The notes under the pieces were generated by a model. It was not told the DNA's origin and did no database searches. It worked only from the letters and a program-made list of their open reading frames with translations. 58,301 bases of DNA, from NCBI GenBank assembly GCA_029233965.1, contig JARGOP010000025.1, positions 1 to 58,301 on the forward strand. Reading direction: 5' to 3'. The position numbers and the translations under genes are program-made. Origin of the DNA: Verrucomicrobiales bacterium. Lineage in GTDB: Bacteria > Verrucomicrobiota > Verrucomicrobiia > Verrucomicrobiales > DEV007. Position 1 is the stretch's first letter, and each line of letters opens with the position of its first letter. Shown one piece after another: positions 1 to 58,301 of this stretch.

Positions 1-1547
1 CCTCGCTGCACGAGCACGAAAGCGATTGGAAAATCGAGGGAGACCCGATGGAAGGTGCCCTGCTCGCCCTCGCCGGCAAGCTCGGGATCGACTACAAGAG
101 CGAGGGAAAAATCTGGACACGCACCGATGCGATCCCTTTTGACGCACGGCATCGTTTCATGGCGACGCTGAACCATGATCACGAAAACCATGCCTTCATT
201 ACCGTCAAAGGCGCACCGGAACAGATCCTTTCGATGTGCACGGAGCAGCGCAGTCTTACGGGTGCTGCCGAGCCCCTCGACGGGGCCTACTGGCAGGAAA
301 AAGCCGGGGCCATCGCCGCGAAGGGGCAGCGCGTTCTCGCGTTCGCGGTCAGGTCGGTTCCACCGGGACATACCGTTCTGGAGTTTTCTGATGTGACCGA
401 CAAGCTGATCCTGATCGGACTGGTGGGCCTCATCGATCCACCGCGCCCCGAGGCGGTCGAGGCGATTGCGGAATGCCGCGGTGCCGGCATCCGCGTCAAA
501 ATGATCACCGGGGATCACCACGGAACCGCGGCGGCAATCGGCAGGCAGATCGGGCTTCAGAATCCCGACCGGGTTCTCACCGGTGCCGATCTTGATGCGA
601 TGGATGAGCCCACGCTGGCGGCCGCGATTCTTGAGACGGATATTTTTGCCCGCACCAGCCCGGAGCACAAACTCAGGCTCGTGATGGCCTTGCAGTCCCA
701 CGGCCTGACCGTCGCGATGACGGGCGATGGCGTCAACGATGCCCCTGCGCTGAAGCGGGCCGACGCCGGCATCGCGATGGGTGTAAAAGGCAGCGAAGCG
801 GCCAAGGAAGCGGCTGAACTGGTTCTCGCGGATGACAACTTCGCCTCGATCGTCGCGGCGGTGCGGGAAGGGCGCACCGTCTACGACAACATCAAGAAGG
901 TCATCAGCTGGACCCTGCCGACCAACGCCGGGGAAGCGCTGACCATCGTCATCGCGCTTCTCCTCGGCATGACCTTACCGATCACCGCCGTTCAGATTCT
1001 CTGGGTCAACCTCATCACTGCCGTCACCCTCGGGATTGCCCTGGCTTTCGAACCGACCGAAGCGAACACAATGCGCCGCGCGCCGCGACCGAGACATGAG
1101 CCGCTTCTGACCGGAGGTCTCGCGTGGCATATTGTGCTGGTATCGACCCTGTTTCTCTGTGGCGTTTTCGGGATCTACACCTATGCGATCGACCGGGGGT
1201 ATTCCATCGACCTGGCCCGCACCATGGCGATGAACACCCTTGTGGTCATGGAGATCTTCCACCTCTTCTTTATCCGGAACATCTACGGAACGTCGCTTAC
1301 CTGGGAATTGGTCAGGGGCACGAGAATGATCTGGGCGACTGTCGCCATTGTCACAATTGCCCAGTTCGCGATCACTTATCTGCCGTCTCTCCAGCCCGTC
1401 TTCAAAACCGCCCCGGTTCCCTTCTTCGACGGGGTTCTTATCGTCGGCGTCGGCGTGGTCCTGCTCCTGATCATCGAAACCGAAAAACAGATCCGCTTGC
1501 GCTTGAGCAGTCCGGGCGGCTGTATGAGTGAAAATCAGGAGTCATGA
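1..1547 (+). CDS. P-type cation-transporting ATPase, C-terminal part (5' end outside window)
   Basis: The reading frame is open to the left edge (first whole codon at base 3), so the gene begins outside the window. The visible part starts inside the nucleotide-binding domain at GDPMEGALL, followed by KGAPEQIL, then the P-domain motifs MITGDH and MTGDGVNDAPALKRAD, and then several C-terminal membrane helices including LPITAVQILWVNLITA. These motifs are those of P2-type ATPases (Ca2+ or Mg2+/monovalent cation pumps), which couple ATP hydrolysis through a phospho-Asp to ion transport across the inner membrane. The phosphorylated Asp motif (DKTGT) and the first helices are missing from the window. 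The ion cannot be assigned from this part. The gene is followed by about 190 bases without a convincing gene, so it probably ends its transcript. Confidence 0.93.
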   Translation, partial: SLHEHESDWKIEGDPMEGALLALAGKLGIDYKSEGKIWTRTDAIPFDARHRFMATLNHDHENHAFITVKGAPEQILSMCTEQRSLTGAAEPLDGAYWQEKAGAIAAKGQRVLAFAVRSVPPGHTVLEFSDVTDKLILIGLVGLIDPPRPEAVEAIAECRGAGIRVKMITGDHHGTAAAIGRQIGLQNPDRVLTGADLDAMDEPTLAAAILETDIFARTSPEHKLRLVMALQSHGLTVAMTGDGVNDAPALKRADAGIAMGVKGSEAAKEAAELVLADDNFASIVAAVREGRTVYDNIKKVISWTLPTNAGEALTIVIALLLGMTLPITAVQILWVNLITAVTLGIALAFEPTEANTMRRAPRPRHEPLLTGGLAWHIVLVSTLFLCGVFGIYTYAIDRGYSIDLARTMAMNTLVVMEIFHLFFIRNIYGTSLTWELVRGTRMIWATVAIVTIAQFAITYLPSLQPVFKTAPVPFFDGVLIVGVGVVLLLIIETEKQIRLRLSSPGGCMSENQES

Positions 1548-1596
1548 GGGCTGCGAGACGGAACGAAATACTGCCGGGGATTTGCTTATTCAAACC

Positions 1597-1640
1597 CAAC
1601 CCCCTCATCATCGCGCTTCGTGCCTGGTTGGAGGAGGGTT
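1597..1640. repeat. Diverged copy of a dispersed GGTTGGAGG-type palindromic repeat
   Basis: This stretch begins CAACCCC and ends GGTTGGAGGAGGG, with a TCGCGC core. It can fold because AACCCCCTC pairs with GAGGAGGGTT with one bulge. It resembles, at lower identity, the two near-identical copies at 18781-18831 and 27096-27146. The rest of the gap 1548-1740 shows nothing I can name; two short overlapping frames there have no recognisable product. Confidence 0.35.
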
Positions 1641-1740
1641 CCCACAACAGAGTTGGGTGCTTCGCTCAAACCAGTCGAGTTTGCGTTCCGCAACTGCGCA
1701 TGATGATTTGCTGCCGGTCAGCGATTAGATAGCACGCTGC

Positions 1741-2775
1741 ATGCCGGAATCGCCACGATCAATCACTGAACTGAATGATGTCGCCACCCGTCCGGACGAC
1801 GGAGTGATTCAGGGGCTCAAACGCATCAGCGGCAATATCGTCGTAGCCGGGGCCGGAGGAAAAATGGGGTTTCATCTTTGCCGGATGTTGCGCCGGGGTT
1901 TCGACTCCCTCGGAAGCAGCCGCGAAGTGATTGCCGTGTCACGTTTTTCCAACGCATCGACGCGCGACCTCTTCGAGGAAAGTGGCATCCGCACTGTTTC
2001 ACTCGACCTCACTGATCCGGCCAACGTTGCGAGGATGCCTGAAGCGGTGGCGCTGTTCTTTCTCGCGGGAATCAAGTTCGGAACAAGTGACTCTCCGGAA
2101 ACTCTGCGCCTCTTCAATGAAACGATGCCGGCACTCGTCGCGGAACGCTATGCCGGAGTCCCGACGGTCGCGTTGTCAACCGGCTGCGTTTACCCTTTCG
2201 TCAGGCCTGACCCGGGCGGATCCACGGAAAACGATCCTGCTGACCCGGTAGGTGCCTATGCGATCTCATGCCTGGGACGGGAGGCGGCGTTTATCGATTC
2301 CAGCCGCGCCCATGGGACTCCGATCAGCCTGATTCGGCTCAACTATTCGGTCGATCTTCGTTATGGCGTCCTTGTCGATCTCGCGTCGAAGGTGTTTGCG
2401 GACGAACCCGTCGATGTCGGGATGGGATACTTCAATTGTGTGTGGCAGGGCGACGCAATTCGTTACACGATTCGCTCGTTAGAGCATGCCGCCGCCGCGC
2501 CGGATCCGTTCCTGCTGAATGTCACGGGCGAACAGATCCTTTCCGTTCGCGACGTTGCCGGACGCTTTGCGAAACTCTTCGGGAAGCCGGTGACGATCAC
2601 GGGAACAGAGGCGGAAACGGCGTGGTTGAATGAGGCGGGAAAATCGCATCGCCTTTTCGGGAAACCTTCCGTCAGTGAGGATACGCTCATTGAGTGGGTC
2701 GCCGACTGGATACAGAACAACCGGCCCCTCCTTGGCAAACCGACCCATTTCGAAGTCCGCGATGGCAAGTATTGA
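1741..2775 (+). CDS. NAD-dependent epimerase/dehydratase-like protein (extended SDR fold, atypical active site)
   Basis: The 344-residue protein has a Rossmann nucleotide-binding motif near residue 35 (VVAGAGGKMGFH), an STGCVYPF strand where extended SDRs carry the catalytic Ser/Thr, and an aligned Tyr in GAYAISCLGRE. In active extended SDRs that Tyr starts a YxxxK motif; here the Lys position is Cys, so ordinary epimerase or reductase chemistry is doubtful. The next gene starts inside its last codons (14-base overlap), so the two are co-translated. With the DapA-like aldolase and the convergent enolase-superfamily enzyme it forms a group typical of sugar-acid or deoxy-sugar catabolism. The substrate is not known. 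The start at 1741 is the first ATG and has no clear ribosome binding site. Confidence 0.8.
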   Translation: MPESPRSITELNDVATRPDDGVIQGLKRISGNIVVAGAGGKMGFHLCRMLRRGFDSLGSSREVIAVSRFSNASTRDLFEESGIRTVSLDLTDPANVARMPEAVALFFLAGIKFGTSDSPETLRLFNETMPALVAERYAGVPTVALSTGCVYPFVRPDPGGSTENDPADPVGAYAISCLGREAAFIDSSRAHGTPISLIRLNYSVDLRYGVLVDLASKVFADEPVDVGMGYFNCVWQGDAIRYTIRSLEHAAAAPDPFLLNVTGEQILSVRDVAGRFAKLFGKPVTITGTEAETAWLNEAGKSHRLFGKPSVSEDTLIEWVADWIQNNRPLLGKPTHFEVRDGKY

Positions 2776-3826
2776 TAGACACGTGCTCCGCAAGCACCTT
2801 CTCACGGGGCAGGTCATCCCGGCGATGCCCCTCGCACTGGATGAAGCCCGGGTCTGGTCGCCGCGCCATCAGCGGGCGCTCGTCCGCTACTATCTGGAGG
2901 CCGGGGCCGGAGGTCTGGCGGTCGGCGTTCATTCCACTCAATTCGAAATCCGCGATCCCGATCACGCGCTGTTTGAGCCGGTTCTGGAGTTTTGCAGCCG
3001 GGAAATCGAATCGCACCTTTCCGACAGCATAGACTTCGTAAAGATCGCCGGTATTTGCGGCACGACAGAACAGGCGGAACGGGAAGCACGGTTTGCTTCG
3101 AACCACGGCTACCACGCCGGGCTTCTCAGTCTCGGGGCGATGCGCGGGGCGGATGATGATGCTCTGATTCTGCATTGCCGACGCATCGCCGAAATCATTC
3201 CCCTGATCGGCTTCTACCTCCAACCCTCGATCGGCGGGCGGAGCTACGGCTACCGTTTCTGGCGAAAATTTTCTGAAATTGAGAATGTGGTCGCCATCAA
3301 GATCGCTCCCTTCAACCGCTACGCGACCCTCGACGTCGTGCGAGCTGTCGCAGACAGCGGCCGCGCAGACATCGCTCTCTACACGGGGAACGATGACAAC
3401 ATCATCCACGATTTACTGACACCCTTTCCGTTCGGAGATTCCCCGATCCGCATCAAAGGAGGATTACTCGGTCAGTGGGCGATCGGCACGAAAAGAGCGA
3501 CCGCTTTGCTGGAAAAGATAAAGAACGCGAGCGAAGAAGCCTCCGTTTCCAGCGGGGACGCCTCCGCGTGGGCGGAGAGGAACGCTGCCCTTACCGATCT
3601 CAACAGCGCCATTTTCGACCCGGCCAACAATTTCGTCGGCTGCCTCTCCGGAATCAATGAGATGCTGCGACGGGATGGCCTGCTCCCCTCGCGGCGGTGC
3701 CTCGAGCCGTCGGAGAATCTCTCGGCGGGACAGGCAGAGGAACTGGATCGCGTTTCCGCCGCTTATCCGGAATGGCTGGACACGGACTTCATCCGCGAAA
3801 ATATCGAGAGGTGGTTGGCCGGTTAA
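2762..3826 (+). CDS. Dihydrodipicolinate synthase/N-acetylneuraminate lyase family (DapA-like) aldolase
   Basis: The 354-residue protein starts MASIDRHVLRKHLLTGQVIP. It has the family's GAGGLAVGVHSTQ strand and the Schiff-base lysine in ENVVAIKIAPFNRY. Members of this (beta/alpha)8 family cleave or condense pyruvate-containing compounds, for example 2-keto-3-deoxy sugar acids. I chose ATG 2762 because the upstream part of the same frame lies inside the previous gene and does not look like this family. The coding end overlaps the convergent enolase-superfamily gene by 4 bases. Together these genes suggest dehydration of a sugar acid, then aldol cleavage. The protein is longer than classical DapA (about 290-300 residues) because of a C-terminal extension of roughly 50 residues. 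Confidence 0.83.
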   Translation: MASIDRHVLRKHLLTGQVIPAMPLALDEARVWSPRHQRALVRYYLEAGAGGLAVGVHSTQFEIRDPDHALFEPVLEFCSREIESHLSDSIDFVKIAGICGTTEQAEREARFASNHGYHAGLLSLGAMRGADDDALILHCRRIAEIIPLIGFYLQPSIGGRSYGYRFWRKFSEIENVVAIKIAPFNRYATLDVVRAVADSGRADIALYTGNDDNIIHDLLTPFPFGDSPIRIKGGLLGQWAIGTKRATALLEKIKNASEEASVSSGDASAWAERNAALTDLNSAIFDPANNFVGCLSGINEMLRRDGLLPSRRCLEPSENLSAGQAEELDRVSAAYPEWLDTDFIRENIERWLAG

Positions 3827-5295
3827 GTTCCGTTCGCTTCCCGCCATTCCTGAAGAGGTGTCAGGCTGGACCAATCGGGTTGAGTGACCGTTCCGAATGC
3901 CCCGGTCTGGACGGAGCCGGTGTTGATCTGACCGTCCACGATTCGCAGGAAATACTCGCCGTCCCTCTCGACGTAGAGATCACGATGCTTTTCGGCAACG
4001 GCCCGTTTCTCTTCCTCATTGAGGTGGGAAAGACCGAAGGCGTAGTGGTGGCCGTTCCGCTCACAATTGTCGATGCCGAGAACTCCGAGCGCCGCAAAAT
4101 CCTGGTGCAAGGGGACGAGGCTCATGTTGGACAGATCTTCCCCGCTGAGAAAAATATCGCGATCCGCCTCCCTGCTCCAATGATCGATCAATGCGTAGTT
4201 CAGGAGCGACTTGAAGACCCCTTTGCAGTTCTTATGAGAACAGCCGGAGTAGCCGATCGCAAAGGCTTCGCGGAAGGCGTTGGTCGTGCCGTCCGCCTCA
4301 TCAATGACCATCGGTTTCTTTGCCCCGATCCGCTGGACCGAATTCGCAGTCGAAGGATCAAGCGTCAGGGCCCGCGTCAGCGGCTGCTCGATGAAGAGCG
4401 TATGCTGAAACATGCCCGGCAACTCTTCTTCAAAGCGATCCACGAATTCCTCAAAGCTATGGATGTCCGTATAGGCCTCGTTCCCGTCGAGCGTGATGAC
4501 AGGTTGATCAGAATAGACAAGGACGCGGTTCCAGATTGTCCCCAGGCGCTCCAGATCGGCGGGGGCATTTCCGGAGATCTTGATCTTGAAATAACGCAGC
4601 CCATCCCGCTCCGCATACTCTTTGAGAGTCTCAGGCTCACCGTCGCCAATTCTCTGATCCTGCGTCCAATCCGAATCATCAATCGGGTCGGAAAGACCGA
4701 CGGTGTGCCGAATGTAGAAAGTTTCCCCCGGCACAACCGGAAAGAGATCCCCAAACTGGCCGCCTTCTAATTCAGGATGGATAGAACCGGCATTGATCCC
4801 GAGTCGATCCTCCCGAACCATCGTCGCGAACGGCTTCTCCTCGACCCGGCAAACCGCATCGATCACGGCACGTTCGAGCAGAGCGGATGCGTAACTCACC
4901 ATCAAGTCTTCGCAGTCATGGTCTTCCCCATAGGCCGCGACAGCAGAAAATGCGGACTGCCAGAGCGCGAACGGGCTCGCAAAGTTCGAGCCTTTCTCCA
5001 AATAGATCTCCTGAGAGTTCTCAACGAGATCAAGAAGCATCGTCAGCTTTTCTTCCGGCGATTTTCCGGGTCGTTTATCGAGCCAGCCGAATGACGGTCG
5101 ATCACCGGAGCACCCCACGGCGCTCCGCCCGTCCGACGTTTTGACTTGAACGCGAAGAAGCAGGATCGCGCCGGGTCTGCGGTTTGCCGCAGACTTTGCC
5201 TTCCCGCCTTCGCTGGACTTGCCGATGCCGAAATTCAGCCGGTCAGGCGGCATTTCCCTGACAAAGAGTTCAGCGGATTCCAGTTGGTAGCTCAT
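3823..5295 (-). CDS. Enolase-superfamily dehydratase/racemase-like protein (mandelate racemase/muconate lactonizing type)
   Basis: The barrel half carries the enolase-superfamily signature in order: YFKIKIS (KxK base), LDGNEAY (metal Asp), LFIEQPL (metal Glu), VIDEADGT (third metal ligand) and SHKNCKG. Enzymes of this superfamily remove a proton next to a carboxylate, commonly dehydrating sugar acids. The frame can be extended to 5367, but those 24 extra codons run through a palindromic intergenic element (5316-5340), so I prefer ATG 5295, giving about 490 residues. That is longer than the usual 350-450, with an enlarged N-terminal domain. The gene converges on the DapA-like gene, overlapping it by 4 bases. 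The exact substrate cannot be read from the sequence. Confidence 0.82.
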   Translation of the reverse strand: MSYQLESAELFVREMPPDRLNFGIGKSSEGGKAKSAANRRPGAILLLRVQVKTSDGRSAVGCSGDRPSFGWLDKRPGKSPEEKLTMLLDLVENSQEIYLEKGSNFASPFALWQSAFSAVAAYGEDHDCEDLMVSYASALLERAVIDAVCRVEEKPFATMVREDRLGINAGSIHPELEGGQFGDLFPVVPGETFYIRHTVGLSDPIDDSDWTQDQRIGDGEPETLKEYAERDGLRYFKIKISGNAPADLERLGTIWNRVLVYSDQPVITLDGNEAYTDIHSFEEFVDRFEEELPGMFQHTLFIEQPLTRALTLDPSTANSVQRIGAKKPMVIDEADGTTNAFREAFAIGYSGCSHKNCKGVFKSLLNYALIDHWSREADRDIFLSGEDLSNMSLVPLHQDFAALGVLGIDNCERNGHHYAFGLSHLNEEEKRAVAEKHRDLYVERDGEYFLRIVDGQINTGSVQTGAFGTVTQPDWSSLTPLQEWREANGT

Positions 5296-5315
5296 CAGTG
5301 AATAAGGACTGTATA

Positions 5316-5340
5316 GGGTGGCGCTCAAAGTCGCCACTCC
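5316..5340. repeat. Short palindromic intergenic element
   Basis: GGTGGCG at 5317-5323 faces CGCCACT at 5332-5338 across a short loop, making a stable hairpin. It sits between the probable start of the enolase-superfamily gene and the DUF1552 gene. Similar short hairpins occur near 34983, 36480 and 48120, which suggests REP-like decoration rather than coding sequence. Confidence 0.5.
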
Positions 5341-5557
5341 CGTATTTGCTCCAGCATAGCGCTTCACGGCAGGCTCATGGAGTGAAGCGGGATCGGAGGG
5401 CGCGCGTGCCTGACCGGAAGAATGAAGAATCGGCTTCCGGAATCGGGTAACGTTTTCCGATTAGCCTGATATACCCTCGGGGAGGCGTTTGGCCGCCCTG
5501 TCCGCCCCCTTGTACGCGCTAATTGCGACCCGTTCGCTAATCCGTTCTAGTAACTAC

Positions 5558-6877
5558 ATGATCAGTCGCAGAAAATCTCTCCAGACGATTGCCACCGGCC
5601 TTGGTGCAGCCTTTGGATCCTCCCTGTTTCCTGAAATCAGCCGGGCCGCCTCCGCTGCCTCGGGAGGTCCGAAACGCGTCATCTTTTTCCTGCAGAATCA
5701 GGGGTTCGAACCGGCGACCTGTATCCCGGCGGGAATGAAGAACAGCGGCTCACTCGCGAAAGCCATTCTGCCCGAGCCCATCTCGGCCCTCGAGCCTTAC
5801 AAGGAAAAGCTCCACATCATCAGCGGTTTGCACGGCATCCACACGAGCCCTTCCCACAGTGCCTTTTTCGGGGCGCTGGGCGGCTATCGTGGCAGCGACG
5901 GCGTCGCGCCGAGCGGTCCCACGATCGATTATGAGTTGAGCAAAGTGCTTCCGGAAACGCTTCTGCCTCATCTTTGCATCGGCATGGATTCAATCGAGAA
6001 CATGAAGGCCAAGCCCACGGTCGCGAACCTCTCCGCGCGCGGCGCCGGGCAGCCGATCTTCATGCACTCGAACCCGAATCATCTCTATCAGATGCTCTAC
6101 GGTGGTATCTCCAGTGGGGAGATTCGCAGTCATCACGAGGCCCGTTCCGGCATGCTCGATCGCATCGAGCAAATGGCCTCCGCTGAAGGGAAAGCCCTGC
6201 CGCATTCGGACCGGGAGCGATACGGAGAGTTCGTTCAGGGATTCAATGACATGAACGGCCTTCGCGAGCGTCTTGCCGGGGTTTCCGATCACCTCCGCAA
6301 TTTCGCGCCGGAAGTTGATGACCGTTACACCAATCCCGAATTCGAGACGGACTGGCACGATACCCTTCTCGACCTCGGTGTCTCGGCGCTCAAATCGGGC
6401 ATCACCAACGTGCTCACGATCGGCTCCGGTCGCGGCGAAATTTTCGGCGCGTGGAAAGGCCTTGGCGTTACGGAGCAGGGCCACAATCTCGGCCACATGG
6501 TGCAGGAGGACAATCCAATCTGGATCAAAATCCGGCAGTACAACAGCCGCATGCTCGTGAAGTTGATGGAGGAACTGGAAACTGTTCCCGAAGGCAGCGG
6601 CACGATGATGGACAACACCCTCATCGTTTACACGAGCAACAACGCCGACAAGCAGCACACCAACGGGGCGAACTGGCCGGTGATGCTTCTCGGGAACTGC
6701 AACGGGGCTTTCAAGACGGGCTGTTTCACGCAGTTGGACGGGACCCGTCCGATCAACGCGCTCTACACTTCAATTCTGAAAACGGCCGGTGTCAACGTGG
6801 ACCGCTTCAATATGTCCGATAAGATGGCCGCCAAGTACGATTCCGCTACCGGGCCCCTCAAAGAAATTCTGGTATGA
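5558..6877 (+). CDS. DUF1552 family protein with twin-arginine signal
   Basis: The 439-residue protein starts [20 protein letters not shown], a twin-arginine-type leader ending near the SRAASA segment, so export in a folded state is expected. The body matches the DUF1552 pattern: [15 protein letters not shown] after the leader, LHIISGLHG, and [18 protein letters not shown] near the end. DUF1552 genes in Planctomycetes and Verrucomicrobia usually sit beside a DUF1592/1588/1585 cytochrome gene, and here the stop overlaps that gene's start by 4 bases (ATGA). The biochemical role of the pair is not established; association with periplasmic degradation of complex polymers is inferred. The frame can be opened upstream to a TTG at 5489, but the leader argues for ATG 5558. 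Confidence 0.87.
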
Positions 6878-9459
6878 GCCGGATCACACTGCTCCTCGCG
6901 GTTGCGGCGTTTGCCGTGCCCGGCGCACATTCCCGTGCCGAAGAGATTTACATTCCCGGTGAACCGGTCCACGGGGACTTCGAGAATTTCGCGCAGGTCT
7001 TCCTCGATAAGCACTGCCTCGAGTGTCATGATGACATCTCGACCGAAGGCGATCTCAATCTTCTCGATCTCGGCCCGGTCGACGAGACCAATGCCGCGAT
7101 CTGGAAGTCGCTCTGGGCGCAGGTTGCCCTTCAGGAAATGCCCCCCAAAAAACAGGAGCAACCTGAAGTGATCGAGCGTCTCCAGTTTTCCGACTGGATC
7201 GTCAGCGAACTGCAACGCGTCATGGAGGACAAAGGTGGCTTCACCGCCCACCTCGACCCGAAAAAGGCGAACTTCATTGATCACGACCTCCTTTTCAGCC
7301 CTCTCCCCGACGGGATTGAGCTCGTGCCGACCGCGTCGCCCGCGCGCATCTGGCGGGTCACGCCTCAGGAGCACATCACGCGGCTCAATGAACTGATCAA
7401 TACCGAGCCTGCCTTTGACCCGGAAAAACCCGGACTGCGTACCCATGGAGATGTGGTCCCGACCAACCATGGCGGCGAACTGAAACTCTACTTCGGCACC
7501 GACCGGATCATCAGCTGGGCGGGTGGAACCGTGGCCTACGCCACCGCTGTGAAGAGCGTCCCTGTGGTCCTCTCCTCGGCCCGGAAATACGGATTTGAGA
7601 ACTACCCCGATTTCTACACCGTCAACAGTGCCGAGGCGACCCAGATTCTCGACAAGGCGGAGAACATTCTGCGCTACATGGCCTACGGTCCGCTCAGTAT
7701 CGTCGGCATGCCGGAGCAGATCACGGACGATCCCAAAACCTACGACAAGGTCAAGCCGAAGGGGGACCTCCGCGGACTCCCCACCGCGATCGTCTACAGC
7801 ACGAAAGTGGTCCGCCCCCTGACCCCCGTCTACGAGCTGATGAAAGAGGGGACGGAGATCACCGACGAGCTTCTTCGTGACGCGGTGAACTACCTCTTCG
7901 AGGCGCTGACCTTTCGTCCTCCTTCGGCAAAGGAATCCGGCGACTACGTTAAACTGGTCAAAGACTCCGTCGCCAAGGTGGGCAAAGAGGACGGTGTTTT
8001 TATGGGGCTTTCCGCCATCTTCCTTGATCGTGACGCCCTCTTTCGTCCTGAGTTGGTGGAAACAGGGAAGGCTGATGAGTATGGTCGCGTCATGCTGCAG
8101 GACTGGGAACTGGGTCTCGCCGTCAACCATGCCCTGCGCTATCTCAAGCCCGACGGGGAACTTACCAAGGCGATCAACGAAGGCCGCATGCGCACCCGGG
8201 AGGACGTCGAGCGCGAGGTGACCCGCCTCCTCGCCGATGAAAGCATTCGCAAACCGCGGATCCTTCGATTTTTTCGTGACTACTTTGACCACGACCTCGC
8301 CGGCTACATCTGCAAGGACAACCGGGCGCTGGCGGAGACGGGTGTCTCCAACCGGGGCACGGCCCACTACAGTGCCATGTTTGACGCGGCTGCGAGCACG
8401 GACCGCCTCATCGAACTGATTCTCGAAGAGGACAAAGACGTCCTCAAGCAGTTGCTCACGACACAGAAAGTCGTGGCTACAAAGGCGGACAGCGTCTACT
8501 TCGGGAGAAAGCTTACGAAGGAGGAAAGCGAGGCGGCCACGGCGGCGAAGAAGACGGCGGATGAAGCCGCCGCCCTCGAGGAAAAGGCCAAACTTGAGGC
8601 CGGGGAGAACAAGCTGGCCGGGCTCGAAGCGCAGGCAAAAGCCGCCCCGGAAGATGAGGCGATTGAGAAGTCACTCGTGCGACAAAAGAGAATCGTGGAG
8701 GCGACGAAAAACCAGATCAAGGCCGCCGAGAGAACGAGGAGAGATAACGCCAACGTCCTCGTGGAGAAGGCAAATCTCACGGGTCCCGATATTTATGCCC
8801 GTGTCAGTCGCCGTTCCTTCGGTGCCGGTTCGATGAAGCCTGAACGCATTCTCGCGACCGCCCCCGAAGGCCAGCGCCTCGGCATTTTGACGCACCCCGC
8901 CTGGCTCGTTTCGCAAACGGATGCGATGGACAATCATGCCATTCATCGCGGGATCTGGATCCGCGAGCGACTCCTTGGCGGCGGCATCCCCGATGTCCCG
9001 ATCACCGTCGATGCCCAGCTTCCCGACGAGCCGGAGAACACCTTGCGGGAGCGCATGCGGGTGACGCGGGAGAAATACTGCTGGACCTGCCACGAGAAAA
9101 TGGACCCGCTCGGGATGCCCTTTGAGATGTACAATCACGCCGGCCTTTTCCGCACGACTGAGAAAGACAAGCCGGTCGACACCTCCGGTGAGATCATTGA
9201 CTCCGGCGATCCTGAGTTGGACGGCCCCGTGGAAAATGCGATCGAGATGATCCAAAAACTGGCGGAAAGCGAACGGGTCGAACAGGTCTTCGTCCGCCAC
9301 GCTTTCCGCTTCTGGATGGGTCGCAATGAAACGCTCAACGATGCTCCGGTCCTCCAGGCCGCGCATGAGGCCTACCGCGACAACGGGGGAAGCATGAAGG
9401 CACTCATCACCTCGCTCCTGACCTCCGATGCTTTTCTCTATCGGCGCGTCGAGGATTAG
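6874..9459 (+). CDS. DUF1592/DUF1588/DUF1585 cytochrome-like protein with N-terminal haem c motif
   Basis: This 861-residue exported protein starts with a signal peptide ([20 protein letters not shown]). CLECHDD near residue 50 is a CxxCH haem c attachment site. The DUF1595/DUF1592 part follows ([24 protein letters not shown]), then DUF1588 with a second CxxCH ([13 protein letters not shown]) and DUF1585 at the C terminus ([14 protein letters not shown]). Between the DUF1592 and DUF1588 parts, residues about 548-635 are an Ala/Glu/Lys-rich stretch predicted to be coiled coil, an unusual insertion. The start codon overlaps the DUF1552 stop by 4 bases, so the two are translated together. A periplasmic redox or scaffold role is likely but not known for this family. 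Confidence 0.87.
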
Positions 9460-9480
9460 GAGCGAATTTGAGCCTCTGCG

Positions 9481-10998
9481 CTACTCTTGATAGGGCGCGC
9501 ATCTTTCCCCCCCGAGGTAGCGCTTCAACAGTTTGCGCATGCTCTCGACCTTTTCGGGGTGTTGCTCATAAAGGTTCTCTGACTGGCGGGGGTCTTCCTC
9601 GAGGTTGAAGAGGAGGCCGGGATGTCCCTTGCCGTAGGCGTCCAGTCCAAAGTGCTCGAGATAGGCTTTCGGCTCTTTCACGGCGCCCGACGGCGCATCG
9701 ATCAGGACCCAGTCACCCTGACGCAGCGCAAAAGCTTCAGGAGCGGTGTTCTGCACCGTGGCAGTTCGCAAGGGACGGGGATACTCCCCGCCGCGCAGCA
9801 CGGGCAGGAGATTGTAGCTGTCGATCGCTTCTCCCCTGCCCAGGGGGTAATCAATCATGGCAGCGAAAGTCGCGGCGAAATCCACCTGACTGACCACTTC
9901 ATCGGAGAGGGAGCCTGCCTCAACCTGACCGGGCCAGCGCACGATGAACGGGACCCGGTGCCCGCCTTCGTAGATGTCGCGCTTGAGGCCCCGGAAATCA
10001 CCGGAGCTCCACTGTCCGAACTCCTCCAGTCTTTCGAAGGCATGAGTTTCGGCCCCGTTGTCCGCGGTGAAAATCACCATCGTGTTTTCGGCAAGACCAT
10101 GCTTGTCAAGCGCGGTCAATACTTGGCCGACCATGGCATCGGTCTCGATCACAAAATCGCCGTAGTAGCCGGCCTTCGATTTTCCGTGAAATTCCCTGTT
10201 TGGAACGATGGGATAATGCGGGGAGTTGAAAGCAAGATAGGCGAAGAACGGCTCGTCGGCCTTTCGCTCCGCAATCCACTCGACCGTTTTTTCGGTGATC
10301 GTCGGCAGGATATCGCAGGGATTCCAGCCCTCCGCCATTGGCCCCGGACGAAAGGTTCCGCCACCCGCAAGCGGTTCCGACTTGATCACGGGCAGGGTCG
10401 GAATTGTGAGAAATCTGTCGTCTTCAATCCAGCAGTAGGGCGGAAAGTTGATCGTCCCGTCACCGAAATAATGATCAAAACCGCGCTCGAGCGGCCCCCC
10501 CGGAAAGCGTTTCGTCCAGTCATAGGATTCGGCTTTGACCCAGTCCTGTTTTTCCACGCCCGGTTTGCGGATTGCGTCGAAGTCCCAGCCGAGATGCCAC
10601 TTGCCGAAGCAGGCCGTGTTATAGCCCTTTGATCGAAACATCGTCGCGATGGTGTATTCCCCGGCCTCAAACACGGGCCCTCCAAAGGCGTTCACAATTC
10701 CATGAAAGCGGCGCCAGTGATGCTGTCCCGTCAGCAAGGCAAACCGGCTCGGTGTACAAATGCCGGAAGAGCTGTGCCCGTCACGGAAGGTCATTCCCCC
10801 GCTCGCTAATCGATCAATGTTAGGAGTTTGGATCGGCGCTTCCGCGTTGCCATAGGAAACGTCAGCGACGCCCATGTCATCAGCGTAGAGGATGATCACG
10901 TTGGGTCTCTGATCGGCTGCCGAAAGCGGGGTGTTGAATCCTCCCACTGTTACTCCTGCGAGAGCCGTTGCGAGGATGAGGGGGAATGGTTTCTTCAT
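9481..10998 (-). CDS. Secreted sulfatase (formylglycine type)
   Basis: The 505-residue protein has a signal peptide ending near LSAADQ. The alkaline-phosphatase-fold metal site is at YADDMG, and the sulfatase signature CTPSR has its Cys at residue 81, to be converted to formylglycine by a maturation enzyme not seen here. TADNGAE supplies the C-terminal metal ligands and GKWHLG is the other family signature. It should hydrolyse sulfate esters, probably on a polysaccharide, in the periplasm or outside the cell. A GGAG motif 8 bases before ATG 10998 supports the start. It converges on the DUF1592-type gene with only about 20 bases between them. The substrate cannot be assigned without subfamily comparison. 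Confidence 0.9.
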   Translation of the reverse strand: MKKPFPLILATALAGVTVGGFNTPLSAADQRPNVIILYADDMGVADVSYGNAEAPIQTPNIDRLASGGMTFRDGHSSSGICTPSRFALLTGQHHWRRFHGIVNAFGGPVFEAGEYTIATMFRSKGYNTACFGKWHLGWDFDAIRKPGVEKQDWVKAESYDWTKRFPGGPLERGFDHYFGDGTINFPPYCWIEDDRFLTIPTLPVIKSEPLAGGGTFRPGPMAEGWNPCDILPTITEKTVEWIAERKADEPFFAYLAFNSPHYPIVPNREFHGKSKAGYYGDFVIETDAMVGQVLTALDKHGLAENTMVIFTADNGAETHAFERLEEFGQWSSGDFRGLKRDIYEGGHRVPFIVRWPGQVEAGSLSDEVVSQVDFAATFAAMIDYPLGRGEAIDSYNLLPVLRGGEYPRPLRTATVQNTAPEAFALRQGDWVLIDAPSGAVKEPKAYLEHFGLDAYGKGHPGLLFNLEEDPRQSENLYEQHPEKVESMRKLLKRYLGGERCAPYQE

Positions 10999-11370
10999 AG
11001 TGAGTTCTCCGCGAGTTGAGTCGGTTCAGTTGAGTGCCGGACAGTCTACTGCGCGAATTGACGGGATAGAAAGCGGCAATGTCCGGATTTTCTAATCCCT
11101 GATCGTTGTTTTCCTCCGGGCTCGCTGCTCATTTCCACCACAGCCCGGAGAATCGCGGTCAGATTTCGATGAGGAATGAGGAACCATTGTGCGTATTCAG
11201 TCTTTCGGGGGCGCGAAAGCGCTGGATTGTTGGATCTTTCTTGGAAATTGAAATTTCTTGGACAGGGCGATTCGGCACGGTAGGGAGAAAGATGAAGAAA
11301 ATTGCCCGAATCGTATCCTATCTTCGCCCCGTAAAATGAGCTTAAGTAATTCCCTGTTACCCTTTTGTGT
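10999..11370. other. Divergent intergenic region between sulfatase and hydroxy-acid oxidase
   Basis: This 372-base gap separates two divergently transcribed genes and should hold both promoters. I see no convincing gene. An inverted repeat, CTCCGGGCT at 11114-11122 facing AGCCCGGAG at 11142-11150, could be an operator or a structured leader. An AT-richer patch lies around 11238-11265. I cannot place -35/-10 boxes with confidence. Confidence 0.4.
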
Positions 11371-12531
11371 ATGAGCGACGCCATCAACTCCAAGTATCCT
11401 TCGATCGAACATCTTCGCGAACGGGCCCGCCGGCGCATGCCGCAGTTCGCCTTTGAATATCTTGAGGGGGGGTGCAATTCCGAGGTCAACCTGCGTCGCA
11501 ATACCAGCGAGATCCGCGAAGTGCAGCTGAGGCCGTGGTATCTGCGGGATTACGCCGGCTCCGATCAGACGACTGAGTTGTTCGGCAAAACCTACGACGC
11601 TCCCTTCGGCATTTCGCCAATCGGGCTTCAGGGCTTGATGTGGCCGCGGGCGACCGAGATTCTGGCGAGAGCCGCCCACGCGCACAATGTGCCGTTTATC
11701 CTCAGCACGGTCGGCACCGCGAGTATTGAAACGGTCGCGGAACTCACGGAAGGGAACGCCTGGTTCCAGTTGTATCACCCGGCCGAGGAGGAACTGCGGG
11801 ACAAACTTCTTGACCGTGCTGCCGACGCAGGCATGCCGGTGCTCGTGATCCTCGCCGACACGCCGACCTTTGCCTATCGTCCCAGGGAAATCAAAAACGG
11901 CCTCTCGATTCCGCCGCAGATGTCGATTCGCAATGTCATTCAGATGATGATGCACCCGACCTGGTCTTTCAGTCAGCTTGCTGCCGGGGCTCCGGAATTC
12001 AAAACGATGACGCCCTACATCCCGAAGGGCCTCAGCATGAAGCATCTCGGCCTTTTCATGAACCAGACCTTCTCCGGTCGCCTCAACCCGGACAAGATCG
12101 CGGCGATCCGCGACCGCTGGAAGGGGAAGCTCGTCGTCAAAGGGATCGTCAATCCGGAAGATGCGGAGAAAGCGATCCGTCTCGGTGTCGATGGCATGAT
12201 CGTTTCGAATCACGGCGGGCGTCAGCTCGATGCCGGACAATCGACGATCAAACCCCTGACGGAGCTGGCGAAAGAGTTCGGGGAGAAGACGACCCTGATG
12301 ATCGACAGCGGACTTCGCGCCGGGCCGGACATTGCCTCCGCGCTCGCGAGTGGTGCCCAATTCACCTTCCTGGGTCGATCCTTCATGTATGGCGTCGGCG
12401 CGCTGGGAGAGTCGGGCGGTGACCACACGATCGCGATGCTGAAGAAGCAACTGCAGCAGGTGATGGAGCAGGTCGGCTGTGAAAGGATCGCGGATTTTCC
12501 GAAGCACCTCATCCCGTCCCGTTCAGACTAA
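11371..12531 (+). CDS. FMN-dependent alpha-hydroxy-acid oxidase/dehydrogenase
   Basis: The protein of about 386 residues belongs to the FMN alpha-hydroxy-acid dehydrogenase family (lactate dehydrogenase LldD, lactate oxidase, glycolate oxidase). Visible landmarks are FAFEYLEGGCNSE near the N terminus, PIGLQGLMWP, the lysine strand KLVVKGIVNPEDAEKA, the catalytic-His motif VSNHGGRQLD, and the FMN-phosphate region MIDSGLRAGPDI and FTFLGRSFMYG. Such enzymes oxidise a 2-hydroxy acid to a 2-keto acid. The start is ATG 11371, since the two codons before it begin with a weak TTG. It lies 18 bases before the double-sulfatase gene and is probably in one transcript with it. The true substrate (lactate or a sugar-derived hydroxy acid) is unresolved. 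Confidence 0.9.
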   Translation: MSDAINSKYPSIEHLRERARRRMPQFAFEYLEGGCNSEVNLRRNTSEIREVQLRPWYLRDYAGSDQTTELFGKTYDAPFGISPIGLQGLMWPRATEILARAAHAHNVPFILSTVGTASIETVAELTEGNAWFQLYHPAEEELRDKLLDRAADAGMPVLVILADTPTFAYRPREIKNGLSIPPQMSIRNVIQMMMHPTWSFSQLAAGAPEFKTMTPYIPKGLSMKHLGLFMNQTFSGRLNPDKIAAIRDRWKGKLVVKGIVNPEDAEKAIRLGVDGMIVSNHGGRQLDAGQSTIKPLTELAKEFGEKTTLMIDSGLRAGPDIASALASGAQFTFLGRSFMYGVGALGESGGDHTIAMLKKQLQQVMEQVGCERIADFPKHLIPSRSD

Positions 12532-12549
12532 CAAGAACCCTCTCAGTGG

Positions 12550-15500
12550 ATGAAATACCTCGCCATCATCGTCTTGGTGCTCACCTCTTGTGGTTTCGCA
12601 GGTGCGCAGGAGGATGCGGCCTCCTTTCCAAATTCCAATGGGAAAACATCGGCGAAGGCGGCTGAGAAGACTAACATTATCCTTATTTTTACCGACGATC
12701 AGGGTTACGGGGATCTCGGTTGCTTCGGTTCAAAGACGATTAAGACACCACATCTCGACGGGATGGCGGCGGAGGGGCTGAAGCTCACGAACTTCTATGC
12801 CCAGCCGGTTTGCGGAGTGTCCCGGGCCGCTCTCATGACGGGTTCGTATCCGATCCGGGTCGCGGAACCGAATAACCTCAAGCAGCTCCATACCGTTCCC
12901 CATCCGCAAGAAGTGACGATGGCGGAAGTGCTGAAGTCCGCCGGATATTCCACCGCGATCATCGGGAAGTGGCACCTCACTGACCGCGGCACGGGGCCCG
13001 GCGGTTTCGAACCGGCGACGATGCCGAATGCGCAGGGCTTCGATTATTTCTATGGCACTCCGGTTTTTAATGGATACACCGTTTACGTGGAGGACGTGCC
13101 TCTACGTGTTCCGCTTTTCCGAAACGATGAGATTGTGGTAGAAGGGGTCGAGAGCTGGGACAACATCACCGCCGACTACACGAAGGAGGCGATTGACTAT
13201 ATCGAAGAGAACAGGGACGAGCCCTTCTTTCTCTACCTCGCTCACAATATGCCGCACATTCCCGTCGGAGCGTCGGAGAACTTCAAGGGCAAATCCGAAT
13301 ACGGTCCCTACGGTGACACCATCGAAGAGATCGACTGGTCGACCGGACAGATCCTCGACAAGCTTAAAGAACTCGGAATCGACGACAACACACTCATCGT
13401 CTACACCTCCGACAACGGACCCTGGATCGAAACGACGAGAGGGATGAAGCCGGATGGCGGCGCCTTCATTCCCCGTGAGCATTCCGGCTCGGCCGCACCG
13501 CTCAGGGGTTGGAAAATGTCTGCCTGGGATGGAGGATCGAAGGTTCCCTTCATCGCCCGTTGGCCCGGGAGAATCGCGACGAACCGCGAGAGCGGCGAAA
13601 TTCTCACGACGATGGATCTGCTGCCAACCTTCGCCCGGTTGGCGGGTGCCGCGCTTCCTGCTGATCGCACTCTTGACGGCCATGACGCGACCGCCTTCCT
13701 GCTCGGAAAGACTGACGAGAGTCCCCGCGACGACTACCTCTACTACAGCGGCTGCCTCCTTACAGGGATCCGCGTTGATCAATGGAAACTCGTCCTGCCA
13801 CGTCCGGCGAATCCGCCCGGGACCGGCTGGTGGGGACGCATGATCGAAGAGGTCAAGGAGGTTCAACTCTTCGATCTCTCTGCGGATCCGGGCGAGACCA
13901 CCAACTTGGCGGATCAGCATCCTGAGGTCGTAGCCGGTTTAGAGGAGCGAATCGCGGCGGCGCGAGCCGAGTTGGGCGACATGGATGTGGTGGGTTCTGG
14001 GGCCCGGTTTTTCGATGAGGGGCCCCGTAGAATCGGCGGCGCCAAATCCGGGGCGAAGCCTCCGCTACTCTCCTACGATCAGTTTGAGCCGGTCGGGAAT
14101 CTCCGCTTCAGCTTTGAGTCCGGACAACTCGAAGGCTGGAAAATCATCGAGGGCGGATTCGCCGCCGCCGTGACCACGATGCCTGCACTGCCCCGCCACA
14201 AGGATGCCCCCTTTGCCCGGCACGGCGACCACCATCTCTCGACCCTGACACTGGCTGACGGGAAAAGCGCCTCCGATACGCAGACCGGCGTCCTGCAATC
14301 ACCGGAATTCATCCTCAGGGGGGATCGGCTTGCTTTCCTCGTCTCGGGTGGCTTCGAGGCCGGAAAGCTCTATGTGGGGCTGGTTGATGCCGACTCGGGT
14401 GAGGTATTGATTCAAGAGGGAGGATCAAAAGATCACCGGATGCGACGGGTTATTTGGGATGTCTCGAAGTGGAAGGGGAGGCAGGTGCACCTCCGGGTTG
14501 TGGATGACAAGACGGCTGGCTGGGGGCATCTCAATGTCGACGACGTCTCCGTAGAGGGATCGCTTGTCAATGAGGGAGCCGCCTCCGCGGGGGAGGCAAA
14601 GGCAGCGGTCCAAACGACGCCTAAGAAGCCCAATTTCGTCGTTATCTTCACCGATGACCAGGGCTACGGTGATCTCTCCTGCTTCGGGGGGGATCATGTC
14701 AGCACGCCGCGAATTGATCAAATGGCCGCCGAAGGGATGAGACTAACAAGCTTCTACGTGGCGGCACCTGTCTGCACGCCGTCGCGGGCCGCCCTAATGA
14801 CCGGTTGCTACCCGAAACGGATCGATATGGCGACGGGATCCGACTTTGTGGTGCTTTTGGCGGGTGATAAAAAGGGGCTCAACCCTGAGGAGGTAACCAT
14901 CGCGGAAGTCCTGAAAGGAGCGGGTTATAAAACCGGAATGTTCGGTAAGTGGCACCTTGGCGATCAGCCTGAGTTTCTCCCGACGAGACAGGGCTTTGAT
15001 GAATATTTCGGCATTCCCTACAGCCACGACATTCATCCCTATCATCCTTCCAAAAAGTGGAACTTTCCTCCTCTCGCATTGCTTGATCAAGAGGCCGTTA
15101 TCGAATTGGATCCGGATGCCGATTTCCTCACGACGCGATTTACGGAGCGCGCCGTGCAGTTTATCGAGAAGAGTAAGGACGATCCTTTCTTCCTCTATAT
15201 CCCGCACCCGATTCCTCACAAGCCGCTTCACGTTTCGCCGGAGTTCATGAAGGAGGCGGATCCACAGATCCTGGAGACACTCAAAAACGAAGCGGAGGGG
15301 ACGATCGATTACAGGACGAGAGACAAGCTCTTCCGCGAGGCCATCGCTGAGATCGACTGGTCCGTTGGCCGGATTCTCGACACCTTGAAGGATCAGGGAA
15401 TCGACGGGAATACGCTGGTCATCTTTTTCTCCGATAATGGACCCGCGATCGGAAGTGCCGGACCCTTCCGCGGAAGGAAGGGGAGCACCTACGAGGGGGG

Positions 15501-15990
15501 AATGCGTGAGCCGACCGTGATTCGATGGCCCGGTCAGATCCCGGCGGGAGAGGCGAGTGATCGTCTCATGACGGCGATGGATCTTTTCCCAACCTTCGCC
15601 CGTCTCGCCGGAGCAGAGATTCCTTCTGATCGGACGATCGATGGGAAAGACATCTGGCCGGTGCTCACCGCCGATGCCGCGACGCCCCATGAAGCATTCT
15701 TTTACCACCAGGGTGAGACGCTAGCTGCCGTTCGCTCCGGAAAGTGGAAACTCCACCGGAAGGATGGAAAGCCGGGTGAACTCTACGATCTGCAAGCGGA
15801 TCCCGGGGAGTCCCGAAACGTGATCAGGGAGAACCCCTCCGTCGTGCAGCGACTCTTGCAGCACATGGTCTATTTTGAGAAAGAGATCGCGGAAGACAAT
15901 CGTCCTGCTGCTTTCGTGGAAGACTCGGTGCCACTTTCGCTCGAGGCTGTTGAAGAAGCAACCGCAGCAGGAATCAGGACGGACCGGTAA
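12550..15990 (+). CDS. Two-headed sulfatase: two sulfatase domains joined by a beta-sandwich-like domain
   Basis: This 1146-residue exported protein contains two complete sulfatase domains. The first (about 40-490) has FTDDQGYGD, CGVSR with Cys88, and YTSDNGPW. The second (about 695-1130) has FTDDQGYGD, CTPSR with Cys742, and FFSDNGPA. The first signature has Val where the common motif has Pro or Ala, so its conversion to formylglycine is plausible but not certain. Between them, about residues 520-690, lies a domain of the FESGQLEGW / GWGHLNVDDV type seen as an accessory beta-sandwich in secreted glycan enzymes. The N terminus ends LTSC, which fits a lipobox, though an AGA-QE signal peptidase I site is an alternative. 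Single-domain sulfatases are about 450-550 residues, so this is a true fusion or tandem duplication. It may remove two sulfates from one substrate. Confidence 0.9.
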   Translation: MKYLAIIVLVLTSCGFAGAQEDAASFPNSNGKTSAKAAEKTNIILIFTDDQGYGDLGCFGSKTIKTPHLDGMAAEGLKLTNFYAQPVCGVSRAALMTGSYPIRVAEPNNLKQLHTVPHPQEVTMAEVLKSAGYSTAIIGKWHLTDRGTGPGGFEPATMPNAQGFDYFYGTPVFNGYTVYVEDVPLRVPLFRNDEIVVEGVESWDNITADYTKEAIDYIEENRDEPFFLYLAHNMPHIPVGASENFKGKSEYGPYGDTIEEIDWSTGQILDKLKELGIDDNTLIVYTSDNGPWIETTRGMKPDGGAFIPREHSGSAAPLRGWKMSAWDGGSKVPFIARWPGRIATNRESGEILTTMDLLPTFARLAGAALPADRTLDGHDATAFLLGKTDESPRDDYLYYSGCLLTGIRVDQWKLVLPRPANPPGTGWWGRMIEEVKEVQLFDLSADPGETTNLADQHPEVVAGLEERIAAARAELGDMDVVGSGARFFDEGPRRIGGAKSGAKPPLLSYDQFEPVGNLRFSFESGQLEGWKIIEGGFAAAVTTMPALPRHKDAPFARHGDHHLSTLTLADGKSASDTQTGVLQSPEFILRGDRLAFLVSGGFEAGKLYVGLVDADSGEVLIQEGGSKDHRMRRVIWDVSKWKGRQVHLRVVDDKTAGWGHLNVDDVSVEGSLVNEGAASAGEAKAAVQTTPKKPNFVVIFTDDQGYGDLSCFGGDHVSTPRIDQMAAEGMRLTSFYVAAPVCTPSRAALMTGCYPKRIDMATGSDFVVLLAGDKKGLNPEEVTIAEVLKGAGYKTGMFGKWHLGDQPEFLPTRQGFDEYFGIPYSHDIHPYHPSKKWNFPPLALLDQEAVIELDPDADFLTTRFTERAVQFIEKSKDDPFFLYIPHPIPHKPLHVSPEFMKEADPQILETLKNEAEGTIDYRTRDKLFREAIAEIDWSVGRILDTLKDQGIDGNTLVIFFSDNGPAIGSAGPFRGRKGSTYEGGMREPTVIRWPGQIPAGEASDRLMTAMDLFPTFARLAGAEIPSDRTIDGKDIWPVLTADAATPHEAFFYHQGETLAAVRSGKWKLHRKDGKPGELYDLQADPGESRNVIRENPSVVQRLLQHMVYFEKEIAEDNRPAAFVEDSVPLSLEAVEEATAAGIRTDR

Positions 15991-16014
15991 ATCAGCGAAA
16001 ATTTCCGTTTTCCT

Positions 16015-18429
16015 CTACTCAGGCCAGTCGAGATGCTGATGAAGAAAGCGATAGGTGCCTTCCCCGTGGATCGAATGAGGGCCGACGAACCATTCGATTT
16101 CGCAGCGATCACCGATGCCCAGCCCGGCCTGGTACAGGTTTCTCACCTTCGCATACTCGTAGGCGACGGACTCGTCGGAGCCGACTCCGTCGAAGTGGCC
16201 CCGCTCGACCATGAAAGGACGGGGGCAAATCAGGGCAGCCATTTCGGCGTAGTTGAAGGTCCCCCCGAGATTCCATTCGAAGATTTCATACTCGCCCTTG
16301 TTGGCATAGCTGTAGCGGAGTGATGCCTCGTCGGTGGCCGCGTTTTTCCAGACCCATTCGTTGAAATCCGCCGAACAAATCGAAAGGCAATAGCGATCAA
16401 CGAGGGGAGGAATCCGCATTGCTGATTTGCCCCCATAGCTCAGTCCGTAGAAAGCAATTTTATCTCCGTCAACGAAGGGCTGTTCTGCAAGCCACTTCGT
16501 GATTTGCCGGTGTTGCGGGACAATGATCGAAAACAGCGTCTTCCCGATCGACTGCGCCTTGAATTGCTGGAGGCGAAACAGGTCGAAATACTTGTATCCA
16601 TTCTGCGGAGAGAAAGTTATGAAGCCCCGTTCGGCCAGTCGTGTTGCGAAGGCTTTGTAGGCCTTGTATTTCGATTCTCCGATGACGTCCTGAGGGCTTC
16701 CTTCGAGGCCGTGCTGACAGACGATGACAGGTCGTTTTTCTCCGGATGCCGGATCGAGGTCTTTGGGGAGTGTCAGGATTCCGTAGGCAATGACCCGGTC
16801 TTCGCCGACGCTTTCATCGAAGACATCCAGGATCACTTCGTAGCTGATCGTTTTCGGGCCCTCTTCATAGAGACGGGTTCGGGGATGGGCGGGGGCGAGC
16901 GGGATCTCAAAGTCACCGATCACTTCGGTGCGGAATTTCTCACGATAGGACTCGATCGTTTCCTTAAAGGATTCGAGACTGTCTGTCTTCAAATCTTTGA
17001 AGTAGTCCTTCCGGACGCGGGCCGCATCGACGAGAAGAAGCTGATTGTGACGGTCAATTTCGGCGATCTCTTCAGCAGAACCGATGTGCCCTTGAGAGGA
17101 AAGAGCTTCAGCCGTTTCGTCGGTGTGGGTTGGAAAAAGCTCGACCGGTTCGCCTTTCCCGACGCCGAGCCAGGAAAGAAATTGTCCCAGTTCCGCGCTG
17201 CCGATTCCATCTCTACTCTCCGACCAGGAGGAGGCGATCATCGCGTTTTCGGGAGAGCCGATGAGCGTTCGGAACCGTTCGAACTCGTTTGTGAAAGCCT
17301 TTTCTGTGGGCCGGGGATACACCGCAGGTTTCCCTTTCTTCGACGTGTATTTTTCCTCGAGAGCAAGCTGACCCTGCGCATCTGTGCGGTAGCTCCAGTC
17401 GGGCTCGTTTCCTGCCACGGCGAGGAAGGCCCGCGGATAGATTAGACCTGCGATTTCCGCATCGCCGAACTGGTTCAAGAGCCCGAAAATATTCCGCTCG
17501 ACCGGACCCTGCCACAAACCCTCGCGAGGTCCAAAGCTCCCTGAGGTCGCGCAGGCATCGATCCGTGGATCCACTGCCGCTGCGAGCATCGCGAGCCAGC
17601 CCCCTTCTCCGTGCCCGACGATTCCGATGGCATGATCGTTCGTTCGCTCATCCTTTGCCCGGAGATTTCTCAGGCAATCCACGGCTGAGAGAATTTTCTG
17701 CAGCTCGTAGGTGGTCAGGGTTCGCCCGTGCAGGAAAGCCGGACGGTGCAGCCATTCTCGATTCGTGAGTGTCCACTTGTTTTCCTCCCGGGAGATCAAC
17801 GAGGGAACAAGGACCCGGCAACCGACCCGCGCCAGTTCAAGAGCCATCGCGACGCCCGTGCCGTTCCTGCCGGGAGCAATCATTTCCTCCGGGGATTGAC
17901 CGGCATCCGGAATGACAATCACATCAGCCGGGGGCGGCTCAGGAGGGTAGCTCGATCGCAGGTGAAGAGGGGTCACAAGAAGACCGCGACCGTAGACTCT
18001 GTCAAACGCCCTCCAGCGGACCCGGGAAACGGCGATGCCCGGATAGAGCGGAGTGTGGAGAGAGTTGACGTTTCCCGACCATTCCAGATTCTGATTTTCC
18101 TCCCGTGAATCCCGATGCAGTCCGAGCATCTCCACGAGCTGTTTCCGGTTTTCCTCCACCGACCGGGTGTAGGCTTCCGGAGAAGAGTGGTCGGGCTTCC
18201 AGAAAGTGCTTCGCTTTTTTGCGGCAGCCTCGATCCGGCGATCCAGAAACCGGTCATTCGCTTCGACGAGCTTGCGGCTGAGGTCACCTTCCCAGTCGAG
18301 GGGCGCGCTGCCCGGAAGCGGATTTCCTCCCTCGATGGATTGTAGAATCGGCCAGGGCGGGGGGACCTCTTGAGCGAACACAGGGGCGAGAAAGAGGACC
18401 GTGGCGAAAGCGGCACGAAGCAAATTCAT
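16015..18429 (-). CDS. Secreted tandem alpha/beta-hydrolase, N-terminal half likely catalytically dead
   Basis: The 804-residue protein begins with a signal peptide (MNLLRAAFATVLFLAPVFAQ) and holds two alpha/beta-hydrolase-like halves. In the second, the nucleophile elbow FYGLSYGGKS (Ser near residue 663), the oxyanion-side motif CQHGLEGSPQ and the late His in PHSIHGEG form a complete set typical of acetyl-xylan-esterase or dienelactone-hydrolase-like enzymes. In the first half the equivalent elbow reads GIVGHGEGGW near residue 270, so Gly replaces the nucleophilic Ser. The N-terminal half is therefore probably a structural or binding domain. The role is likely removal of acyl groups from a polysaccharide, inferred from family and neighbours. 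It converges on the double-sulfatase gene with a 24-base gap. Confidence 0.82.
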   Translation of the reverse strand: MNLLRAAFATVLFLAPVFAQEVPPPWPILQSIEGGNPLPGSAPLDWEGDLSRKLVEANDRFLDRRIEAAAKKRSTFWKPDHSSPEAYTRSVEENRKQLVEMLGLHRDSREENQNLEWSGNVNSLHTPLYPGIAVSRVRWRAFDRVYGRGLLVTPLHLRSSYPPEPPPADVIVIPDAGQSPEEMIAPGRNGTGVAMALELARVGCRVLVPSLISREENKWTLTNREWLHRPAFLHGRTLTTYELQKILSAVDCLRNLRAKDERTNDHAIGIVGHGEGGWLAMLAAAVDPRIDACATSGSFGPREGLWQGPVERNIFGLLNQFGDAEIAGLIYPRAFLAVAGNEPDWSYRTDAQGQLALEEKYTSKKGKPAVYPRPTEKAFTNEFERFRTLIGSPENAMIASSWSESRDGIGSAELGQFLSWLGVGKGEPVELFPTHTDETAEALSSQGHIGSAEEIAEIDRHNQLLLVDAARVRKDYFKDLKTDSLESFKETIESYREKFRTEVIGDFEIPLAPAHPRTRLYEEGPKTISYEVILDVFDESVGEDRVIAYGILTLPKDLDPASGEKRPVIVCQHGLEGSPQDVIGESKYKAYKAFATRLAERGFITFSPQNGYKYFDLFRLQQFKAQSIGKTLFSIIVPQHRQITKWLAEQPFVDGDKIAFYGLSYGGKSAMRIPPLVDRYCLSICSADFNEWVWKNAATDEASLRYSYANKGEYEIFEWNLGGTFNYAEMAALICPRPFMVERGHFDGVGSDESVAYEYAKVRNLYQAGLGIGDRCEIEWFVGPHSIHGEGTYRFLHQHLDWPE

Positions 18430-18566
18430 GCAGCCATCTCAACAGAATGCATCCCGGTGTGCAAGCGAATGGGAGGGATTGACAGGACCTCTCTCCTTTG
18501 CCCGGGCCCTCTCACGAAGGATAGCATTTCGTCGTTTCATGCCGGGGCCTGTTCAGCCGGTGGAGC

Positions 18567-18750
18567 GTGCGGATCGTGAACGAACTCGACCGCTGTTCCA
18601 AGGAGGCGCAGGACCTCCTCCTCACCTACCTCGACCGCCGCCCGCTGGCCCGTGCCGAGGGGGACTGCCGCCCAAATCGCCGAAGGTAGCGGCGGCTGCG
18701 TCCGGGCGGCCCTCGCCGATCTCGAATCGTGGCTCGACAGCCAGACCTGA
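18567..18750 (+). pseudogene. Winged-helix-like gene remnant with a one-base shift in a G run
   Basis: From 18567 one frame reads IVNELDRCSKEAQDLLLTYL and continues to a stop near 18684. From 18661 the next frame reads GTAAQIAEGSGGCVRAALAD and ends LESWLDSQT at 18750. Joined across the run of five Gs at 18659-18663, the two give one continuous peptide whose second part resembles the recognition helix of a winged-helix DNA-binding domain. This suggests a single-base indel in a relic of a small regulator or a C-terminal piece of a larger protein. It lies at the left edge of the accessory island. A sequencing error in the G run is possible. Confidence 0.4.
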
Positions 18751-18780
18751 ACCGAACCCGGTTAGCAGGAAGTCGAATTA

Positions 18781-18831
18781 TCAACCCCGCCCCTCCGTCA
18801 CCGCGCATTGCCCCGGGTTGGAGGGGGGCAA
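18781..18831. repeat. 51-bp repeat, left copy (direct repeat of 27096-27146)
   Basis: This block runs from TCAACCCCGCC to GGTTGGAGGGGGGCAA. It matches the block at 27096-27146 at 48 of 51 positions and in the same orientation. Its two ends are partly complementary, so it may fold into a hairpin. The two copies bracket an 8.3-kb segment with the oxygenase, the A-T-TE NRPS and the coupled enzymes. The rest of 18430-18929 holds only the winged-helix relic and no intact gene. Confidence 0.75.
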
Positions 18832-18929
18832 TGGTTAATTTTTCTCAACCTGGGGAATTTGTGTAGGAGTGAGGTGCCCCCGATCACTGTAGCAGTTTCT
18901 GTGAGAGCCTAGCCAGTGGTCGTTAGGGG

Positions 18930-19373
18930 TTAGGGTGGATACGGGCTTGCCCCGTAGCTCAGATGGAGCATAGGCCGCAGGCTGAAGCGGAGTCTGAGCT
19001 GCGGGCGCGAACTCCCCAGTGTCATTCCATCGAGGGAACTGTGAGGGCGTTCGGTGTTGTAATCAACTATCCAGGCTTCGATGAGTTCTTTCGCATCGTC
19101 GAGGTCGACGAACCAATGCTTGTTGAGGCATTCGTTCCTCATCGTTCCGTTGAAGCTCTCGACAAAAGCGTTCTGCACCGGCTTGACTGGTTGGATGAAC
19201 TGCAGCTCGACGCAATGCTCGTAGGCCCAGCGATAAAGCACCTTGCTCGTGAACTCGGGGCCATTGTCGGTGAGAAGACGCTTCGGATGGCCTCGCTCTG
19301 CTACGATGCGATCGAGCAAACGACAGACTCGATGCCCGCTCAGCGAACTGTCGACCTCAATGGCCAGGCATTT
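18930..19373 (-). mobile_element. IS3-family transposase (OrfB) remnant, 5' truncated
   Basis: The reading frame from about 19373 down to the stop at 18930 encodes the C-terminal part of an rve-type integrase core: KCLAIEVDSSLSGHRV, then TDNGPEFTS with the second catalytic Asp, then FVESFNGTMRNECLN with the catalytic Glu, and NTERPHSSLDG. The part carrying the first catalytic Asp and all of OrfA are missing. The frame upstream of 19373 is not transposase-like, so a junction lies there, about 75 bases before the oxygenase start. It cannot be an active transposase. It marks past insertion or recombination at the edge of the NRPS segment. Confidence 0.83.
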
Positions 19374-19448
19374 TGACCCTGCCCGCGATTCCCGCTTGCC
19401 AACTCTGCCACGTGCCCTATTTTTGGCGGCTTCAGAACCTGTTGCGCC

Positions 19449-20459
19449 ATGAATGCCGATCTTCTGACTGTCGATACCCTCCACACCGTTCCCGAATCCC
19501 TGGGACGGCGGCTGCACCACAACCACATGGAACTACTGGGCATCAGCGAGACCATGCGACTGGCCCACGCCTACAACCAATTGAGGTTCGGCCGGCAGGA
19601 CGAATGGCGGCGAAAACTGTACCGCGAGGAGTTCGAGAGCCTCCTGGAAGAGAACGGTTCACCCATGGTGCTACCCGTTGAGATGAAGGACGGATGGGCG
19701 CTCGACGACTCGATGAGCCTGCCTCACCTCGACCGAGTGCTCGAGTCTGCCGACCGGATCATCGCCGAGCGGGCCGGCCAGCGCCTGTCGACCGAAGGCG
19801 CCTACCGCAGCTACTTCCAGGACGTCTGGAAAGTGGACAGCGACCCGACCGACTATCCCGCGTTTCTCGACTTTGCCACCTCCAGCGAATTGCTCTCGGT
19901 CGTCGGCCGCTACCTGCAATGCATCCCCGCCCTTTCCACCACTATGCCCTCCGGCATCCGCGTCGTGGAGTCCAACGCCAGGTTTGACGATCAGCCCGAC
20001 TCGCCTCACGACAGCCAGCTTTACCACATCGACTACTATTCGCTGCCGAACGTCTACGTCCTCGTGCTTCTCCAGGACACGACCTTCGAGAACGGCCCCT
20101 GGACCTTCCTTCCGCGGGACATTTCCCAGGAAGCCCGAGAAAAGCTTGGCTACTGGAATCACGGACGAGGCTATCGCCTGAGCGACGAGGAAGTCTACTC
20201 GGTCGTGGACCGGAAGGATGTCATCGAGTTCACCGGGAAACGCGGCAGCGTGCTCTTCATCGAATCCTCGAGCTGCCTGCATTTCGGCAGCCGCAACTCC
20301 GTCAAGCCGCGCTTCCAGCTCATGCTCGGCTACACCGGCGCCTGCCGCACGGACTTCACCGAGACCTTCATGAAGCCCAAGGCCTACCCCATTCAGGAAA
20401 GCGACTCGCGTCTCCGCCAGCTGGTGCTGGACAAGGACAGGCTGCCGCCGCCATCCTGA
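19449..20459 (+). CDS. PhyH-like Fe(II)/2-oxoglutarate-dependent oxygenase, intact copy
   Basis: The 336-residue protein has the double-stranded beta-helix pattern of phytanoyl-CoA-dioxygenase-like enzymes. HID in LYHIDYYSLPNVYV gives the HxD iron ligands, LHFGSRN gives the distal His, and KPRFQLM follows where the 2-oxoglutarate-binding Arg is expected. Enzymes of this kind hydroxylate or halogenate small molecules and are common tailoring enzymes in natural-product clusters. It is convergent with the NRPS operon. Its C terminus closely resembles the truncated oxygenase end at 30423-30566 (GYTGACRTDFTE versus GYTGASRTDFTE), so two clusters of the same kind contributed genes here. I infer it oxidises the NRPS product or a monomer; the substrate is unknown. 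Confidence 0.82.
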   Translation: MNADLLTVDTLHTVPESLGRRLHHNHMELLGISETMRLAHAYNQLRFGRQDEWRRKLYREEFESLLEENGSPMVLPVEMKDGWALDDSMSLPHLDRVLESADRIIAERAGQRLSTEGAYRSYFQDVWKVDSDPTDYPAFLDFATSSELLSVVGRYLQCIPALSTTMPSGIRVVESNARFDDQPDSPHDSQLYHIDYYSLPNVYVLVLLQDTTFENGPWTFLPRDISQEAREKLGYWNHGRGYRLSDEEVYSVVDRKDVIEFTGKRGSVLFIESSSCLHFGSRNSVKPRFQLMLGYTGACRTDFTETFMKPKAYPIQESDSRLRQLVLDKDRLPPPS

Positions 20460-20547
20460 TCCTGCCTCCCTGCCGGGCACACGGCCAGTGCGGCGGGACA
20501 CGGGAGACATTCATCGACCGGACCTCAACGCCGTCCGTCGAAAGAAT

Positions 20548-20976
20548 CAAGCCCCGGGCCACCTCCTCCCACTCTTCGGCCACCATTTCCTCCTCGATAT
20601 CCATCCCGATCTCGCGGCCAACCGCCACAGCCAAGAGCGCCCGCGAGGCATTGCGGGAGAGGCTGAAGCGCAGGTCGATCGGATGGGCTCCGGACGCGAG
20701 CTGGGCTTGCCATCTGGGGAATTCTCGAGTTGAACATCGTCAGGCGAAAAATCGAGGCAGCCCTCCAGCACCCCGCGCAGCCAGGCCCTCGATGCCACGA
20801 AACGCCGGCGGTCCCGGTCGAAGACAAAGGGGACGGCGCGCTCCGACTCGGAGGGCGAAAGCACCACCGCTCCGCCCCGAGAGTCCAAGTTCACAGCTCC
20901 ACAGATGAATCACGCCCGCCCCGGGCGCCGCCGGATCGCCGCCCGCCTCCCCGCGCCACTGGATTTCGAGACTCAC
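20548..20976 (-). pseudogene. Decayed Sfp-type 4'-phosphopantetheinyl transferase
   Basis: The gene starts at GTG 20976, overlapping the NRPS stop (GTGA). The first frame reads GAGVIHLWSCEL. The next shifts by one base near 20890 and gives VVLSPSESERAVPFVF, DRDRRRFVASRAWLRGVLEG and SPDGKP. A second shift near 20715 returns to the first frame with HPIDLRFSLSRNASRALLAV and AVGREIGMDIEE. These are ordered Sfp-type PPTase motifs, including the conserved GxDIE metal site. One base inserted and one deleted explain both shifts. After about 20550 the WxxKEA region is absent, so the 3' end is lost and the frame runs into the convergent oxygenase gene. PPTases add the phosphopantetheine arm to carrier domains, so this was probably the dedicated partner of the NRPS. 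The cell must now use another one. Confidence 0.75.
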
Positions 20977-23501
20977 GGGACGTCCTGTTGTTCGACCTCC
21001 GCCATCAGCGCCTCCAATTCCCGCGCCACCTTGTCCACTGCGGGCGCCACGAGCAATTGCTCACGCTTGCCGGGAACGAGTACCGTTCGCAGCTCCTCGG
21101 CATAGGCCGGTAGCCGCTCGCGATGCCGCTGCCCCATGCGGTCGGGGGTCAGGATGACGGTCAGCCTGCCGGGCAGGCGCTCCATCCGGTAACCGTGGCG
21201 CGAGTGGCAGTTCATGCGGGCCACGAAGTCGCGGTAACTCGTCAGCCAGCGCCGTTTGTGCTTCCGCCGGAGCCTGCGGACGACCGACCAAGCCGCGATC
21301 CGGATCCCGTCGCGAATTTTCGTGATCGTGCGGACCGGACCGTCGTAGAAGCGGCCGGGATGCGGGAGGTAGAAGTCGAAGAGCGCCACCAGGCCGACCG
21401 CTTTTCCCTGCCGGAGGAGTTGCTGCGCCATTTCGAAGGCCACGAAGGCTCCCATCCGCGTGCCGGCCAGCAGGTAGGGCCCGGCTGGATCGCATTGCGT
21501 CACTTCCTTGACATAACGACGGGCGATTTTCCCGATGCCGCGCAGCGGTGCGCGCTCGCCGTCCAGGCCCACGCTCTGCAGACCGTAGACCGGCCGGTCC
21601 TGCAGTCGCTTCGCCAACTGCCCGTAAAGCGCCACGTCCCCCTCCCCGCTGTGCACGAGGAAAAGCGGGCGCCGGCCGCTTTCCGACTTCCGGATCGGCA
21701 CGAGGGGCGATGAAGTGGCCTGTACCGCCTCGCCCGCCACGACGCGGGCGAGGGATTCCAGGGTGCTGTGCTCCACAAGAATCGAGGGCAGCAGAATAAC
21801 GTTGTACCGCTCCTCCATCCGCGAGAGCAGCTGGACCGAGCGGAGCGAATCGCCACCCAGGTCGAAGAAATCGGAATCGCGGCCCACGGCCGGAACGTCG
21901 AGCACTGATTGCCAGATTTCAGCGAGGGAGGTCTCGATGCCTTTCCGCGGCGCGAGCAGGCCCGCCTCGCCGGTATCCGTCGAATCCGGCGACCACCTGG
22001 GAAGGGAGCGCCGGTCCACCTTGCCGCTCCGGGTCAGGGGCAGCTCGTCCAGGAAGACAAACCCAGACGGCAGCAGGTGTCCGGGCATGTGCTGCAAGCC
22101 GCGCCGCAAATCCGCGGCCGATGCCGCTGCGCCGGGCCGTAGCACGACGTAACCGACAAGTTGAGACTCCCCGTTCTCCTTCGCCGAGGCGCCGGCGACC
22201 GACTCCTGCACCGGCCCGAGCGAATTCAGGGCGGACTCCACTTCGCCAAGGTCCACCCGCCGGCCGCGAATCTTGACCACCTGGTCGGCGCGGCCGCCAT
22301 GGAGGAGCGATCCGTCCGGCAGGATTCGGCCGAGGTCCCCGGTCAGGAAACGGTCGGGATCCGGATCGAAGCCCTCGTCGCCCGCCGCCGCCCGGTCCCG
22401 CCAGTACCCCTGCCGCAGGTGCGGGCTGCGCACGGCGATGCGTCCCTCCTCGCCTTCCGGGACCGGCTCACCGCCCTCTTCCAGCAGCTCCAGCTCGATT
22501 CCCTCCACCGGCCGGCCGCAGGACACCGGACCGTCCGGCACCGGGCTCGAGTGGTCGAGGATCGAGGCGCACATCAACCCGGTTTCCGTCGAGCTGAAGG
22601 CGAGCATGAGCCGGCAACTCTCCGGGCAGCGCTCCTGGAAAAGCTTCACGTCCGCCGGATGGATCGCCTCGCCGCCCAGGCGAACGATGCGGAGCGACTC
22701 CAGGCAATGCGCGTCGTCGACGGCCCGCATGAGGTGGCGAAAGAGCGTGGGTACCGAATGGAAAACGCTAACCCCGTGCCTGTGCAGCCAGTCCGGTACC
22801 GGACCGAGGCCCCGCTTGCGGAGGTTGAAGGGACAGAGGGCGGCGCCGTTGAGCAGGGCTGTGAAGAGGGCGCTGGAGGAGGCCCCCAGGTTGAGCGAGG
22901 TCAGCAGGGAAAAGCGATCGGAAGCCCGAACCCCGATCAGGTCGCCGTAGATCTCCGACTGGCGCAGGATGCCGGCGTGATTCTGCCAGACACCCTTCGG
23001 TTTGCCGGTCGAACCGGAGGTGTACACGAGCCAGGCGCCGCAGTCGGGGTCGGGGAACCCGGGAATCTCCGCCGGATCCGACTCCGCTCCGGAAAACTCG
23101 AGGATTCGGCCGCGTTCGCCGCCAAGGGAATGCGCCTGGGCCAGGTGGGCCGCGTCGGCGACCAGATGACCAGCCTGCGCGTCAGCCAGCATCGAAAGTA
23201 GGCGTTCCCTCGACTCGGATGGATCGAGCGCGAGGTAGAGGCGCCCCGCCTTGAGACATCCGAGCACGGAGGCGATCAGCGGCGCGTCATGATCCATGAG
23301 CAGGGCGACCGGCGACGAATCCGCCCTGCCTCCGGCGACGAGCTTTCGCGCCAGGCTGTTCGATCGGCCATCCAGCTCGGCGTAGCTCCACCGGGCCGTG
23401 TCCGAGCTGACGGCGATCCGATCGGCGTGCTGCCTGGCCACCGCGGCGAAACGCGCGGGAATGGAATCGATTGAGTTCCGCTCTTTCACGGTTCCCTTCA
23501 T
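20973..23501 (-). CDS. NRPS protein A-T-TE (adenylation, carrier, thioesterase with Ser replaced by Arg)
   Basis: The 842-residue protein has an adenylation domain (about 15-495) with A3 LVYTSGSTGKPKGV, AFSSTETGL, A7/A8 LTGDLGRI and RADQVVKIRGRRVDLGE, and A10 LTRSGKVDRR. A carrier domain follows with the phosphopantetheine Ser in DLGGDSLRS, then a type I thioesterase (about 605-842). In the A4 region where amino-acid-activating domains have Asp235 (FDxS), the sequence reads LGAS, so an ordinary alpha-amino acid may not be the substrate. In the thioesterase, the GxSxG elbow reads GTRMG with Arg682 at the nucleophile. Start ATG 23501 overlaps the upstream stop (ATGA), and its own stop overlaps the PPTase relic start. 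It should receive the chain from the A-T-C protein. Confidence 0.87.
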   Translation of the reverse strand: MKGTVKERNSIDSIPARFAAVARQHADRIAVSSDTARWSYAELDGRSNSLARKLVAGGRADSSPVALLMDHDAPLIASVLGCLKAGRLYLALDPSESRERLLSMLADAQAGHLVADAAHLAQAHSLGGERGRILEFSGAESDPAEIPGFPDPDCGAWLVYTSGSTGKPKGVWQNHAGILRQSEIYGDLIGVRASDRFSLLTSLNLGASSSALFTALLNGAALCPFNLRKRGLGPVPDWLHRHGVSVFHSVPTLFRHLMRAVDDAHCLESLRIVRLGGEAIHPADVKLFQERCPESCRLMLAFSSTETGLMCASILDHSSPVPDGPVSCGRPVEGIELELLEEGGEPVPEGEEGRIAVRSPHLRQGYWRDRAAAGDEGFDPDPDRFLTGDLGRILPDGSLLHGGRADQVVKIRGRRVDLGEVESALNSLGPVQESVAGASAKENGESQLVGYVVLRPGAAASAADLRRGLQHMPGHLLPSGFVFLDELPLTRSGKVDRRSLPRWSPDSTDTGEAGLLAPRKGIETSLAEIWQSVLDVPAVGRDSDFFDLGGDSLRSVQLLSRMEERYNVILLPSILVEHSTLESLARVVAGEAVQATSSPLVPIRKSESGRRPLFLVHSGEGDVALYGQLAKRLQDRPVYGLQSVGLDGERAPLRGIGKIARRYVKEVTQCDPAGPYLLAGTRMGAFVAFEMAQQLLRQGKAVGLVALFDFYLPHPGRFYDGPVRTITKIRDGIRIAAWSVVRRLRRKHKRRWLTSYRDFVARMNCHSRHGYRMERLPGRLTVILTPDRMGQRHRERLPAYAEELRTVLVPGKREQLLVAPAVDKVARELEALMAEVEQQDVP

Positions 23502-25441
23502 AACCCGTAAACGGCCTGCAGACGGGTATAAAAAAGGCGATCCCCGTCGCCGTGCTCGGGAGGCCCGATGCCGGACAGCTTCCAGCCCCCGAAGGGCATC
23601 GAGGAGTCGACGCCGGTAGTGGAGGAGTTGAACTTGAGAATCCCGGCGCGGGCTTCCCGTAGGAAAACCTGCTTCAGATCCTCGGATCCGCTGAACAACG
23701 CGGCCGCCAGTCCCTGGGCCACGCCATTGCACAACTCCAGGGCGTGATCGAAATCCCGAGCCGCCTGCACGACGAGGAGGGGACTCATCGTTTCTTCCTG
23801 CACCAGCGGATGATCCGGCAAATCGCAGCAGGCGATCACCGGCTGCGCGTAGGCTCCGCCCGTCGCCGCCAATTCGCGGGCCCGGTCCGCCTGCAGACGC
23901 AGGACTCGATGGGCGCCGCCGTCTGCTTCCGCGTTTTCGACCCGGAATTCGTGCTCGTCGCGCCGGCCCGCGTGAATCATCGGCCCGATCTCCGTTTTTT
24001 CATCCAGGGGGTCGCCCCAGGCGATCGATTCCCCCGCTGCGACCAGTTCTTCGAGAAATTTCTCGAGGCATTCCGTCGCCACGACGACCCGGCGGTTCGC
24101 CGTGCAACGCTGACCGGCAAAACCGAAGGCGCCCCAGGCGATCTGCCGGGCGGCCTGCTTGAGATCGGCATCGGTCCAGACGATGGCGGCGTTGTTGCCG
24201 TTCAGCTCGGCCTGGATCGGCCGGACGGACCGGGCGCAGATTTCCTGGATGGCGTAACCCGCGGTGAGGGCGCCGGTCACGGTGACGGCGTCAATGTCCG
24301 GATGACCCGCGAGCGACTGGGCAGTGGAGGAATCGCCCGGCAAAAGGCGGACCGCATCGCGGGGGACACCCGTTCGAGAAAGCAGCTCCAGCGCCGCTTG
24401 CGAGATCGGCCAGGCGGCGGGCGCTGGCTTCCAGACCACGGTGTTTCCGTAGATGAGGGCCGGGGCGATCTTTCCCAGGGCGATCGCCAGCGGGTTGTTC
24501 CAGGGGGAAATGATGGCCACCGTGCCGAGGGGCCGGCTTCGCACGCGGCCCGCCGCCTCGTCACGATCGAGGGGGACGGTAACGGCGCGACGGATCACGT
24601 CCCGGATGTTGCCCGCCGTCCTGCGGACCTCTTCCCGCGCATGGCCGATCGGTTTTCCCAGTTGTTCCGCCATCTGGCGGGCCAGGTCCGGGGCGGCGGC
24701 CTCGAGACCGGACGCCAGCTTCTCCAGCACCTCCCACCGGGCGTTCATCGACGTCTCCCGCCAGTGATGGCCCTCGTTCTTCGCCGCCGCCACCGCGCCT
24801 GCCACCTTTTTGCTTCCGGCAATGGGCATCTCGAACAGCGTCTCTCTAGAGTGCCGGGGCGAGCGATGAACGAGAACCCGCGGCCTCGACGCCGGGTCCC
24901 GGGTCAAGGCCTGTAGCCCCGGCTCGAAAGAGACGCAGCGCGCGGCCAGCCAGCGACGCACGGCCGCCGCATGAACCGGGTCGTAGCTGCCCACCGCGTC
25001 CTCGGCCATGCGGACCTCGTAGCCCCGCTCCAGGCATTCGGTGGCAATGGCGCGCACGCAGGCATGCAAGTGCACGCCGGCGAGGACCACCGTGTCGCCG
25101 CCGCTCTCCCGCAGCGCCCGGTCAAGCTCGCCGTTGGCAAATCCGTTGAAGCCCGTCTTGTCGATGACGGCTTCGCCTTCAACCGGCTGAAGCGGGTGCG
25201 GCGCCGCGTGTCCGGGCGATCCCTCGACGCAGAGCCAGCGATCGGATTTCCGCCAATGCGGCAGTCGCCGATCATCCTCCCGGCGGACCGTGGTTCGCAC
25301 ATGCACGACCGGTAGGCAAACTTTCCGGGCCCGTTTGAGCAAAGTCTCTGCCGCCGCAATTAGGCGGGTCCTTTCTGGCAGAAGTCCATCATTTTGAAGG
25401 AAATCCCATTGAAGATCGATCAGCAACAAGATGGGCTTCAT
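23498..25441 (-). CDS. Fusion of isochorismatase-like cysteine hydrolase and aldehyde dehydrogenase
   Basis: The 647-residue protein has an N-terminal isochorismatase-like domain (about 1-200) with the triad visible: Asp in LLIDLQWDF, Lys in VIDKTGFNGF, Cys in HLHACVRA. The C-terminal domain (about 205-647) is an aldehyde dehydrogenase with SPWNNPLAIALGKIAPAL, AELNGNNAAIV (catalytic Glu region), GFAGQRCTANRR (catalytic Cys) and MPFGGWKLSGIG. The hydrolase class usually removes ammonia or a carbamoyl group from amides. A joined pair could release a product and oxidise a linked aldehyde, but the order of reaction is unknown. Start ATG 25441 overlaps the upstream stop (ATGA), and its own stop overlaps the NRPS start (ATGA). 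Both domains keep their catalytic residues. I do not know this fusion from characterised pathways. Confidence 0.88.
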   Translation of the reverse strand: MKPILLLIDLQWDFLQNDGLLPERTRLIAAAETLLKRARKVCLPVVHVRTTVRREDDRRLPHWRKSDRWLCVEGSPGHAAPHPLQPVEGEAVIDKTGFNGFANGELDRALRESGGDTVVLAGVHLHACVRAIATECLERGYEVRMAEDAVGSYDPVHAAAVRRWLAARCVSFEPGLQALTRDPASRPRVLVHRSPRHSRETLFEMPIAGSKKVAGAVAAAKNEGHHWRETSMNARWEVLEKLASGLEAAAPDLARQMAEQLGKPIGHAREEVRRTAGNIRDVIRRAVTVPLDRDEAAGRVRSRPLGTVAIISPWNNPLAIALGKIAPALIYGNTVVWKPAPAAWPISQAALELLSRTGVPRDAVRLLPGDSSTAQSLAGHPDIDAVTVTGALTAGYAIQEICARSVRPIQAELNGNNAAIVWTDADLKQAARQIAWGAFGFAGQRCTANRRVVVATECLEKFLEELVAAGESIAWGDPLDEKTEIGPMIHAGRRDEHEFRVENAEADGGAHRVLRLQADRARELAATGGAYAQPVIACCDLPDHPLVQEETMSPLLVVQAARDFDHALELCNGVAQGLAAALFSGSEDLKQVFLREARAGILKFNSSTTGVDSSMPFGGWKLSGIGPPEHGDGDRLFYTRLQAVYGL

Positions 25442-26592
25442 CTCTCCGGTTGGACAGCGGCCGCATGTGAAATCTGTTCGACCACCTTCTCGGTCATGGC
25501 TTCCGTGCCGAGAATTACGCAACCTGGCTCGGCGATGTCGGCCGTGCGCCAGCCTTCCGCCCAGGCCCGAAAGAGCGCCTGCTCGACCAGTTCGGCCGCG
25601 TCCGGCTGATTCAGGCTTTCCCGCAGCAGCATGGCCAGCGAAAGTATCTGGCCGCCGGGGTTGGCCGTGCCGGTCCGCGCCAGATCGTGGGCGCAGCCGT
25701 GGTTGGTCTGGTAAACGCCGTGGGCGGCCGGTGTGTAGTTCCCGGAAAAAGTCACCCCCCGCGACGACACAAGCACGCCGGCGGCGTCGGCCAGGATGTC
25801 GCCGATGAGATTCGGCGCCACCATCACATCGAAGCGCCGCGGGTTCTGGATCATCTCATAGGCGGCGAGGTCGACGTTCATCATCTCCGCCTCGACGCAA
25901 AAACGTCGCGCCGTGGCGATTCCGACTTCGCGCCAGAGGGCGGTGATGCCCGGCACGCCCCCTTCTTTGACGATGATGTGGAGGGTGCTCGATCGAGCCG
26001 CCGCGGCCCGGGCCGCCACTTCCACGAGACGGGCAACTTCGGTTTCGTCGTAGCGAAAGCAATGCTCCGCCACGCGGACACCGTCGACCATTTCATCCTT
26101 CCACTGCCCCTGGTAAACGCCGCCGATGTTGTCGCGCACGATCAGCAGGTCCAGTCCGGCCACGTGATCCGCAAGCAGCTTCCCAGCCCGGCCCAGTTCC
26201 GGGTAGGCCACGACTGGCACGAATTTGCAAAAGAGATCGAAATGCCGGCGCAGGTCATAGACATAGCGCCCCCCTCCCGGACCGCTGAGAATGGCGCCCC
26301 CTTCCTCGAAGATGTCCTCGCAGAAACAAGCGACGGCTTCCGTCAGGGGCTGGCCGCATTCCGCCTCCGCCTCTTCACCGATCGCGCCCCCGTGGCGCAG
26401 CTCGAACTTCAACCCGGTCACATCTTCGACCGCCTTGAGAACCTCCAGGGCGGCGCCCACCACGTCGGGACCGATGCCCGTGCCCTTGAGGACTCCGATG
26501 AGTGGGCGGGGCGCCGTTTGGCCGAATTCCGGCAGGAACTTGGTCAGGCGCGTCCCGGGGGTCGGGCCGAAGGGATTTTTATCCTCGATCAT
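25438..26592 (-). CDS. Isocitrate/isopropylmalate dehydrogenase family enzyme
   Basis: The 384-residue protein shows family motifs in order: PLIGVLKGTGIGPDVVGAAL, LRRHFDLFCKFVPVV (substrate arginine region), VRDNIGGVYQG, the catalytic Lys strand IIVKEGGVPGIT, NLIGDILADAAG with the metal-binding Asp residues, and the cofactor loop NHGCAHDLARTGTANPGG. The family oxidises a 2-hydroxy acid and decarboxylates the product (isocitrate, 3-isopropylmalate, tartrate and homologues). The loop between the substrate Arg motifs does not match textbook leuB or icd, so a cluster-specific substrate is likely. It is the first gene of the ATGA-coupled run leading to the A-T-TE NRPS and may make a keto-acid precursor. 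The N terminus is about 30 residues longer than usual, and ATG 26592 has no clear ribosome binding site. Confidence 0.87.
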   Translation of the reverse strand: MIEDKNPFGPTPGTRLTKFLPEFGQTAPRPLIGVLKGTGIGPDVVGAALEVLKAVEDVTGLKFELRHGGAIGEEAEAECGQPLTEAVACFCEDIFEEGGAILSGPGGGRYVYDLRRHFDLFCKFVPVVAYPELGRAGKLLADHVAGLDLLIVRDNIGGVYQGQWKDEMVDGVRVAEHCFRYDETEVARLVEVAARAAAARSSTLHIIVKEGGVPGITALWREVGIATARRFCVEAEMMNVDLAAYEMIQNPRRFDVMVAPNLIGDILADAAGVLVSSRGVTFSGNYTPAAHGVYQTNHGCAHDLARTGTANPGGQILSLAMLLRESLNQPDAAELVEQALFRAWAEGWRTADIAEPGCVILGTEAMTEKVVEQISHAAAVQPER

Positions 26593-26680
26593 AACATTGG
26601 AGAGCGTGGAAGCGGCGCGTTGTATTCGTTTTGGAATTTAAGCGCGTTTTTATCACCAAATAAAGTTCGGTTGAAATTTC

Positions 26681-26800
26681 TCAATCGTTTTTTCCTTTCG
26701 GTCCATCGCCAGGTGAAGGATCTCCCGGCTTCGGCTCGCCGAATCCGAGCAGGAAGAGGCCGCCTTGCAACCCCAAGCGGCCAAAGATATGCGTCTTCAC
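26681..26800 (-). CDS. Possible 39-residue protein coupled to the GNAT relic
   Basis: A GTG at 26800 overlaps the second stop of the GNAT-derived frame (GTGA), in the same style as the other junctions of this operon. The peptide begins VKTHIFGRLGLQGGLFLLG and has a short hydrophobic segment and a Pro/Gly/Asp/Lys-rich tail ending GPKGKND. I recognise no family. It may be a real small protein or a fragment left by rearrangement. The remaining bases 26593-26680 are AT-rich compared with the flanking genes and are the only place for a promoter of the downstream operon. Confidence 0.3.
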   Translation of the reverse strand: MKTHIFGRLGLQGGLFLLGFGEPKPGDPSPGDGPKGKND

Positions 26801-27095
26801 AGGATCAGGGCCATGAGTTGCTCGTCAAAATACCCCTCCCGTCCCGCGCGCGTGAAATACTGCGTGAGGACGCCCTCGCATTAAAAGCTCAGCTTCTCGT
26901 AAAAGGCGATCCCGCGGGGATGATCCGCGGAAACGCCCAGTTCCACCCGCACGACCCCCTCGGCTCGCAGCTCCCCGAGCAGATCCCGCATGAGGCGGGT
27001 CCCCACGCCCCGGCCCTGCTGCTCCGGCGCCACCGCGAGGCCACCCAGGTGAAACGAATGACGGAAGCGATGCGTGCCGCGCCGGATTTGCTTTT
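26797..27095 (-). pseudogene. GNAT acetyltransferase remnant, 5' truncated with an in-frame stop
   Basis: The frame carries the acetyl-CoA-binding core of a GNAT enzyme, HLGGLAVAPEQQGRGVGTRL (motif A with Q/RxxGxG), then VELGVSADHPRGIAFYEKLSF and a TAA at 26881-26883. Read through that TAA, the same frame continues CEGVLTQYFTRAGREGYFDE to a TGA at 26797-26799, which looks like the normal end of such a protein. The 5' half is missing: protein-like sequence starts right after the 51-bp repeat at 27096-27146. It is therefore broken at both the 5' side and by one stop. GNATs transfer acetyl groups to amines and often serve as tailoring or resistance enzymes. Confidence 0.65.
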
Positions 27096-27146
27096 TCAAC
27101 CCCGCCGCTCCGTCACCGGACATTGCCCCGGGTTGGAGGGGGGCAA
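27096..27146. repeat. 51-bp repeat, right copy, with a shorter relative at 27192-27220
   Basis: It differs from the copy at 18781-18831 at three of 51 positions and has the same orientation. About 45 bases further on, a shorter block again contains GCGGGTTGGAGGGGG and may be a deleted third copy. A 15-base string, CTCCCCAGTGTCATT, at 27167-27181 also occurs at 19012-19026 inside the IS3 relic, so both ends of the 8.3-kb segment share more than the repeat. The GNAT relic is cut at this point. Confidence 0.75.
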
Positions 27147-27225
27147 CCCTACCCCGAACTGAGCACCTCCCCAGTGTCATTTATTTGTGGCGCAACACGC
27201 CTAGCGGGTTGGAGGGGGTTCGATG

Positions 27226-30200
27226 TCAGGCCGTTCCTCCCCGTGCGAGAAGTAAAGAGAGACATCGATCAGGTTCGTGCGAAGCGACATCAAGAACCTC
27301 TAGCAAACGGGCAATGAAGTCACGAACTCCTGCCGGATCATAAATCCTCGCATCAAAAGTGGCACGGCAGAATGGCTCTTCATGCTGGAGGTCGAATGAG
27401 AGGCTGAAACCCCATGGCATCCGTTCGCTTGTGCGATCACCCGCTTCAATCTCGAGTCCACCAAAGTGCATCGCGGGCATGTGTCCTGACAGTCCGAAGA
27501 TGATCTGGATATCCGGCGGCACGATATCCCTGCGACGCAATTCATCGCAAAGCTCGTCATAAGGAATCGCCGAGTGAGACTGAGCATCCGCCACCGTTAC
27601 TTTCACGCAGTGAAGCCACTCCTTGAACGTCTGGTCCCGGGAATAACGCAAACGGAGTGGTACCATGTTCAGGAAAAATCCGAACATATCCTGCAGTTCG
27701 AGTCGGTTTCGATTGGTCACGTGCGTCCCGATGATTATCTCATCATGGCCGGATTCGCTTAAAAGCAGTGCAGCGAAAGCGGCGAGCCGGATCATGTAGA
27801 ATGTGGTCCCACTTTCCCGCGCGAGAGATTCCTGTGCATCGGTGATCCCGGCCTCAAGCCCCCAGGACACGACTCCGTCCGCAATGGGCGCATTCGGTTT
27901 CGGAGTAGGTCGCTGGAACGGAAGTTCTAATGGAAGCAAAGGAGGTTGTAGTCTCTTTTCCCACCAGTCCAACTGCTCCTGATAGAGCCGGTTTCCCGGC
28001 TGAAGACAGAGCCGCTGCCAGGTCGCGAAATCCGCGTATTGCAGCGCCGGATTCTCCAATTCCGAAGGACATTCGTTTGCCAGTCGCGCCTCATAAAAAA
28101 AGGCAAGGTCACGGAAGAAGATCACCCACGAAAGTCCGTCGGAAATGATGTTGTGATGCACGCGAAGGAACTGGTGCTGATCCACCCCGATCCGGATCAG
28201 CCAGAATCGTAACAAGGGAGCTTTTCTGAGATCGATGGGTTCGCTCGATTTCTCACGTAACCATTTCATTGCCGCAGATTCGGGATCTGTGTCCCGGGAA
28301 AAATCGATGAGTGGAAGATCGATCCTCCCGGGGGGGTGGATGACTTGCGCCGGTTCACCGTTTAGCTCCTCGAATGTGGTCCTCAAGATTTCATGTCTTC
28401 CAATGACCTGCTCCAGGCTCCACCGAAATACTTCCACATTGAGCGGGCCTGTGACATTTAAACTCGAAGCCTTCACGTAACCGGCGGATGATTCAGGGGT
28501 CGCCGAGTATCGCCAGATTCTTTCCTGCAGGAGTGACAGGGGCAGCGGTTTATCGCGGACCACCGGCATCAATGGGGGCATCTTCGGTTCCCCGAGCTTT
28601 TCAACCAGGGCATCAATTGCCCGTGCGAGTCCGTTGAGTTTGGGATGGTCAATAAACGCCTGAAGGCTCAACTCAACTTGGAATGCAGCGTGAACCTTCG
28701 CGGCAATCACTGACCCCTGCAGGGAGTCTCCTCCAAGGTCGAAAAAGTCAGATGCTCCTCCGATGCCGTCGTGCTCAAGGACTTCGCACCAGATTCCGGC
28801 GAGTGCTTCTTCTGTGGCGGTCCCCAGATCCGTCACGCATGGTGATGGTGAGATCCGGGCGGCACGACTCCGCAGCTTCTCCCGATCAATTTTTCCGTGG
28901 GGGGTAAGCGGCATCCGGTCGACGAACTCGAAGAAAGTCGGAATCATGTGACTCGGAAGCAATGCACGCAAACTGTCCCGTAGCGACTCCGCAGTGCATC
29001 TCCCACCCTCGCGGAGTTCGACGAACGCGACCAGCCGTACCGTCTCATTTTGTGATGTGTATCCCATAACAACCGCCCGATCGACATCGTCTTGAGCTTG
29101 CAAGGTGTCCTCGATCTCGGTCAGTTCGATGCGATATCCACGGACTTTGATTCGTTCGTCGGTTCGCCCGACGAACATGATATGCCCGTTCGTGTCCCTT
29201 CGGCCGATATCGCCGCTGCGGAATATCGTGGCTCCGTCTGACGACTCATCCCGGAGAAAGCGTTGCGCGGTGAGCTCTTCATTGCGCCAATACCCGAGCG
29301 ACAAATGACGGCTTTTTATCGTGATCTCACCGGCTTCTCCGGGCGCAACTTCGTTGCCCGATTCATCAAGCAGCATCACCTCGACTCCGTGAGCGGGGAG
29401 GCCCACGGGGAGGGGTCCCTCGGAAACGGTATCTTTACAGGTCAGGTGGAGTTGACAGATGTTGCCGGTCTCGGATGAAGATAGCGTAGGCGCAAGAATA
29501 CACGTGGCACTGAAGTGCTCGCGGAAACACGCAAAATCTGAAGACGTAGCCGACTCTGAGCCTAGTCTCACCAAACGCACCTCAGGGAATTGCACTTTTG
29601 AATCCAGCGTCCGCATGAAATGCCTGAAAAGCGATGCGGACGAACTGTAATAGGTGATTCTGTTTCGCAGCATCCAGTCGGCGAGTCCGGTGACCCCGAT
29701 TTCGACCACTGGGAATGGGCAGAGCGCGGCCCCGTTGAGAAGCGCAGACCATGTTGTCATCATTCCCTGGCCTCCGCTCGGCGAGGCTAACAGCGCGACT
29801 CTATCATTTGCAGAAAATCCGAGTCCAATCGTAAGCCGTTCCACCTGATGGATCACGTCGCTATGGGTTCGCATCACTCCCTTCGGTCGGCCGGTGGAGC
29901 CTGAGGTATACACGAGAAAGGCCACCGAATCCGGTGATACTTCAATTTCCGCGCCTTCCATGGAGATCCCGGAATTCTCGTTCTCAAAAAGGAGAACTTC
30001 CTGGTTTACGCCTGCGATCCTTTCGGCAAGTTCCCTGTTGGGAAAGTCGGTAATAATTAAACTTGGTTCCGCGTCGGCGAGCACTTGCTCAAGCCTTGCG
30101 GGGGGATCGGATCGGTTCAGCACGACCACTATTCTGCCTGCCTTGAGCACCGCAAGCATGGTAGCCACGAGGGGCGCATCATGGGCCATCAAAAGGCAAA

Positions 30201-30426
30201 CCCGATCACCAACGCTGCCTCTGTGCGATCGGATGGAGTCTGCGAGACCATCGGCTCGTTCCTTCAGCTCAGAGTAGGTTGGTTCCCAGCGGGAGGCAAT
30301 GATCGCCAACTTTGACGGCTGCAGGCTCATCCGCTCGTCGAAGCGACTATGGATCGTAAGACCCGGTTCCGGAGCGGCGGGCGCGGTCGCTAAAGAAGCG
30401 GAGATGCCATGGTCACCTGCCATCAT
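27226..30426 (-). CDS. NRPS protein A-T-C (adenylation, carrier, condensation)
   Basis: The 1066-residue protein has an adenylation domain (about 25-520) with A3 LVYTSGSTGRPKGVM, SSSETGN, RSGDIGRR, the A8 segment TDERIKVRGYRIELTEIE and A10 LTPHGKIDREK. A carrier domain follows (DFFDLGGDSLQGS), then a C-terminal condensation domain (about 640-1060) with the active-site motif HHNIISDG intact. The region where amino-acid-activating domains carry Asp235 reads PSGGQG, so the Asp is absent here as in the A-T-TE protein. With no N-terminal C domain and a C domain at the end, it fits an initiating protein that hands its unit to the A-T-TE protein. Codon and base use is lower in G+C than in that partner. 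ATG 30426 overlaps the stop of an oxygenase relic (ATGA); a second ATG follows directly. Confidence 0.88.
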   Translation of the reverse strand: MMAGDHGISASLATAPAAPEPGLTIHSRFDERMSLQPSKLAIIASRWEPTYSELKERADGLADSIRSHRGSVGDRVCLLMAHDAPLVATMLAVLKAGRIVVVLNRSDPPARLEQVLADAEPSLIITDFPNRELAERIAGVNQEVLLFENENSGISMEGAEIEVSPDSVAFLVYTSGSTGRPKGVMRTHSDVIHQVERLTIGLGFSANDRVALLASPSGGQGMMTTWSALLNGAALCPFPVVEIGVTGLADWMLRNRITYYSSSASLFRHFMRTLDSKVQFPEVRLVRLGSESATSSDFACFREHFSATCILAPTLSSSETGNICQLHLTCKDTVSEGPLPVGLPAHGVEVMLLDESGNEVAPGEAGEITIKSRHLSLGYWRNEELTAQRFLRDESSDGATIFRSGDIGRRDTNGHIMFVGRTDERIKVRGYRIELTEIEDTLQAQDDVDRAVVMGYTSQNETVRLVAFVELREGGRCTAESLRDSLRALLPSHMIPTFFEFVDRMPLTPHGKIDREKLRSRAARISPSPCVTDLGTATEEALAGIWCEVLEHDGIGGASDFFDLGGDSLQGSVIAAKVHAAFQVELSLQAFIDHPKLNGLARAIDALVEKLGEPKMPPLMPVVRDKPLPLSLLQERIWRYSATPESSAGYVKASSLNVTGPLNVEVFRWSLEQVIGRHEILRTTFEELNGEPAQVIHPPGRIDLPLIDFSRDTDPESAAMKWLREKSSEPIDLRKAPLLRFWLIRIGVDQHQFLRVHHNIISDGLSWVIFFRDLAFFYEARLANECPSELENPALQYADFATWQRLCLQPGNRLYQEQLDWWEKRLQPPLLPLELPFQRPTPKPNAPIADGVVSWGLEAGITDAQESLARESGTTFYMIRLAAFAALLLSESGHDEIIIGTHVTNRNRLELQDMFGFFLNMVPLRLRYSRDQTFKEWLHCVKVTVADAQSHSAIPYDELCDELRRRDIVPPDIQIIFGLSGHMPAMHFGGLEIEAGDRTSERMPWGFSLSFDLQHEEPFCRATFDARIYDPAGVRDFIARLLEVLDVASHEPDRCLSLLLARGGTA

Positions 30427-30566
30427 CCGATCATGTTTTTGTCCATAACCATCTTTCTGAGACGGGAAACACTTTCCCGGACGGGATACTCATTTTGCGG
30501 CATGAACACCTCCGTGAAATCAGTGCGGCTTGCGCCTGTGTAGCCATACATGAGCTGGAATCTAGG
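30423..30566 (-). pseudogene. 3' end of a second PhyH-like oxygenase gene, coupled to the A-T-C NRPS
   Basis: Reading down from about 30566, the frame gives PRFQLMYGYTGASRTDFTE, then VFMPQNEYPVRES and RLRKMVMDKNMIG, ending in TGA at 30423-30425. This parallels the C terminus of the intact oxygenase at 19449-20459, including KPRFQLM, GYTGACRTDFTE and SRLRQLVLDKD. About 47 codons remain and everything upstream is replaced by transposase-remnant sequence. The stop overlaps the NRPS start (ATGA). It shows that the A-T-C NRPS originally sat downstream of its own oxygenase in one operon. The fragment has no iron-binding motif and cannot be functional. Confidence 0.8.
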
Positions 30567-30840
30567 AGACTGTCGGTGTTAGCGCAAGCGGATCAGGCGA
30601 GATCCCGGATGAGCGAGTCATGTGAGGACGGATGGCTCGGCTGAGTCGAGCGACAACGGCGCGCATTGAGGCTGCTGATGCGTTCTGATCGCACCCGAGA
30701 GGTGAATCAGGTTTCGATGGGCCGGATTTCGGACCGGAAAACAGCTTGTGCAGCCGCTTGAGATTGTAGGTCAGGCACACCAGTGTCCATTCGCCCGAGG
30801 CGGGACGTGCCCCGGCCGGGATGTCAAAAGGAGCCTGAGG
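30562..30840 (-). mobile_element. C-terminal remnant of an IS1182/IS5-like DDE transposase
   Basis: On the minus strand the frame reads GARPASGEWTLVCLTYNLKR followed by LHKLFSGP and runs to a stop at 30562-30564. The GEWxLVCLTYNLKRLHKL ending is typical of the C terminus of IS1182-like (IS4/IS5 superfamily) transposases. No catalytic residues are present. The fragment directly abuts the truncated oxygenase end and probably reports the event that removed the oxygenase's 5' part. The upstream limit near 30840 is approximate. Confidence 0.6.
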
Positions 30841-30984
30841 AGGTTCATGCGGTGGTGACAGATGATCTTGTCCTCGCGCTCGATGCGACGGAATGGCTGC
30901 AGGATGGTGCGGCGCAGTTTTTGCTGGTGAGTGAACCGGCTCCTTTTGCCTTGGTCGTCATCGAAACGGGGCGGCCGCGAAAGT

Positions 30985-31125
30985 GGGCGGACGGGGTCAC
31001 GTCATTGGAGATCGCGGGAGCTTGGAGTGCAATGGCATCCCGAGAAAATGATGCCCGGCAATGCGATGCAGGCGAAACTCCTGAAGGCGTTTGTGGAGGC
31101 GGCGCGAAAAGAATTGCATTTTTGA
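30985..31125 (+). pseudogene. Remnant of a class I glutamine amidotransferase-like (peptidase C26) gene
   Basis: The frame ending at 31125 encodes [20 protein letters not shown] then [15 protein letters not shown], the C-terminal signature of PuuD-like gamma-glutamyl hydrolases with the catalytic His and Glu in HPE. The preceding residues [14 protein letters not shown] lie in another frame, which in this family directly precedes the VQWHPE strand, so a frameshift separates them near 31040. The 5' part with the catalytic Cys is gone. It is the right-hand debris of the island, just before the DUF2851 gene. The remainder of 30427-31149 is covered by the oxygenase and transposase relics. Confidence 0.55.
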
Positions 31126-31149
31126 ACAGTTTTATTATCCTTTGGGGTC

Positions 31150-32634
31150 ATGAAACTGAATTTCCCGGAAGCCGCCAAACGATACCTTCGCTTTCGTGAT
31201 TCCATCTTTTCCGCCGGAACGGGAACGGTTTCTTTGATGGTTTCCGAGCCATCCGCGTCTTCAGAGTCGGAGCTGGAAATTCAGGCGCGCTGGTTTGGTG
31301 GCGAATTTGGACGTGAGTTTATCGGCACGGAGGGCGAAAGGATCGAGATCGTTCAGTTCGGGCACTGGAATCGTGCCGCCGGTCCGGATTTCACCGAGGC
31401 TGCCGTGAGAATCGACGGTGAGCTGAAGGCCGGTCCGATTGAGCTGGATCTCGACGTTCGGGATTGGGAATCGCACGGTCACGGGAGTAATCCGGCTTTC
31501 GAGGAGACTGTGTTGCATGTCTTCACAGACGGGCCGTCGCTGAATCGCTTTTATACACGGACGAACGCACACCGGCGGGTCGCGCAAGTACAACTGCCTC
31601 AGTATGCGTGGTCACAGGGGCCGCCTGATTTTCTTCCCGAGGCCTTTCCCGGGCGTTGTGTCGCGCCGCTCAGCCGCATGACAGACGCCGAGGTGGATTC
31701 GCTGCTGCTCTCGGCGGCGCAATATCGCCTTCAGCAGAAGGCGGAGCGGCTCCGCGTCATGTCGTCTTCGACTTCCCCGCAGCAGGCCCTGTTTCAGGGG
31801 CTCGCCGAAGCGCTCGGATTCCGCAGCAACAAAACGCCGATGGCAATCCTCTCGCAGCGCTGTCCGATCGGGGAGCTCATCGAAATGGCACCGCTGGATC
31901 GCGAAGCCCGGCTTTTCGGGGCGGCAGGATTTCTGGATCGGGAACAGTTCGACAAAGCGGCGAATCACGAAGCCCGGCGCTACCTGAGGCAACTGTGGGA
32001 CCGCTGGTGGAAAATGCGGGATGATGTTGACCCCCTTCGCAGCCGGTCGATTCCCTGGTGTTTTTCGGGCAACCGACCGTTAAATCATCCGCAGCGGCGG
32101 GTCGGTGCGCTGGCCGCTTTGGTGGACTCGTGGGACGAGATTTCCTCCCTTTGGGAACAGAATGTGAATAACCTGGAAAACGAGGTGAATAACTCCCTCA
32201 AAAACCTCCACCATCCCTTCTGGGAGCTGAATTACACGCTGCGGGCGACCCCGTCTCCAAAGCGTCTTCGCCTCCTCGGTCAGGATCGCCTTCGCGATGT
32301 CCTCGGAAACGTCGTTTTCCCCGGTGCCATAGGGCTTGCAGGTGATGAGGATCGGCTCTGGGCGGAGTTTCTGGAGCTGGGAAAGGTTGATTCGAATCAC
32401 AAACTGCGCCGGGCTTCGCTGCGTCTTTTCGGCCCCGATGAAAAACGCCGGAAGTTATTCACAAGTTATTATCATCAGCAGCAGGGATTACTCCAGATTT
32501 ACCACGATTTCTGCCTCGAAGATGTGTCAGATTGTGAGCATTGTCCTTTCCCTGAGCAACTCGTTCAGTGGCAACGCAAGAGCATGAGCGAGGGAGCTCT
32601 TCCCGCCGCAACGGAAACGATGCTGTTACAATAA
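31150..32634 (+). CDS. DUF2851 family protein
   Basis: The 494-residue protein matches DUF2851 in its N-terminal third: EIVQFGHWNRAAGPDFTEAA, GPIELDLDVRDWESHGHG and ETVLHVFTD. Proteins of this family are widespread in Bacteroidota and Verrucomicrobiota and have no established function; the pattern of conserved Glu/Asp/His has suggested a nuclease-like fold, which I cannot confirm. The C terminus holds a Cys cluster (DFCLEDVSDCEHCPFP) that could bind metal. The start at 31150 is the first ATG; a later one at 31237 is also possible. It marks the return to ordinary chromosomal genes after the island and stands alone on its strand before the M29 gene. Confidence 0.8.
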   Translation: MKLNFPEAAKRYLRFRDSIFSAGTGTVSLMVSEPSASSESELEIQARWFGGEFGREFIGTEGERIEIVQFGHWNRAAGPDFTEAAVRIDGELKAGPIELDLDVRDWESHGHGSNPAFEETVLHVFTDGPSLNRFYTRTNAHRRVAQVQLPQYAWSQGPPDFLPEAFPGRCVAPLSRMTDAEVDSLLLSAAQYRLQQKAERLRVMSSSTSPQQALFQGLAEALGFRSNKTPMAILSQRCPIGELIEMAPLDREARLFGAAGFLDREQFDKAANHEARRYLRQLWDRWWKMRDDVDPLRSRSIPWCFSGNRPLNHPQRRVGALAALVDSWDEISSLWEQNVNNLENEVNNSLKNLHHPFWELNYTLRATPSPKRLRLLGQDRLRDVLGNVVFPGAIGLAGDEDRLWAEFLELGKVDSNHKLRRASLRLFGPDEKRRKLFTSYYHQQQGLLQIYHDFCLEDVSDCEHCPFPEQLVQWQRKSMSEGALPAATETMLLQ

Positions 32635-32760
32635 TGTCCAACTTTTGTATATCCCTGACCGACCCCCCTTCGTAGAATTATTACCGGAAAGTGGATGGAA
32701 CCTGTAAGGCCGAAATGGGCCGGACGTCTTTTCCCCGGCGAAAACAACATCAAACGAGTC

Positions 32761-33948
32761 ATGTCCGTAGCTACCTTAGAACGCGAAATTATCCTGAACC
32801 CTGAAAAGCGGGAGTTTCCCGAATTCAGCCTCGAGCGCCTGCTCGGCACTGTCTTTGAGCCCACTCAGGGTGCAAAGGTTTGCATTCTCATTGATCTCGA
32901 GGACATGAGCCTCATGAAGGGCTATGCCTTTCTCGATGCCGACGGCCACGCGATTCAGAAAAAGGCCTATGAGGAATTCTACCTTGGCCTCAAGGACGGC
33001 GGCCTCGAAGCACTTGGCATGACCGGCGGCGAGCTGTTCGCTTTTCCCATGACTTACGGATCAAACCTCGATCTCAAGGACGAATGCTGCGACGTCGAAG
33101 GGAATCCGTTGAGTCTCGACCAAGACATTTACCCCAACTACGACATTATCCTCTGCGTCTCGACCTATTCGGCAACGGCGCCGCTCACGGCGAAATGCAA
33201 GGAGTTCGGCTTCCGCGGGGCGACGCTCCACGGGGTGAACGACGTCATTCTCAACTCCGGCCTCGCGGTGGATTATCACGAAGTCAGTGCCGATGCGGAA
33301 AAAATGCGCGCAGCGATGACGAATGCTGACACAATCGAAATCGATTTCGCGCTCGAAGATGGCCGCGTCCTCACGGCCTCTCTCGACCTGAATGGACAGG
33401 ACGCGCAAAAATCTCACGGTTTGTGTCAGGGCACGACGCCGGATGTCGCGAATCTTCCGGCCGGTGAAGTCTACTTTGTCCCCGTCGATGCGAACGGGCA
33501 GTTCCCCATGAAATACGAGGATGGAACCCTTGGAGTGCTCGACGTCGAAAATCGTAACATCGTCCGCTCGACGCTCATCGAAGGTGATCAGGCCACGATC
33601 GATGCCCACAACGCCCGCCTCGCGGATGATCCGATGACCGGAACGCTCGGCGAACTCGGGTTCGGCACGCAGGTGCTGCCGGTTTCCGGTGCGGATATCC
33701 AGGACGAGAAGGTCCTAGGCACCTGCCATCTCGCGACCGGTCGCGACGACCATCTCGGCGGTGACATCGTCCCGGGCATGTTTAAGAAGCACGAGAACTC
33801 GACGCATGACGATATTCTTTTCGCTCCTCACAAAACCCCGAACTTCAACATCAGCGAAGTGCGCATGAAGCGCGGCGATCAGGAGGAAGTCATCATTCAG
33901 AACTTCCGTCCGAGCGAGTATATTCTCGACGCTCTCGGTGCTGAATAG
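32761..33948 (+). CDS. M29 family (thermophilic) aminopeptidase-like protein
   Basis: The protein of 395 residues carries the M29 metallopeptidase ligand pattern in its C-terminal half: NLPAGEVYFVP with the first Glu, TGTLGELGFGTQ with the second Glu, LGTCHLATGR with a His, then STHDDILF with His and Asp. The N-terminal half (CILIDLEDMSLM, FAFPMTYGSNLDL) resembles the first domain of this family but is diverged. M29 enzymes remove N-terminal residues from peptides in the cytoplasm using two metal ions. I chose ATG 32761 because the 22 codons upstream do not look conserved. It is followed by a strong hairpin terminator. Confidence 0.8.
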   Translation: MSVATLEREIILNPEKREFPEFSLERLLGTVFEPTQGAKVCILIDLEDMSLMKGYAFLDADGHAIQKKAYEEFYLGLKDGGLEALGMTGGELFAFPMTYGSNLDLKDECCDVEGNPLSLDQDIYPNYDIILCVSTYSATAPLTAKCKEFGFRGATLHGVNDVILNSGLAVDYHEVSADAEKMRAAMTNADTIEIDFALEDGRVLTASLDLNGQDAQKSHGLCQGTTPDVANLPAGEVYFVPVDANGQFPMKYEDGTLGVLDVENRNIVRSTLIEGDQATIDAHNARLADDPMTGTLGELGFGTQVLPVSGADIQDEKVLGTCHLATGRDDHLGGDIVPGMFKKHENSTHDDILFAPHKTPNFNISEVRMKRGDQEEVIIQNFRPSEYILDALGAE

Positions 33949-33972
33949 TTTTTAACTCCCCTCAACGAAACG

Positions 33973-34006
33973 AAACAGGGTTGGGTGCTTCACCTGACCC
34001 TGTTTT
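33973..34006 (+). terminator. Intrinsic terminator after the M29 aminopeptidase gene
   Basis: AAACAGGGT at 33973-33981 pairs with ACCCTGTTT at 33997-34005. Inside, GGTG pairs with CACC around a CTT loop, separated by a TG/TG internal loop. A T-rich tail (TGTTGTTG) follows. It lies 25 bases after the stop codon. Confidence 0.8.
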
Positions 34007-34078
34007 GTTGTTGGGGGTTGTGCCTTCCGGTCCCACAGCGTCCGGCCGGAAGTTGACGGATTTGCCGCGGCATTGGAA

Positions 34079-34885
34079 TCAATCCTGACAGGACGGACAC
34101 CAACAGGTCGTCCGGCCACGCAGATCGGCGCGAACGAGGTCGGTTTTGCAGGTTTTGCGTGGACATATTCCGCCGTCCTTCCAGCGATGCGTCATGAGCC
34201 ATGACTTCGGGAGATCGCCCCAGTCGTCTCCGACGTGTTTGAGGGCGTCGCGTGAAATCTGACGGGTCGCTTTCCAGACTTCGTCAATCTGGACATCGGT
34301 GAGATCACCGGCCCGCGTTTGCGGCGGGATGCGGAGACGCCAGCAGATTTCGTCAGCCATCCAGTTGCCGATCCCGGGGTAGCCGCGCTGATCGAGAAGA
34401 AGGGTTTTCAGCGGCGTCTTCGGGAAGCGTTTCACAAAGGTGTAGTGGCGCTTCTTCGTGAAGCCGTGATCGGTGGTCCGGGGTGGTAAATCCTGCCACC
34501 ACTGTGGCGGGGACCCGTCTTCGCAGAGGTCGAGAGTGAGCTTCCCGAACATGCGATAGTCGCTGAAGATGAGCTGCTGATCTTTCATCCGGAGGATAAG
34601 GTGATCGCGTTTTTCCTCCTCGCGCCCGGGATCGGCGACGAAGAGTTTTCCGGTCATCCCGAGATGAAGGCCGAGCCAGGCACCGCCGGAAAATTCGAAC
34701 ATCATCTGTTTCCCGTGGGCGTAGCTGGCGACGAGGGAACGGCTCGTGAGGCCTTTTTTCACTGCGGTCGCGGGGACGTCGCGATAGATGCGGGATTTGG
34801 GATGCGTGCGAACTTCCTGAACGACACCACCGATCCCGGGATTCCATCGTTTGCGACTGTATTCGACTTCGGCGAGTTCCGGCAT
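34079..34885 (-). CDS. Formamidopyrimidine-DNA glycosylase/endonuclease VIII family (Fpg/Nei)
   Basis: The 268-residue protein starts MPELAEVE, supplying Pro2 and Glu3 of the Fpg/Nei active site; the usual sequence is MPELPEVE, so one non-catalytic Pro is Ala. LGLHLGMTGKL and FSDYRMFGKL are family signatures, LLLDQRGYPGIGNWMADEIC is the helix-two-turn-helix, and the C-terminal zinc finger has four Cys in CPRKTC and CWCPSC. The enzyme excises oxidised bases and nicks the abasic site in the cytoplasm. It converges on the M29 gene and the terminator between them. Whether it acts as Fpg or Nei cannot be decided here, so I give no symbol. Confidence 0.9.
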   Translation of the reverse strand: MPELAEVEYSRKRWNPGIGGVVQEVRTHPKSRIYRDVPATAVKKGLTSRSLVASYAHGKQMMFEFSGGAWLGLHLGMTGKLFVADPGREEEKRDHLILRMKDQQLIFSDYRMFGKLTLDLCEDGSPPQWWQDLPPRTTDHGFTKKRHYTFVKRFPKTPLKTLLLDQRGYPGIGNWMADEICWRLRIPPQTRAGDLTDVQIDEVWKATRQISRDALKHVGDDWGDLPKSWLMTHRWKDGGICPRKTCKTDLVRADLRGRTTCWCPSCQD

Positions 34886-34973
34886 GGGGAGAGAGGTTTG
34901 GGAGGGAAAGTCAGTGGCGAAGAGAGCTCACCGGGGGTGGATTCTTCCGCGTTCGGCTACTTTCTGAACGTAG

Positions 34974-34993
34974 CGGCATTCGGGAGAATGCCG
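34974..34993. repeat. Short palindromic intergenic element
   Basis: CGGCATTC at 34974-34981 faces GAATGCCG at 34986-34993 across a four-base loop. It sits between the glycosylase start and the stop of the following sulfatase gene, both on the minus strand, so it could also terminate the sulfatase transcript. Confidence 0.6.
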
Positions 34994-35003
34994 AAGTCGG
35001 TTC

Positions 35004-36404
35004 TCAATACTTCCAGAAACGGAACTTCTCGACCTCGGGTTCGTCGCGGGCTTCGATGAGGGTTGCGGTCATTTCGGCGACTTTGTCAGGAAAGGTGTCG
35101 GCGAGATTTTTCGACTCGGAGGGATCTTCGCTGAGGTCGTAGAGTTCCATTTTTGCCTCGGGGTCTTTCTGAAGATTCTTGATCACTGCTTTCCAGTTGC
35201 CCTGACGCAGGGCGACCTGTCCTCCATAGCCGGCGAAGTCCCAAATGAGGTAATCGTGTTCCGGCTGTTCTTCGCCGAGCAGGGTGGGAAGGTAGCTGAT
35301 GCCGTCGTGACCGGCTTCGGTTTTTGCTCCGGTAATGTCGGCGATCGTCGCGAGCGCGTCGTAGTGAGCGCTGAGGTGGTTGGTGGTGCGTCCGGCTTCA
35401 ATCTTCGCGGGCCAGCGCACGATCATGGGAACGCGGATGCCGCCTTCGTAGACTTCGCCTTTGAGTCCGCGCAGGCCGGCGACGCTGTGGAAGAACTCGT
35501 AGTCGACCTGATCCTTGAGGAACGTGGTGCCGTTGTCCGAGGTGAAAAAGATGACCGTATTTTCGGCGAGGCCGAGTTCCTCCAGTTTTGTCATGAGCCG
35601 TCCAATCTGGTGGTCCATGTGGGAAATCATCGCGGCGTAAGCGGCTCTCGGGGTTGGGTGAGGCTGGTAGCTTTTTCCGACGTAGGGCGTTTCCTCCCAC
35701 TCGTTGAGGTAGGGGGTGAGCTCGTCGTAGGGGACTTGCAGAGCGAGGTGGGGGATGATCGTCGGGTAGTAGACGAAGAAAGGTTTGTCCCGGTTCTCTT
35801 CGACAAAGGTGAGAGCGGCATCGGCGATGAGCTGCGGTGCATATTGCTTCCCGTATACGGTCGCGGTGTTGCCTTCGAGGGGGACGCGCTGATCCTGGTC
35901 GATGATGTATTCGGGAAAGAGATTGTGTGCGTGACGCTGGCAGTTGTACCCGAAGAAGCGGTCGAAGCCCTGTTTCAGGGGATCCCCTTCGGAGCCGGGC
36001 TGGCCGATACCCCATTTGCCGAAGGCGCCGGTGGCGTAGCCTTCCCCTTTGAGGATTTCAGCGATGGTGACTTCGCCGGCCGGCATCGGAAACTGACCCT
36101 GGTGAGAATCCCACTCGCCGATTTCGAAATTGTTCCGCACCACGGAGTGTCCCGCGTGTTTGCCGGTCATGAGGGAGTATCGTGCCGGGGCGCAGACAGG
36201 GGCGCTCGTGTAGTGCTGCGTGAAACGAATGCCTTCGGCGGCGAGCCGGTCCAGATTCGGCGTCTTGATTTTCTCCTGCCCGTAACTGCCAAGCTCGGCC
36301 CAGCCGAGGTCGTCGGCCATGACGTAGATGATGTTGGGGCGCGTTTCTGCTATGGCCGTTGCGGCGAGAGCAAGAAGGGACAGGAAAAGGGCTGAGGGCT
36401 TCAT
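35004..36404 (-). CDS. Secreted sulfatase (formylglycine type)
   Basis: The 466-residue protein has a signal peptide ending near ATAIAE, the metal motif MADDLGWAE, the sulfatase signature CAPAR with Cys71 as the formylglycine precursor, GAFGKWGIG, and FTSDNGTT for the distal metal ligands. It is the compact arylsulfatase A-like type expected to act in the periplasm on sulfated glycans. No carbohydrate-related gene is adjacent; it lies between DNA repair and lipid A genes, so its substrate cannot be inferred from context. The palindromic pair at 36463-36500 separates it from lpxA upstream. Confidence 0.9.
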   Translation of the reverse strand: MKPSALFLSLLALAATAIAETRPNIIYVMADDLGWAELGSYGQEKIKTPNLDRLAAEGIRFTQHYTSAPVCAPARYSLMTGKHAGHSVVRNNFEIGEWDSHQGQFPMPAGEVTIAEILKGEGYATGAFGKWGIGQPGSEGDPLKQGFDRFFGYNCQRHAHNLFPEYIIDQDQRVPLEGNTATVYGKQYAPQLIADAALTFVEENRDKPFFVYYPTIIPHLALQVPYDELTPYLNEWEETPYVGKSYQPHPTPRAAYAAMISHMDHQIGRLMTKLEELGLAENTVIFFTSDNGTTFLKDQVDYEFFHSVAGLRGLKGEVYEGGIRVPMIVRWPAKIEAGRTTNHLSAHYDALATIADITGAKTEAGHDGISYLPTLLGEEQPEHDYLIWDFAGYGGQVALRQGNWKAVIKNLQKDPEAKMELYDLSEDPSESKNLADTFPDKVAEMTATLIEARDEPEVEKFRFWKY

Positions 36405-36462
36405 CGCCCGGAGCCTACCGCAGTGGCTGGGTGTGCTTCAAGCTCCCAAATGCGAATAGGCT

Positions 36463-36500
36463 CTCACGGATAAGCTTCGTGAGCGACAGGAGTGTCGCTC
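36463..36500. repeat. Two adjacent short hairpins in the lpxA-sulfatase gap
   Basis: CTCACG at 36463-36468 faces CGTGAG at 36478-36483, and GAGCGACA at 36481-36488 faces TGTCGCTC at 36493-36500. The two share three bases, so they would be alternative or mutually exclusive folds. The element lies just after the lpxA stop on the minus strand and may end that transcript. Confidence 0.6.
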
Positions 36501-36507
36501 CGCCTTG

Positions 36508-37281
36508 TCACGAGATGCCGCGCTCTGATTTTTCGACGAAGTCGATGAGGAGATCGACTTCGGGGAGACGGTCAGTTTCTTCCCGCAAGATCCCGACGGC
36601 TTCGCGATAGTTCCGCTTTTCGCGATAAAGAATCCGGTGGGCCTTCTTGATTGCGAGAACGGCTTCCTCGGAAAAGCCGCGGCGGCTCAGGCCGACCGTG
36701 TTGATCGCGCGGACTTTCCCGGGATTTCCGTCAGCGATCATGTAGGGCGGTATGTCCTGAACGATCTTCGAGCATCCTCCGGTGATGGCATGTGCGCCGA
36801 TGCGGCAGAATTGGTGCACGGCGGTGAGACCGCCCATGATGGCGTGGTCGCCGACCGTAACGTGACCGGCGATGGTGCCGTTGTTGGAAAAAATGACGTG
36901 GTCCCCGACGGTGCAGTCGTGCGCGATGTGGCTGTAGGCGAGGAAATTGCCGTGGCTGCCAATCGTCGTGTAGGAGCCGGGAGCGGTCCCCCGGTTCACC
37001 GTGCAGAATTCGCGGAAGGTGTTTCCGTCGCCGACTTTGAGGTAAGTCGGCTCGCCGGCATACTTCAGGTCCTGAGTTCGCTGGCCGATCGAGGTGAAGG
37101 AGTAGAATTCGTTATTCGCTCCAATTTCGGTGGGTCCGTCGATCGTGACGTGATTTTGCAAACGGCAGCCGTCTCCAATTTTCACCCCGGCATTGAGCAC
37201 GCAGTAGGGACCAATAAAAACGCCATCGCCCAGTTCGACTCCGGGATCGATAACGGCGGTGGGATGAATCTCGTTGGCCAT
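36508..37281 (-). CDS. lpxA: Acyl-ACP--UDP-N-acetylglucosamine O-acyltransferase
   Basis: The 257-residue protein is a left-handed beta-helix of hexapeptide repeats starting IHPTAVIDPGVELGDGVFIG and continuing through GPYCVLNAGVKIGDG. The catalytic-His region is LAYSHIAHDCTVGDHV, and the C terminus forms the usual helical cap. Length matches the family (about 255-265). LpxA transfers a 3-hydroxyacyl chain from ACP to UDP-GlcNAc in the first step of lipid A synthesis in the cytoplasm. It lies 35 bases downstream of the lpxC/fabZ fusion, the classic order, and is almost certainly co-transcribed. Its presence shows a Gram-negative envelope with lipid A. Confidence 0.96.
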   Translation of the reverse strand: MANEIHPTAVIDPGVELGDGVFIGPYCVLNAGVKIGDGCRLQNHVTIDGPTEIGANNEFYSFTSIGQRTQDLKYAGEPTYLKVGDGNTFREFCTVNRGTAPGSYTTIGSHGNFLAYSHIAHDCTVGDHVIFSNNGTIAGHVTVGDHAIMGGLTAVHQFCRIGAHAITGGCSKIVQDIPPYMIADGNPGKVRAINTVGLSRRGFSEEAVLAIKKAHRILYREKRNYREAVGILREETDRLPEVDLLIDFVEKSERGIS

Positions 37282-37316
37282 GAATTTGCGAAGGGACGAT
37301 GCGTTCGCGCGAAACG

Positions 37317-38627
37317 TCAGACCATGAGCGCGAATTTCAATTCACATTCTGAAGTGGTTTCCCCGTTCACGACGCAGCGGCATTTCGCGTAGCCGATGTT
37401 GCGACGGACTTTCAGGATTTCCGACTCGATGAAGAGGGTGTCACCGGGAAAGACAGGCTTACGGAATTTCACATTATCGGCACTCATGAAATAACCGATC
37501 TTACCCTGATTCTCGGGCTGACGGAGGAGCGTGATGCTTGAGACCTGCGCCATCGCTTCGATCTGAAGAACACCGGGCATGACCGGATGACCGGGAAAGT
37601 GGCCCTGGAAATAGGGTTCGTTGATCGTGATTTGCTTCACGCCGGTGCACTTGAATTCACCCTCAAATCCGACGATGCGGTCGACCATGAGGAAAGGGTA
37701 GCGGTGAGGCAGGACCTGCTGAACCTCAACGTTGTCCATGACACCCTCACCTGTCGGGATGTTCACCGAAGGAACCATGGCGCTGGTGGTGGCAAAGGCG
37801 TTGGAAAGCTTCTTTGCCATTTCCGTGTTCGGGCCGTGACCGGGCTTCACCGCGATGACATGTCCCATGATGCGTTTTCCGCTGAGCATGAGGTCACCGA
37901 CGAGATCGAGGATCTTGTGGCGGGCGAATTCCTCGGGAAACCGGAGGGATTCCTTGCTCATGACGGACTCGCCCTTGATGACGATCGCATTTTCGAGGCT
38001 GCCACCCTTGATGAGCCCTTTTTCCAGAAGCGGCTCGACGTCTTCATAGAAAACGAAAGTCCGTGCCGCAGCGATTTCCTTCTCGTAAGTCTCCGGATTG
38101 ATTTCGGTCGAGTAGAACTGAGTCATGCGACCGTCGGGTCCGACCTGCGTGCAGGAAATGCGGAACTTTTTGTCCGGAACAATCGTGATGAGGGATCCGT
38201 TCCTGGTTTCGAGATGTATGGGCTGGCGAACTTCGTAGACGTTGAGGTGAGCGTCCTGCTCCTCGATCCCGGCCTTTTTAATGCAGTCTACGAAAGGCGC
38301 GGCGGAACCGTCTCCGATCGGTGGCTCGTTGGCGTCCATCTCGATGAGCGCATTGTCGACTCCCATCCCCACGAGGGCGGAAATGACGTGCTCGACGGTG
38401 TGTACTTTGACGGAACCTTCGGCAAGCGTGGTCGCGCGTTCGACGGTCTGGACCTTGGAGACGTGGGCATCGATGAACGGCTGGTCGTCAAGATCAACAC
38501 GTCGAAATTTGATTCCGTGATTCGCCGGGGCCGGCTTCATGGTGAGGGAAACCTTCTCTCCGGTATGAAGAGAAGTGCCCGTGATCGTAGCCGGTGTGGC
38601 AAGTGTCTGTTGTTTCGGGGCCGACAT
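37317..38627 (-). CDS. lpxC/fabZ: Bifunctional UDP-3-O-acyl-GlcNAc deacetylase / 3-hydroxyacyl-ACP dehydratase (LpxC-FabZ fusion)
   Basis: The 436-residue protein contains LpxC (about 1-285) with TGTSLHTGEKV at the start, the zinc His in VHTVEHVISAL and the second His/Asp in RHKILDLVGDL. FabZ follows (about 295-436) with HRYPFLMVDRI and the catalytic His motif GHFPGHPVMPGVLQIEAMAQ. LpxC catalyses the committed step of lipid A synthesis and FabZ dehydrates 3-hydroxyacyl-ACP, so the fusion ties the two uses of the hydroxyacyl pool. The fusion is known from Bacteroidota and Verrucomicrobiota and is one of the best taxonomic clues in the window. All catalytic residues are present. It is divergent from the pseudouridine synthase gene. 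Confidence 0.96.
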   Translation of the reverse strand: MSAPKQQTLATPATITGTSLHTGEKVSLTMKPAPANHGIKFRRVDLDDQPFIDAHVSKVQTVERATTLAEGSVKVHTVEHVISALVGMGVDNALIEMDANEPPIGDGSAAPFVDCIKKAGIEEQDAHLNVYEVRQPIHLETRNGSLITIVPDKKFRISCTQVGPDGRMTQFYSTEINPETYEKEIAAARTFVFYEDVEPLLEKGLIKGGSLENAIVIKGESVMSKESLRFPEEFARHKILDLVGDLMLSGKRIMGHVIAVKPGHGPNTEMAKKLSNAFATTSAMVPSVNIPTGEGVMDNVEVQQVLPHRYPFLMVDRIVGFEGEFKCTGVKQITINEPYFQGHFPGHPVMPGVLQIEAMAQVSSITLLRQPENQGKIGYFMSADNVKFRKPVFPGDTLFIESEILKVRRNIGYAKCRCVVNGETTSECELKFALMV

Positions 38628-38758
38628 GGGTATTGAGAATCCAGAAGGTTGAAAGGGTCCAATCTCTAGCGCAAATGCGGCGATAGTCCAGCGGGAAAGG
38701 GGAAGCTCCTCTTCCTGTTCTTTCTTATTTTCCCACTCCCTTTGCGGCTTCCGGGTTC

Positions 38759-39571
38759 GTGAGCCCGCCTCGAAAAAGGGCAGGAAGAGGACGGAGAAGA
38801 AGAGTAGGATTTGCCATCGACCTGCGACTCCAGACTCCCGATTTCACGGTCATTGACGAAAACGACGACTTCATGATCGTCGACAAACCGGCGCATCTCC
38901 TTGTGCACCCGTCAGTCCCGGGTAATCCGCCGACTCTTCTCGACGGGCTTGAAGAACTTTGCAGGTTCGAACTCGTGAACGGCGGGGTCATTTCTCTCGT
39001 CAACCGTCTCGACCGCGAAACCAGCGGGATCGTTCTTGTCGCAAAACACAAAGCGGCGGCGAGAGAGCTGGGCAAGGCGATGGAGCGACGGCAGTTCCGC
39101 AAGTCCTATCGCGCCATCGTTTGGGGCTGGCCGGAGGAGGATGAGTTTGTCGTCGATGAACCTCTGCGACGAAAAGGGGAGGTCTTTGCATCGCCGATCT
39201 GGGTGAAACAGATGGTTCATCCTGAGGGAAAAGAGTCGCGAACGCGTTTCGAAGTGGAACGGCGCTTCGAGCGGGAAACTTCAAACGGGACCAGATTTTC
39301 GCTGCTGCGCTGCTTTCCGGAGACCGGACGGATGCATCAGATCCGGGTTCATGCCGCTCATGCGGGGCATTCCATCGTTGGGGATAAAATCTACGGGCCC
39401 GATGAGAAATGCTATCTCGATTTCATCGAAACGGGCTGGACTCCCGAACTGGAACGACAGCTCCTCATGAATCGTCAGGCGCTTCATGCCTCCGGATTCG
39501 GATGGAAGGAGCAGGACTGGCTCGCTGAGCTTCCCGCTGATATGGCGGGGTTTATAGAAAATGAAGATTGA
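38759..39571 (+). CDS. RluA-family pseudouridine synthase
   Basis: The 270-residue protein shows the RluA signature LVNRLDRETSGIVLVAK with the catalytic Asp, preceded by VIDENDDFMIVDKPAHLLVH, followed by the RKSYRAIVWG strand and the GRMHQIRVHAAHAGHSIVGD motif. It converts uridine to pseudouridine in rRNA or tRNA. There is no N-terminal S4 domain, so it is nearer the RluA/RluC catalytic core. The start is GTG 38759, giving a basic N terminus; a start nearer the FAIDLRLQ segment is possible. It is divergent from lpxC/fabZ with 131 bases between. The target site in RNA cannot be assigned. Confidence 0.9.
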   Translation: MSPPRKRAGRGRRRRVGFAIDLRLQTPDFTVIDENDDFMIVDKPAHLLVHPSVPGNPPTLLDGLEELCRFELVNGGVISLVNRLDRETSGIVLVAKHKAAARELGKAMERRQFRKSYRAIVWGWPEEDEFVVDEPLRRKGEVFASPIWVKQMVHPEGKESRTRFEVERRFERETSNGTRFSLLRCFPETGRMHQIRVHAAHAGHSIVGDKIYGPDEKCYLDFIETGWTPELERQLLMNRQALHASGFGWKEQDWLAELPADMAGFIENED

Positions 39572-39606
39572 GTTCCGATTTCAGACTCCGGTTCTTCACC
39601 TTCGTG

Positions 39607-39632
39607 GTGATTCGTGTTCGGTGGCGAATCAC
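39607..39632 (+). terminator. Possible terminator after the pseudouridine synthase gene
   Basis: GTGATTCG at 39607-39614 pairs with CGAATCAC at 39625-39632, followed by GGGTTTTC. The tail is weak, so this may be only a palindromic element. The rest of the 259-base gap up to tig (39572-39830) must hold the tig promoter, but I cannot place it with confidence; I see no gene. Confidence 0.4.
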
Positions 39633-39830
39633 GGGTTTTCGAGGCACGAAGGAGGACGGATTTTGAAGAATGGCCACAAATCGGGTTGGCTTTGAAACTT
39701 TTCGTCCAGGATACGGTTTCGCCCTTGGAAAAACCGCCCAATTTATCGGGTGCAAATTCGAAAGGCTTGATCTAAATTCCCGCCCCTCGCACGCCGGGAT
39801 TGGCTTGAGGCGGGGATACACGAACAAGCT

Positions 39831-41168
39831 ATGAACATTTCTGTTGAACGCCTCCCTGAATGCAAGGCCCGCCTCTCTGCTGAGATCCCGGCCGAGACGG
39901 TGGAAAAGACCCGCAAGCAGATCATCGCTGCTTATTCCCAGCAGGCGAAGGTCCCCGGCTTCCGTCCCGGCAAAATTCCTGCTTCGGTGATCGAAAAGAA
40001 ATATGCGGTTCCGATTGAAGACGAGCTGAAAGACCGCCTTTCCCGTTCTGCTTACGAGGAAGCCAACATCAAAGAAAAGCTTGCGATTCTCGGTATCTCC
40101 CAGGTTGAGCGGGAACAGTTCGAGGCGGACGGATCCTATATGCTGGCCGTCGAGGTCGTGACTGAGCCGGAAGTCGAAATCGCCGAATACAAGGGTATCC
40201 AGGTCGAGATCCAGAAAATGGAAGTCACGGATGATATGGTGGATGGCTACCTCAAGAACATGGCGAAGCAGCAGGCGATGCCTACCGACGTGGATCGTGC
40301 TTCGAAAGCAGGCGATCTTGTCGTCGCGGATTACACCGCGACGCTCGATGGTGAGCCGCTGATGGATAAGCTGGAAAAAGAGGCCGGGCCGCTCGCGAAA
40401 GGGGAAAGTCACTGGATCGATGTCCCGGAAGAAGGCGAAGAGCCCCGTGAATTCATCCCGGGAATTTCTCAGCAGGTCACCGGCCTCAAGGCGGGCGACA
40501 CGAAGCAGTTCGATGCCGTGTTCGCGGAAGACTTTCCGATCGAAGCCGTCGCCGGAAAGACAGTCAGTTATGATCTCACGGTCACTCAGGTGAAGGAACG
40601 CGAGATTCCTGAGATCGATGACGACCACGCCAAGGCAATGGGTGCGGAGTCGCTTGAGGCGCTCAAGGAGAGCATCCGGGGCCAGTTTCAACAGCAGCAG
40701 GAGCGCACCCGCAACCAGATGATCGACAATCAGATCCTCTCTCATCTCAACGACGAGATGACTTTCGAAGTCCCGCAGCACATCGTTTTCAACGAGACCC
40801 AGCGTCAGGTGAACCAGATGGTGAGCCGCGGCTATGAGCAGGGCATGAGCGAGCAGGATATCGAGCAGAATCAGGAAGATCTCCTCAAGAGTGCCGAAAC
40901 GCAGGCGAAGAACAATGTGAAGACCATGTTCATTCTCGACACCATTGCCGAGAAAGAGGGCTTTAAAGTCAGCGAAGAGGAAGTCTCCCAGCGCATCATG
41001 ATGATTGCGATGCAACAACAGCGCCCGCCGAAGAAAGTCGCCCGCGAGATTCGTGACAACAATGCCTTCGGTGAGATCCGTCAGGACATTCTCATTTCCA
41101 AGACGATCAACTTCCTCCGCGAGAATGCTGTCGTGACTGAGGTTGATCCACCGGAAGAAGGTGCGTAA
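39831..41168 (+). CDS. tig: Trigger factor (ribosome-associated chaperone, peptidyl-prolyl isomerase)
   Basis: The 445-residue protein has the N-terminal ribosome-binding domain with VPGFRPGKIP (ribosome signature), the central FKBP-like domain with GDLVVADYTATLDGEPL and FIPGISQQVTGLKAGDTKQF, and a long Gln/Glu-rich C-terminal chaperone domain (about 250-440) ending in the usual TEVDPPEE-like tail. It holds nascent chains at the exit tunnel. Length is typical (430-450). The next gene is clpP, an order conserved in many bacteria (tig-clpP-clpX), although clpX is not next here. No CIRCE-type heat-shock operator is visible upstream. Confidence 0.97.
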   Translation: MNISVERLPECKARLSAEIPAETVEKTRKQIIAAYSQQAKVPGFRPGKIPASVIEKKYAVPIEDELKDRLSRSAYEEANIKEKLAILGISQVEREQFEADGSYMLAVEVVTEPEVEIAEYKGIQVEIQKMEVTDDMVDGYLKNMAKQQAMPTDVDRASKAGDLVVADYTATLDGEPLMDKLEKEAGPLAKGESHWIDVPEEGEEPREFIPGISQQVTGLKAGDTKQFDAVFAEDFPIEAVAGKTVSYDLTVTQVKEREIPEIDDDHAKAMGAESLEALKESIRGQFQQQQERTRNQMIDNQILSHLNDEMTFEVPQHIVFNETQRQVNQMVSRGYEQGMSEQDIEQNQEDLLKSAETQAKNNVKTMFILDTIAEKEGFKVSEEEVSQRIMMIAMQQQRPPKKVAREIRDNNAFGEIRQDILISKTINFLRENAVVTEVDPPEEGA

Positions 41169-41235
41169 GTTTCCCTCTTCCCGGGCGACTCAGTCCCGGC
41201 CTTTCGAGCGTAAAATTTCAACAAAAACACCTGCT

Positions 41236-41898
41236 ATGTCTTTAGACGACGTCCAAGAACTCTCTCCGATGCTTCCTCCTCACCTTCAGCAGCGGATCAT
41301 CGATCCGGTGAAGAACGTGAGCGTGATCGAGAAGGAAGGAAATACGATGGTCCAGTTCGACCTCATTTCCCGCCTCATGAAGGATCGCATCATCTTCATT
41401 GGGGAAGGAATCAGCGATCCTCTCGCGAACTATGTCATCGCCCAGATGCTGTATCTGCAAATGCAGGATCCGAATAAGGACATCAACCTTTACATCAACA
41501 GTCCCGGTGGATCGGTCACGGCCGGCCTTGCGATCTATGACACGATGCAGTTCGTGACCTGCGACGTGAACACATACTGCATGGGTATGGCGGCGAGCAT
41601 GGGGGCAGTTCTCCTCACGGCGGGAGCGGCAGGTAAGCGTTTCGCGCTTCCGAACTCCCATATCATGATTCACCAGGTTTCCGGTGGGGCACAGGGCACG
41701 GCTTCCGACGTCGAGCGGACCGTTGAGTTCATGTATTCACTGAAGAAGCGACTCAATGTGATTCTTTCAAAGCACACCGGGAAAACGGTCGAGGAAATTG
41801 AGCGCGACGCAGACCGCGACAACTACATGCCTGCTGATGTCGCCGCCGAATATGGCTTGATCGACAAGGTCCTTGAGAAGGAGATGGGCGATAAGTAA
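41236..41898 (+). CDS. clpP: ATP-dependent Clp protease proteolytic subunit
   Basis: The 220-residue protein has all ClpP landmarks: FDLISRLMKDRIIFIGEGI, LYINSPGGSVTAGLAIYDTM, the catalytic Ser121 in MGMAASMGAVLLTAG, the catalytic His146 in SHIMIHQVSGG, and Asp195 in ERDADRDNYM. ClpP forms the two-ring proteolytic chamber that works with ClpX or ClpA. ATG 41236 is chosen because the upstream codons to 41143 run back into the tig 3' end and do not look conserved. It lies 67 bases after tig and ends in a clear terminator. clpX is absent from the following sequence, so the partner ATPase lies elsewhere. Confidence 0.97.
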   Translation: MSLDDVQELSPMLPPHLQQRIIDPVKNVSVIEKEGNTMVQFDLISRLMKDRIIFIGEGISDPLANYVIAQMLYLQMQDPNKDINLYINSPGGSVTAGLAIYDTMQFVTCDVNTYCMGMAASMGAVLLTAGAAGKRFALPNSHIMIHQVSGGAQGTASDVERTVEFMYSLKKRLNVILSKHTGKTVEEIERDADRDNYMPADVAAEYGLIDKVLEKEMGDK

Positions 41899-41927
41899 AT
41901 CGCCGATACGACCTCTAACTTTCGAAA

Positions 41928-41957
41928 GGCTCCTCCGGAAACGGCGGGGCCTTTTTT
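41928..41957 (+). terminator. Intrinsic terminator after clpP
   Basis: GGCTCCTCC at 41928-41936 pairs with GGCGGGGCC at 41943-41951, with one mismatch and one G-T pair, and is followed directly by six Ts. It is 30 bases after the clpP stop. Confidence 0.88.
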
Positions 41958-41986
41958 GTGCCTGCCTGATCGCTTCGGACAAAGAA

Positions 41987-42018
41987 AAGCCCCGGGGAAT
42001 TCTCATTCCGCGGGGCTT
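41987..42018 (-). terminator. Strong hairpin terminator for the DUF5684 gene
   Basis: A 14-base arm at 41987-42000 (AAGCCCCGGGGAAT) pairs with 42005-42018 (ATTCCGCGGGGCTT) with one mismatch and a four-base loop. Read on the minus strand it is followed by TTCTTTG and lies just after the stop of the membrane-protein gene. It also separates that gene from the convergent clpP. Confidence 0.8.
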
Positions 42019-42038
42019 GTGAAATGAAAGGTTTCGAA

Positions 42039-42452
42039 TCAGGCAGCGCCTTCAGCAGCGGCAGACCCTGTATATTGAGCGCTGCCGAATCCGAGGATTG
42101 GGTAGAAGATCGGAGAGAGAAAGATCAGCCCGAGAGCGAAGCCGCCCCCTTTGCCAAAGCTCTTCGCGAGGTCCATCGACATGATAAAGCCAATCACGAC
42201 GTTGACGAGAGGGATGAACATGAGGACGATCCACCAGACGGGACGACCGATAATCTCAAGGAGAACAATGATATTGTAGATCGGGACGATGGCAGCCCAG
42301 CCCGGCTTTCCGGCCTTGGTGAAGATTTTCCACATCGCGACCAGAAGGACAACAATGAGGACGAGATAGACGAGAGAGCCAACGAGTGCTCCTGCAGCCT
42401 CAGCGGGACCGGGTTGGTAGGTTTCAGCCTGGGCAAGAATGGAATGGTACAT
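42039..42452 (-). CDS. Small DUF5684-like integral membrane protein
   Basis: The 137-residue protein has about four hydrophobic segments, including LVYLVLIVVLLVAMWKIFTK, then the family signature AGKPGWAAIVPIYNIIVLLE, IGRPVWWIVLMFIPLVNVVI, and SMDLAKSFGKGGGFALGLIF. The GKPGWAAIVPIYN and FGKGGGFALGL motifs are those of DUF5684, a family of small inner-membrane proteins of unknown role sometimes linked to signal peptidase I genes. The frame continues upstream to 43142, but that part is antisense to the sigma factor gene, so ATG 42452 is the sensible start. It is divergent from the ECF sigma gene with only 36 bases between the proposed starts. Confidence 0.85.
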   Translation of the reverse strand: MYHSILAQAETYQPGPAEAAGALVGSLVYLVLIVVLLVAMWKIFTKAGKPGWAAIVPIYNIIVLLEIIGRPVWWIVLMFIPLVNVVIGFIMSMDLAKSFGKGGGFALGLIFLSPIFYPILGFGSAQYTGSAAAEGAA

Positions 42453-42488
42453 AGCGGTTATATTTGAGTGAATGGTTAAACAAGCATC

Positions 42489-43175
42489 ATGAGAATACGC
42501 AATTTCAGCCAAAGGGATCAAGATGGAAAAAGTGATAAACCTCCCACCACGATCGCGGCCTCTCTGAAATCCGAATTTTTCGTAAGATCGGCTCGATTTC
42601 CCGCTATCCCCGGAAACGCTTTGGATTTGGCCAGACACACTTCTTTCGATTCGGACGCCTTTGAGCAGCTTCTCGCAGCTCATCAGGGACGGCTTTTTGG
42701 TTTTATCCGGGCGCTGGTCGGGCCGGGTGGGGAGGTCGATGACATTCTTCAAAACACGAACCGGATCCTCTGGCGCGAGGCGGAGTCCTTCGAGCCGGGG
42801 ACGAACTTTCGAGCGTGGGCGTTTCAGATTGCGCGGTATCAGGTGCTTCAATCCCGGGATAAGCAAAGGCGTCAGGGTGAGCAGGTTCCTTTCTCGGATG
42901 AGTTGATGGAAACTCTCGCGATCCGGACGGAGGAAAAGGAATCCTCTCTTGATCGAAGGCAGCGGTTTCTCGGAGCCTGTCTTGAAAAACTTCCCGACCG
43001 GCAGCGTGAAGTGATTGAACTGCGTTACTTTGAACGGGAGAGCGTTCAGGACATTGCCGTGAGCATCGGGCTCAAGCCGAACGCCGTTTCCCAACTTCTT
43101 TTTCGCGGACGGGAGAGCCTCCTCCGCTGTATCGAATCGCAACTGGGCGATTCCAGAATTCGAACTCTCGACTGA
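42489..43175 (+). CDS. ECF-type sigma-70 family RNA polymerase sigma factor
   Basis: Region 2 reads FEQLLAAHQGRLFGFIRALV, then EVDDILQNTNRILWREAESF and NFRAWAFQIARYQVLQSRDK. Region 4 reads LEKLPDRQREVIELRYFERE followed by SVQDIAVSIGLKPNAVSQLL. These are the two domains of an ECF sigma factor of the kind common in Planctomycetes and Verrucomicrobia. From ATG 42489 the protein has 228 residues with about 48 extra N-terminal residues without family likeness; a TTG at 42621 just before DLARHTSF is an attractive alternative start. The next gene begins 5 bases after the stop and carries a putative anti-sigma N terminus, so the pair probably works as a sigma/anti-sigma switch controlling the operon. 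Confidence 0.9.
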   Translation: MRIRNFSQRDQDGKSDKPPTTIAASLKSEFFVRSARFPAIPGNALDLARHTSFDSDAFEQLLAAHQGRLFGFIRALVGPGGEVDDILQNTNRILWREAESFEPGTNFRAWAFQIARYQVLQSRDKQRRQGEQVPFSDELMETLAIRTEEKESSLDRRQRFLGACLEKLPDRQREVIELRYFERESVQDIAVSIGLKPNAVSQLLFRGRESLLRCIESQLGDSRIRTLD

Positions 43176-43180
43176 TTTTC

Positions 43181-46100
43181 ATGGACCACGATTTGTTATC
43201 ACACCTCATGAGCCGCCTCGAAGCAGGCACGGCTACGGACGCTGAACTCGACCAGCTGGCAGCTCTTCTCGCAGACGACTACGAAGCTCGCGAGCGCTTT
43301 CTCGATCATGCTCAGATCGAAGGTATCCTTTACGGAGTTGGGCAGGAAGCAAAGGAAGAGGACGTGATTTCCCTGAAGCAGACGGCAGCGCCCGCCGGAT
43401 CATCGCGGTCAAGAATGGGAGCGTCTCTTCTCGTGGGGGTGGCGGCGGTGATCGCGGCCGGTGTCTTTTTCATCCTTCGCGAATCGGCTTCGATTTCCCC
43501 TGCTCCGGAAATGGTTTTGTCAGGAAATGAAACGCCGCTTTCCGCGGAGGAACGGTATGATCGTTCGCGTAGGACCATTCCCGGCGGCGCATCACTGGCA
43601 CACCCGGAGACGGCAACGAATACCGAACTCGCGACCGCTGACGGTAAAATCGAATTCAATCGCGACATCCGTCCGATCCTTTCGGATAACTGCTTCTTTT
43701 GTCACGGGCCGGACGCTGCGGAGCGGAAAGCCGACCTCCGCCTCGACATGGAAGCTGATGCTCTCGCCGATCTCGGTGGCTATGCGGCGATTGTGAAAGG
43801 TGATGCTGAGGCCAGTGAGCTCGTTGCCCGCATCTTTGATCACGATCCGGATTTCATCATGCCGCCGCCTGAGTCATCGCGCCGACTCACTGAAGAGCAG
43901 AAAGAACTGCTCAAGCAATGGATCGCTGAAGGAGCCGCGTGGCAGCAGCACTGGGCCTTCGAGAAGCCGGTCAAGCGGGAGCTGCCGAAGGCTTCGGTCA
44001 AAGATTGGCCGGTGAACGGGATCGATCATTTCGTTCTCAGGAAGCTCGATGAAAAAGGTTTCGAGCCATCTCCGGAAGCGCCGAAGGAAACGCTGATTCG
44101 GCGTGTCAGCCTCGACCTCACCGGTCTGCCGCCGTCGATCAGCGAGGTGGATCGCTTTTTGAATGATGACTCCCCTGACGCCTATGAAAAGGTTGTCGAT
44201 CGGCTTCTCGATTCGACCACGCATGCTGAACGCATGGCCTGGGTCTGGATGGAGGCGGCACGCTACGCGGACACCGACGGATACCAGAACGATGGTCCGC
44301 GCGACATGTGGCGCTGGCGTGACTGGGTCATCAAGGCCTACGACCGGAACATGCCCTTCGATCAGTTTACGATTGAGCAGCTCGCCGGGGACCTGCTTCC
44401 GGACCCAACGAGAGACCAGCTCATCGCGACCGGCTTCAACCGGAACAACCGCTACAATTCCGAGTCGGGTCTCGTTCTGGAAGAGTTCCTTCTCGAGAAC
44501 GCAGTCGACCGCTCCGACACGACAATGACGGTTTGGATGGGGCTCACGATGGGATGCGCCCGCTGTCACGACCACAAGTATGATCCGCTCACTCACAAAG
44601 ATTATCACGGGATGCTGTCGTTCTTTGACAACATCACCGAATCGGGCCGGGCCATTAAAGTAGGCAACTCGGAACCGTGGATTACGGCGCCGACGCCGAC
44701 GCAGGAGGCGGAACTTGCTGAGATTGATTATCGCCTCACCGAAGCGAAGAAGGAGCTGGAGGCGGCAGGGGAGGAGATCGCCTTGAGACAGGTGGCGTGG
44801 GAGAAGTCGATGCCTGAACCCGGGGAGGTGATTCTCCCGTATGGGCTGGATCATCATTTTGGCATCGACACTCCGGTCATCGCCGACGGGAGCGGGCCGG
44901 TCAGTCTCGAGGAAAAAGTCCCGGGGATCATTTCGAATGGCCGCTTTTCGATCGCCTTCCGGGTCAATCCCGGAGAAGTGGAGAAAGGGGCCGTGCTCTC
45001 CAATGAAATTCCCGGGACGACCCGGCAGGGATTTTTTGTGGCGTTTCACGAAGGTCATCTGCGCTTCACTCTCATCTCCCGATGGATCGCCGGGGTGGGA
45101 ATGTTAGAAACAGTGAGAGAGTTTGCTCCGGGGGAGTCGTTTCATGTCGCTCTCACCAATGACGGAACCCAACGCACGCGGGGAATGGAAATCTGGATCG
45201 ACGGCATCAAGGCGGAGACCCGTGAACTCTACAACACGAACAGCAATGTGGTCGGGCGCGAAGCGAAAGCGCCGGTGCTGGTGGGGGGGAGTAAACACCT
45301 TCCGGCCTGGAAGGGGCAGGTGTCGGATCTGCGTTTTTACACCTCGCGAACTCTACCCGGGGAAGAGATTCAACTTCTCGCAGAGGCGACTCCTCTTTCC
45401 AAAATTCTTGCGATCAGTCCGGCGAAGCGAACAACGCTGCAAGCCGCGAAGCTGTGGAACTACTTTTTGAACCACGCCGCACCGGAGCCGGACCGGAAGC
45501 GCTTCGAAGCAGTGGAAGCATTGGTGGCCGAGCGGACGAAATTTTACGATTCGCTGCCGACGACGATGATCATGGAAGAAGCGCCCGCGCCGAAGGACAC
45601 CTACCTCCGGATTCGCGGGGAGTATCACAACAAAGGGGAAGTCGTCGCGTCGGCGATCCCGGAAGTGTTTGGCAAGCTCGATGTCGAAAATCCGAACCGC
45701 CTCGATCTCGCGAAGTGGATCGTCAGTGATCAAAATCCGATGGCAGCAAGGGTGGCGATGAATCGCTACTGGCAGATGTTCTTCGGTCGCGGGCTTGTGA
45801 AAACGACGGAGGACTTTGGTACCCAGGGAAGCCTGCCCTCACATCCTGAGTTGCTCGACTGGTTGGCGATCGAGTTCAAGCAGTCCGGGTGGAACACGAG
45901 AGAAATGCTGAAGCTGATCGTCATGAGCCGGACCTACCGTCAGTCGTCGGTTCTGCGTGAAGGAGACCTCGAAAGGGATCCCGGGAACGTCTTTCTCGCC
46001 CGGGCTTCGCGTCTCAAGCTCCCCGGCGACATTTTGCGGGACAAAGCGCTGGCGACGAGCGGTCTTCTCGTTCCGGTGACGGGCGGGCCCTCGGTAAAGC

Positions 46101-46630
46101 CCTATCAGCCGGCCGGGATGTGGAAAGAGGCGAGCAACGCCCGCTACGTCCAGGACAAGGGCGACAAGCTCTACCGTCGCAGTCTCTACACCTATTGGAA
46201 GCGAACTCTCGCTCCCCCGACGATGGCGGTGCTCGACACGGCTGATCGCGAGTGGTGCTCAGTGAAACCCAAGCGAACGAACACGCCGCTGCAGGCGCTT
46301 GTGCTCATGAATGAAACCGGCTTCTTCGAGTCGGCCCGGAAACTCGGAGAGCGCATGCTCACAGAAGGGGGCGACAGCGCCGAGGACCAGCTGCGCTTTG
46401 CTTTTCGAAAAGTCCTGACACGCCACCCGCAACCGGCTGAGTTGGCGCTCCTTTCAAACTCCTATGAGGCGTATGAGGACGAATATGCCAAAGATCCCAG
46501 GCTCGCCGAATCGATCCTTACGGTGGGTGAATCCACTGCCGACGATTCGGTCGATCGCATTCAACTCGCCGCCGCGACCTCGGTCGCGAACGTTCTTCTG
46601 AACCTCGAAGAAGCTTCCGTCCGCGAATAA
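43181..46630 (+). CDS. Membrane-anchored fusion: anti-sigma-like N terminus, haem c domain, DUF1549, LamG-like, DUF1553
   Basis: The 1149-residue protein starts with a short cytoplasmic helical domain (LLSHLMSRLEAGTATDAELD, EARERFLDHAQIEGIL) like the N terminus of FecR/anti-sigma proteins, then one membrane helix near residues 85-105 (LLVGVAAVIAAGVFFIL). Outside follow a PSCyt1 domain with CFFCHG, DUF1549 (LIRRVSLDLTGLPPS; RMAWVWMEAARYADTDGYQN; CARCHDHKYDP), a LamG-like region near residues 560-730 (GRFSIAFRVNPGEVEKGAVL) and DUF1553 (PNRLDLAKWIVSDQNPMAARVAMN; FGTQGSLPSHPELLDWL). Such DUF1549/DUF1553 proteins normally begin with a signal peptide, so an anti-sigma-type anchor is unusual. It is followed by a DUF1501 gene, the usual partner. 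The substrate is unknown. Confidence 0.87.
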   Translation: MDHDLLSHLMSRLEAGTATDAELDQLAALLADDYEARERFLDHAQIEGILYGVGQEAKEEDVISLKQTAAPAGSSRSRMGASLLVGVAAVIAAGVFFILRESASISPAPEMVLSGNETPLSAEERYDRSRRTIPGGASLAHPETATNTELATADGKIEFNRDIRPILSDNCFFCHGPDAAERKADLRLDMEADALADLGGYAAIVKGDAEASELVARIFDHDPDFIMPPPESSRRLTEEQKELLKQWIAEGAAWQQHWAFEKPVKRELPKASVKDWPVNGIDHFVLRKLDEKGFEPSPEAPKETLIRRVSLDLTGLPPSISEVDRFLNDDSPDAYEKVVDRLLDSTTHAERMAWVWMEAARYADTDGYQNDGPRDMWRWRDWVIKAYDRNMPFDQFTIEQLAGDLLPDPTRDQLIATGFNRNNRYNSESGLVLEEFLLENAVDRSDTTMTVWMGLTMGCARCHDHKYDPLTHKDYHGMLSFFDNITESGRAIKVGNSEPWITAPTPTQEAELAEIDYRLTEAKKELEAAGEEIALRQVAWEKSMPEPGEVILPYGLDHHFGIDTPVIADGSGPVSLEEKVPGIISNGRFSIAFRVNPGEVEKGAVLSNEIPGTTRQGFFVAFHEGHLRFTLISRWIAGVGMLETVREFAPGESFHVALTNDGTQRTRGMEIWIDGIKAETRELYNTNSNVVGREAKAPVLVGGSKHLPAWKGQVSDLRFYTSRTLPGEEIQLLAEATPLSKILAISPAKRTTLQAAKLWNYFLNHAAPEPDRKRFEAVEALVAERTKFYDSLPTTMIMEEAPAPKDTYLRIRGEYHNKGEVVASAIPEVFGKLDVENPNRLDLAKWIVSDQNPMAARVAMNRYWQMFFGRGLVKTTEDFGTQGSLPSHPELLDWLAIEFKQSGWNTREMLKLIVMSRTYRQSSVLREGDLERDPGNVFLARASRLKLPGDILRDKALATSGLLVPVTGGPSVKPYQPAGMWKEASNARYVQDKGDKLYRRSLYTYWKRTLAPPTMAVLDTADREWCSVKPKRTNTPLQALVLMNETGFFESARKLGERMLTEGGDSAEDQLRFAFRKVLTRHPQPAELALLSNSYEAYEDEYAKDPRLAESILTVGESTADDSVDRIQLAAATSVANVLLNLEEASVRE

Positions 46631-46648
46631 CGTTCTCCCCCTCAAGTC

Positions 46649-48091
46649 ATGAATCCATTCCAGATCGAACCCGATTCCCCGTTTGCGCGGTCCCGCCGCC
46701 AGTTCCTTGCCCGGTCCGGCGCCGGTCTCGGCGGGGCTGCTCTTGCATCTCTCTTAGGAGAAAAAGGTCACGCCGCGAGTTCTCTCTCCGATGCGAGCTT
46801 TCCCACGCATGCTCCCAAAGCGAAGCGCATCATCTATCTTTTCCAGTCGGGCGGTCCTTCGCAGTTGGACCTGTTCGATTACAAGCCTCACTTGAATGGA
46901 TTCCACGGACGGGAAACGCCGGAGTCGATTTTTAACGGCCAGCGTCTCACCGGGATGACCGCAGGTCAGTCGTCCTTTCCCGTGGCACGATCCATTTTTG
47001 ATTTCAAGCAGCATGGGCAAAGCGGTGCCTGGATCTCGGAGTTGCTGCCTCATCTCGCTTCCGTTGCCGACGATGTCACTTTCGTGAAATCCCTCTACAC
47101 CGAGGCGATCAATCACGATCCGGCGATCACTTTTCTTCTCACCGGATTCCAGATCGCGGGTCGTCCCAGCATGGGGGCCTGGTCAAGTTACGGGCTCGGG
47201 AGTGAGAATGAAAATCTTCCCGCTTTCGTCGCGATGCTCTCCGGCAATGGCGGGCAGCCGCTCTACGACAGACTCTGGGGGCCGGGATTTCTTCCCTCGA
47301 AGCATCAGGGGGTTCGCTTTCGTTCCGGCAGGGATCCGGTTCTTTACCTGAATAATCCGTCCGGCGTTTCCGAAACGATTCGGCGCCAGACCCTTGACGA
47401 CATGAGTGCTCTCAACAAGATGCGTCAGGAAGTCGTCGCGGATCCCGAGATCGAGACCCGGATCGCACAGTATGAAATGGCGTATCGCATGCAGAGTTCG
47501 GTGCCGGATCTCACTGATCTTTCCGATGAACCGGAGAGCACTTTTGAACTTTACGGTGAAGATTCCCGAAAGCCGGGCACCTATGCCTACAATGTCCTCA
47601 TGGCCCGTCGCCTCGCGGAGCGGGGCACGCGATTCATTCAGCTTTTCCATCGGGGGTGGGATCAGCACGGCAACCTTCCGGGTGGACTGCGGAAGCAGTG
47701 TGAAAACACGGATCAGGCTTCCGCCGGACTTATCAAGGACCTGAAGCTCCGCGGACTTCTCGATGACACCCTTGTAATTTGGGGCGGTGAGTTCGGTCGG
47801 ACCGTCTACTGCCAGGGGGACCTCAGCCCGAAGAACTACGGTCGCGATCACCACCCGCGCTGTTTCACGACATGGATGGCGGGCGGGGGCGTGAAGCCGG
47901 GATTAACCTACGGGGAAACCGACGACTTCAGTTACAATGTGACGAAAGACCCAGTCAGTGTCCACGATTTTCACGCGACGATTCTGCACCTGTTAGGCGT
48001 GAATCACGAGAAGCTGACGTACAAGTTTCAAGGCCGGCACTTCCGCCTCACCGATGTGCACGGGCACATTTTGAATGATATTTTGATCTAG
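46649..48091 (+). CDS. DUF1501 family protein with twin-arginine signal
   Basis: The 480-residue protein has a twin-arginine leader ([20 protein letters not shown]), then [20 protein letters not shown] and [20 protein letters not shown], both characteristic of DUF1501, a group with an alkaline-phosphatase/sulfatase-like fold. No CxPxR formylglycine motif is present, so it is not a classical sulfatase. It lies 18 bases after the DUF1549/DUF1553 gene; these two families are found side by side throughout Planctomycetes and Verrucomicrobia and are thought to act together outside the cytoplasm, but no reaction is established. It ends just before a large palindrome that probably terminates the sigma operon. 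Confidence 0.9.
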
Positions 48092-48093
48092 GT

Positions 48094-48150
48094 TGGAGTG
48101 AGGCCTTCAGGCCTTTCATTCGCAAGACAAGGCCTGAAGGCATCACTCCA
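48094..48150. terminator. 22-base-arm palindrome between convergent genes (bidirectional terminator or REP element)
   Basis: The arm at 48094-48115 (TGGAGTGAGGCCTTCAGGCC plus TT) pairs with 48129-48150 at 21 of 22 positions, with a 13-base loop. Each arm contains its own smaller palindrome, GGCCTTCAGGCC. It lies between the convergent DUF1501 and MBL genes, so it could stop both transcripts. There is no T run, so REP-type decoration is an alternative. Confidence 0.7.
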
Positions 48151-48161
48151 GCGGAATCAGT

Positions 48162-48803
48162 CTACGTCAGAAACGGATTCGTCGCTTTCTCCTGCGCGAT
48201 CGTCGTCGTGGGTCCGTGGCCCGGCAGCACGTGGGTTTCATCCGGCAGCGGCCAGAGCTTTTCCCGGATCCCCGAGAGGAGAAGCTCATGATCGCCATTC
48301 GGAAAGTCCGTCCGTCCGATCCCGCCCGCAAAAAGCACGTCTCCTCCGATCAAGACCGGTTGGCCCTGGATGAGGAAACAAACGCTGTCGGGCGAATGTC
48401 CCGGAACGTGAAAGAGCGAGAGGTCGAGCTTGCCGGCGCTGAGATCATTCTCTCCATCAAGAAGGTGATCCACGACGTAGTCATCGAGCCGGCAGGGGAC
48501 CCCCATCATTTGCTCGAGGCGCTTCGCGAGGGTCAGTTCTTCGGAAGGCTCTGCCCAGGCCCAGGTCGGGCAGTGGAACGCTGACTGCACTTTGCCCGCA
48601 CCAATGACGTGGTCGTGATGCTGATGAGTGAGGATGAGTCCGGTCAGTGCGACTCCCTTTTCACTGAGCCAGTCAGCGACTCCCTCGGGAGCGTCAAAAA
48701 GCCAGGCTTCGCCGTCTTTTTTGACGAGGTAGCCGTTGGTCTGAAACAATCCGCCGCAATAGACTTCGATCTCAAATTCATCCATGCCGATGGGTAATGG
48801 CAA
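48162..48803 (-). CDS. Metallo-beta-lactamase-fold hydrolase (glyoxalase II-like)
   Basis: The 213-residue protein contains the MBL-fold metal motif LILTHQHHDHVIGAG (HxHxDH), then LFHVPGHSPDSVCF with the third His, GGDVLFAGGIGRTDFPNG with the bridging Asp, and HVLPGHGPTT with the last His. The short length and the LFAGGIGRTDFP segment place it with the glyoxalase II-like hydroxyacylglutathione-hydrolase group that occurs widely as a single-domain protein. The reaction is probably thioester hydrolysis. A second ATG at 48785 (MDEFEIEVY) is an equally good start. It is divergent from the prolyl oligopeptidase gene. Confidence 0.88.
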   Translation of the reverse strand: MPLPIGMDEFEIEVYCGGLFQTNGYLVKKDGEAWLFDAPEGVADWLSEKGVALTGLILTHQHHDHVIGAGKVQSAFHCPTWAWAEPSEELTLAKRLEQMMGVPCRLDDYVVDHLLDGENDLSAGKLDLSLFHVPGHSPDSVCFLIQGQPVLIGGDVLFAGGIGRTDFPNGDHELLLSGIREKLWPLPDETHVLPGHGPTTTIAQEKATNPFLT

Positions 48804-48882
48804 AAACGGTTGGATTCAAGAGAGCGGGACGACGATTTCCTGATCGCCTTTTCAGTGGTTCCTGTCACCGTGACTCATCTTG

Positions 48883-51012
48883 ATGAAACCCTGGCTGATT
48901 CTTTTCTCTTTCGCGGGCCTTGCTCTGATGTCCTGTCGGGATGAACCTCCACCGAGTATGGCAGAAACCGATTCCGATCCCTACCTTTGGCTTGAAGAAG
49001 TCGAAGGCGAGCAGGCGCTTTCGTGGGTGCGCGGACAGAATGAGCGGACTCTCGCGGACCTCCGATCCGATCCCAACTACGTCGAATTTGAAGCGGCCGC
49101 GCTGGAGGTGCTCACCTCGAAAGAGCGCATTCCCTACGGCCGCATCCGCGACGGGAAGGTCTACAATTTCTGGCAGGATGAAACCAACGTCCGAGGTCTC
49201 TGGCGTTGCACCTCGCTGGAGAGCTATCGCAGCGACGAGCCCGATTGGGAAACGGTTCTCGACTTCGATGAATTGTCGCGGGCCGAGGATAAAAACTGGG
49301 TTTTCAAAGGGGCGGACTGCTTTCACGATAAGTCGGCGAACCGATACTACTGTCTCATTTCTCTTTCCGACGGAGGCAAAGACGCGGTGATTAAACGCGA
49401 GTTTGATCTCGAGACGCGAAGCTTCGTCGAGGGTGGATTTGTCACCCCGGAAGCGAAGCAGGGTTCCGACTGGGCGGGGCCGGATGTGCTTCTGATTGGC
49501 ACCGACTGGGGGGAAGGTTCGCTCACGGATTCCGGGTATCCCCGCATCGTGAAGCGCTGGGAGCGGGGCACGCCTCTCAGTGAGGCAACGGAGCTGCTCG
49601 CCGGGGATCCCGAAGACGTCGCCGTCTGGCCCTACACAATTGAGATGGCCGGGGGTCGCATCCTTTCCTGCGTCGAGGAATCGGACACCTTTTTCACTTC
49701 GACGCACTGGTGGATTCCGGACGGTGAAACGAAGCCGGTGCAAATTCCGGTGCCACCGAAATGCGGACTGAGCGATGTCCTCGGGAAGTGGATGTTTATC
49801 CTGATCAAAGAGGACTGGGAAGTCGCCGGGGAATCCTTTCAGAGTGGTGATCTGGTTTCTTTCGATCTTGAGGAGTTCGTTGAAAAGAGAACCGTCCCCA
49901 CGGTCCGGCTCGCCTTTCGCCCCTCGGAGACGCAGGCGGTGAATGCGGTCCGCGTCGCCGGAAAAACCGCGCTCCTCTCGATTGATGACCAGGTGACCGG
50001 ACAGGTCCTCCGTTTGGAGGAAGAAGCGGAGCAGTGGGTCACGGTCCCGGTTGAGTTGCCCGGTAGCGGGCAGGCCGGTATCGCTTTCGCGGACGAAGAC
50101 GAGACGACCGCCTTCCTGACGTACGAAGGATTTCTGACGCCGGATTCGCTTTTCGAATTCGACACTCTCACCTACGAGGTCAGTCCGCTCAAAAGCCTTC
50201 CTCCGAAGTTCGATGCGACCGGTCTCGTTGTGGAACAGTTCTTTGCGGAGTCGACCGACGGCACGCAGATTCCCTATTTCGCGGTCCATCGTGAGGACAT
50301 CCCGTTGGACGGGAAAACGCCCACCCTGCTCTACGGCTACGGCGGGTTTCAGATTTCTCTCAACCCCGGTTACAACGGCACCACCGGTCGCCTCTGGCTG
50401 GAAAAGGGCGGCGCCTACATTCTCGCCAACATTCGCGGGGGCGGTGAGTTCGGCCCGGCCTGGCATCAGGCGGGGTTGAAGTTGAATCGTCAGCGCGTCT
50501 ATGATGATTTCATTTCCGTGGCGGAAGATGTCATCGAAAAAGGGATCACCTCACCTCCGCATCTCGGGATCATGGGTGGCTCGAACGGCGGGCTCCTCAT
50601 GGGGGTGATGCTGAACCAGCGGCCCGACCTCTGGAATGCGGTCGTCGTGCAGGTGCCGCTCCTCGACATGTTGCGCTATCATCTCCTCCTCGCGGGCGCA
50701 TCGTGGGTCGATGAGTACGGCTCGCCTGAGATCCTCGAAGAAAGAGCCTTTCTCGAAAGGATTTCACCCTATCACAACTTCAATCCGGAAAGAGATTACC
50801 CTGTCCCGTTTTTCGTGACCTCCACGAAAGACGACCGCGTTCATCCCGGTCATGCCCGGAAAATGGCGAAATTGTTCGAGGCGGCAGGGCTCCCGTTTTT
50901 CTATTACGAGAACATCGACGGAGGCCATTCTGCCGCCGCAAATCAGGCGGAGCGGGCCCGGAGAACTGCGCTTGAATATACCTATCTCACCCGACGGCTG
51001 TTCCATGAATAA
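48883..51012 (+). CDS. Prolyl oligopeptidase family serine peptidase (S9A), putative lipoprotein
   Basis: The 709-residue protein begins with a signal and lipobox (LALMSCRDE), so it is probably lipid-anchored outside the cytoplasm. The N-terminal propeller starts DPYLWLEEVEGEQALSWV, the S9A hallmark. The C-terminal hydrolase has YGYGGFQISL, ILANIRGGGEFGPAWHQAG, the nucleophile elbow GIMGGSNGGLLMG, the Asp in TSTKDDRVHPGHA and the His in NIDGGHSAAAN. It would cut short peptides after proline. Length is as expected (about 700). The stop overlaps the pectate-lyase-like gene by 8 bases, so the two are co-translated, which is odd for such different functions. The codon before ATG 48883 is TTG. Confidence 0.94.
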   Translation: MKPWLILFSFAGLALMSCRDEPPPSMAETDSDPYLWLEEVEGEQALSWVRGQNERTLADLRSDPNYVEFEAAALEVLTSKERIPYGRIRDGKVYNFWQDETNVRGLWRCTSLESYRSDEPDWETVLDFDELSRAEDKNWVFKGADCFHDKSANRYYCLISLSDGGKDAVIKREFDLETRSFVEGGFVTPEAKQGSDWAGPDVLLIGTDWGEGSLTDSGYPRIVKRWERGTPLSEATELLAGDPEDVAVWPYTIEMAGGRILSCVEESDTFFTSTHWWIPDGETKPVQIPVPPKCGLSDVLGKWMFILIKEDWEVAGESFQSGDLVSFDLEEFVEKRTVPTVRLAFRPSETQAVNAVRVAGKTALLSIDDQVTGQVLRLEEEAEQWVTVPVELPGSGQAGIAFADEDETTAFLTYEGFLTPDSLFEFDTLTYEVSPLKSLPPKFDATGLVVEQFFAESTDGTQIPYFAVHREDIPLDGKTPTLLYGYGGFQISLNPGYNGTTGRLWLEKGGAYILANIRGGGEFGPAWHQAGLKLNRQRVYDDFISVAEDVIEKGITSPPHLGIMGGSNGGLLMGVMLNQRPDLWNAVVVQVPLLDMLRYHLLLAGASWVDEYGSPEILEERAFLERISPYHNFNPERDYPVPFFVTSTKDDRVHPGHARKMAKLFEAAGLPFFYYENIDGGHSAAANQAERARRTALEYTYLTRRLFHE

Positions 51013-52516
51013 ATGCGCTTTCCGCCCGGCTGATCCAACAGGGTCTGTTCCCGCAGGCAACCCTGTCAGGTCCATTCTGATCGGGAGTGCCCTCACTTTC
51101 TTTCTCGCCACTGTTCCCCCGACGCTTCGCAGCGCCGTTCCGCCCGATTCCGCTGAGGTGCTCGCGGCGATGAAAAAGGCGACGGTGTTCTACCGGGAGA
51201 AGCTCGCTGTTCAGGGCGGTTACGCCTCCGCCTGGGCTCTCGATCTCAGCGAGGGAATGACAGAGTCCGGAGCTTCGCCGACGATCATCTCGATCCAGCC
51301 TCACGGCACCACGACGATCGGCCTGACGATGCTGCGCGCTTACGTGGCGACCGGGGAGACGCTCTTTCTCAACGGGGCAACCGGCGCGGTGGAGGCCCTT
51401 GTCGCGACTCAGCTTTCCTCCGGTGGATGGGATGATGATTTCGATTTTGATCCGGAGATCGCCGCAAAGGTTCACACCCGCCGCGATTTGGAAGCGGGCG
51501 ATTCGGATCCCGGAAAGCGTTACCGAACCTCTACCCTCGATGATCACAAGACGACCTCCGCGCTGCAGTTGCTTCTGGAGTATGTGCACACAGAGGGAGT
51601 CATCGCCGATCCTGAGATTATACGGTCACTGGAGTTTGGAATCGATGGACTGCTGGCGGCGCAGTTTCCGAGCGGAGCCTGGGCGCAGAAATTTCAGGGT
51701 CCTGCGGATCCGGACATGCCTGTCCTCAAGGCTACGATTCCGAAAACCTGGCCCCGCGAGTTTCCGAAAGCAAAATACACCGGTTACGCCACTCTGAACG
51801 ACGGCAATCTCACTCACGTGATGGAGTTTCTTCTCCGGGCGCACGAGCTGACGGGTGACCCGCGCTTCATGGCGTCTGCAAAACGCCTTGGTCAATTTCT
51901 TCTTCTCGCGCAGCTGGAAGGCGCTCAGCCCGCCTGGGCCCAGCAGTATGATGAAAGGATGCATCCGGTCTGGGCGCGTAAGTTTGAGCCGCCGGCAGTG
52001 AGCTCGGTCGAATCTTACGGAGCGGCGGAGACTCTCGCGATGCTCTGGGCCGCCACGGGGGAGGAGCGGTTCCGGGCGGCCATTTTTCCGGCCCTCGACT
52101 GGCTTGAGCAGAGTCGACTCGAAGACGGACGCTGGGCGCGTTTCTACGAACTTGAGACGAACAAGCCGCTCTACTGCGATGCGGAAACCTACGAACTCAC
52201 CTCCGACGACGGGAATCTCCCGACTCACTACGGGTTTAAAATCGAATCCGGGCTGGAATCCAAAATCGTCCGGATGCGCGAACTTCTCGAACTTTCACCG
52301 GAAGACGCACTCAGGAAACAACAGCCGCCTGCGCATCCGGAAAGCTGGGCGAAACGGGCGCGGGGCGTGGTCGGGAAAGTGAAGGCGGCGATTGAGTCGC
52401 AAGAGAAGGAGGGATATTGGATTGACGATGATCTCATCGATGCCGGTCTCTACGTGAAACATGTCGGTGCGATGGCCTATTACCTCGATGCTCTGCGAAT
52501 GGCGGAGAAGAAGTGA
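51005..52516 (+). CDS. PL10-like pectate lyase
   Basis: The 503-residue protein starts at ATG 51005 inside the upstream stop region, with a hydrophobic leader near residues 24-42 (SILIGSALTFFLATVPPT). The (alpha/alpha)3-barrel of polysaccharide lyase family 10 is indicated by STLDDHKTTSALQLLLEYVH, YTGYATLNDGNLTHVMEFLL, PAWAQQYDERMHPVWARKFE and SYGAAETLAMLWAATGEERF. PL10 enzymes cleave polygalacturonate by beta-elimination in the periplasm or outside. The catalytic Arg and metal-binding Asp are probably in the AWAQQYDERM and DDHKTTSA segments, but I cannot align them exactly. It lies in a pectin/sulfated-glycan type neighbourhood with a beta-helix gene, a sulfatase and an AraC regulator. Confidence 0.85.
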   Translation: MNKCAFRPADPTGSVPAGNPVRSILIGSALTFFLATVPPTLRSAVPPDSAEVLAAMKKATVFYREKLAVQGGYASAWALDLSEGMTESGASPTIISIQPHGTTTIGLTMLRAYVATGETLFLNGATGAVEALVATQLSSGGWDDDFDFDPEIAAKVHTRRDLEAGDSDPGKRYRTSTLDDHKTTSALQLLLEYVHTEGVIADPEIIRSLEFGIDGLLAAQFPSGAWAQKFQGPADPDMPVLKATIPKTWPREFPKAKYTGYATLNDGNLTHVMEFLLRAHELTGDPRFMASAKRLGQFLLLAQLEGAQPAWAQQYDERMHPVWARKFEPPAVSSVESYGAAETLAMLWAATGEERFRAAIFPALDWLEQSRLEDGRWARFYELETNKPLYCDAETYELTSDDGNLPTHYGFKIESGLESKIVRMRELLELSPEDALRKQQPPAHPESWAKRARGVVGKVKAAIESQEKEGYWIDDDLIDAGLYVKHVGAMAYYLDALRMAEKK

Positions 52517-52517
52517 G

Positions 52518-53581
52518 TCACTCGAGAGCGAAGCGCAAACCGGGGTGCGAATCCGCGAGGCGGTTGATCCACTCTCTGCGAGCCATGTGCCAGACCTCTT
52601 CATCGGAGGTGACTGTCACCCCGGCGGGAAGGGGAACGGGATAGGGCTCTTTTCCTGTCCAGACAAGGGTTACGTTTTTGTAAACCCCGGGAGGAAACCT
52701 CATGTCATCGGGCCCATTGATGGAGACAGCGCCCATGTGTAGGATGCAGTTTTTCATTTCCACCCTGCCGGAACTGTCTGCCCATTTAAAGAACATCCCC
52801 GGAGCACGCTCGATCCCGTCTTCGCCGGTGACGATAAACCGGTCTCGCCAGGGTTTACCCTCGGCACCGTCATGAGGCTGAGCCGTGATGCGGATGAGAG
52901 AATCGCGCACCACCGTGGTGAGTTCCGCCACGCGCCCGTCGGGAGCGCGCTGTGAGAGAAAGACAAAGCATCCATCAATGAGACAGTTGAGGATTTGCCC
53001 GGGAACGAGATCGTCGTTCTCGATCACGTCGTCGCGGATCTCTTCCATCCAGGCCCGCTCCAGAGTCCAGTGATCGAGTCCCTCCCCGGGGCCGAATCCG
53101 TCCTCGATATTCCGGAAAAAAACATCTTGAACCGTGACCGTCCCTTCGCAGTGTTTCACGAGGAGGGCGTCACCGTCCCACATTTCTTTGACGACACGCC
53201 AGGGCAGATCCGGTGATTGCAAGCCGATCACGGAAACTCCTGACAGAGACACATCGCGAGAGTCGCGGAGCTGGAGCGGGTAGATTTGTTCGTTGAGGAG
53301 TTCCCGCGTCACGAGGATATCCGTGTCCGGATAACCGATTCCGTTTTCCGGATCGCGATGACGGGCGGAATGGAGGACGAAAGTCGGGAGGGTCTGGTAA
53401 TGGTCCGATTTCCCCCATAGATCGTCACGCCGTCGGCGCTCAGGTGGCCGCCTTCCGGGAGATCACCGATGATGAACTGTTCGTGATACTCGCCGGGCGG
53501 GATTTTCTGCTCAGTTTCGGCAAAGCACGGACGACCCGTGGTAAAACAAACGAGAAAGACGGTGAGAAGACGGCTGGTCAC
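52518..53581 (-). pseudogene. Exported right-handed beta-helix protein interrupted by a frameshift in a G run
   Basis: The gene starts at ATG 53581 with a signal peptide (MTSRLLTVFLVCFTTGRPCF) and reads DGVTIYGG up to five Cs at 53412-53416 (five Gs on the coding strand). If one G is added there the frame continues KSDHYQTLPTFVLHSARHRD, then GIGYPDTDILVTRELLNEQI and the remainder (QILNCLIDGCFVFLSQ, VEMKNCILHMGAVSINGP) to the stop at 52518. The repeated short beta-strand pattern with Cys and Asn ladders is that of pectate-lyase-like parallel beta-helix proteins. The restored protein has about 354 residues. As written, translation stops early after about 90 residues. A sequencing error, a recent mutation or phase variation are all possible. 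Confidence 0.7.
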
Positions 53582-53598
53582 TTCGGAAAGTAATCGCC

Positions 53599-55047
53599 TT
53601 AGCGGGCCACAGCAACGGATTCATCGGGCACGAGACGGCGGCACTTGGAACGACCCCCGTTCCAGATGTCGTACTCAGGATCGGCGTAGCGACCAAAGAA
53701 GGCGTTCAGCCTTCCAATCATCTCCTCCTGGACATCAGCGAGTCCGGGTTGGCCGAAGAGGTTGAATCGCTCCATTGGATCCTTTTCCATATCGTAGAGT
53801 TCAGAGGGGCCTTCCGGACTCTTCCGCAGGACAATCTTCCAGCGGTCGTTCCGAAACGAACGGCAGCCTTCCATTTCGTATCCCATTTCGTTTCGCCATT
53901 CGATCTCCCCGCCCTTGAGGAGCGAGGCAAAGCTGCGACCGGGGGAGAGAGGCGTTTTCGGCATGCGGTGGCCGAGATCGAGATGATCAAGGACGCTGGG
54001 AAGGAAATCGTAGTTGGAGACAATAAGATCGCTTCTTCCGGGAGTGACGGAGCCCGGCTGCCGGAAAATAAACGGGATCTGCATCATCATGTCGTGAGCC
54101 GCGATCGGGCGGGTGTGATCGCCCATCCCGAAGAAACCGTTCTGGCCTCCCATCCAACCCTGGTCACCGGCGAAAACGACGAGGGTGTTTTCGTCGAGTT
54201 CGTTGTCTTTCAGGGCCTGCAGAATTTCGCCGACACCATCGTCGATCGCGCTGACCTCGGAAGCGACGCGGCGAATGCTGACGTCGTTGTTGTGGTAATC
54301 GAGATTGTTGTACTGCCAGGGATGAACCGTGTCCCGGGGAAAGGACATGAGCGGTTTGTCGGCGTAGTAGGCGGCGTGACGATTCTGAGACTCGCGCAGC
54401 AGGAGTGGGCCGAGGCAGTAGGGACCGTTGTAGGCGAGATAAAGGAAGAATGGTTTTTCGCTGTCCTTCTGTTCCTCGATGAACTGCTTTCCCCGTTCCG
54501 TCCAGAGATCGGTCATGTACTTCGGTGAGGGTTTAATCTCGCCGTCCTCAATGATGGGATCGGTGTAGAGGCTGCCCGTTCCGCCGCGCTGCATCGTGAT
54601 CCAGGTCGAGAAGCCGTCCTGAGGCGTGAGGTTCGCTCCGAGATGCCACTTGCCGACGAGGCCGCAGGTGTAGCCCTCGGAGTGCAGGATCTCCGGAAGC
54701 GTTTTGAATTCTTCGAGCGTGTAGTAGGCCTCTTCGCCGACCATGTATTTGTTATCGAGGAAGGAGTGGACGCCGTGCTGCGACGGAAGCAGCCCGGTGA
54801 GAAAGGTGGCCCGGGTTGGTGAGCATACCGGGTTGCTGCTCAGGGCCCGCTCGAAGAGGAGGCCCTCCTCCGCCATGCGGTCAAGATTTGGTGTGCGAAT
54901 GTCAGGGTTTCCGTAGCAGCCGAGGGTCCAGGCACCATGGTTGTCGGTGAGGATGAAGACCAGATTGGTCGGTTTCGATTCTGCTTTTGCGGAAAAGATG
55001 AAGCCAAGCAGTGCGGTGAAGAGAACGATTCCAGGGCGCATCCGCAC
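53599..55047 (-). CDS. Secreted sulfatase (formylglycine type)
   Basis: The 482-residue protein has a signal peptide ending near FSAKAE and the metal motif ILTDNHGAW, where the second Asp of the usual TDD/ADD motif is Asn. The signature CSPTR follows with Cys75 as the formylglycine precursor, then LVGKWHLGANL and FAGDQGWMGG for the distal metal site. It belongs with the arylsulfatase-like enzymes that act on sulfated carbohydrates outside the cytoplasm. It is read in the same direction as the beta-helix gene 18 bases downstream and is probably co-transcribed with it. ATG 55041, two codons later, is an alternative start. Confidence 0.9.
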   Translation of the reverse strand: MRMRPGIVLFTALLGFIFSAKAESKPTNLVFILTDNHGAWTLGCYGNPDIRTPNLDRMAEEGLLFERALSSNPVCSPTRATFLTGLLPSQHGVHSFLDNKYMVGEEAYYTLEEFKTLPEILHSEGYTCGLVGKWHLGANLTPQDGFSTWITMQRGGTGSLYTDPIIEDGEIKPSPKYMTDLWTERGKQFIEEQKDSEKPFFLYLAYNGPYCLGPLLLRESQNRHAAYYADKPLMSFPRDTVHPWQYNNLDYHNNDVSIRRVASEVSAIDDGVGEILQALKDNELDENTLVVFAGDQGWMGGQNGFFGMGDHTRPIAAHDMMMQIPFIFRQPGSVTPGRSDLIVSNYDFLPSVLDHLDLGHRMPKTPLSPGRSFASLLKGGEIEWRNEMGYEMEGCRSFRNDRWKIVLRKSPEGPSELYDMEKDPMERFNLFGQPGLADVQEEMIGRLNAFFGRYADPEYDIWNGGRSKCRRLVPDESVAVAR

Positions 55048-55080
55048 GTTTTATCGAATGGTCGTGGATTGGACAATCCC

Positions 55081-55983
55081 CTAATTCCGTGCTGCGGGAA
55101 ACGGCAGCGCCTGATTAACGGGGCTGATTGTGAACTGATTTCGAAAGTCCCGCGGGGTCTTGCCTTTTAGGGCACGGAAGCGGCGATTGAAATGAGACAG
55201 GTTCTGAAACCCGGAGTCGAAGGCGATTTCAGAGATCGGATCGTTGGTTTCGAGGAGGCGGCGACAGGCCTCGCCGATGCGGAGTTCGTGAAGATACTCG
55301 ATGAGGGTTTTCCCCGTATTTGCTTTAAAGAAACGACAGAACGACTTGGGGCTCATTTTTGCGACTGCCGCCGTCTCTTCGAGAGTGACGGGATTTGTTT
55401 TGTTGAGTTGAAGAAAGCTCAGGACTTCGCCGAGTCGTGAGATGTCCTGCTCTTTCAAAGAAGGCGAAAAAGCGGGACTGGCGAGGGGGGTCTTTTCTTC
55501 CGAAGCGGCGAGGAATTCGAGGAGGTGAAGGAGGGAGAGTAATCGCTCGAAGGGCGACTGATCTCTCATCGCGAGAATCCGGTCCGCCGCTTCGTCGGCA
55601 GTATTGCCGTGGAACTCGAATCCGAATCGCGCCTCATCGAGGAATTCGCGAATGACCTGCATCTCCGTTTTGCGAAGGAGGTCGTCCCCGAGCGACTCCG
55701 CTGAAAACTGGATCACCGCGAGGGAAGGGCGGTCCCAATCGTTCTCGTCCGGGATCCCGGAGTGAAGAGCATGAGGGATGTTCGGCCCGTTCATGATGAG
55801 AGTCCCCTTGGTGAGTCGTCCGATGTGATCCCCTGACATGAATTCGCCGGCGTGATTTTTGAGCGAGAGCAGGATATCGAACTCCGGATGGTAGTGATAG
55901 ACCGGCCAGACATCACGGTCGATTTTAAAAACCATGGCCTGCGAGGCACCGGTGGGAATGAATTCTAATTGAGGGCGTGCCAT
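55081..55983 (-). CDS. AraC-family transcription regulator
   Basis: The 300-residue protein has an N-terminal cupin-like sensor (VWPVYHYHPEFDILLSLKNH) and a C-terminal AraC DNA-binding domain with two helix-turn-helix parts: TLEETAAVAKMSPKSFCRFF and EIAFDSGFQNLSHFNRRFRA, ending GKTPRDFRNQF. Such regulators usually respond to a sugar and activate nearby glycan-use genes. I start at ATG 55983 because the upstream codons to 56256 lie antisense to the next gene. It is divergent from the DUF1549/DUF1553 gene with about 145 bases between them, an AT-rich gap that contains two GAAAATGAGAAAAT-like stretches and is the likely operator region. Its targets probably include its neighbours. Confidence 0.9.
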   Translation of the reverse strand: MARPQLEFIPTGASQAMVFKIDRDVWPVYHYHPEFDILLSLKNHAGEFMSGDHIGRLTKGTLIMNGPNIPHALHSGIPDENDWDRPSLAVIQFSAESLGDDLLRKTEMQVIREFLDEARFGFEFHGNTADEAADRILAMRDQSPFERLLSLLHLLEFLAASEEKTPLASPAFSPSLKEQDISRLGEVLSFLQLNKTNPVTLEETAAVAKMSPKSFCRFFKANTGKTLIEYLHELRIGEACRRLLETNDPISEIAFDSGFQNLSHFNRRFRALKGKTPRDFRNQFTISPVNQALPFPAARN

Positions 55984-56127
55984 GGCGATATCGCGTAAAG
56001 TATACCGTATTCTACGGCTTAATTGCGTAGTTTTCTCAGAAAATGAGAAAATCGTATCAGTTTGTGTCCTGATCCGATTTGCATGATCGACCTGAAATGA
56101 TGATCTTACGTAACTTCCCACCCCGTG

Positions 56128-58301
56128 ATGCGACTTAGCCCCCCAGTCCTCCTTGCTTCGGTGCTCTTGCCGGTTTGTCTGACCGCGTCGGATGAGTTGG
56201 AATTTTTCGAAAAGAAGATCCGTCCTGTCCTCGCGGAGAAATGCTACAGCTGCCATTCCGCGGACGCGGAGAAGCTCAAAGGTAATTTACAGCTGGATCA
56301 TTTCGAGCATCTCCTCACGGGAGGGGAGACCGGTCCCGTGATCAAACCCGGGATGGCGGAGCAGAGTCTCCTCATCGAATCGATTCGCTACGAGAACGAA
56401 GACCTTGAGATGCCGCCGAAGGAGAGGCTCAGCGATGAAATCGTGGCTGACTTTGAGCAATGGATCAATGCCGGTGCGATTTGGCCGGAGGAGCCGGTGC
56501 CGACGCGCGATGGAAAAGCAGAGGACGGCTACTTTGATTTGCAGAAGCGGTTCGAAGAGCACTGGAGCTGGAGGCCGGTGGAAAAACCGGAGCTGCCGCC
56601 GGTCGCTGATGCGAACTGGCCACGGGAGGAAGTCGATCATTTCATTCTCAAAGGGATGGAGGATCTTGAGCTGCGACCTGCTCTCGCCGCCGATCCTTCC
56701 GTTTGGCTCCGGCGTGTTTACTTTGATCTCATCGGTTTGCCGCCCACCCCGGAACAACGGACGGCGTTCCTCGAGGACGATAGGCCGGGAGCGGAGGAGA
56801 GGATTGTCGATGAACTTCTCGCCTCGCCTCACTTCGGCGAAAAGTGGGCACGGCACTGGATGGATCTGGTGCGCTATGCGGAGACCTACGGGCACGAGTT
56901 CGACTACCCGATTGCTCATGCTCATGAATATCGCGACTACCTGATCAGGGCCTTCAACGGGGATTTGTCGTACGATCAACTCATCCGGGAGCATGTCGCG
57001 GGGGACCTCATTTCCTCCCCGCGCCGTCATCCCGATGAGCAGTTCAATGAGTCCATCCTCGGGACCGCTTTCTGGTATCTCCACGAAGCGACCCACGCCC
57101 CGACCGACGTTCTCGCGAACGAAGCGGACATCATGGACAATCAGATTGATGTGTTAGGAAAATCGTTTCTCGGGCTCACGATTTCCTGCGCCCGTTGCCA
57201 CGATCACAAGTTTGATGCGATTTCGACCGCGGACTACTACGCTCTCACCGCGTATCTGCATGGCAGCGCGAGACAGGATGTCCCTCTCGATGTGAACCGG
57301 GTGCGGGAAAAGACACGGGCCGAACTTGAGGCGCTCAAGCAAAGGGCGGATCAGGAAATCGCGGCGCAACCGGTGAAGGGTCACGCCGATTCCACCGGCG
57401 GGGTGCTCGAGGATTTTTCCGCAGGAATGATCCCGGACGGTTGGAGCACCTCCGGCTTCGCCTTCGAAGGTGGCGGGACCAAACCGGGCCTCCGGTTTGA
57501 TAAGTCCCTCCCGCTGACGATTCCGGGTACCGTCGATAGCGCTGTCTTCGGGAAAGAACAGGTCGGGAGTCTGCGCTCGCCCACCTTCACAATCGCTGAG
57601 GACCACATTCATCTGCTCGTTCAGGGAAAAGCCGTGGACGTCAGGGTGGTGATCGACAACTACCAGATGGCGAAATTCAGTGGGCTCCTCTTCAAAGGCA
57701 CGGTGATCAAAAACCTCGATACGGAAGGCGGTTTCCGTTGGGTCACGCTCAGCGGGGATCTCAAAAAGTATCGTGGGCACAAGGCTTATCTGGAGTTTGT
57801 CGACAGTGGCAGCGGCTATGTCATCATCGATGAGATCCGTCAGTCGAAAGAGGCCGCGGCTCCGGCGGTTCCTGAGTATGCCGCCGTACCATCCCTGACA
57901 AAGCCACAGGAAGAAATCCTTCAGCAGGGGGTGGCGATGATCCGCAAGCTTCCGGCGCCGCGCTATGCCGTCGCGATGGCGGAAGGAACGACGGAGAACG
58001 CCCGTGTCTATGTGCGCGGCAGCCACCGCAGTCCCGGCGAAGAGGTTCCGCCCCGTTTTCTCGAAGCATTGGGGGGGGAGACCGGGAATCGTCTCGATCT
58101 CGCCAACCAGATTGCGAACCCGGAAAACCCGCTCACCTCACGAGTCATCGTGAATCGCCTCTGGCATCATCTTTTTGGAAAAGGGATCGTCTCCTCGGTT
58201 GATGACTTCGGCCCGATGGGGCAGTTGCCGACGCATCCGGAACTGCTCGACTGGCTCGCCGCTGACTTTGTCGAGAAGGGATGGTCGGTAAAGAGTGTCA
58301 T
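56128..58301 (+). CDS. Haem c / DUF1549 / DUF1553 protein, 3' end outside window
   Basis: The frame runs from ATG 56128 to the window end without a stop. It has a signal peptide (LSPPVLLASVLLPVCLTA), PSCyt1 with CYSCH at residues 39-43, and DUF1549 (WLRRVYFDLIGLPPTPEQR; KWARHWMDLVRYAETYGHEF; ISCARCHDHKFD with a second CxxCH). A jelly-roll-like domain follows (about 430-570: FSAGMIPDGWSTSGFAFEGG, SPTFTIAEDHIHLLVQGK), then DUF1553 (NRLDLANQIANPENPLTSRV; FGPMGQLPTHPELLDWLAAD). About 725 codons are visible and roughly 200 more would be expected. A DUF1501 gene usually comes next. It is divergent from the AraC gene and is probably under its control. Confidence 0.92.
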   Translation, partial: MRLSPPVLLASVLLPVCLTASDELEFFEKKIRPVLAEKCYSCHSADAEKLKGNLQLDHFEHLLTGGETGPVIKPGMAEQSLLIESIRYENEDLEMPPKERLSDEIVADFEQWINAGAIWPEEPVPTRDGKAEDGYFDLQKRFEEHWSWRPVEKPELPPVADANWPREEVDHFILKGMEDLELRPALAADPSVWLRRVYFDLIGLPPTPEQRTAFLEDDRPGAEERIVDELLASPHFGEKWARHWMDLVRYAETYGHEFDYPIAHAHEYRDYLIRAFNGDLSYDQLIREHVAGDLISSPRRHPDEQFNESILGTAFWYLHEATHAPTDVLANEADIMDNQIDVLGKSFLGLTISCARCHDHKFDAISTADYYALTAYLHGSARQDVPLDVNRVREKTRAELEALKQRADQEIAAQPVKGHADSTGGVLEDFSAGMIPDGWSTSGFAFEGGGTKPGLRFDKSLPLTIPGTVDSAVFGKEQVGSLRSPTFTIAEDHIHLLVQGKAVDVRVVIDNYQMAKFSGLLFKGTVIKNLDTEGGFRWVTLSGDLKKYRGHKAYLEFVDSGSGYVIIDEIRQSKEAAAPAVPEYAAVPSLTKPQEEILQQGVAMIRKLPAPRYAVAMAEGTTENARVYVRGSHRSPGEEVPPRFLEALGGETGNRLDLANQIANPENPLTSRVIVNRLWHHLFGKGIVSSVDDFGPMGQLPTHPELLDWLAADFVEKGWSVKSV

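Follow-up and report, generated by a model that had tools for sequence, protein, structure and literature searches.

Organization of the Locus

The 58,301-nucleotide stretch of Verrucomicrobiales DNA analyzed here (the window) encodes two nonribosomal peptide synthetase (NRPS) proteins, A-T-C and A-T-TE, on one strand and next to three metabolic genes. The question raised by this arrangement is whether the five genes work as a single biosynthetic system, in which the two NRPS proteins act in series, or whether the apparent assembly line has been put together from parts of different origin. An initial interpretation made from the letters alone (the sequence-only reading) took the former view. 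The five open frames and the domains that it assigned to them were supported by Pfam, or in the case of the PhyH-like protein by a sub-threshold score together with motif residues, and are as follows.

19449..20459, plus strand: PhyH-like putative Fe/2-oxoglutarate oxygenase, 336 aa (relatives and motif residues; PF05721 sub-threshold)
20973..23501, minus strand: A-T-TE NRPS-like protein, 842 aa (Pfam, alignments, codons)
23498..25441, minus strand: fusion of a cysteine hydrolase (isochorismatase fold) and an aldehyde dehydrogenase (ALDH) (Pfam, alignment of 10 relatives)
25438..26592, minus strand: LeuB-like NAD-type β-decarboxylating dehydrogenase with a divergent substrate site (PF00180, 214.7 bits)
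27226..30426, minus strand: A-T-C NRPS protein, 1066 aa (Pfam well above cut-off; GC 0.557)

The window coordinates reveal ATGA start/stop overlaps at two junctions, where the LeuB-like stop meets the fusion start and where the fusion stop meets the A-T-TE start. Inspection of alignments and codons showed that the catalytic residues of the A, T, C, hydrolase, ALDH and dehydrogenase units of the window proteins are intact. No described pathway matched this enzyme set in a literature search of limited scope, in which MIBiG was not included, in agreement with the initial impression that the combination was unfamiliar. A PHROGs search returned no match.

The gene content of the window also includes planctomycete-type cytochromes and sulfatases, a single 1146-aa protein with two sulfatase domains (12550-15990) and an LpxC-FabA/FabZ-like fusion (37317-38627). 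Elsewhere in the same genome, a second NRPS locus contains a Condensation domain (G000:C59:76172-77536) within an open frame of ∼4016 aa.

Recurrence of the Core Genes in Other Genomes

A lack of co-occurrence of the genes in any other genome had been set beforehand as an outcome that would refute the sequence-only reading. This outcome did not arise: the core recurs in nine other genomes. When PhyH and fusion/ALDH profiles were run separately over a 388-genome sample of the phylum, both matched the same 3 genomes. A full-length relative of the fusion protein in G061 led to a neighborhood with the order LeuB-fusion-PhyH-A-T-TE, and a profile of the LeuB-like protein added G472, G469 and G582 within the order and G811, G753, G715 and G672 within the class.

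The LeuB-like and ALDH genes are adjacent in all ten loci, comprising the window and nine other genomes of the phylum. A-T-TE adjoins this pair in seven of them (the window, G061, G147, G811, G753, G715 and G672), the G753 gene being cut by the contig end, and the hydrolase is fused to the ALDH in eight, being absent from G147 and G582. The contig of G469 stops inside the fusion gene. The conserved core has the order LeuB-like, hydrolase-ALDH fusion, A-T-TE, which was observed in 5 genomes.

Several features of individual copies were also recorded. The G811 copy (L054:610-3401) lies near genes for an integron-type integrase and a LinB-like nucleotidyltransferase, and the G672 LeuB-like gene (L057:11796-12032) is apparently frameshifted near its 5′ end. 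A class III aminotransferase near the G061 copy was considered as a cluster member and set aside, since it is present in that one copy only.

Plasmid searches returned only single ALDHs with the fusion protein as query and ordinary LeuB-level matches (35-38%) with the LeuB-like protein. The cluster is small, apparently undescribed and recurs in a few Verrucomicrobiota-like genomes; it is rare and probably mobile.

LeuB-like Dehydrogenase, Hydrolase-ALDH Fusion and PhyH-like Protein

The LeuB-like protein has a fold in common, by sequence, with 3-isopropylmalate dehydrogenase (LeuB), is likewise of the NAD type and keeps the NAD-binding and catalytic Lys/Asp residues (K209, D241, D265, D269, H298 and D303). 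It differs in the substrate site: alignment of the ten members revealed that in every one the substrate loop is shorter by ∼14 residues and the conserved substrate-binding Arg of the LRP motif is gone, with an invariant Lys two residues before the position of this Arg. A separate housekeeping LeuB is encoded elsewhere in the same genome, and the LeuB-like protein belongs to a distinct subfamily. The altered site suggests that the substrate is probably not plain 3-isopropylmalate, and loss of the Arg could mean that the protein no longer acts on malate-type acids. In the LeuB-like tree, the window protein groups with those of G811 and G672 (99/98), which belong to other families of the class than the window genome, and not with those of G061 and G472 from the same order. 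Such a grouping is as would be expected from horizontal transfer.

In the fused hydrolase members aligned, the D-K-C triad of cysteine hydrolases is present, and alignment of 10 relatives showed the ALDH Cys and Glu of the fusion to be intact. Matches of the hydrolase in the PDB were N-carbamoylsarcosine amidase-like proteins or cysteine hydrolases (best 3eef, E 1.8e-18); these share the triad, and the cluster protein differs from them by its fusion to an ALDH. True isochorismatases are not known to carry the Cys of this triad.

The PhyH-like protein has the HxD...H...R motif of PhyH-family oxygenases but scores below the Pfam cut-off, as seen in four of five relatives (PF05721, E 0.0058-0.032). 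The residues that correspond to the iron triad and the 2-oxoglutarate-binding Arg (H193-x-D195, H278 and R288) are invariant in the five full-length members. Searches of the PDB by sequence, with the single protein and with a profile, found no relative, and an AlphaFold model built from three sequences was too poor (pLDDT 34) to be read for the double-stranded β-helix fold of the family.

Relatives of the window PhyH-like protein, with 63-71% identity, occur in G061, G582 and two metagenome-assembled genomes (MAGs) of Bryobacterales. The gene lies within the cluster locus in four cases, namely the window, G061, G582 and G147; in G147, it is shortened and the HxD motif is lost. In this last gene (L030:15269-15823), an in-frame internal loss removes the motif, either naturally or through an assembly error. 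The PhyH profile matched in six of the nine other cluster genomes; in G472, G715 and G469, the relative is more distant and lies away from the cluster. In G715, a second relative was noted beside an AMP-forming ligase (L093:9224-11649), far from the cluster. Taken with the window, the protein was found in 7 of 10 cluster genomes versus 0 of 385 sampled genomes without an ALDH match (Fisher p 4e-13, a guide only, since the two groups of genomes were gathered by different routes).

A wider contig scan with the PhyH-like protein, using two narrow peptide patterns, gave only the two Bryobacterales MAGs, with no NRPS within 10 kb. These relatives (63-66%), the nearest outside the phylum, adjoin an O-antigen-type exporter, and the PhyH-like protein is thus not tied to NRPS genes everywhere. 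At L024:7221-10963, the relative adjoins a nucleotide-sugar epimerase as well as the O-antigen-type ABC exporter.

Substrate Class of the A Domains and State of the TE Domains

Alignment with ordinary A domains showed that position 235 (GrsA numbering) is Gly or Ala, not Asp, in all eight cluster A domains, and that their motif A5 reads SSTE, SSSE, GMTE or GATE and never GPTE; both marks of a canonical amino-acid NRPS module are therefore lacking. The controls included terminal modules of larger NRPSs that had been retrieved in a plasmid search with A-T-TE, and nearly all ordinary controls have FD together with GPTE or a close variant. Two L062 control domains lack Asp235 and join the cluster domains in the tree, where the eight plus these two form a clade (100/100) apart from the ordinary ones. 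Within this clade, the A-T-TE domain of the window pairs with that of G811 (100/98) and the A-T-C domain with that of G672 (91/83).

A review describes position 235 as Gly or Ala in A domains for α-hydroxy acids and notes that StsA, an α-keto-acid A domain, has neither Asp235 nor the motif proline; restoration of the proline abolished activity (PMC11253843). The same review, which lists one α-keto-acid structure and one engineered α-hydroxy-acid structure, records loss of Asp235 in aryl-acid and some Phe-activating A domains also (PMC11253843). The absence of both Asp235 and the GPTE proline from eight A domains suggests that an α-keto or α-hydroxy acid is more likely to be the substrate than an amino acid, with aryl acids as further candidates. 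Together with the LeuB-like evidence, this would fit the original idea of a keto or hydroxy acid supplied by a decarboxylating dehydrogenase; a dipeptide, also proposed at that stage, is not supported by A domains that have lost the amine-binding Asp.

A-T-TE has no C domain, as shown by Pfam for the window protein and by alignment for its relatives, which is an NRPS-like architecture. Although the T-domain serine of the window protein is intact, alignment and codons show that its TE domain has Arg at the nucleophile position (GTRMG) and has had the triad His replaced (PGKREQ), so that an active Ser/Cys-His-Asp site is absent from the window copy. The TE domains of other copies vary: those of G147 and G715 have Ser and His and look intact, that of G061 has Cys and His, and those of G811 and G672 have Cys at the nucleophile position (TCMG) and no His.

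Relationship of A-T-C to the Core

A rival interpretation is that A-T-C and A-T-TE act in series and constitute a complete two-module line, in which building blocks supplied by the neighboring enzymes are linked to give a dipeptide or ester conjugate, with release by the TE domain. Both genes lie on the same strand, the A, T and C motifs of their products are intact (for A-T-C, codons confirm the C-domain HHxxxDG and the T-domain serine), their A domains fall in one clade, and a C domain that follows A1-T1 and precedes a free-standing A-T has the normal geometry for hand-over. Against this, A-T-C is present in only one of the ten loci, that of the window. The nine other copies lack it, and no stand-alone homologue turned up in 377 other genomes, whose best matches to it are segments of large NRPSs or A-T portions. 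Its GC content is 0.557, compared with 0.65-0.68 for the three core genes (PhyH has 0.616 and the surroundings about 0.58), and it is separated from the LeuB-like gene by 630 bp of debris, in which a dispersed repeat is represented by one copy alongside what is left of an acetyltransferase gene. Given also that the TE domain of the window has lost its nucleophile and His and that the A domains have no Asp235, such a line is unlikely, and the complete two-unit assembly described in the sequence-only reading was not supported.

The mutual relationship of the two window A domains suggests instead that A-T-C was probably derived from a sister cluster. The five genes are not a single five-gene system, and we lean toward regarding the window copy as a core that has been joined to the A-T-C gene and a truncated PhyH gene of a related cluster and has partly decayed.

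Decay and Mobile-element Traces

The following remnants, several of which had gone unnoticed in the sequence-only reading (the truncated second PhyH gene, the frameshifted phosphopantetheinyl transferase, the GNAT remnant and the transposase remnants on the flanks), were detected within and around the five genes.

18781..18831, minus strand: copy of a dispersed ∼70-bp repeat, left flank (DNA search of own genome)
18930..19526, minus strand: remnant of an rve/IS3-type transposase integrase core, overlapping the PhyH gene start (rve_3, 97.8 bits)
20490..20945 (approx.), minus strand: decayed phosphopantetheinyl transferase (PPTase), N-terminal part (PF22624, 31.4 bits; three-frame translation)
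26881..27180, minus strand: GNAT acetyltransferase remnant (PF00583, 50.9 bits, profile 57-116)
27095..27165, minus strand: second copy of the dispersed repeat, in the debris that separates A-T-C from the core (DNA search of own genome)
30426..30572, minus strand: 3′ end of a second PhyH-like gene, coding for its 49 C-terminal residues (profile E 6.4e-16; translation)
30573..31120, minus strand: probable remnant of a transposase (WTLVCLTYNLKRLHKLF), by which the second PhyH gene is truncated (three-frame translation)

The PPTase piece lies downstream of A-T-TE, contains two apparent frameshifts and has lost its C-terminal part; the GNAT remnant is missing its 5′ part and has an in-frame stop ahead of the C terminus. 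The second PhyH fragment is 61% identical to the intact PhyH-like protein, and its stop overlaps the A-T-C start. Next to this fragment, the remnant at 30573..31120 (WTLVCLTYNLKRLHKLF) presumably belongs to a transposase family, and IS/transposase remnants occur on both flanks of the region. The dispersed repeat has at least 8 copies in the genome.

Taken with the dead TE domain and the high-GC core in a background of 0.58, this assemblage is what would be left by a horizontally acquired cluster that is nonfunctional here and makes nothing, whatever its relatives make. Such an extreme outcome is quite unlikely, however, because the five long frames are open, the catalytic residues of the A, T, C, hydrolase, ALDH and LeuB-like units are intact, and T-domain loading could be carried out by two other PPTase-family matches elsewhere in the genome. 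A more limited loss is suggested by the mosaic itself: with the core joined to a foreign A-T-C and a truncated PhyH gene and partly decayed, the window copy may have lost the ability to form the ancestral product.

Proposed Pathway

Gene order of the core, residue changes, GC mosaic and remnants were observed directly; for the substrates and product of the cluster, we infer the following route. The LeuB-like enzyme would oxidize and decarboxylate a 3-substituted malate-type acid to an α-keto acid with NAD+. The fusion protein would trim the precursor, with hydrolysis of an amide-like bond and oxidation of an aldehyde to an acid. As judged from the lost Asp235 and GPTE proline, the A domain of A-T-TE would adenylate the resulting non-amino acid and load it onto its own T domain, and the TE domain, with Ser or Cys in relatives, might release the acid, conceivably by dimerization or lactonization. 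The PhyH-like protein, on the basis of its co-occurrence, would hydroxylate the acid or the product.

The interpretation that we cautiously prefer is an NRPS-like cluster, rare and probably mobile, by which an α-keto or α-hydroxy acid, and not a peptide, is made and activated. More tentatively, the cluster might define a novel NRPS-like pathway class, with a LeuB-derived dehydrogenase and a hydrolase-ALDH fusion that furnish an unusual keto or hydroxy acid for conversion to a small metabolite by a stand-alone A-T-TE; in that event, the TE domains would be partly of the Cys type or dead, and the helper PhyH could be encoded elsewhere in the genome.

It is very unlikely that the genes are merely metabolic neighbors of no joint function, a catabolic LeuB-like/ALDH pair next to NRPS debris. 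The G472 locus, in which the LeuB-like gene and the fusion gene stand alone with no ligase nearby, is of the kind that would be expected in that case, but 5 genomes share the LeuB-fusion-A-T-TE order, the starts overlap in the window copy, and 7 of 10 loci have A-T-TE near the pair.

If the preferred interpretation is correct, the cluster is a compact, patchily distributed biosynthetic unit for a phylum with few characterized pathways, in which a leucine-pathway enzyme has been remodeled for specialized metabolism, and its natural A domains and its TE variants with Ser, Cys or neither could serve studies of keto- and hydroxy-acid activation. The two-protein line of the window is itself a mosaic that an annotation pipeline or a reader could mistake for one pathway.

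Comparison with Known Systems

The belactosin and cystargolide clusters also combine leucine-pathway-like chemistry with AMP-forming enzymes, CysG, CysF and CysE acting on isopropylmalic acid (PMC11427300), and a methyltransferase is found in some copies of the present cluster: in G672, it lies ahead of the A domain in the same frame as A-T-TE, and in G582, a separate methyltransferase and a PaaK-like ligase take the place of A-T-TE. The present cluster differs in that no isopropylmalate-synthase gene was noticed and in its LeuB-type dehydrogenase and hydrolase-ALDH fusion. A comparable β-lactone route, in which activation of a 3-substituted malate by an AMP-forming enzyme precedes cyclization, with an obafluorin-like Cys-type TE, is a weaker rival and highly improbable: Cys is at the TE nucleophile position in G811, G672 and G061, and the ObiF TE forms its β-lactone via Cys (PMC6668435), but ObiF needs a His that the G811 and G672 domains lack, and LeuB-type decarboxylation would destroy the malate from which the lactone is made.

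The closest working model, by analogy, is provided by the fungal quinone and furanone synthetases and the ascocorynin enzyme AcyN, which likewise are A-T-TE proteins without a C domain that use non-amino-acid substrates, condensing α-keto acids and dimerizing aryl-keto acids (PMC9047271). These non-reducing NRPS-like enzymes use aromatic α-keto acids, whereas an α-keto acid in the present cluster is expected from motifs. The cluster further differs from the fungal systems in its neighboring genes, which encode a LeuB-like enzyme, a hydrolase-ALDH fusion and a PhyH-like protein, and in its TE domains, several of which have Cys or no nucleophile.
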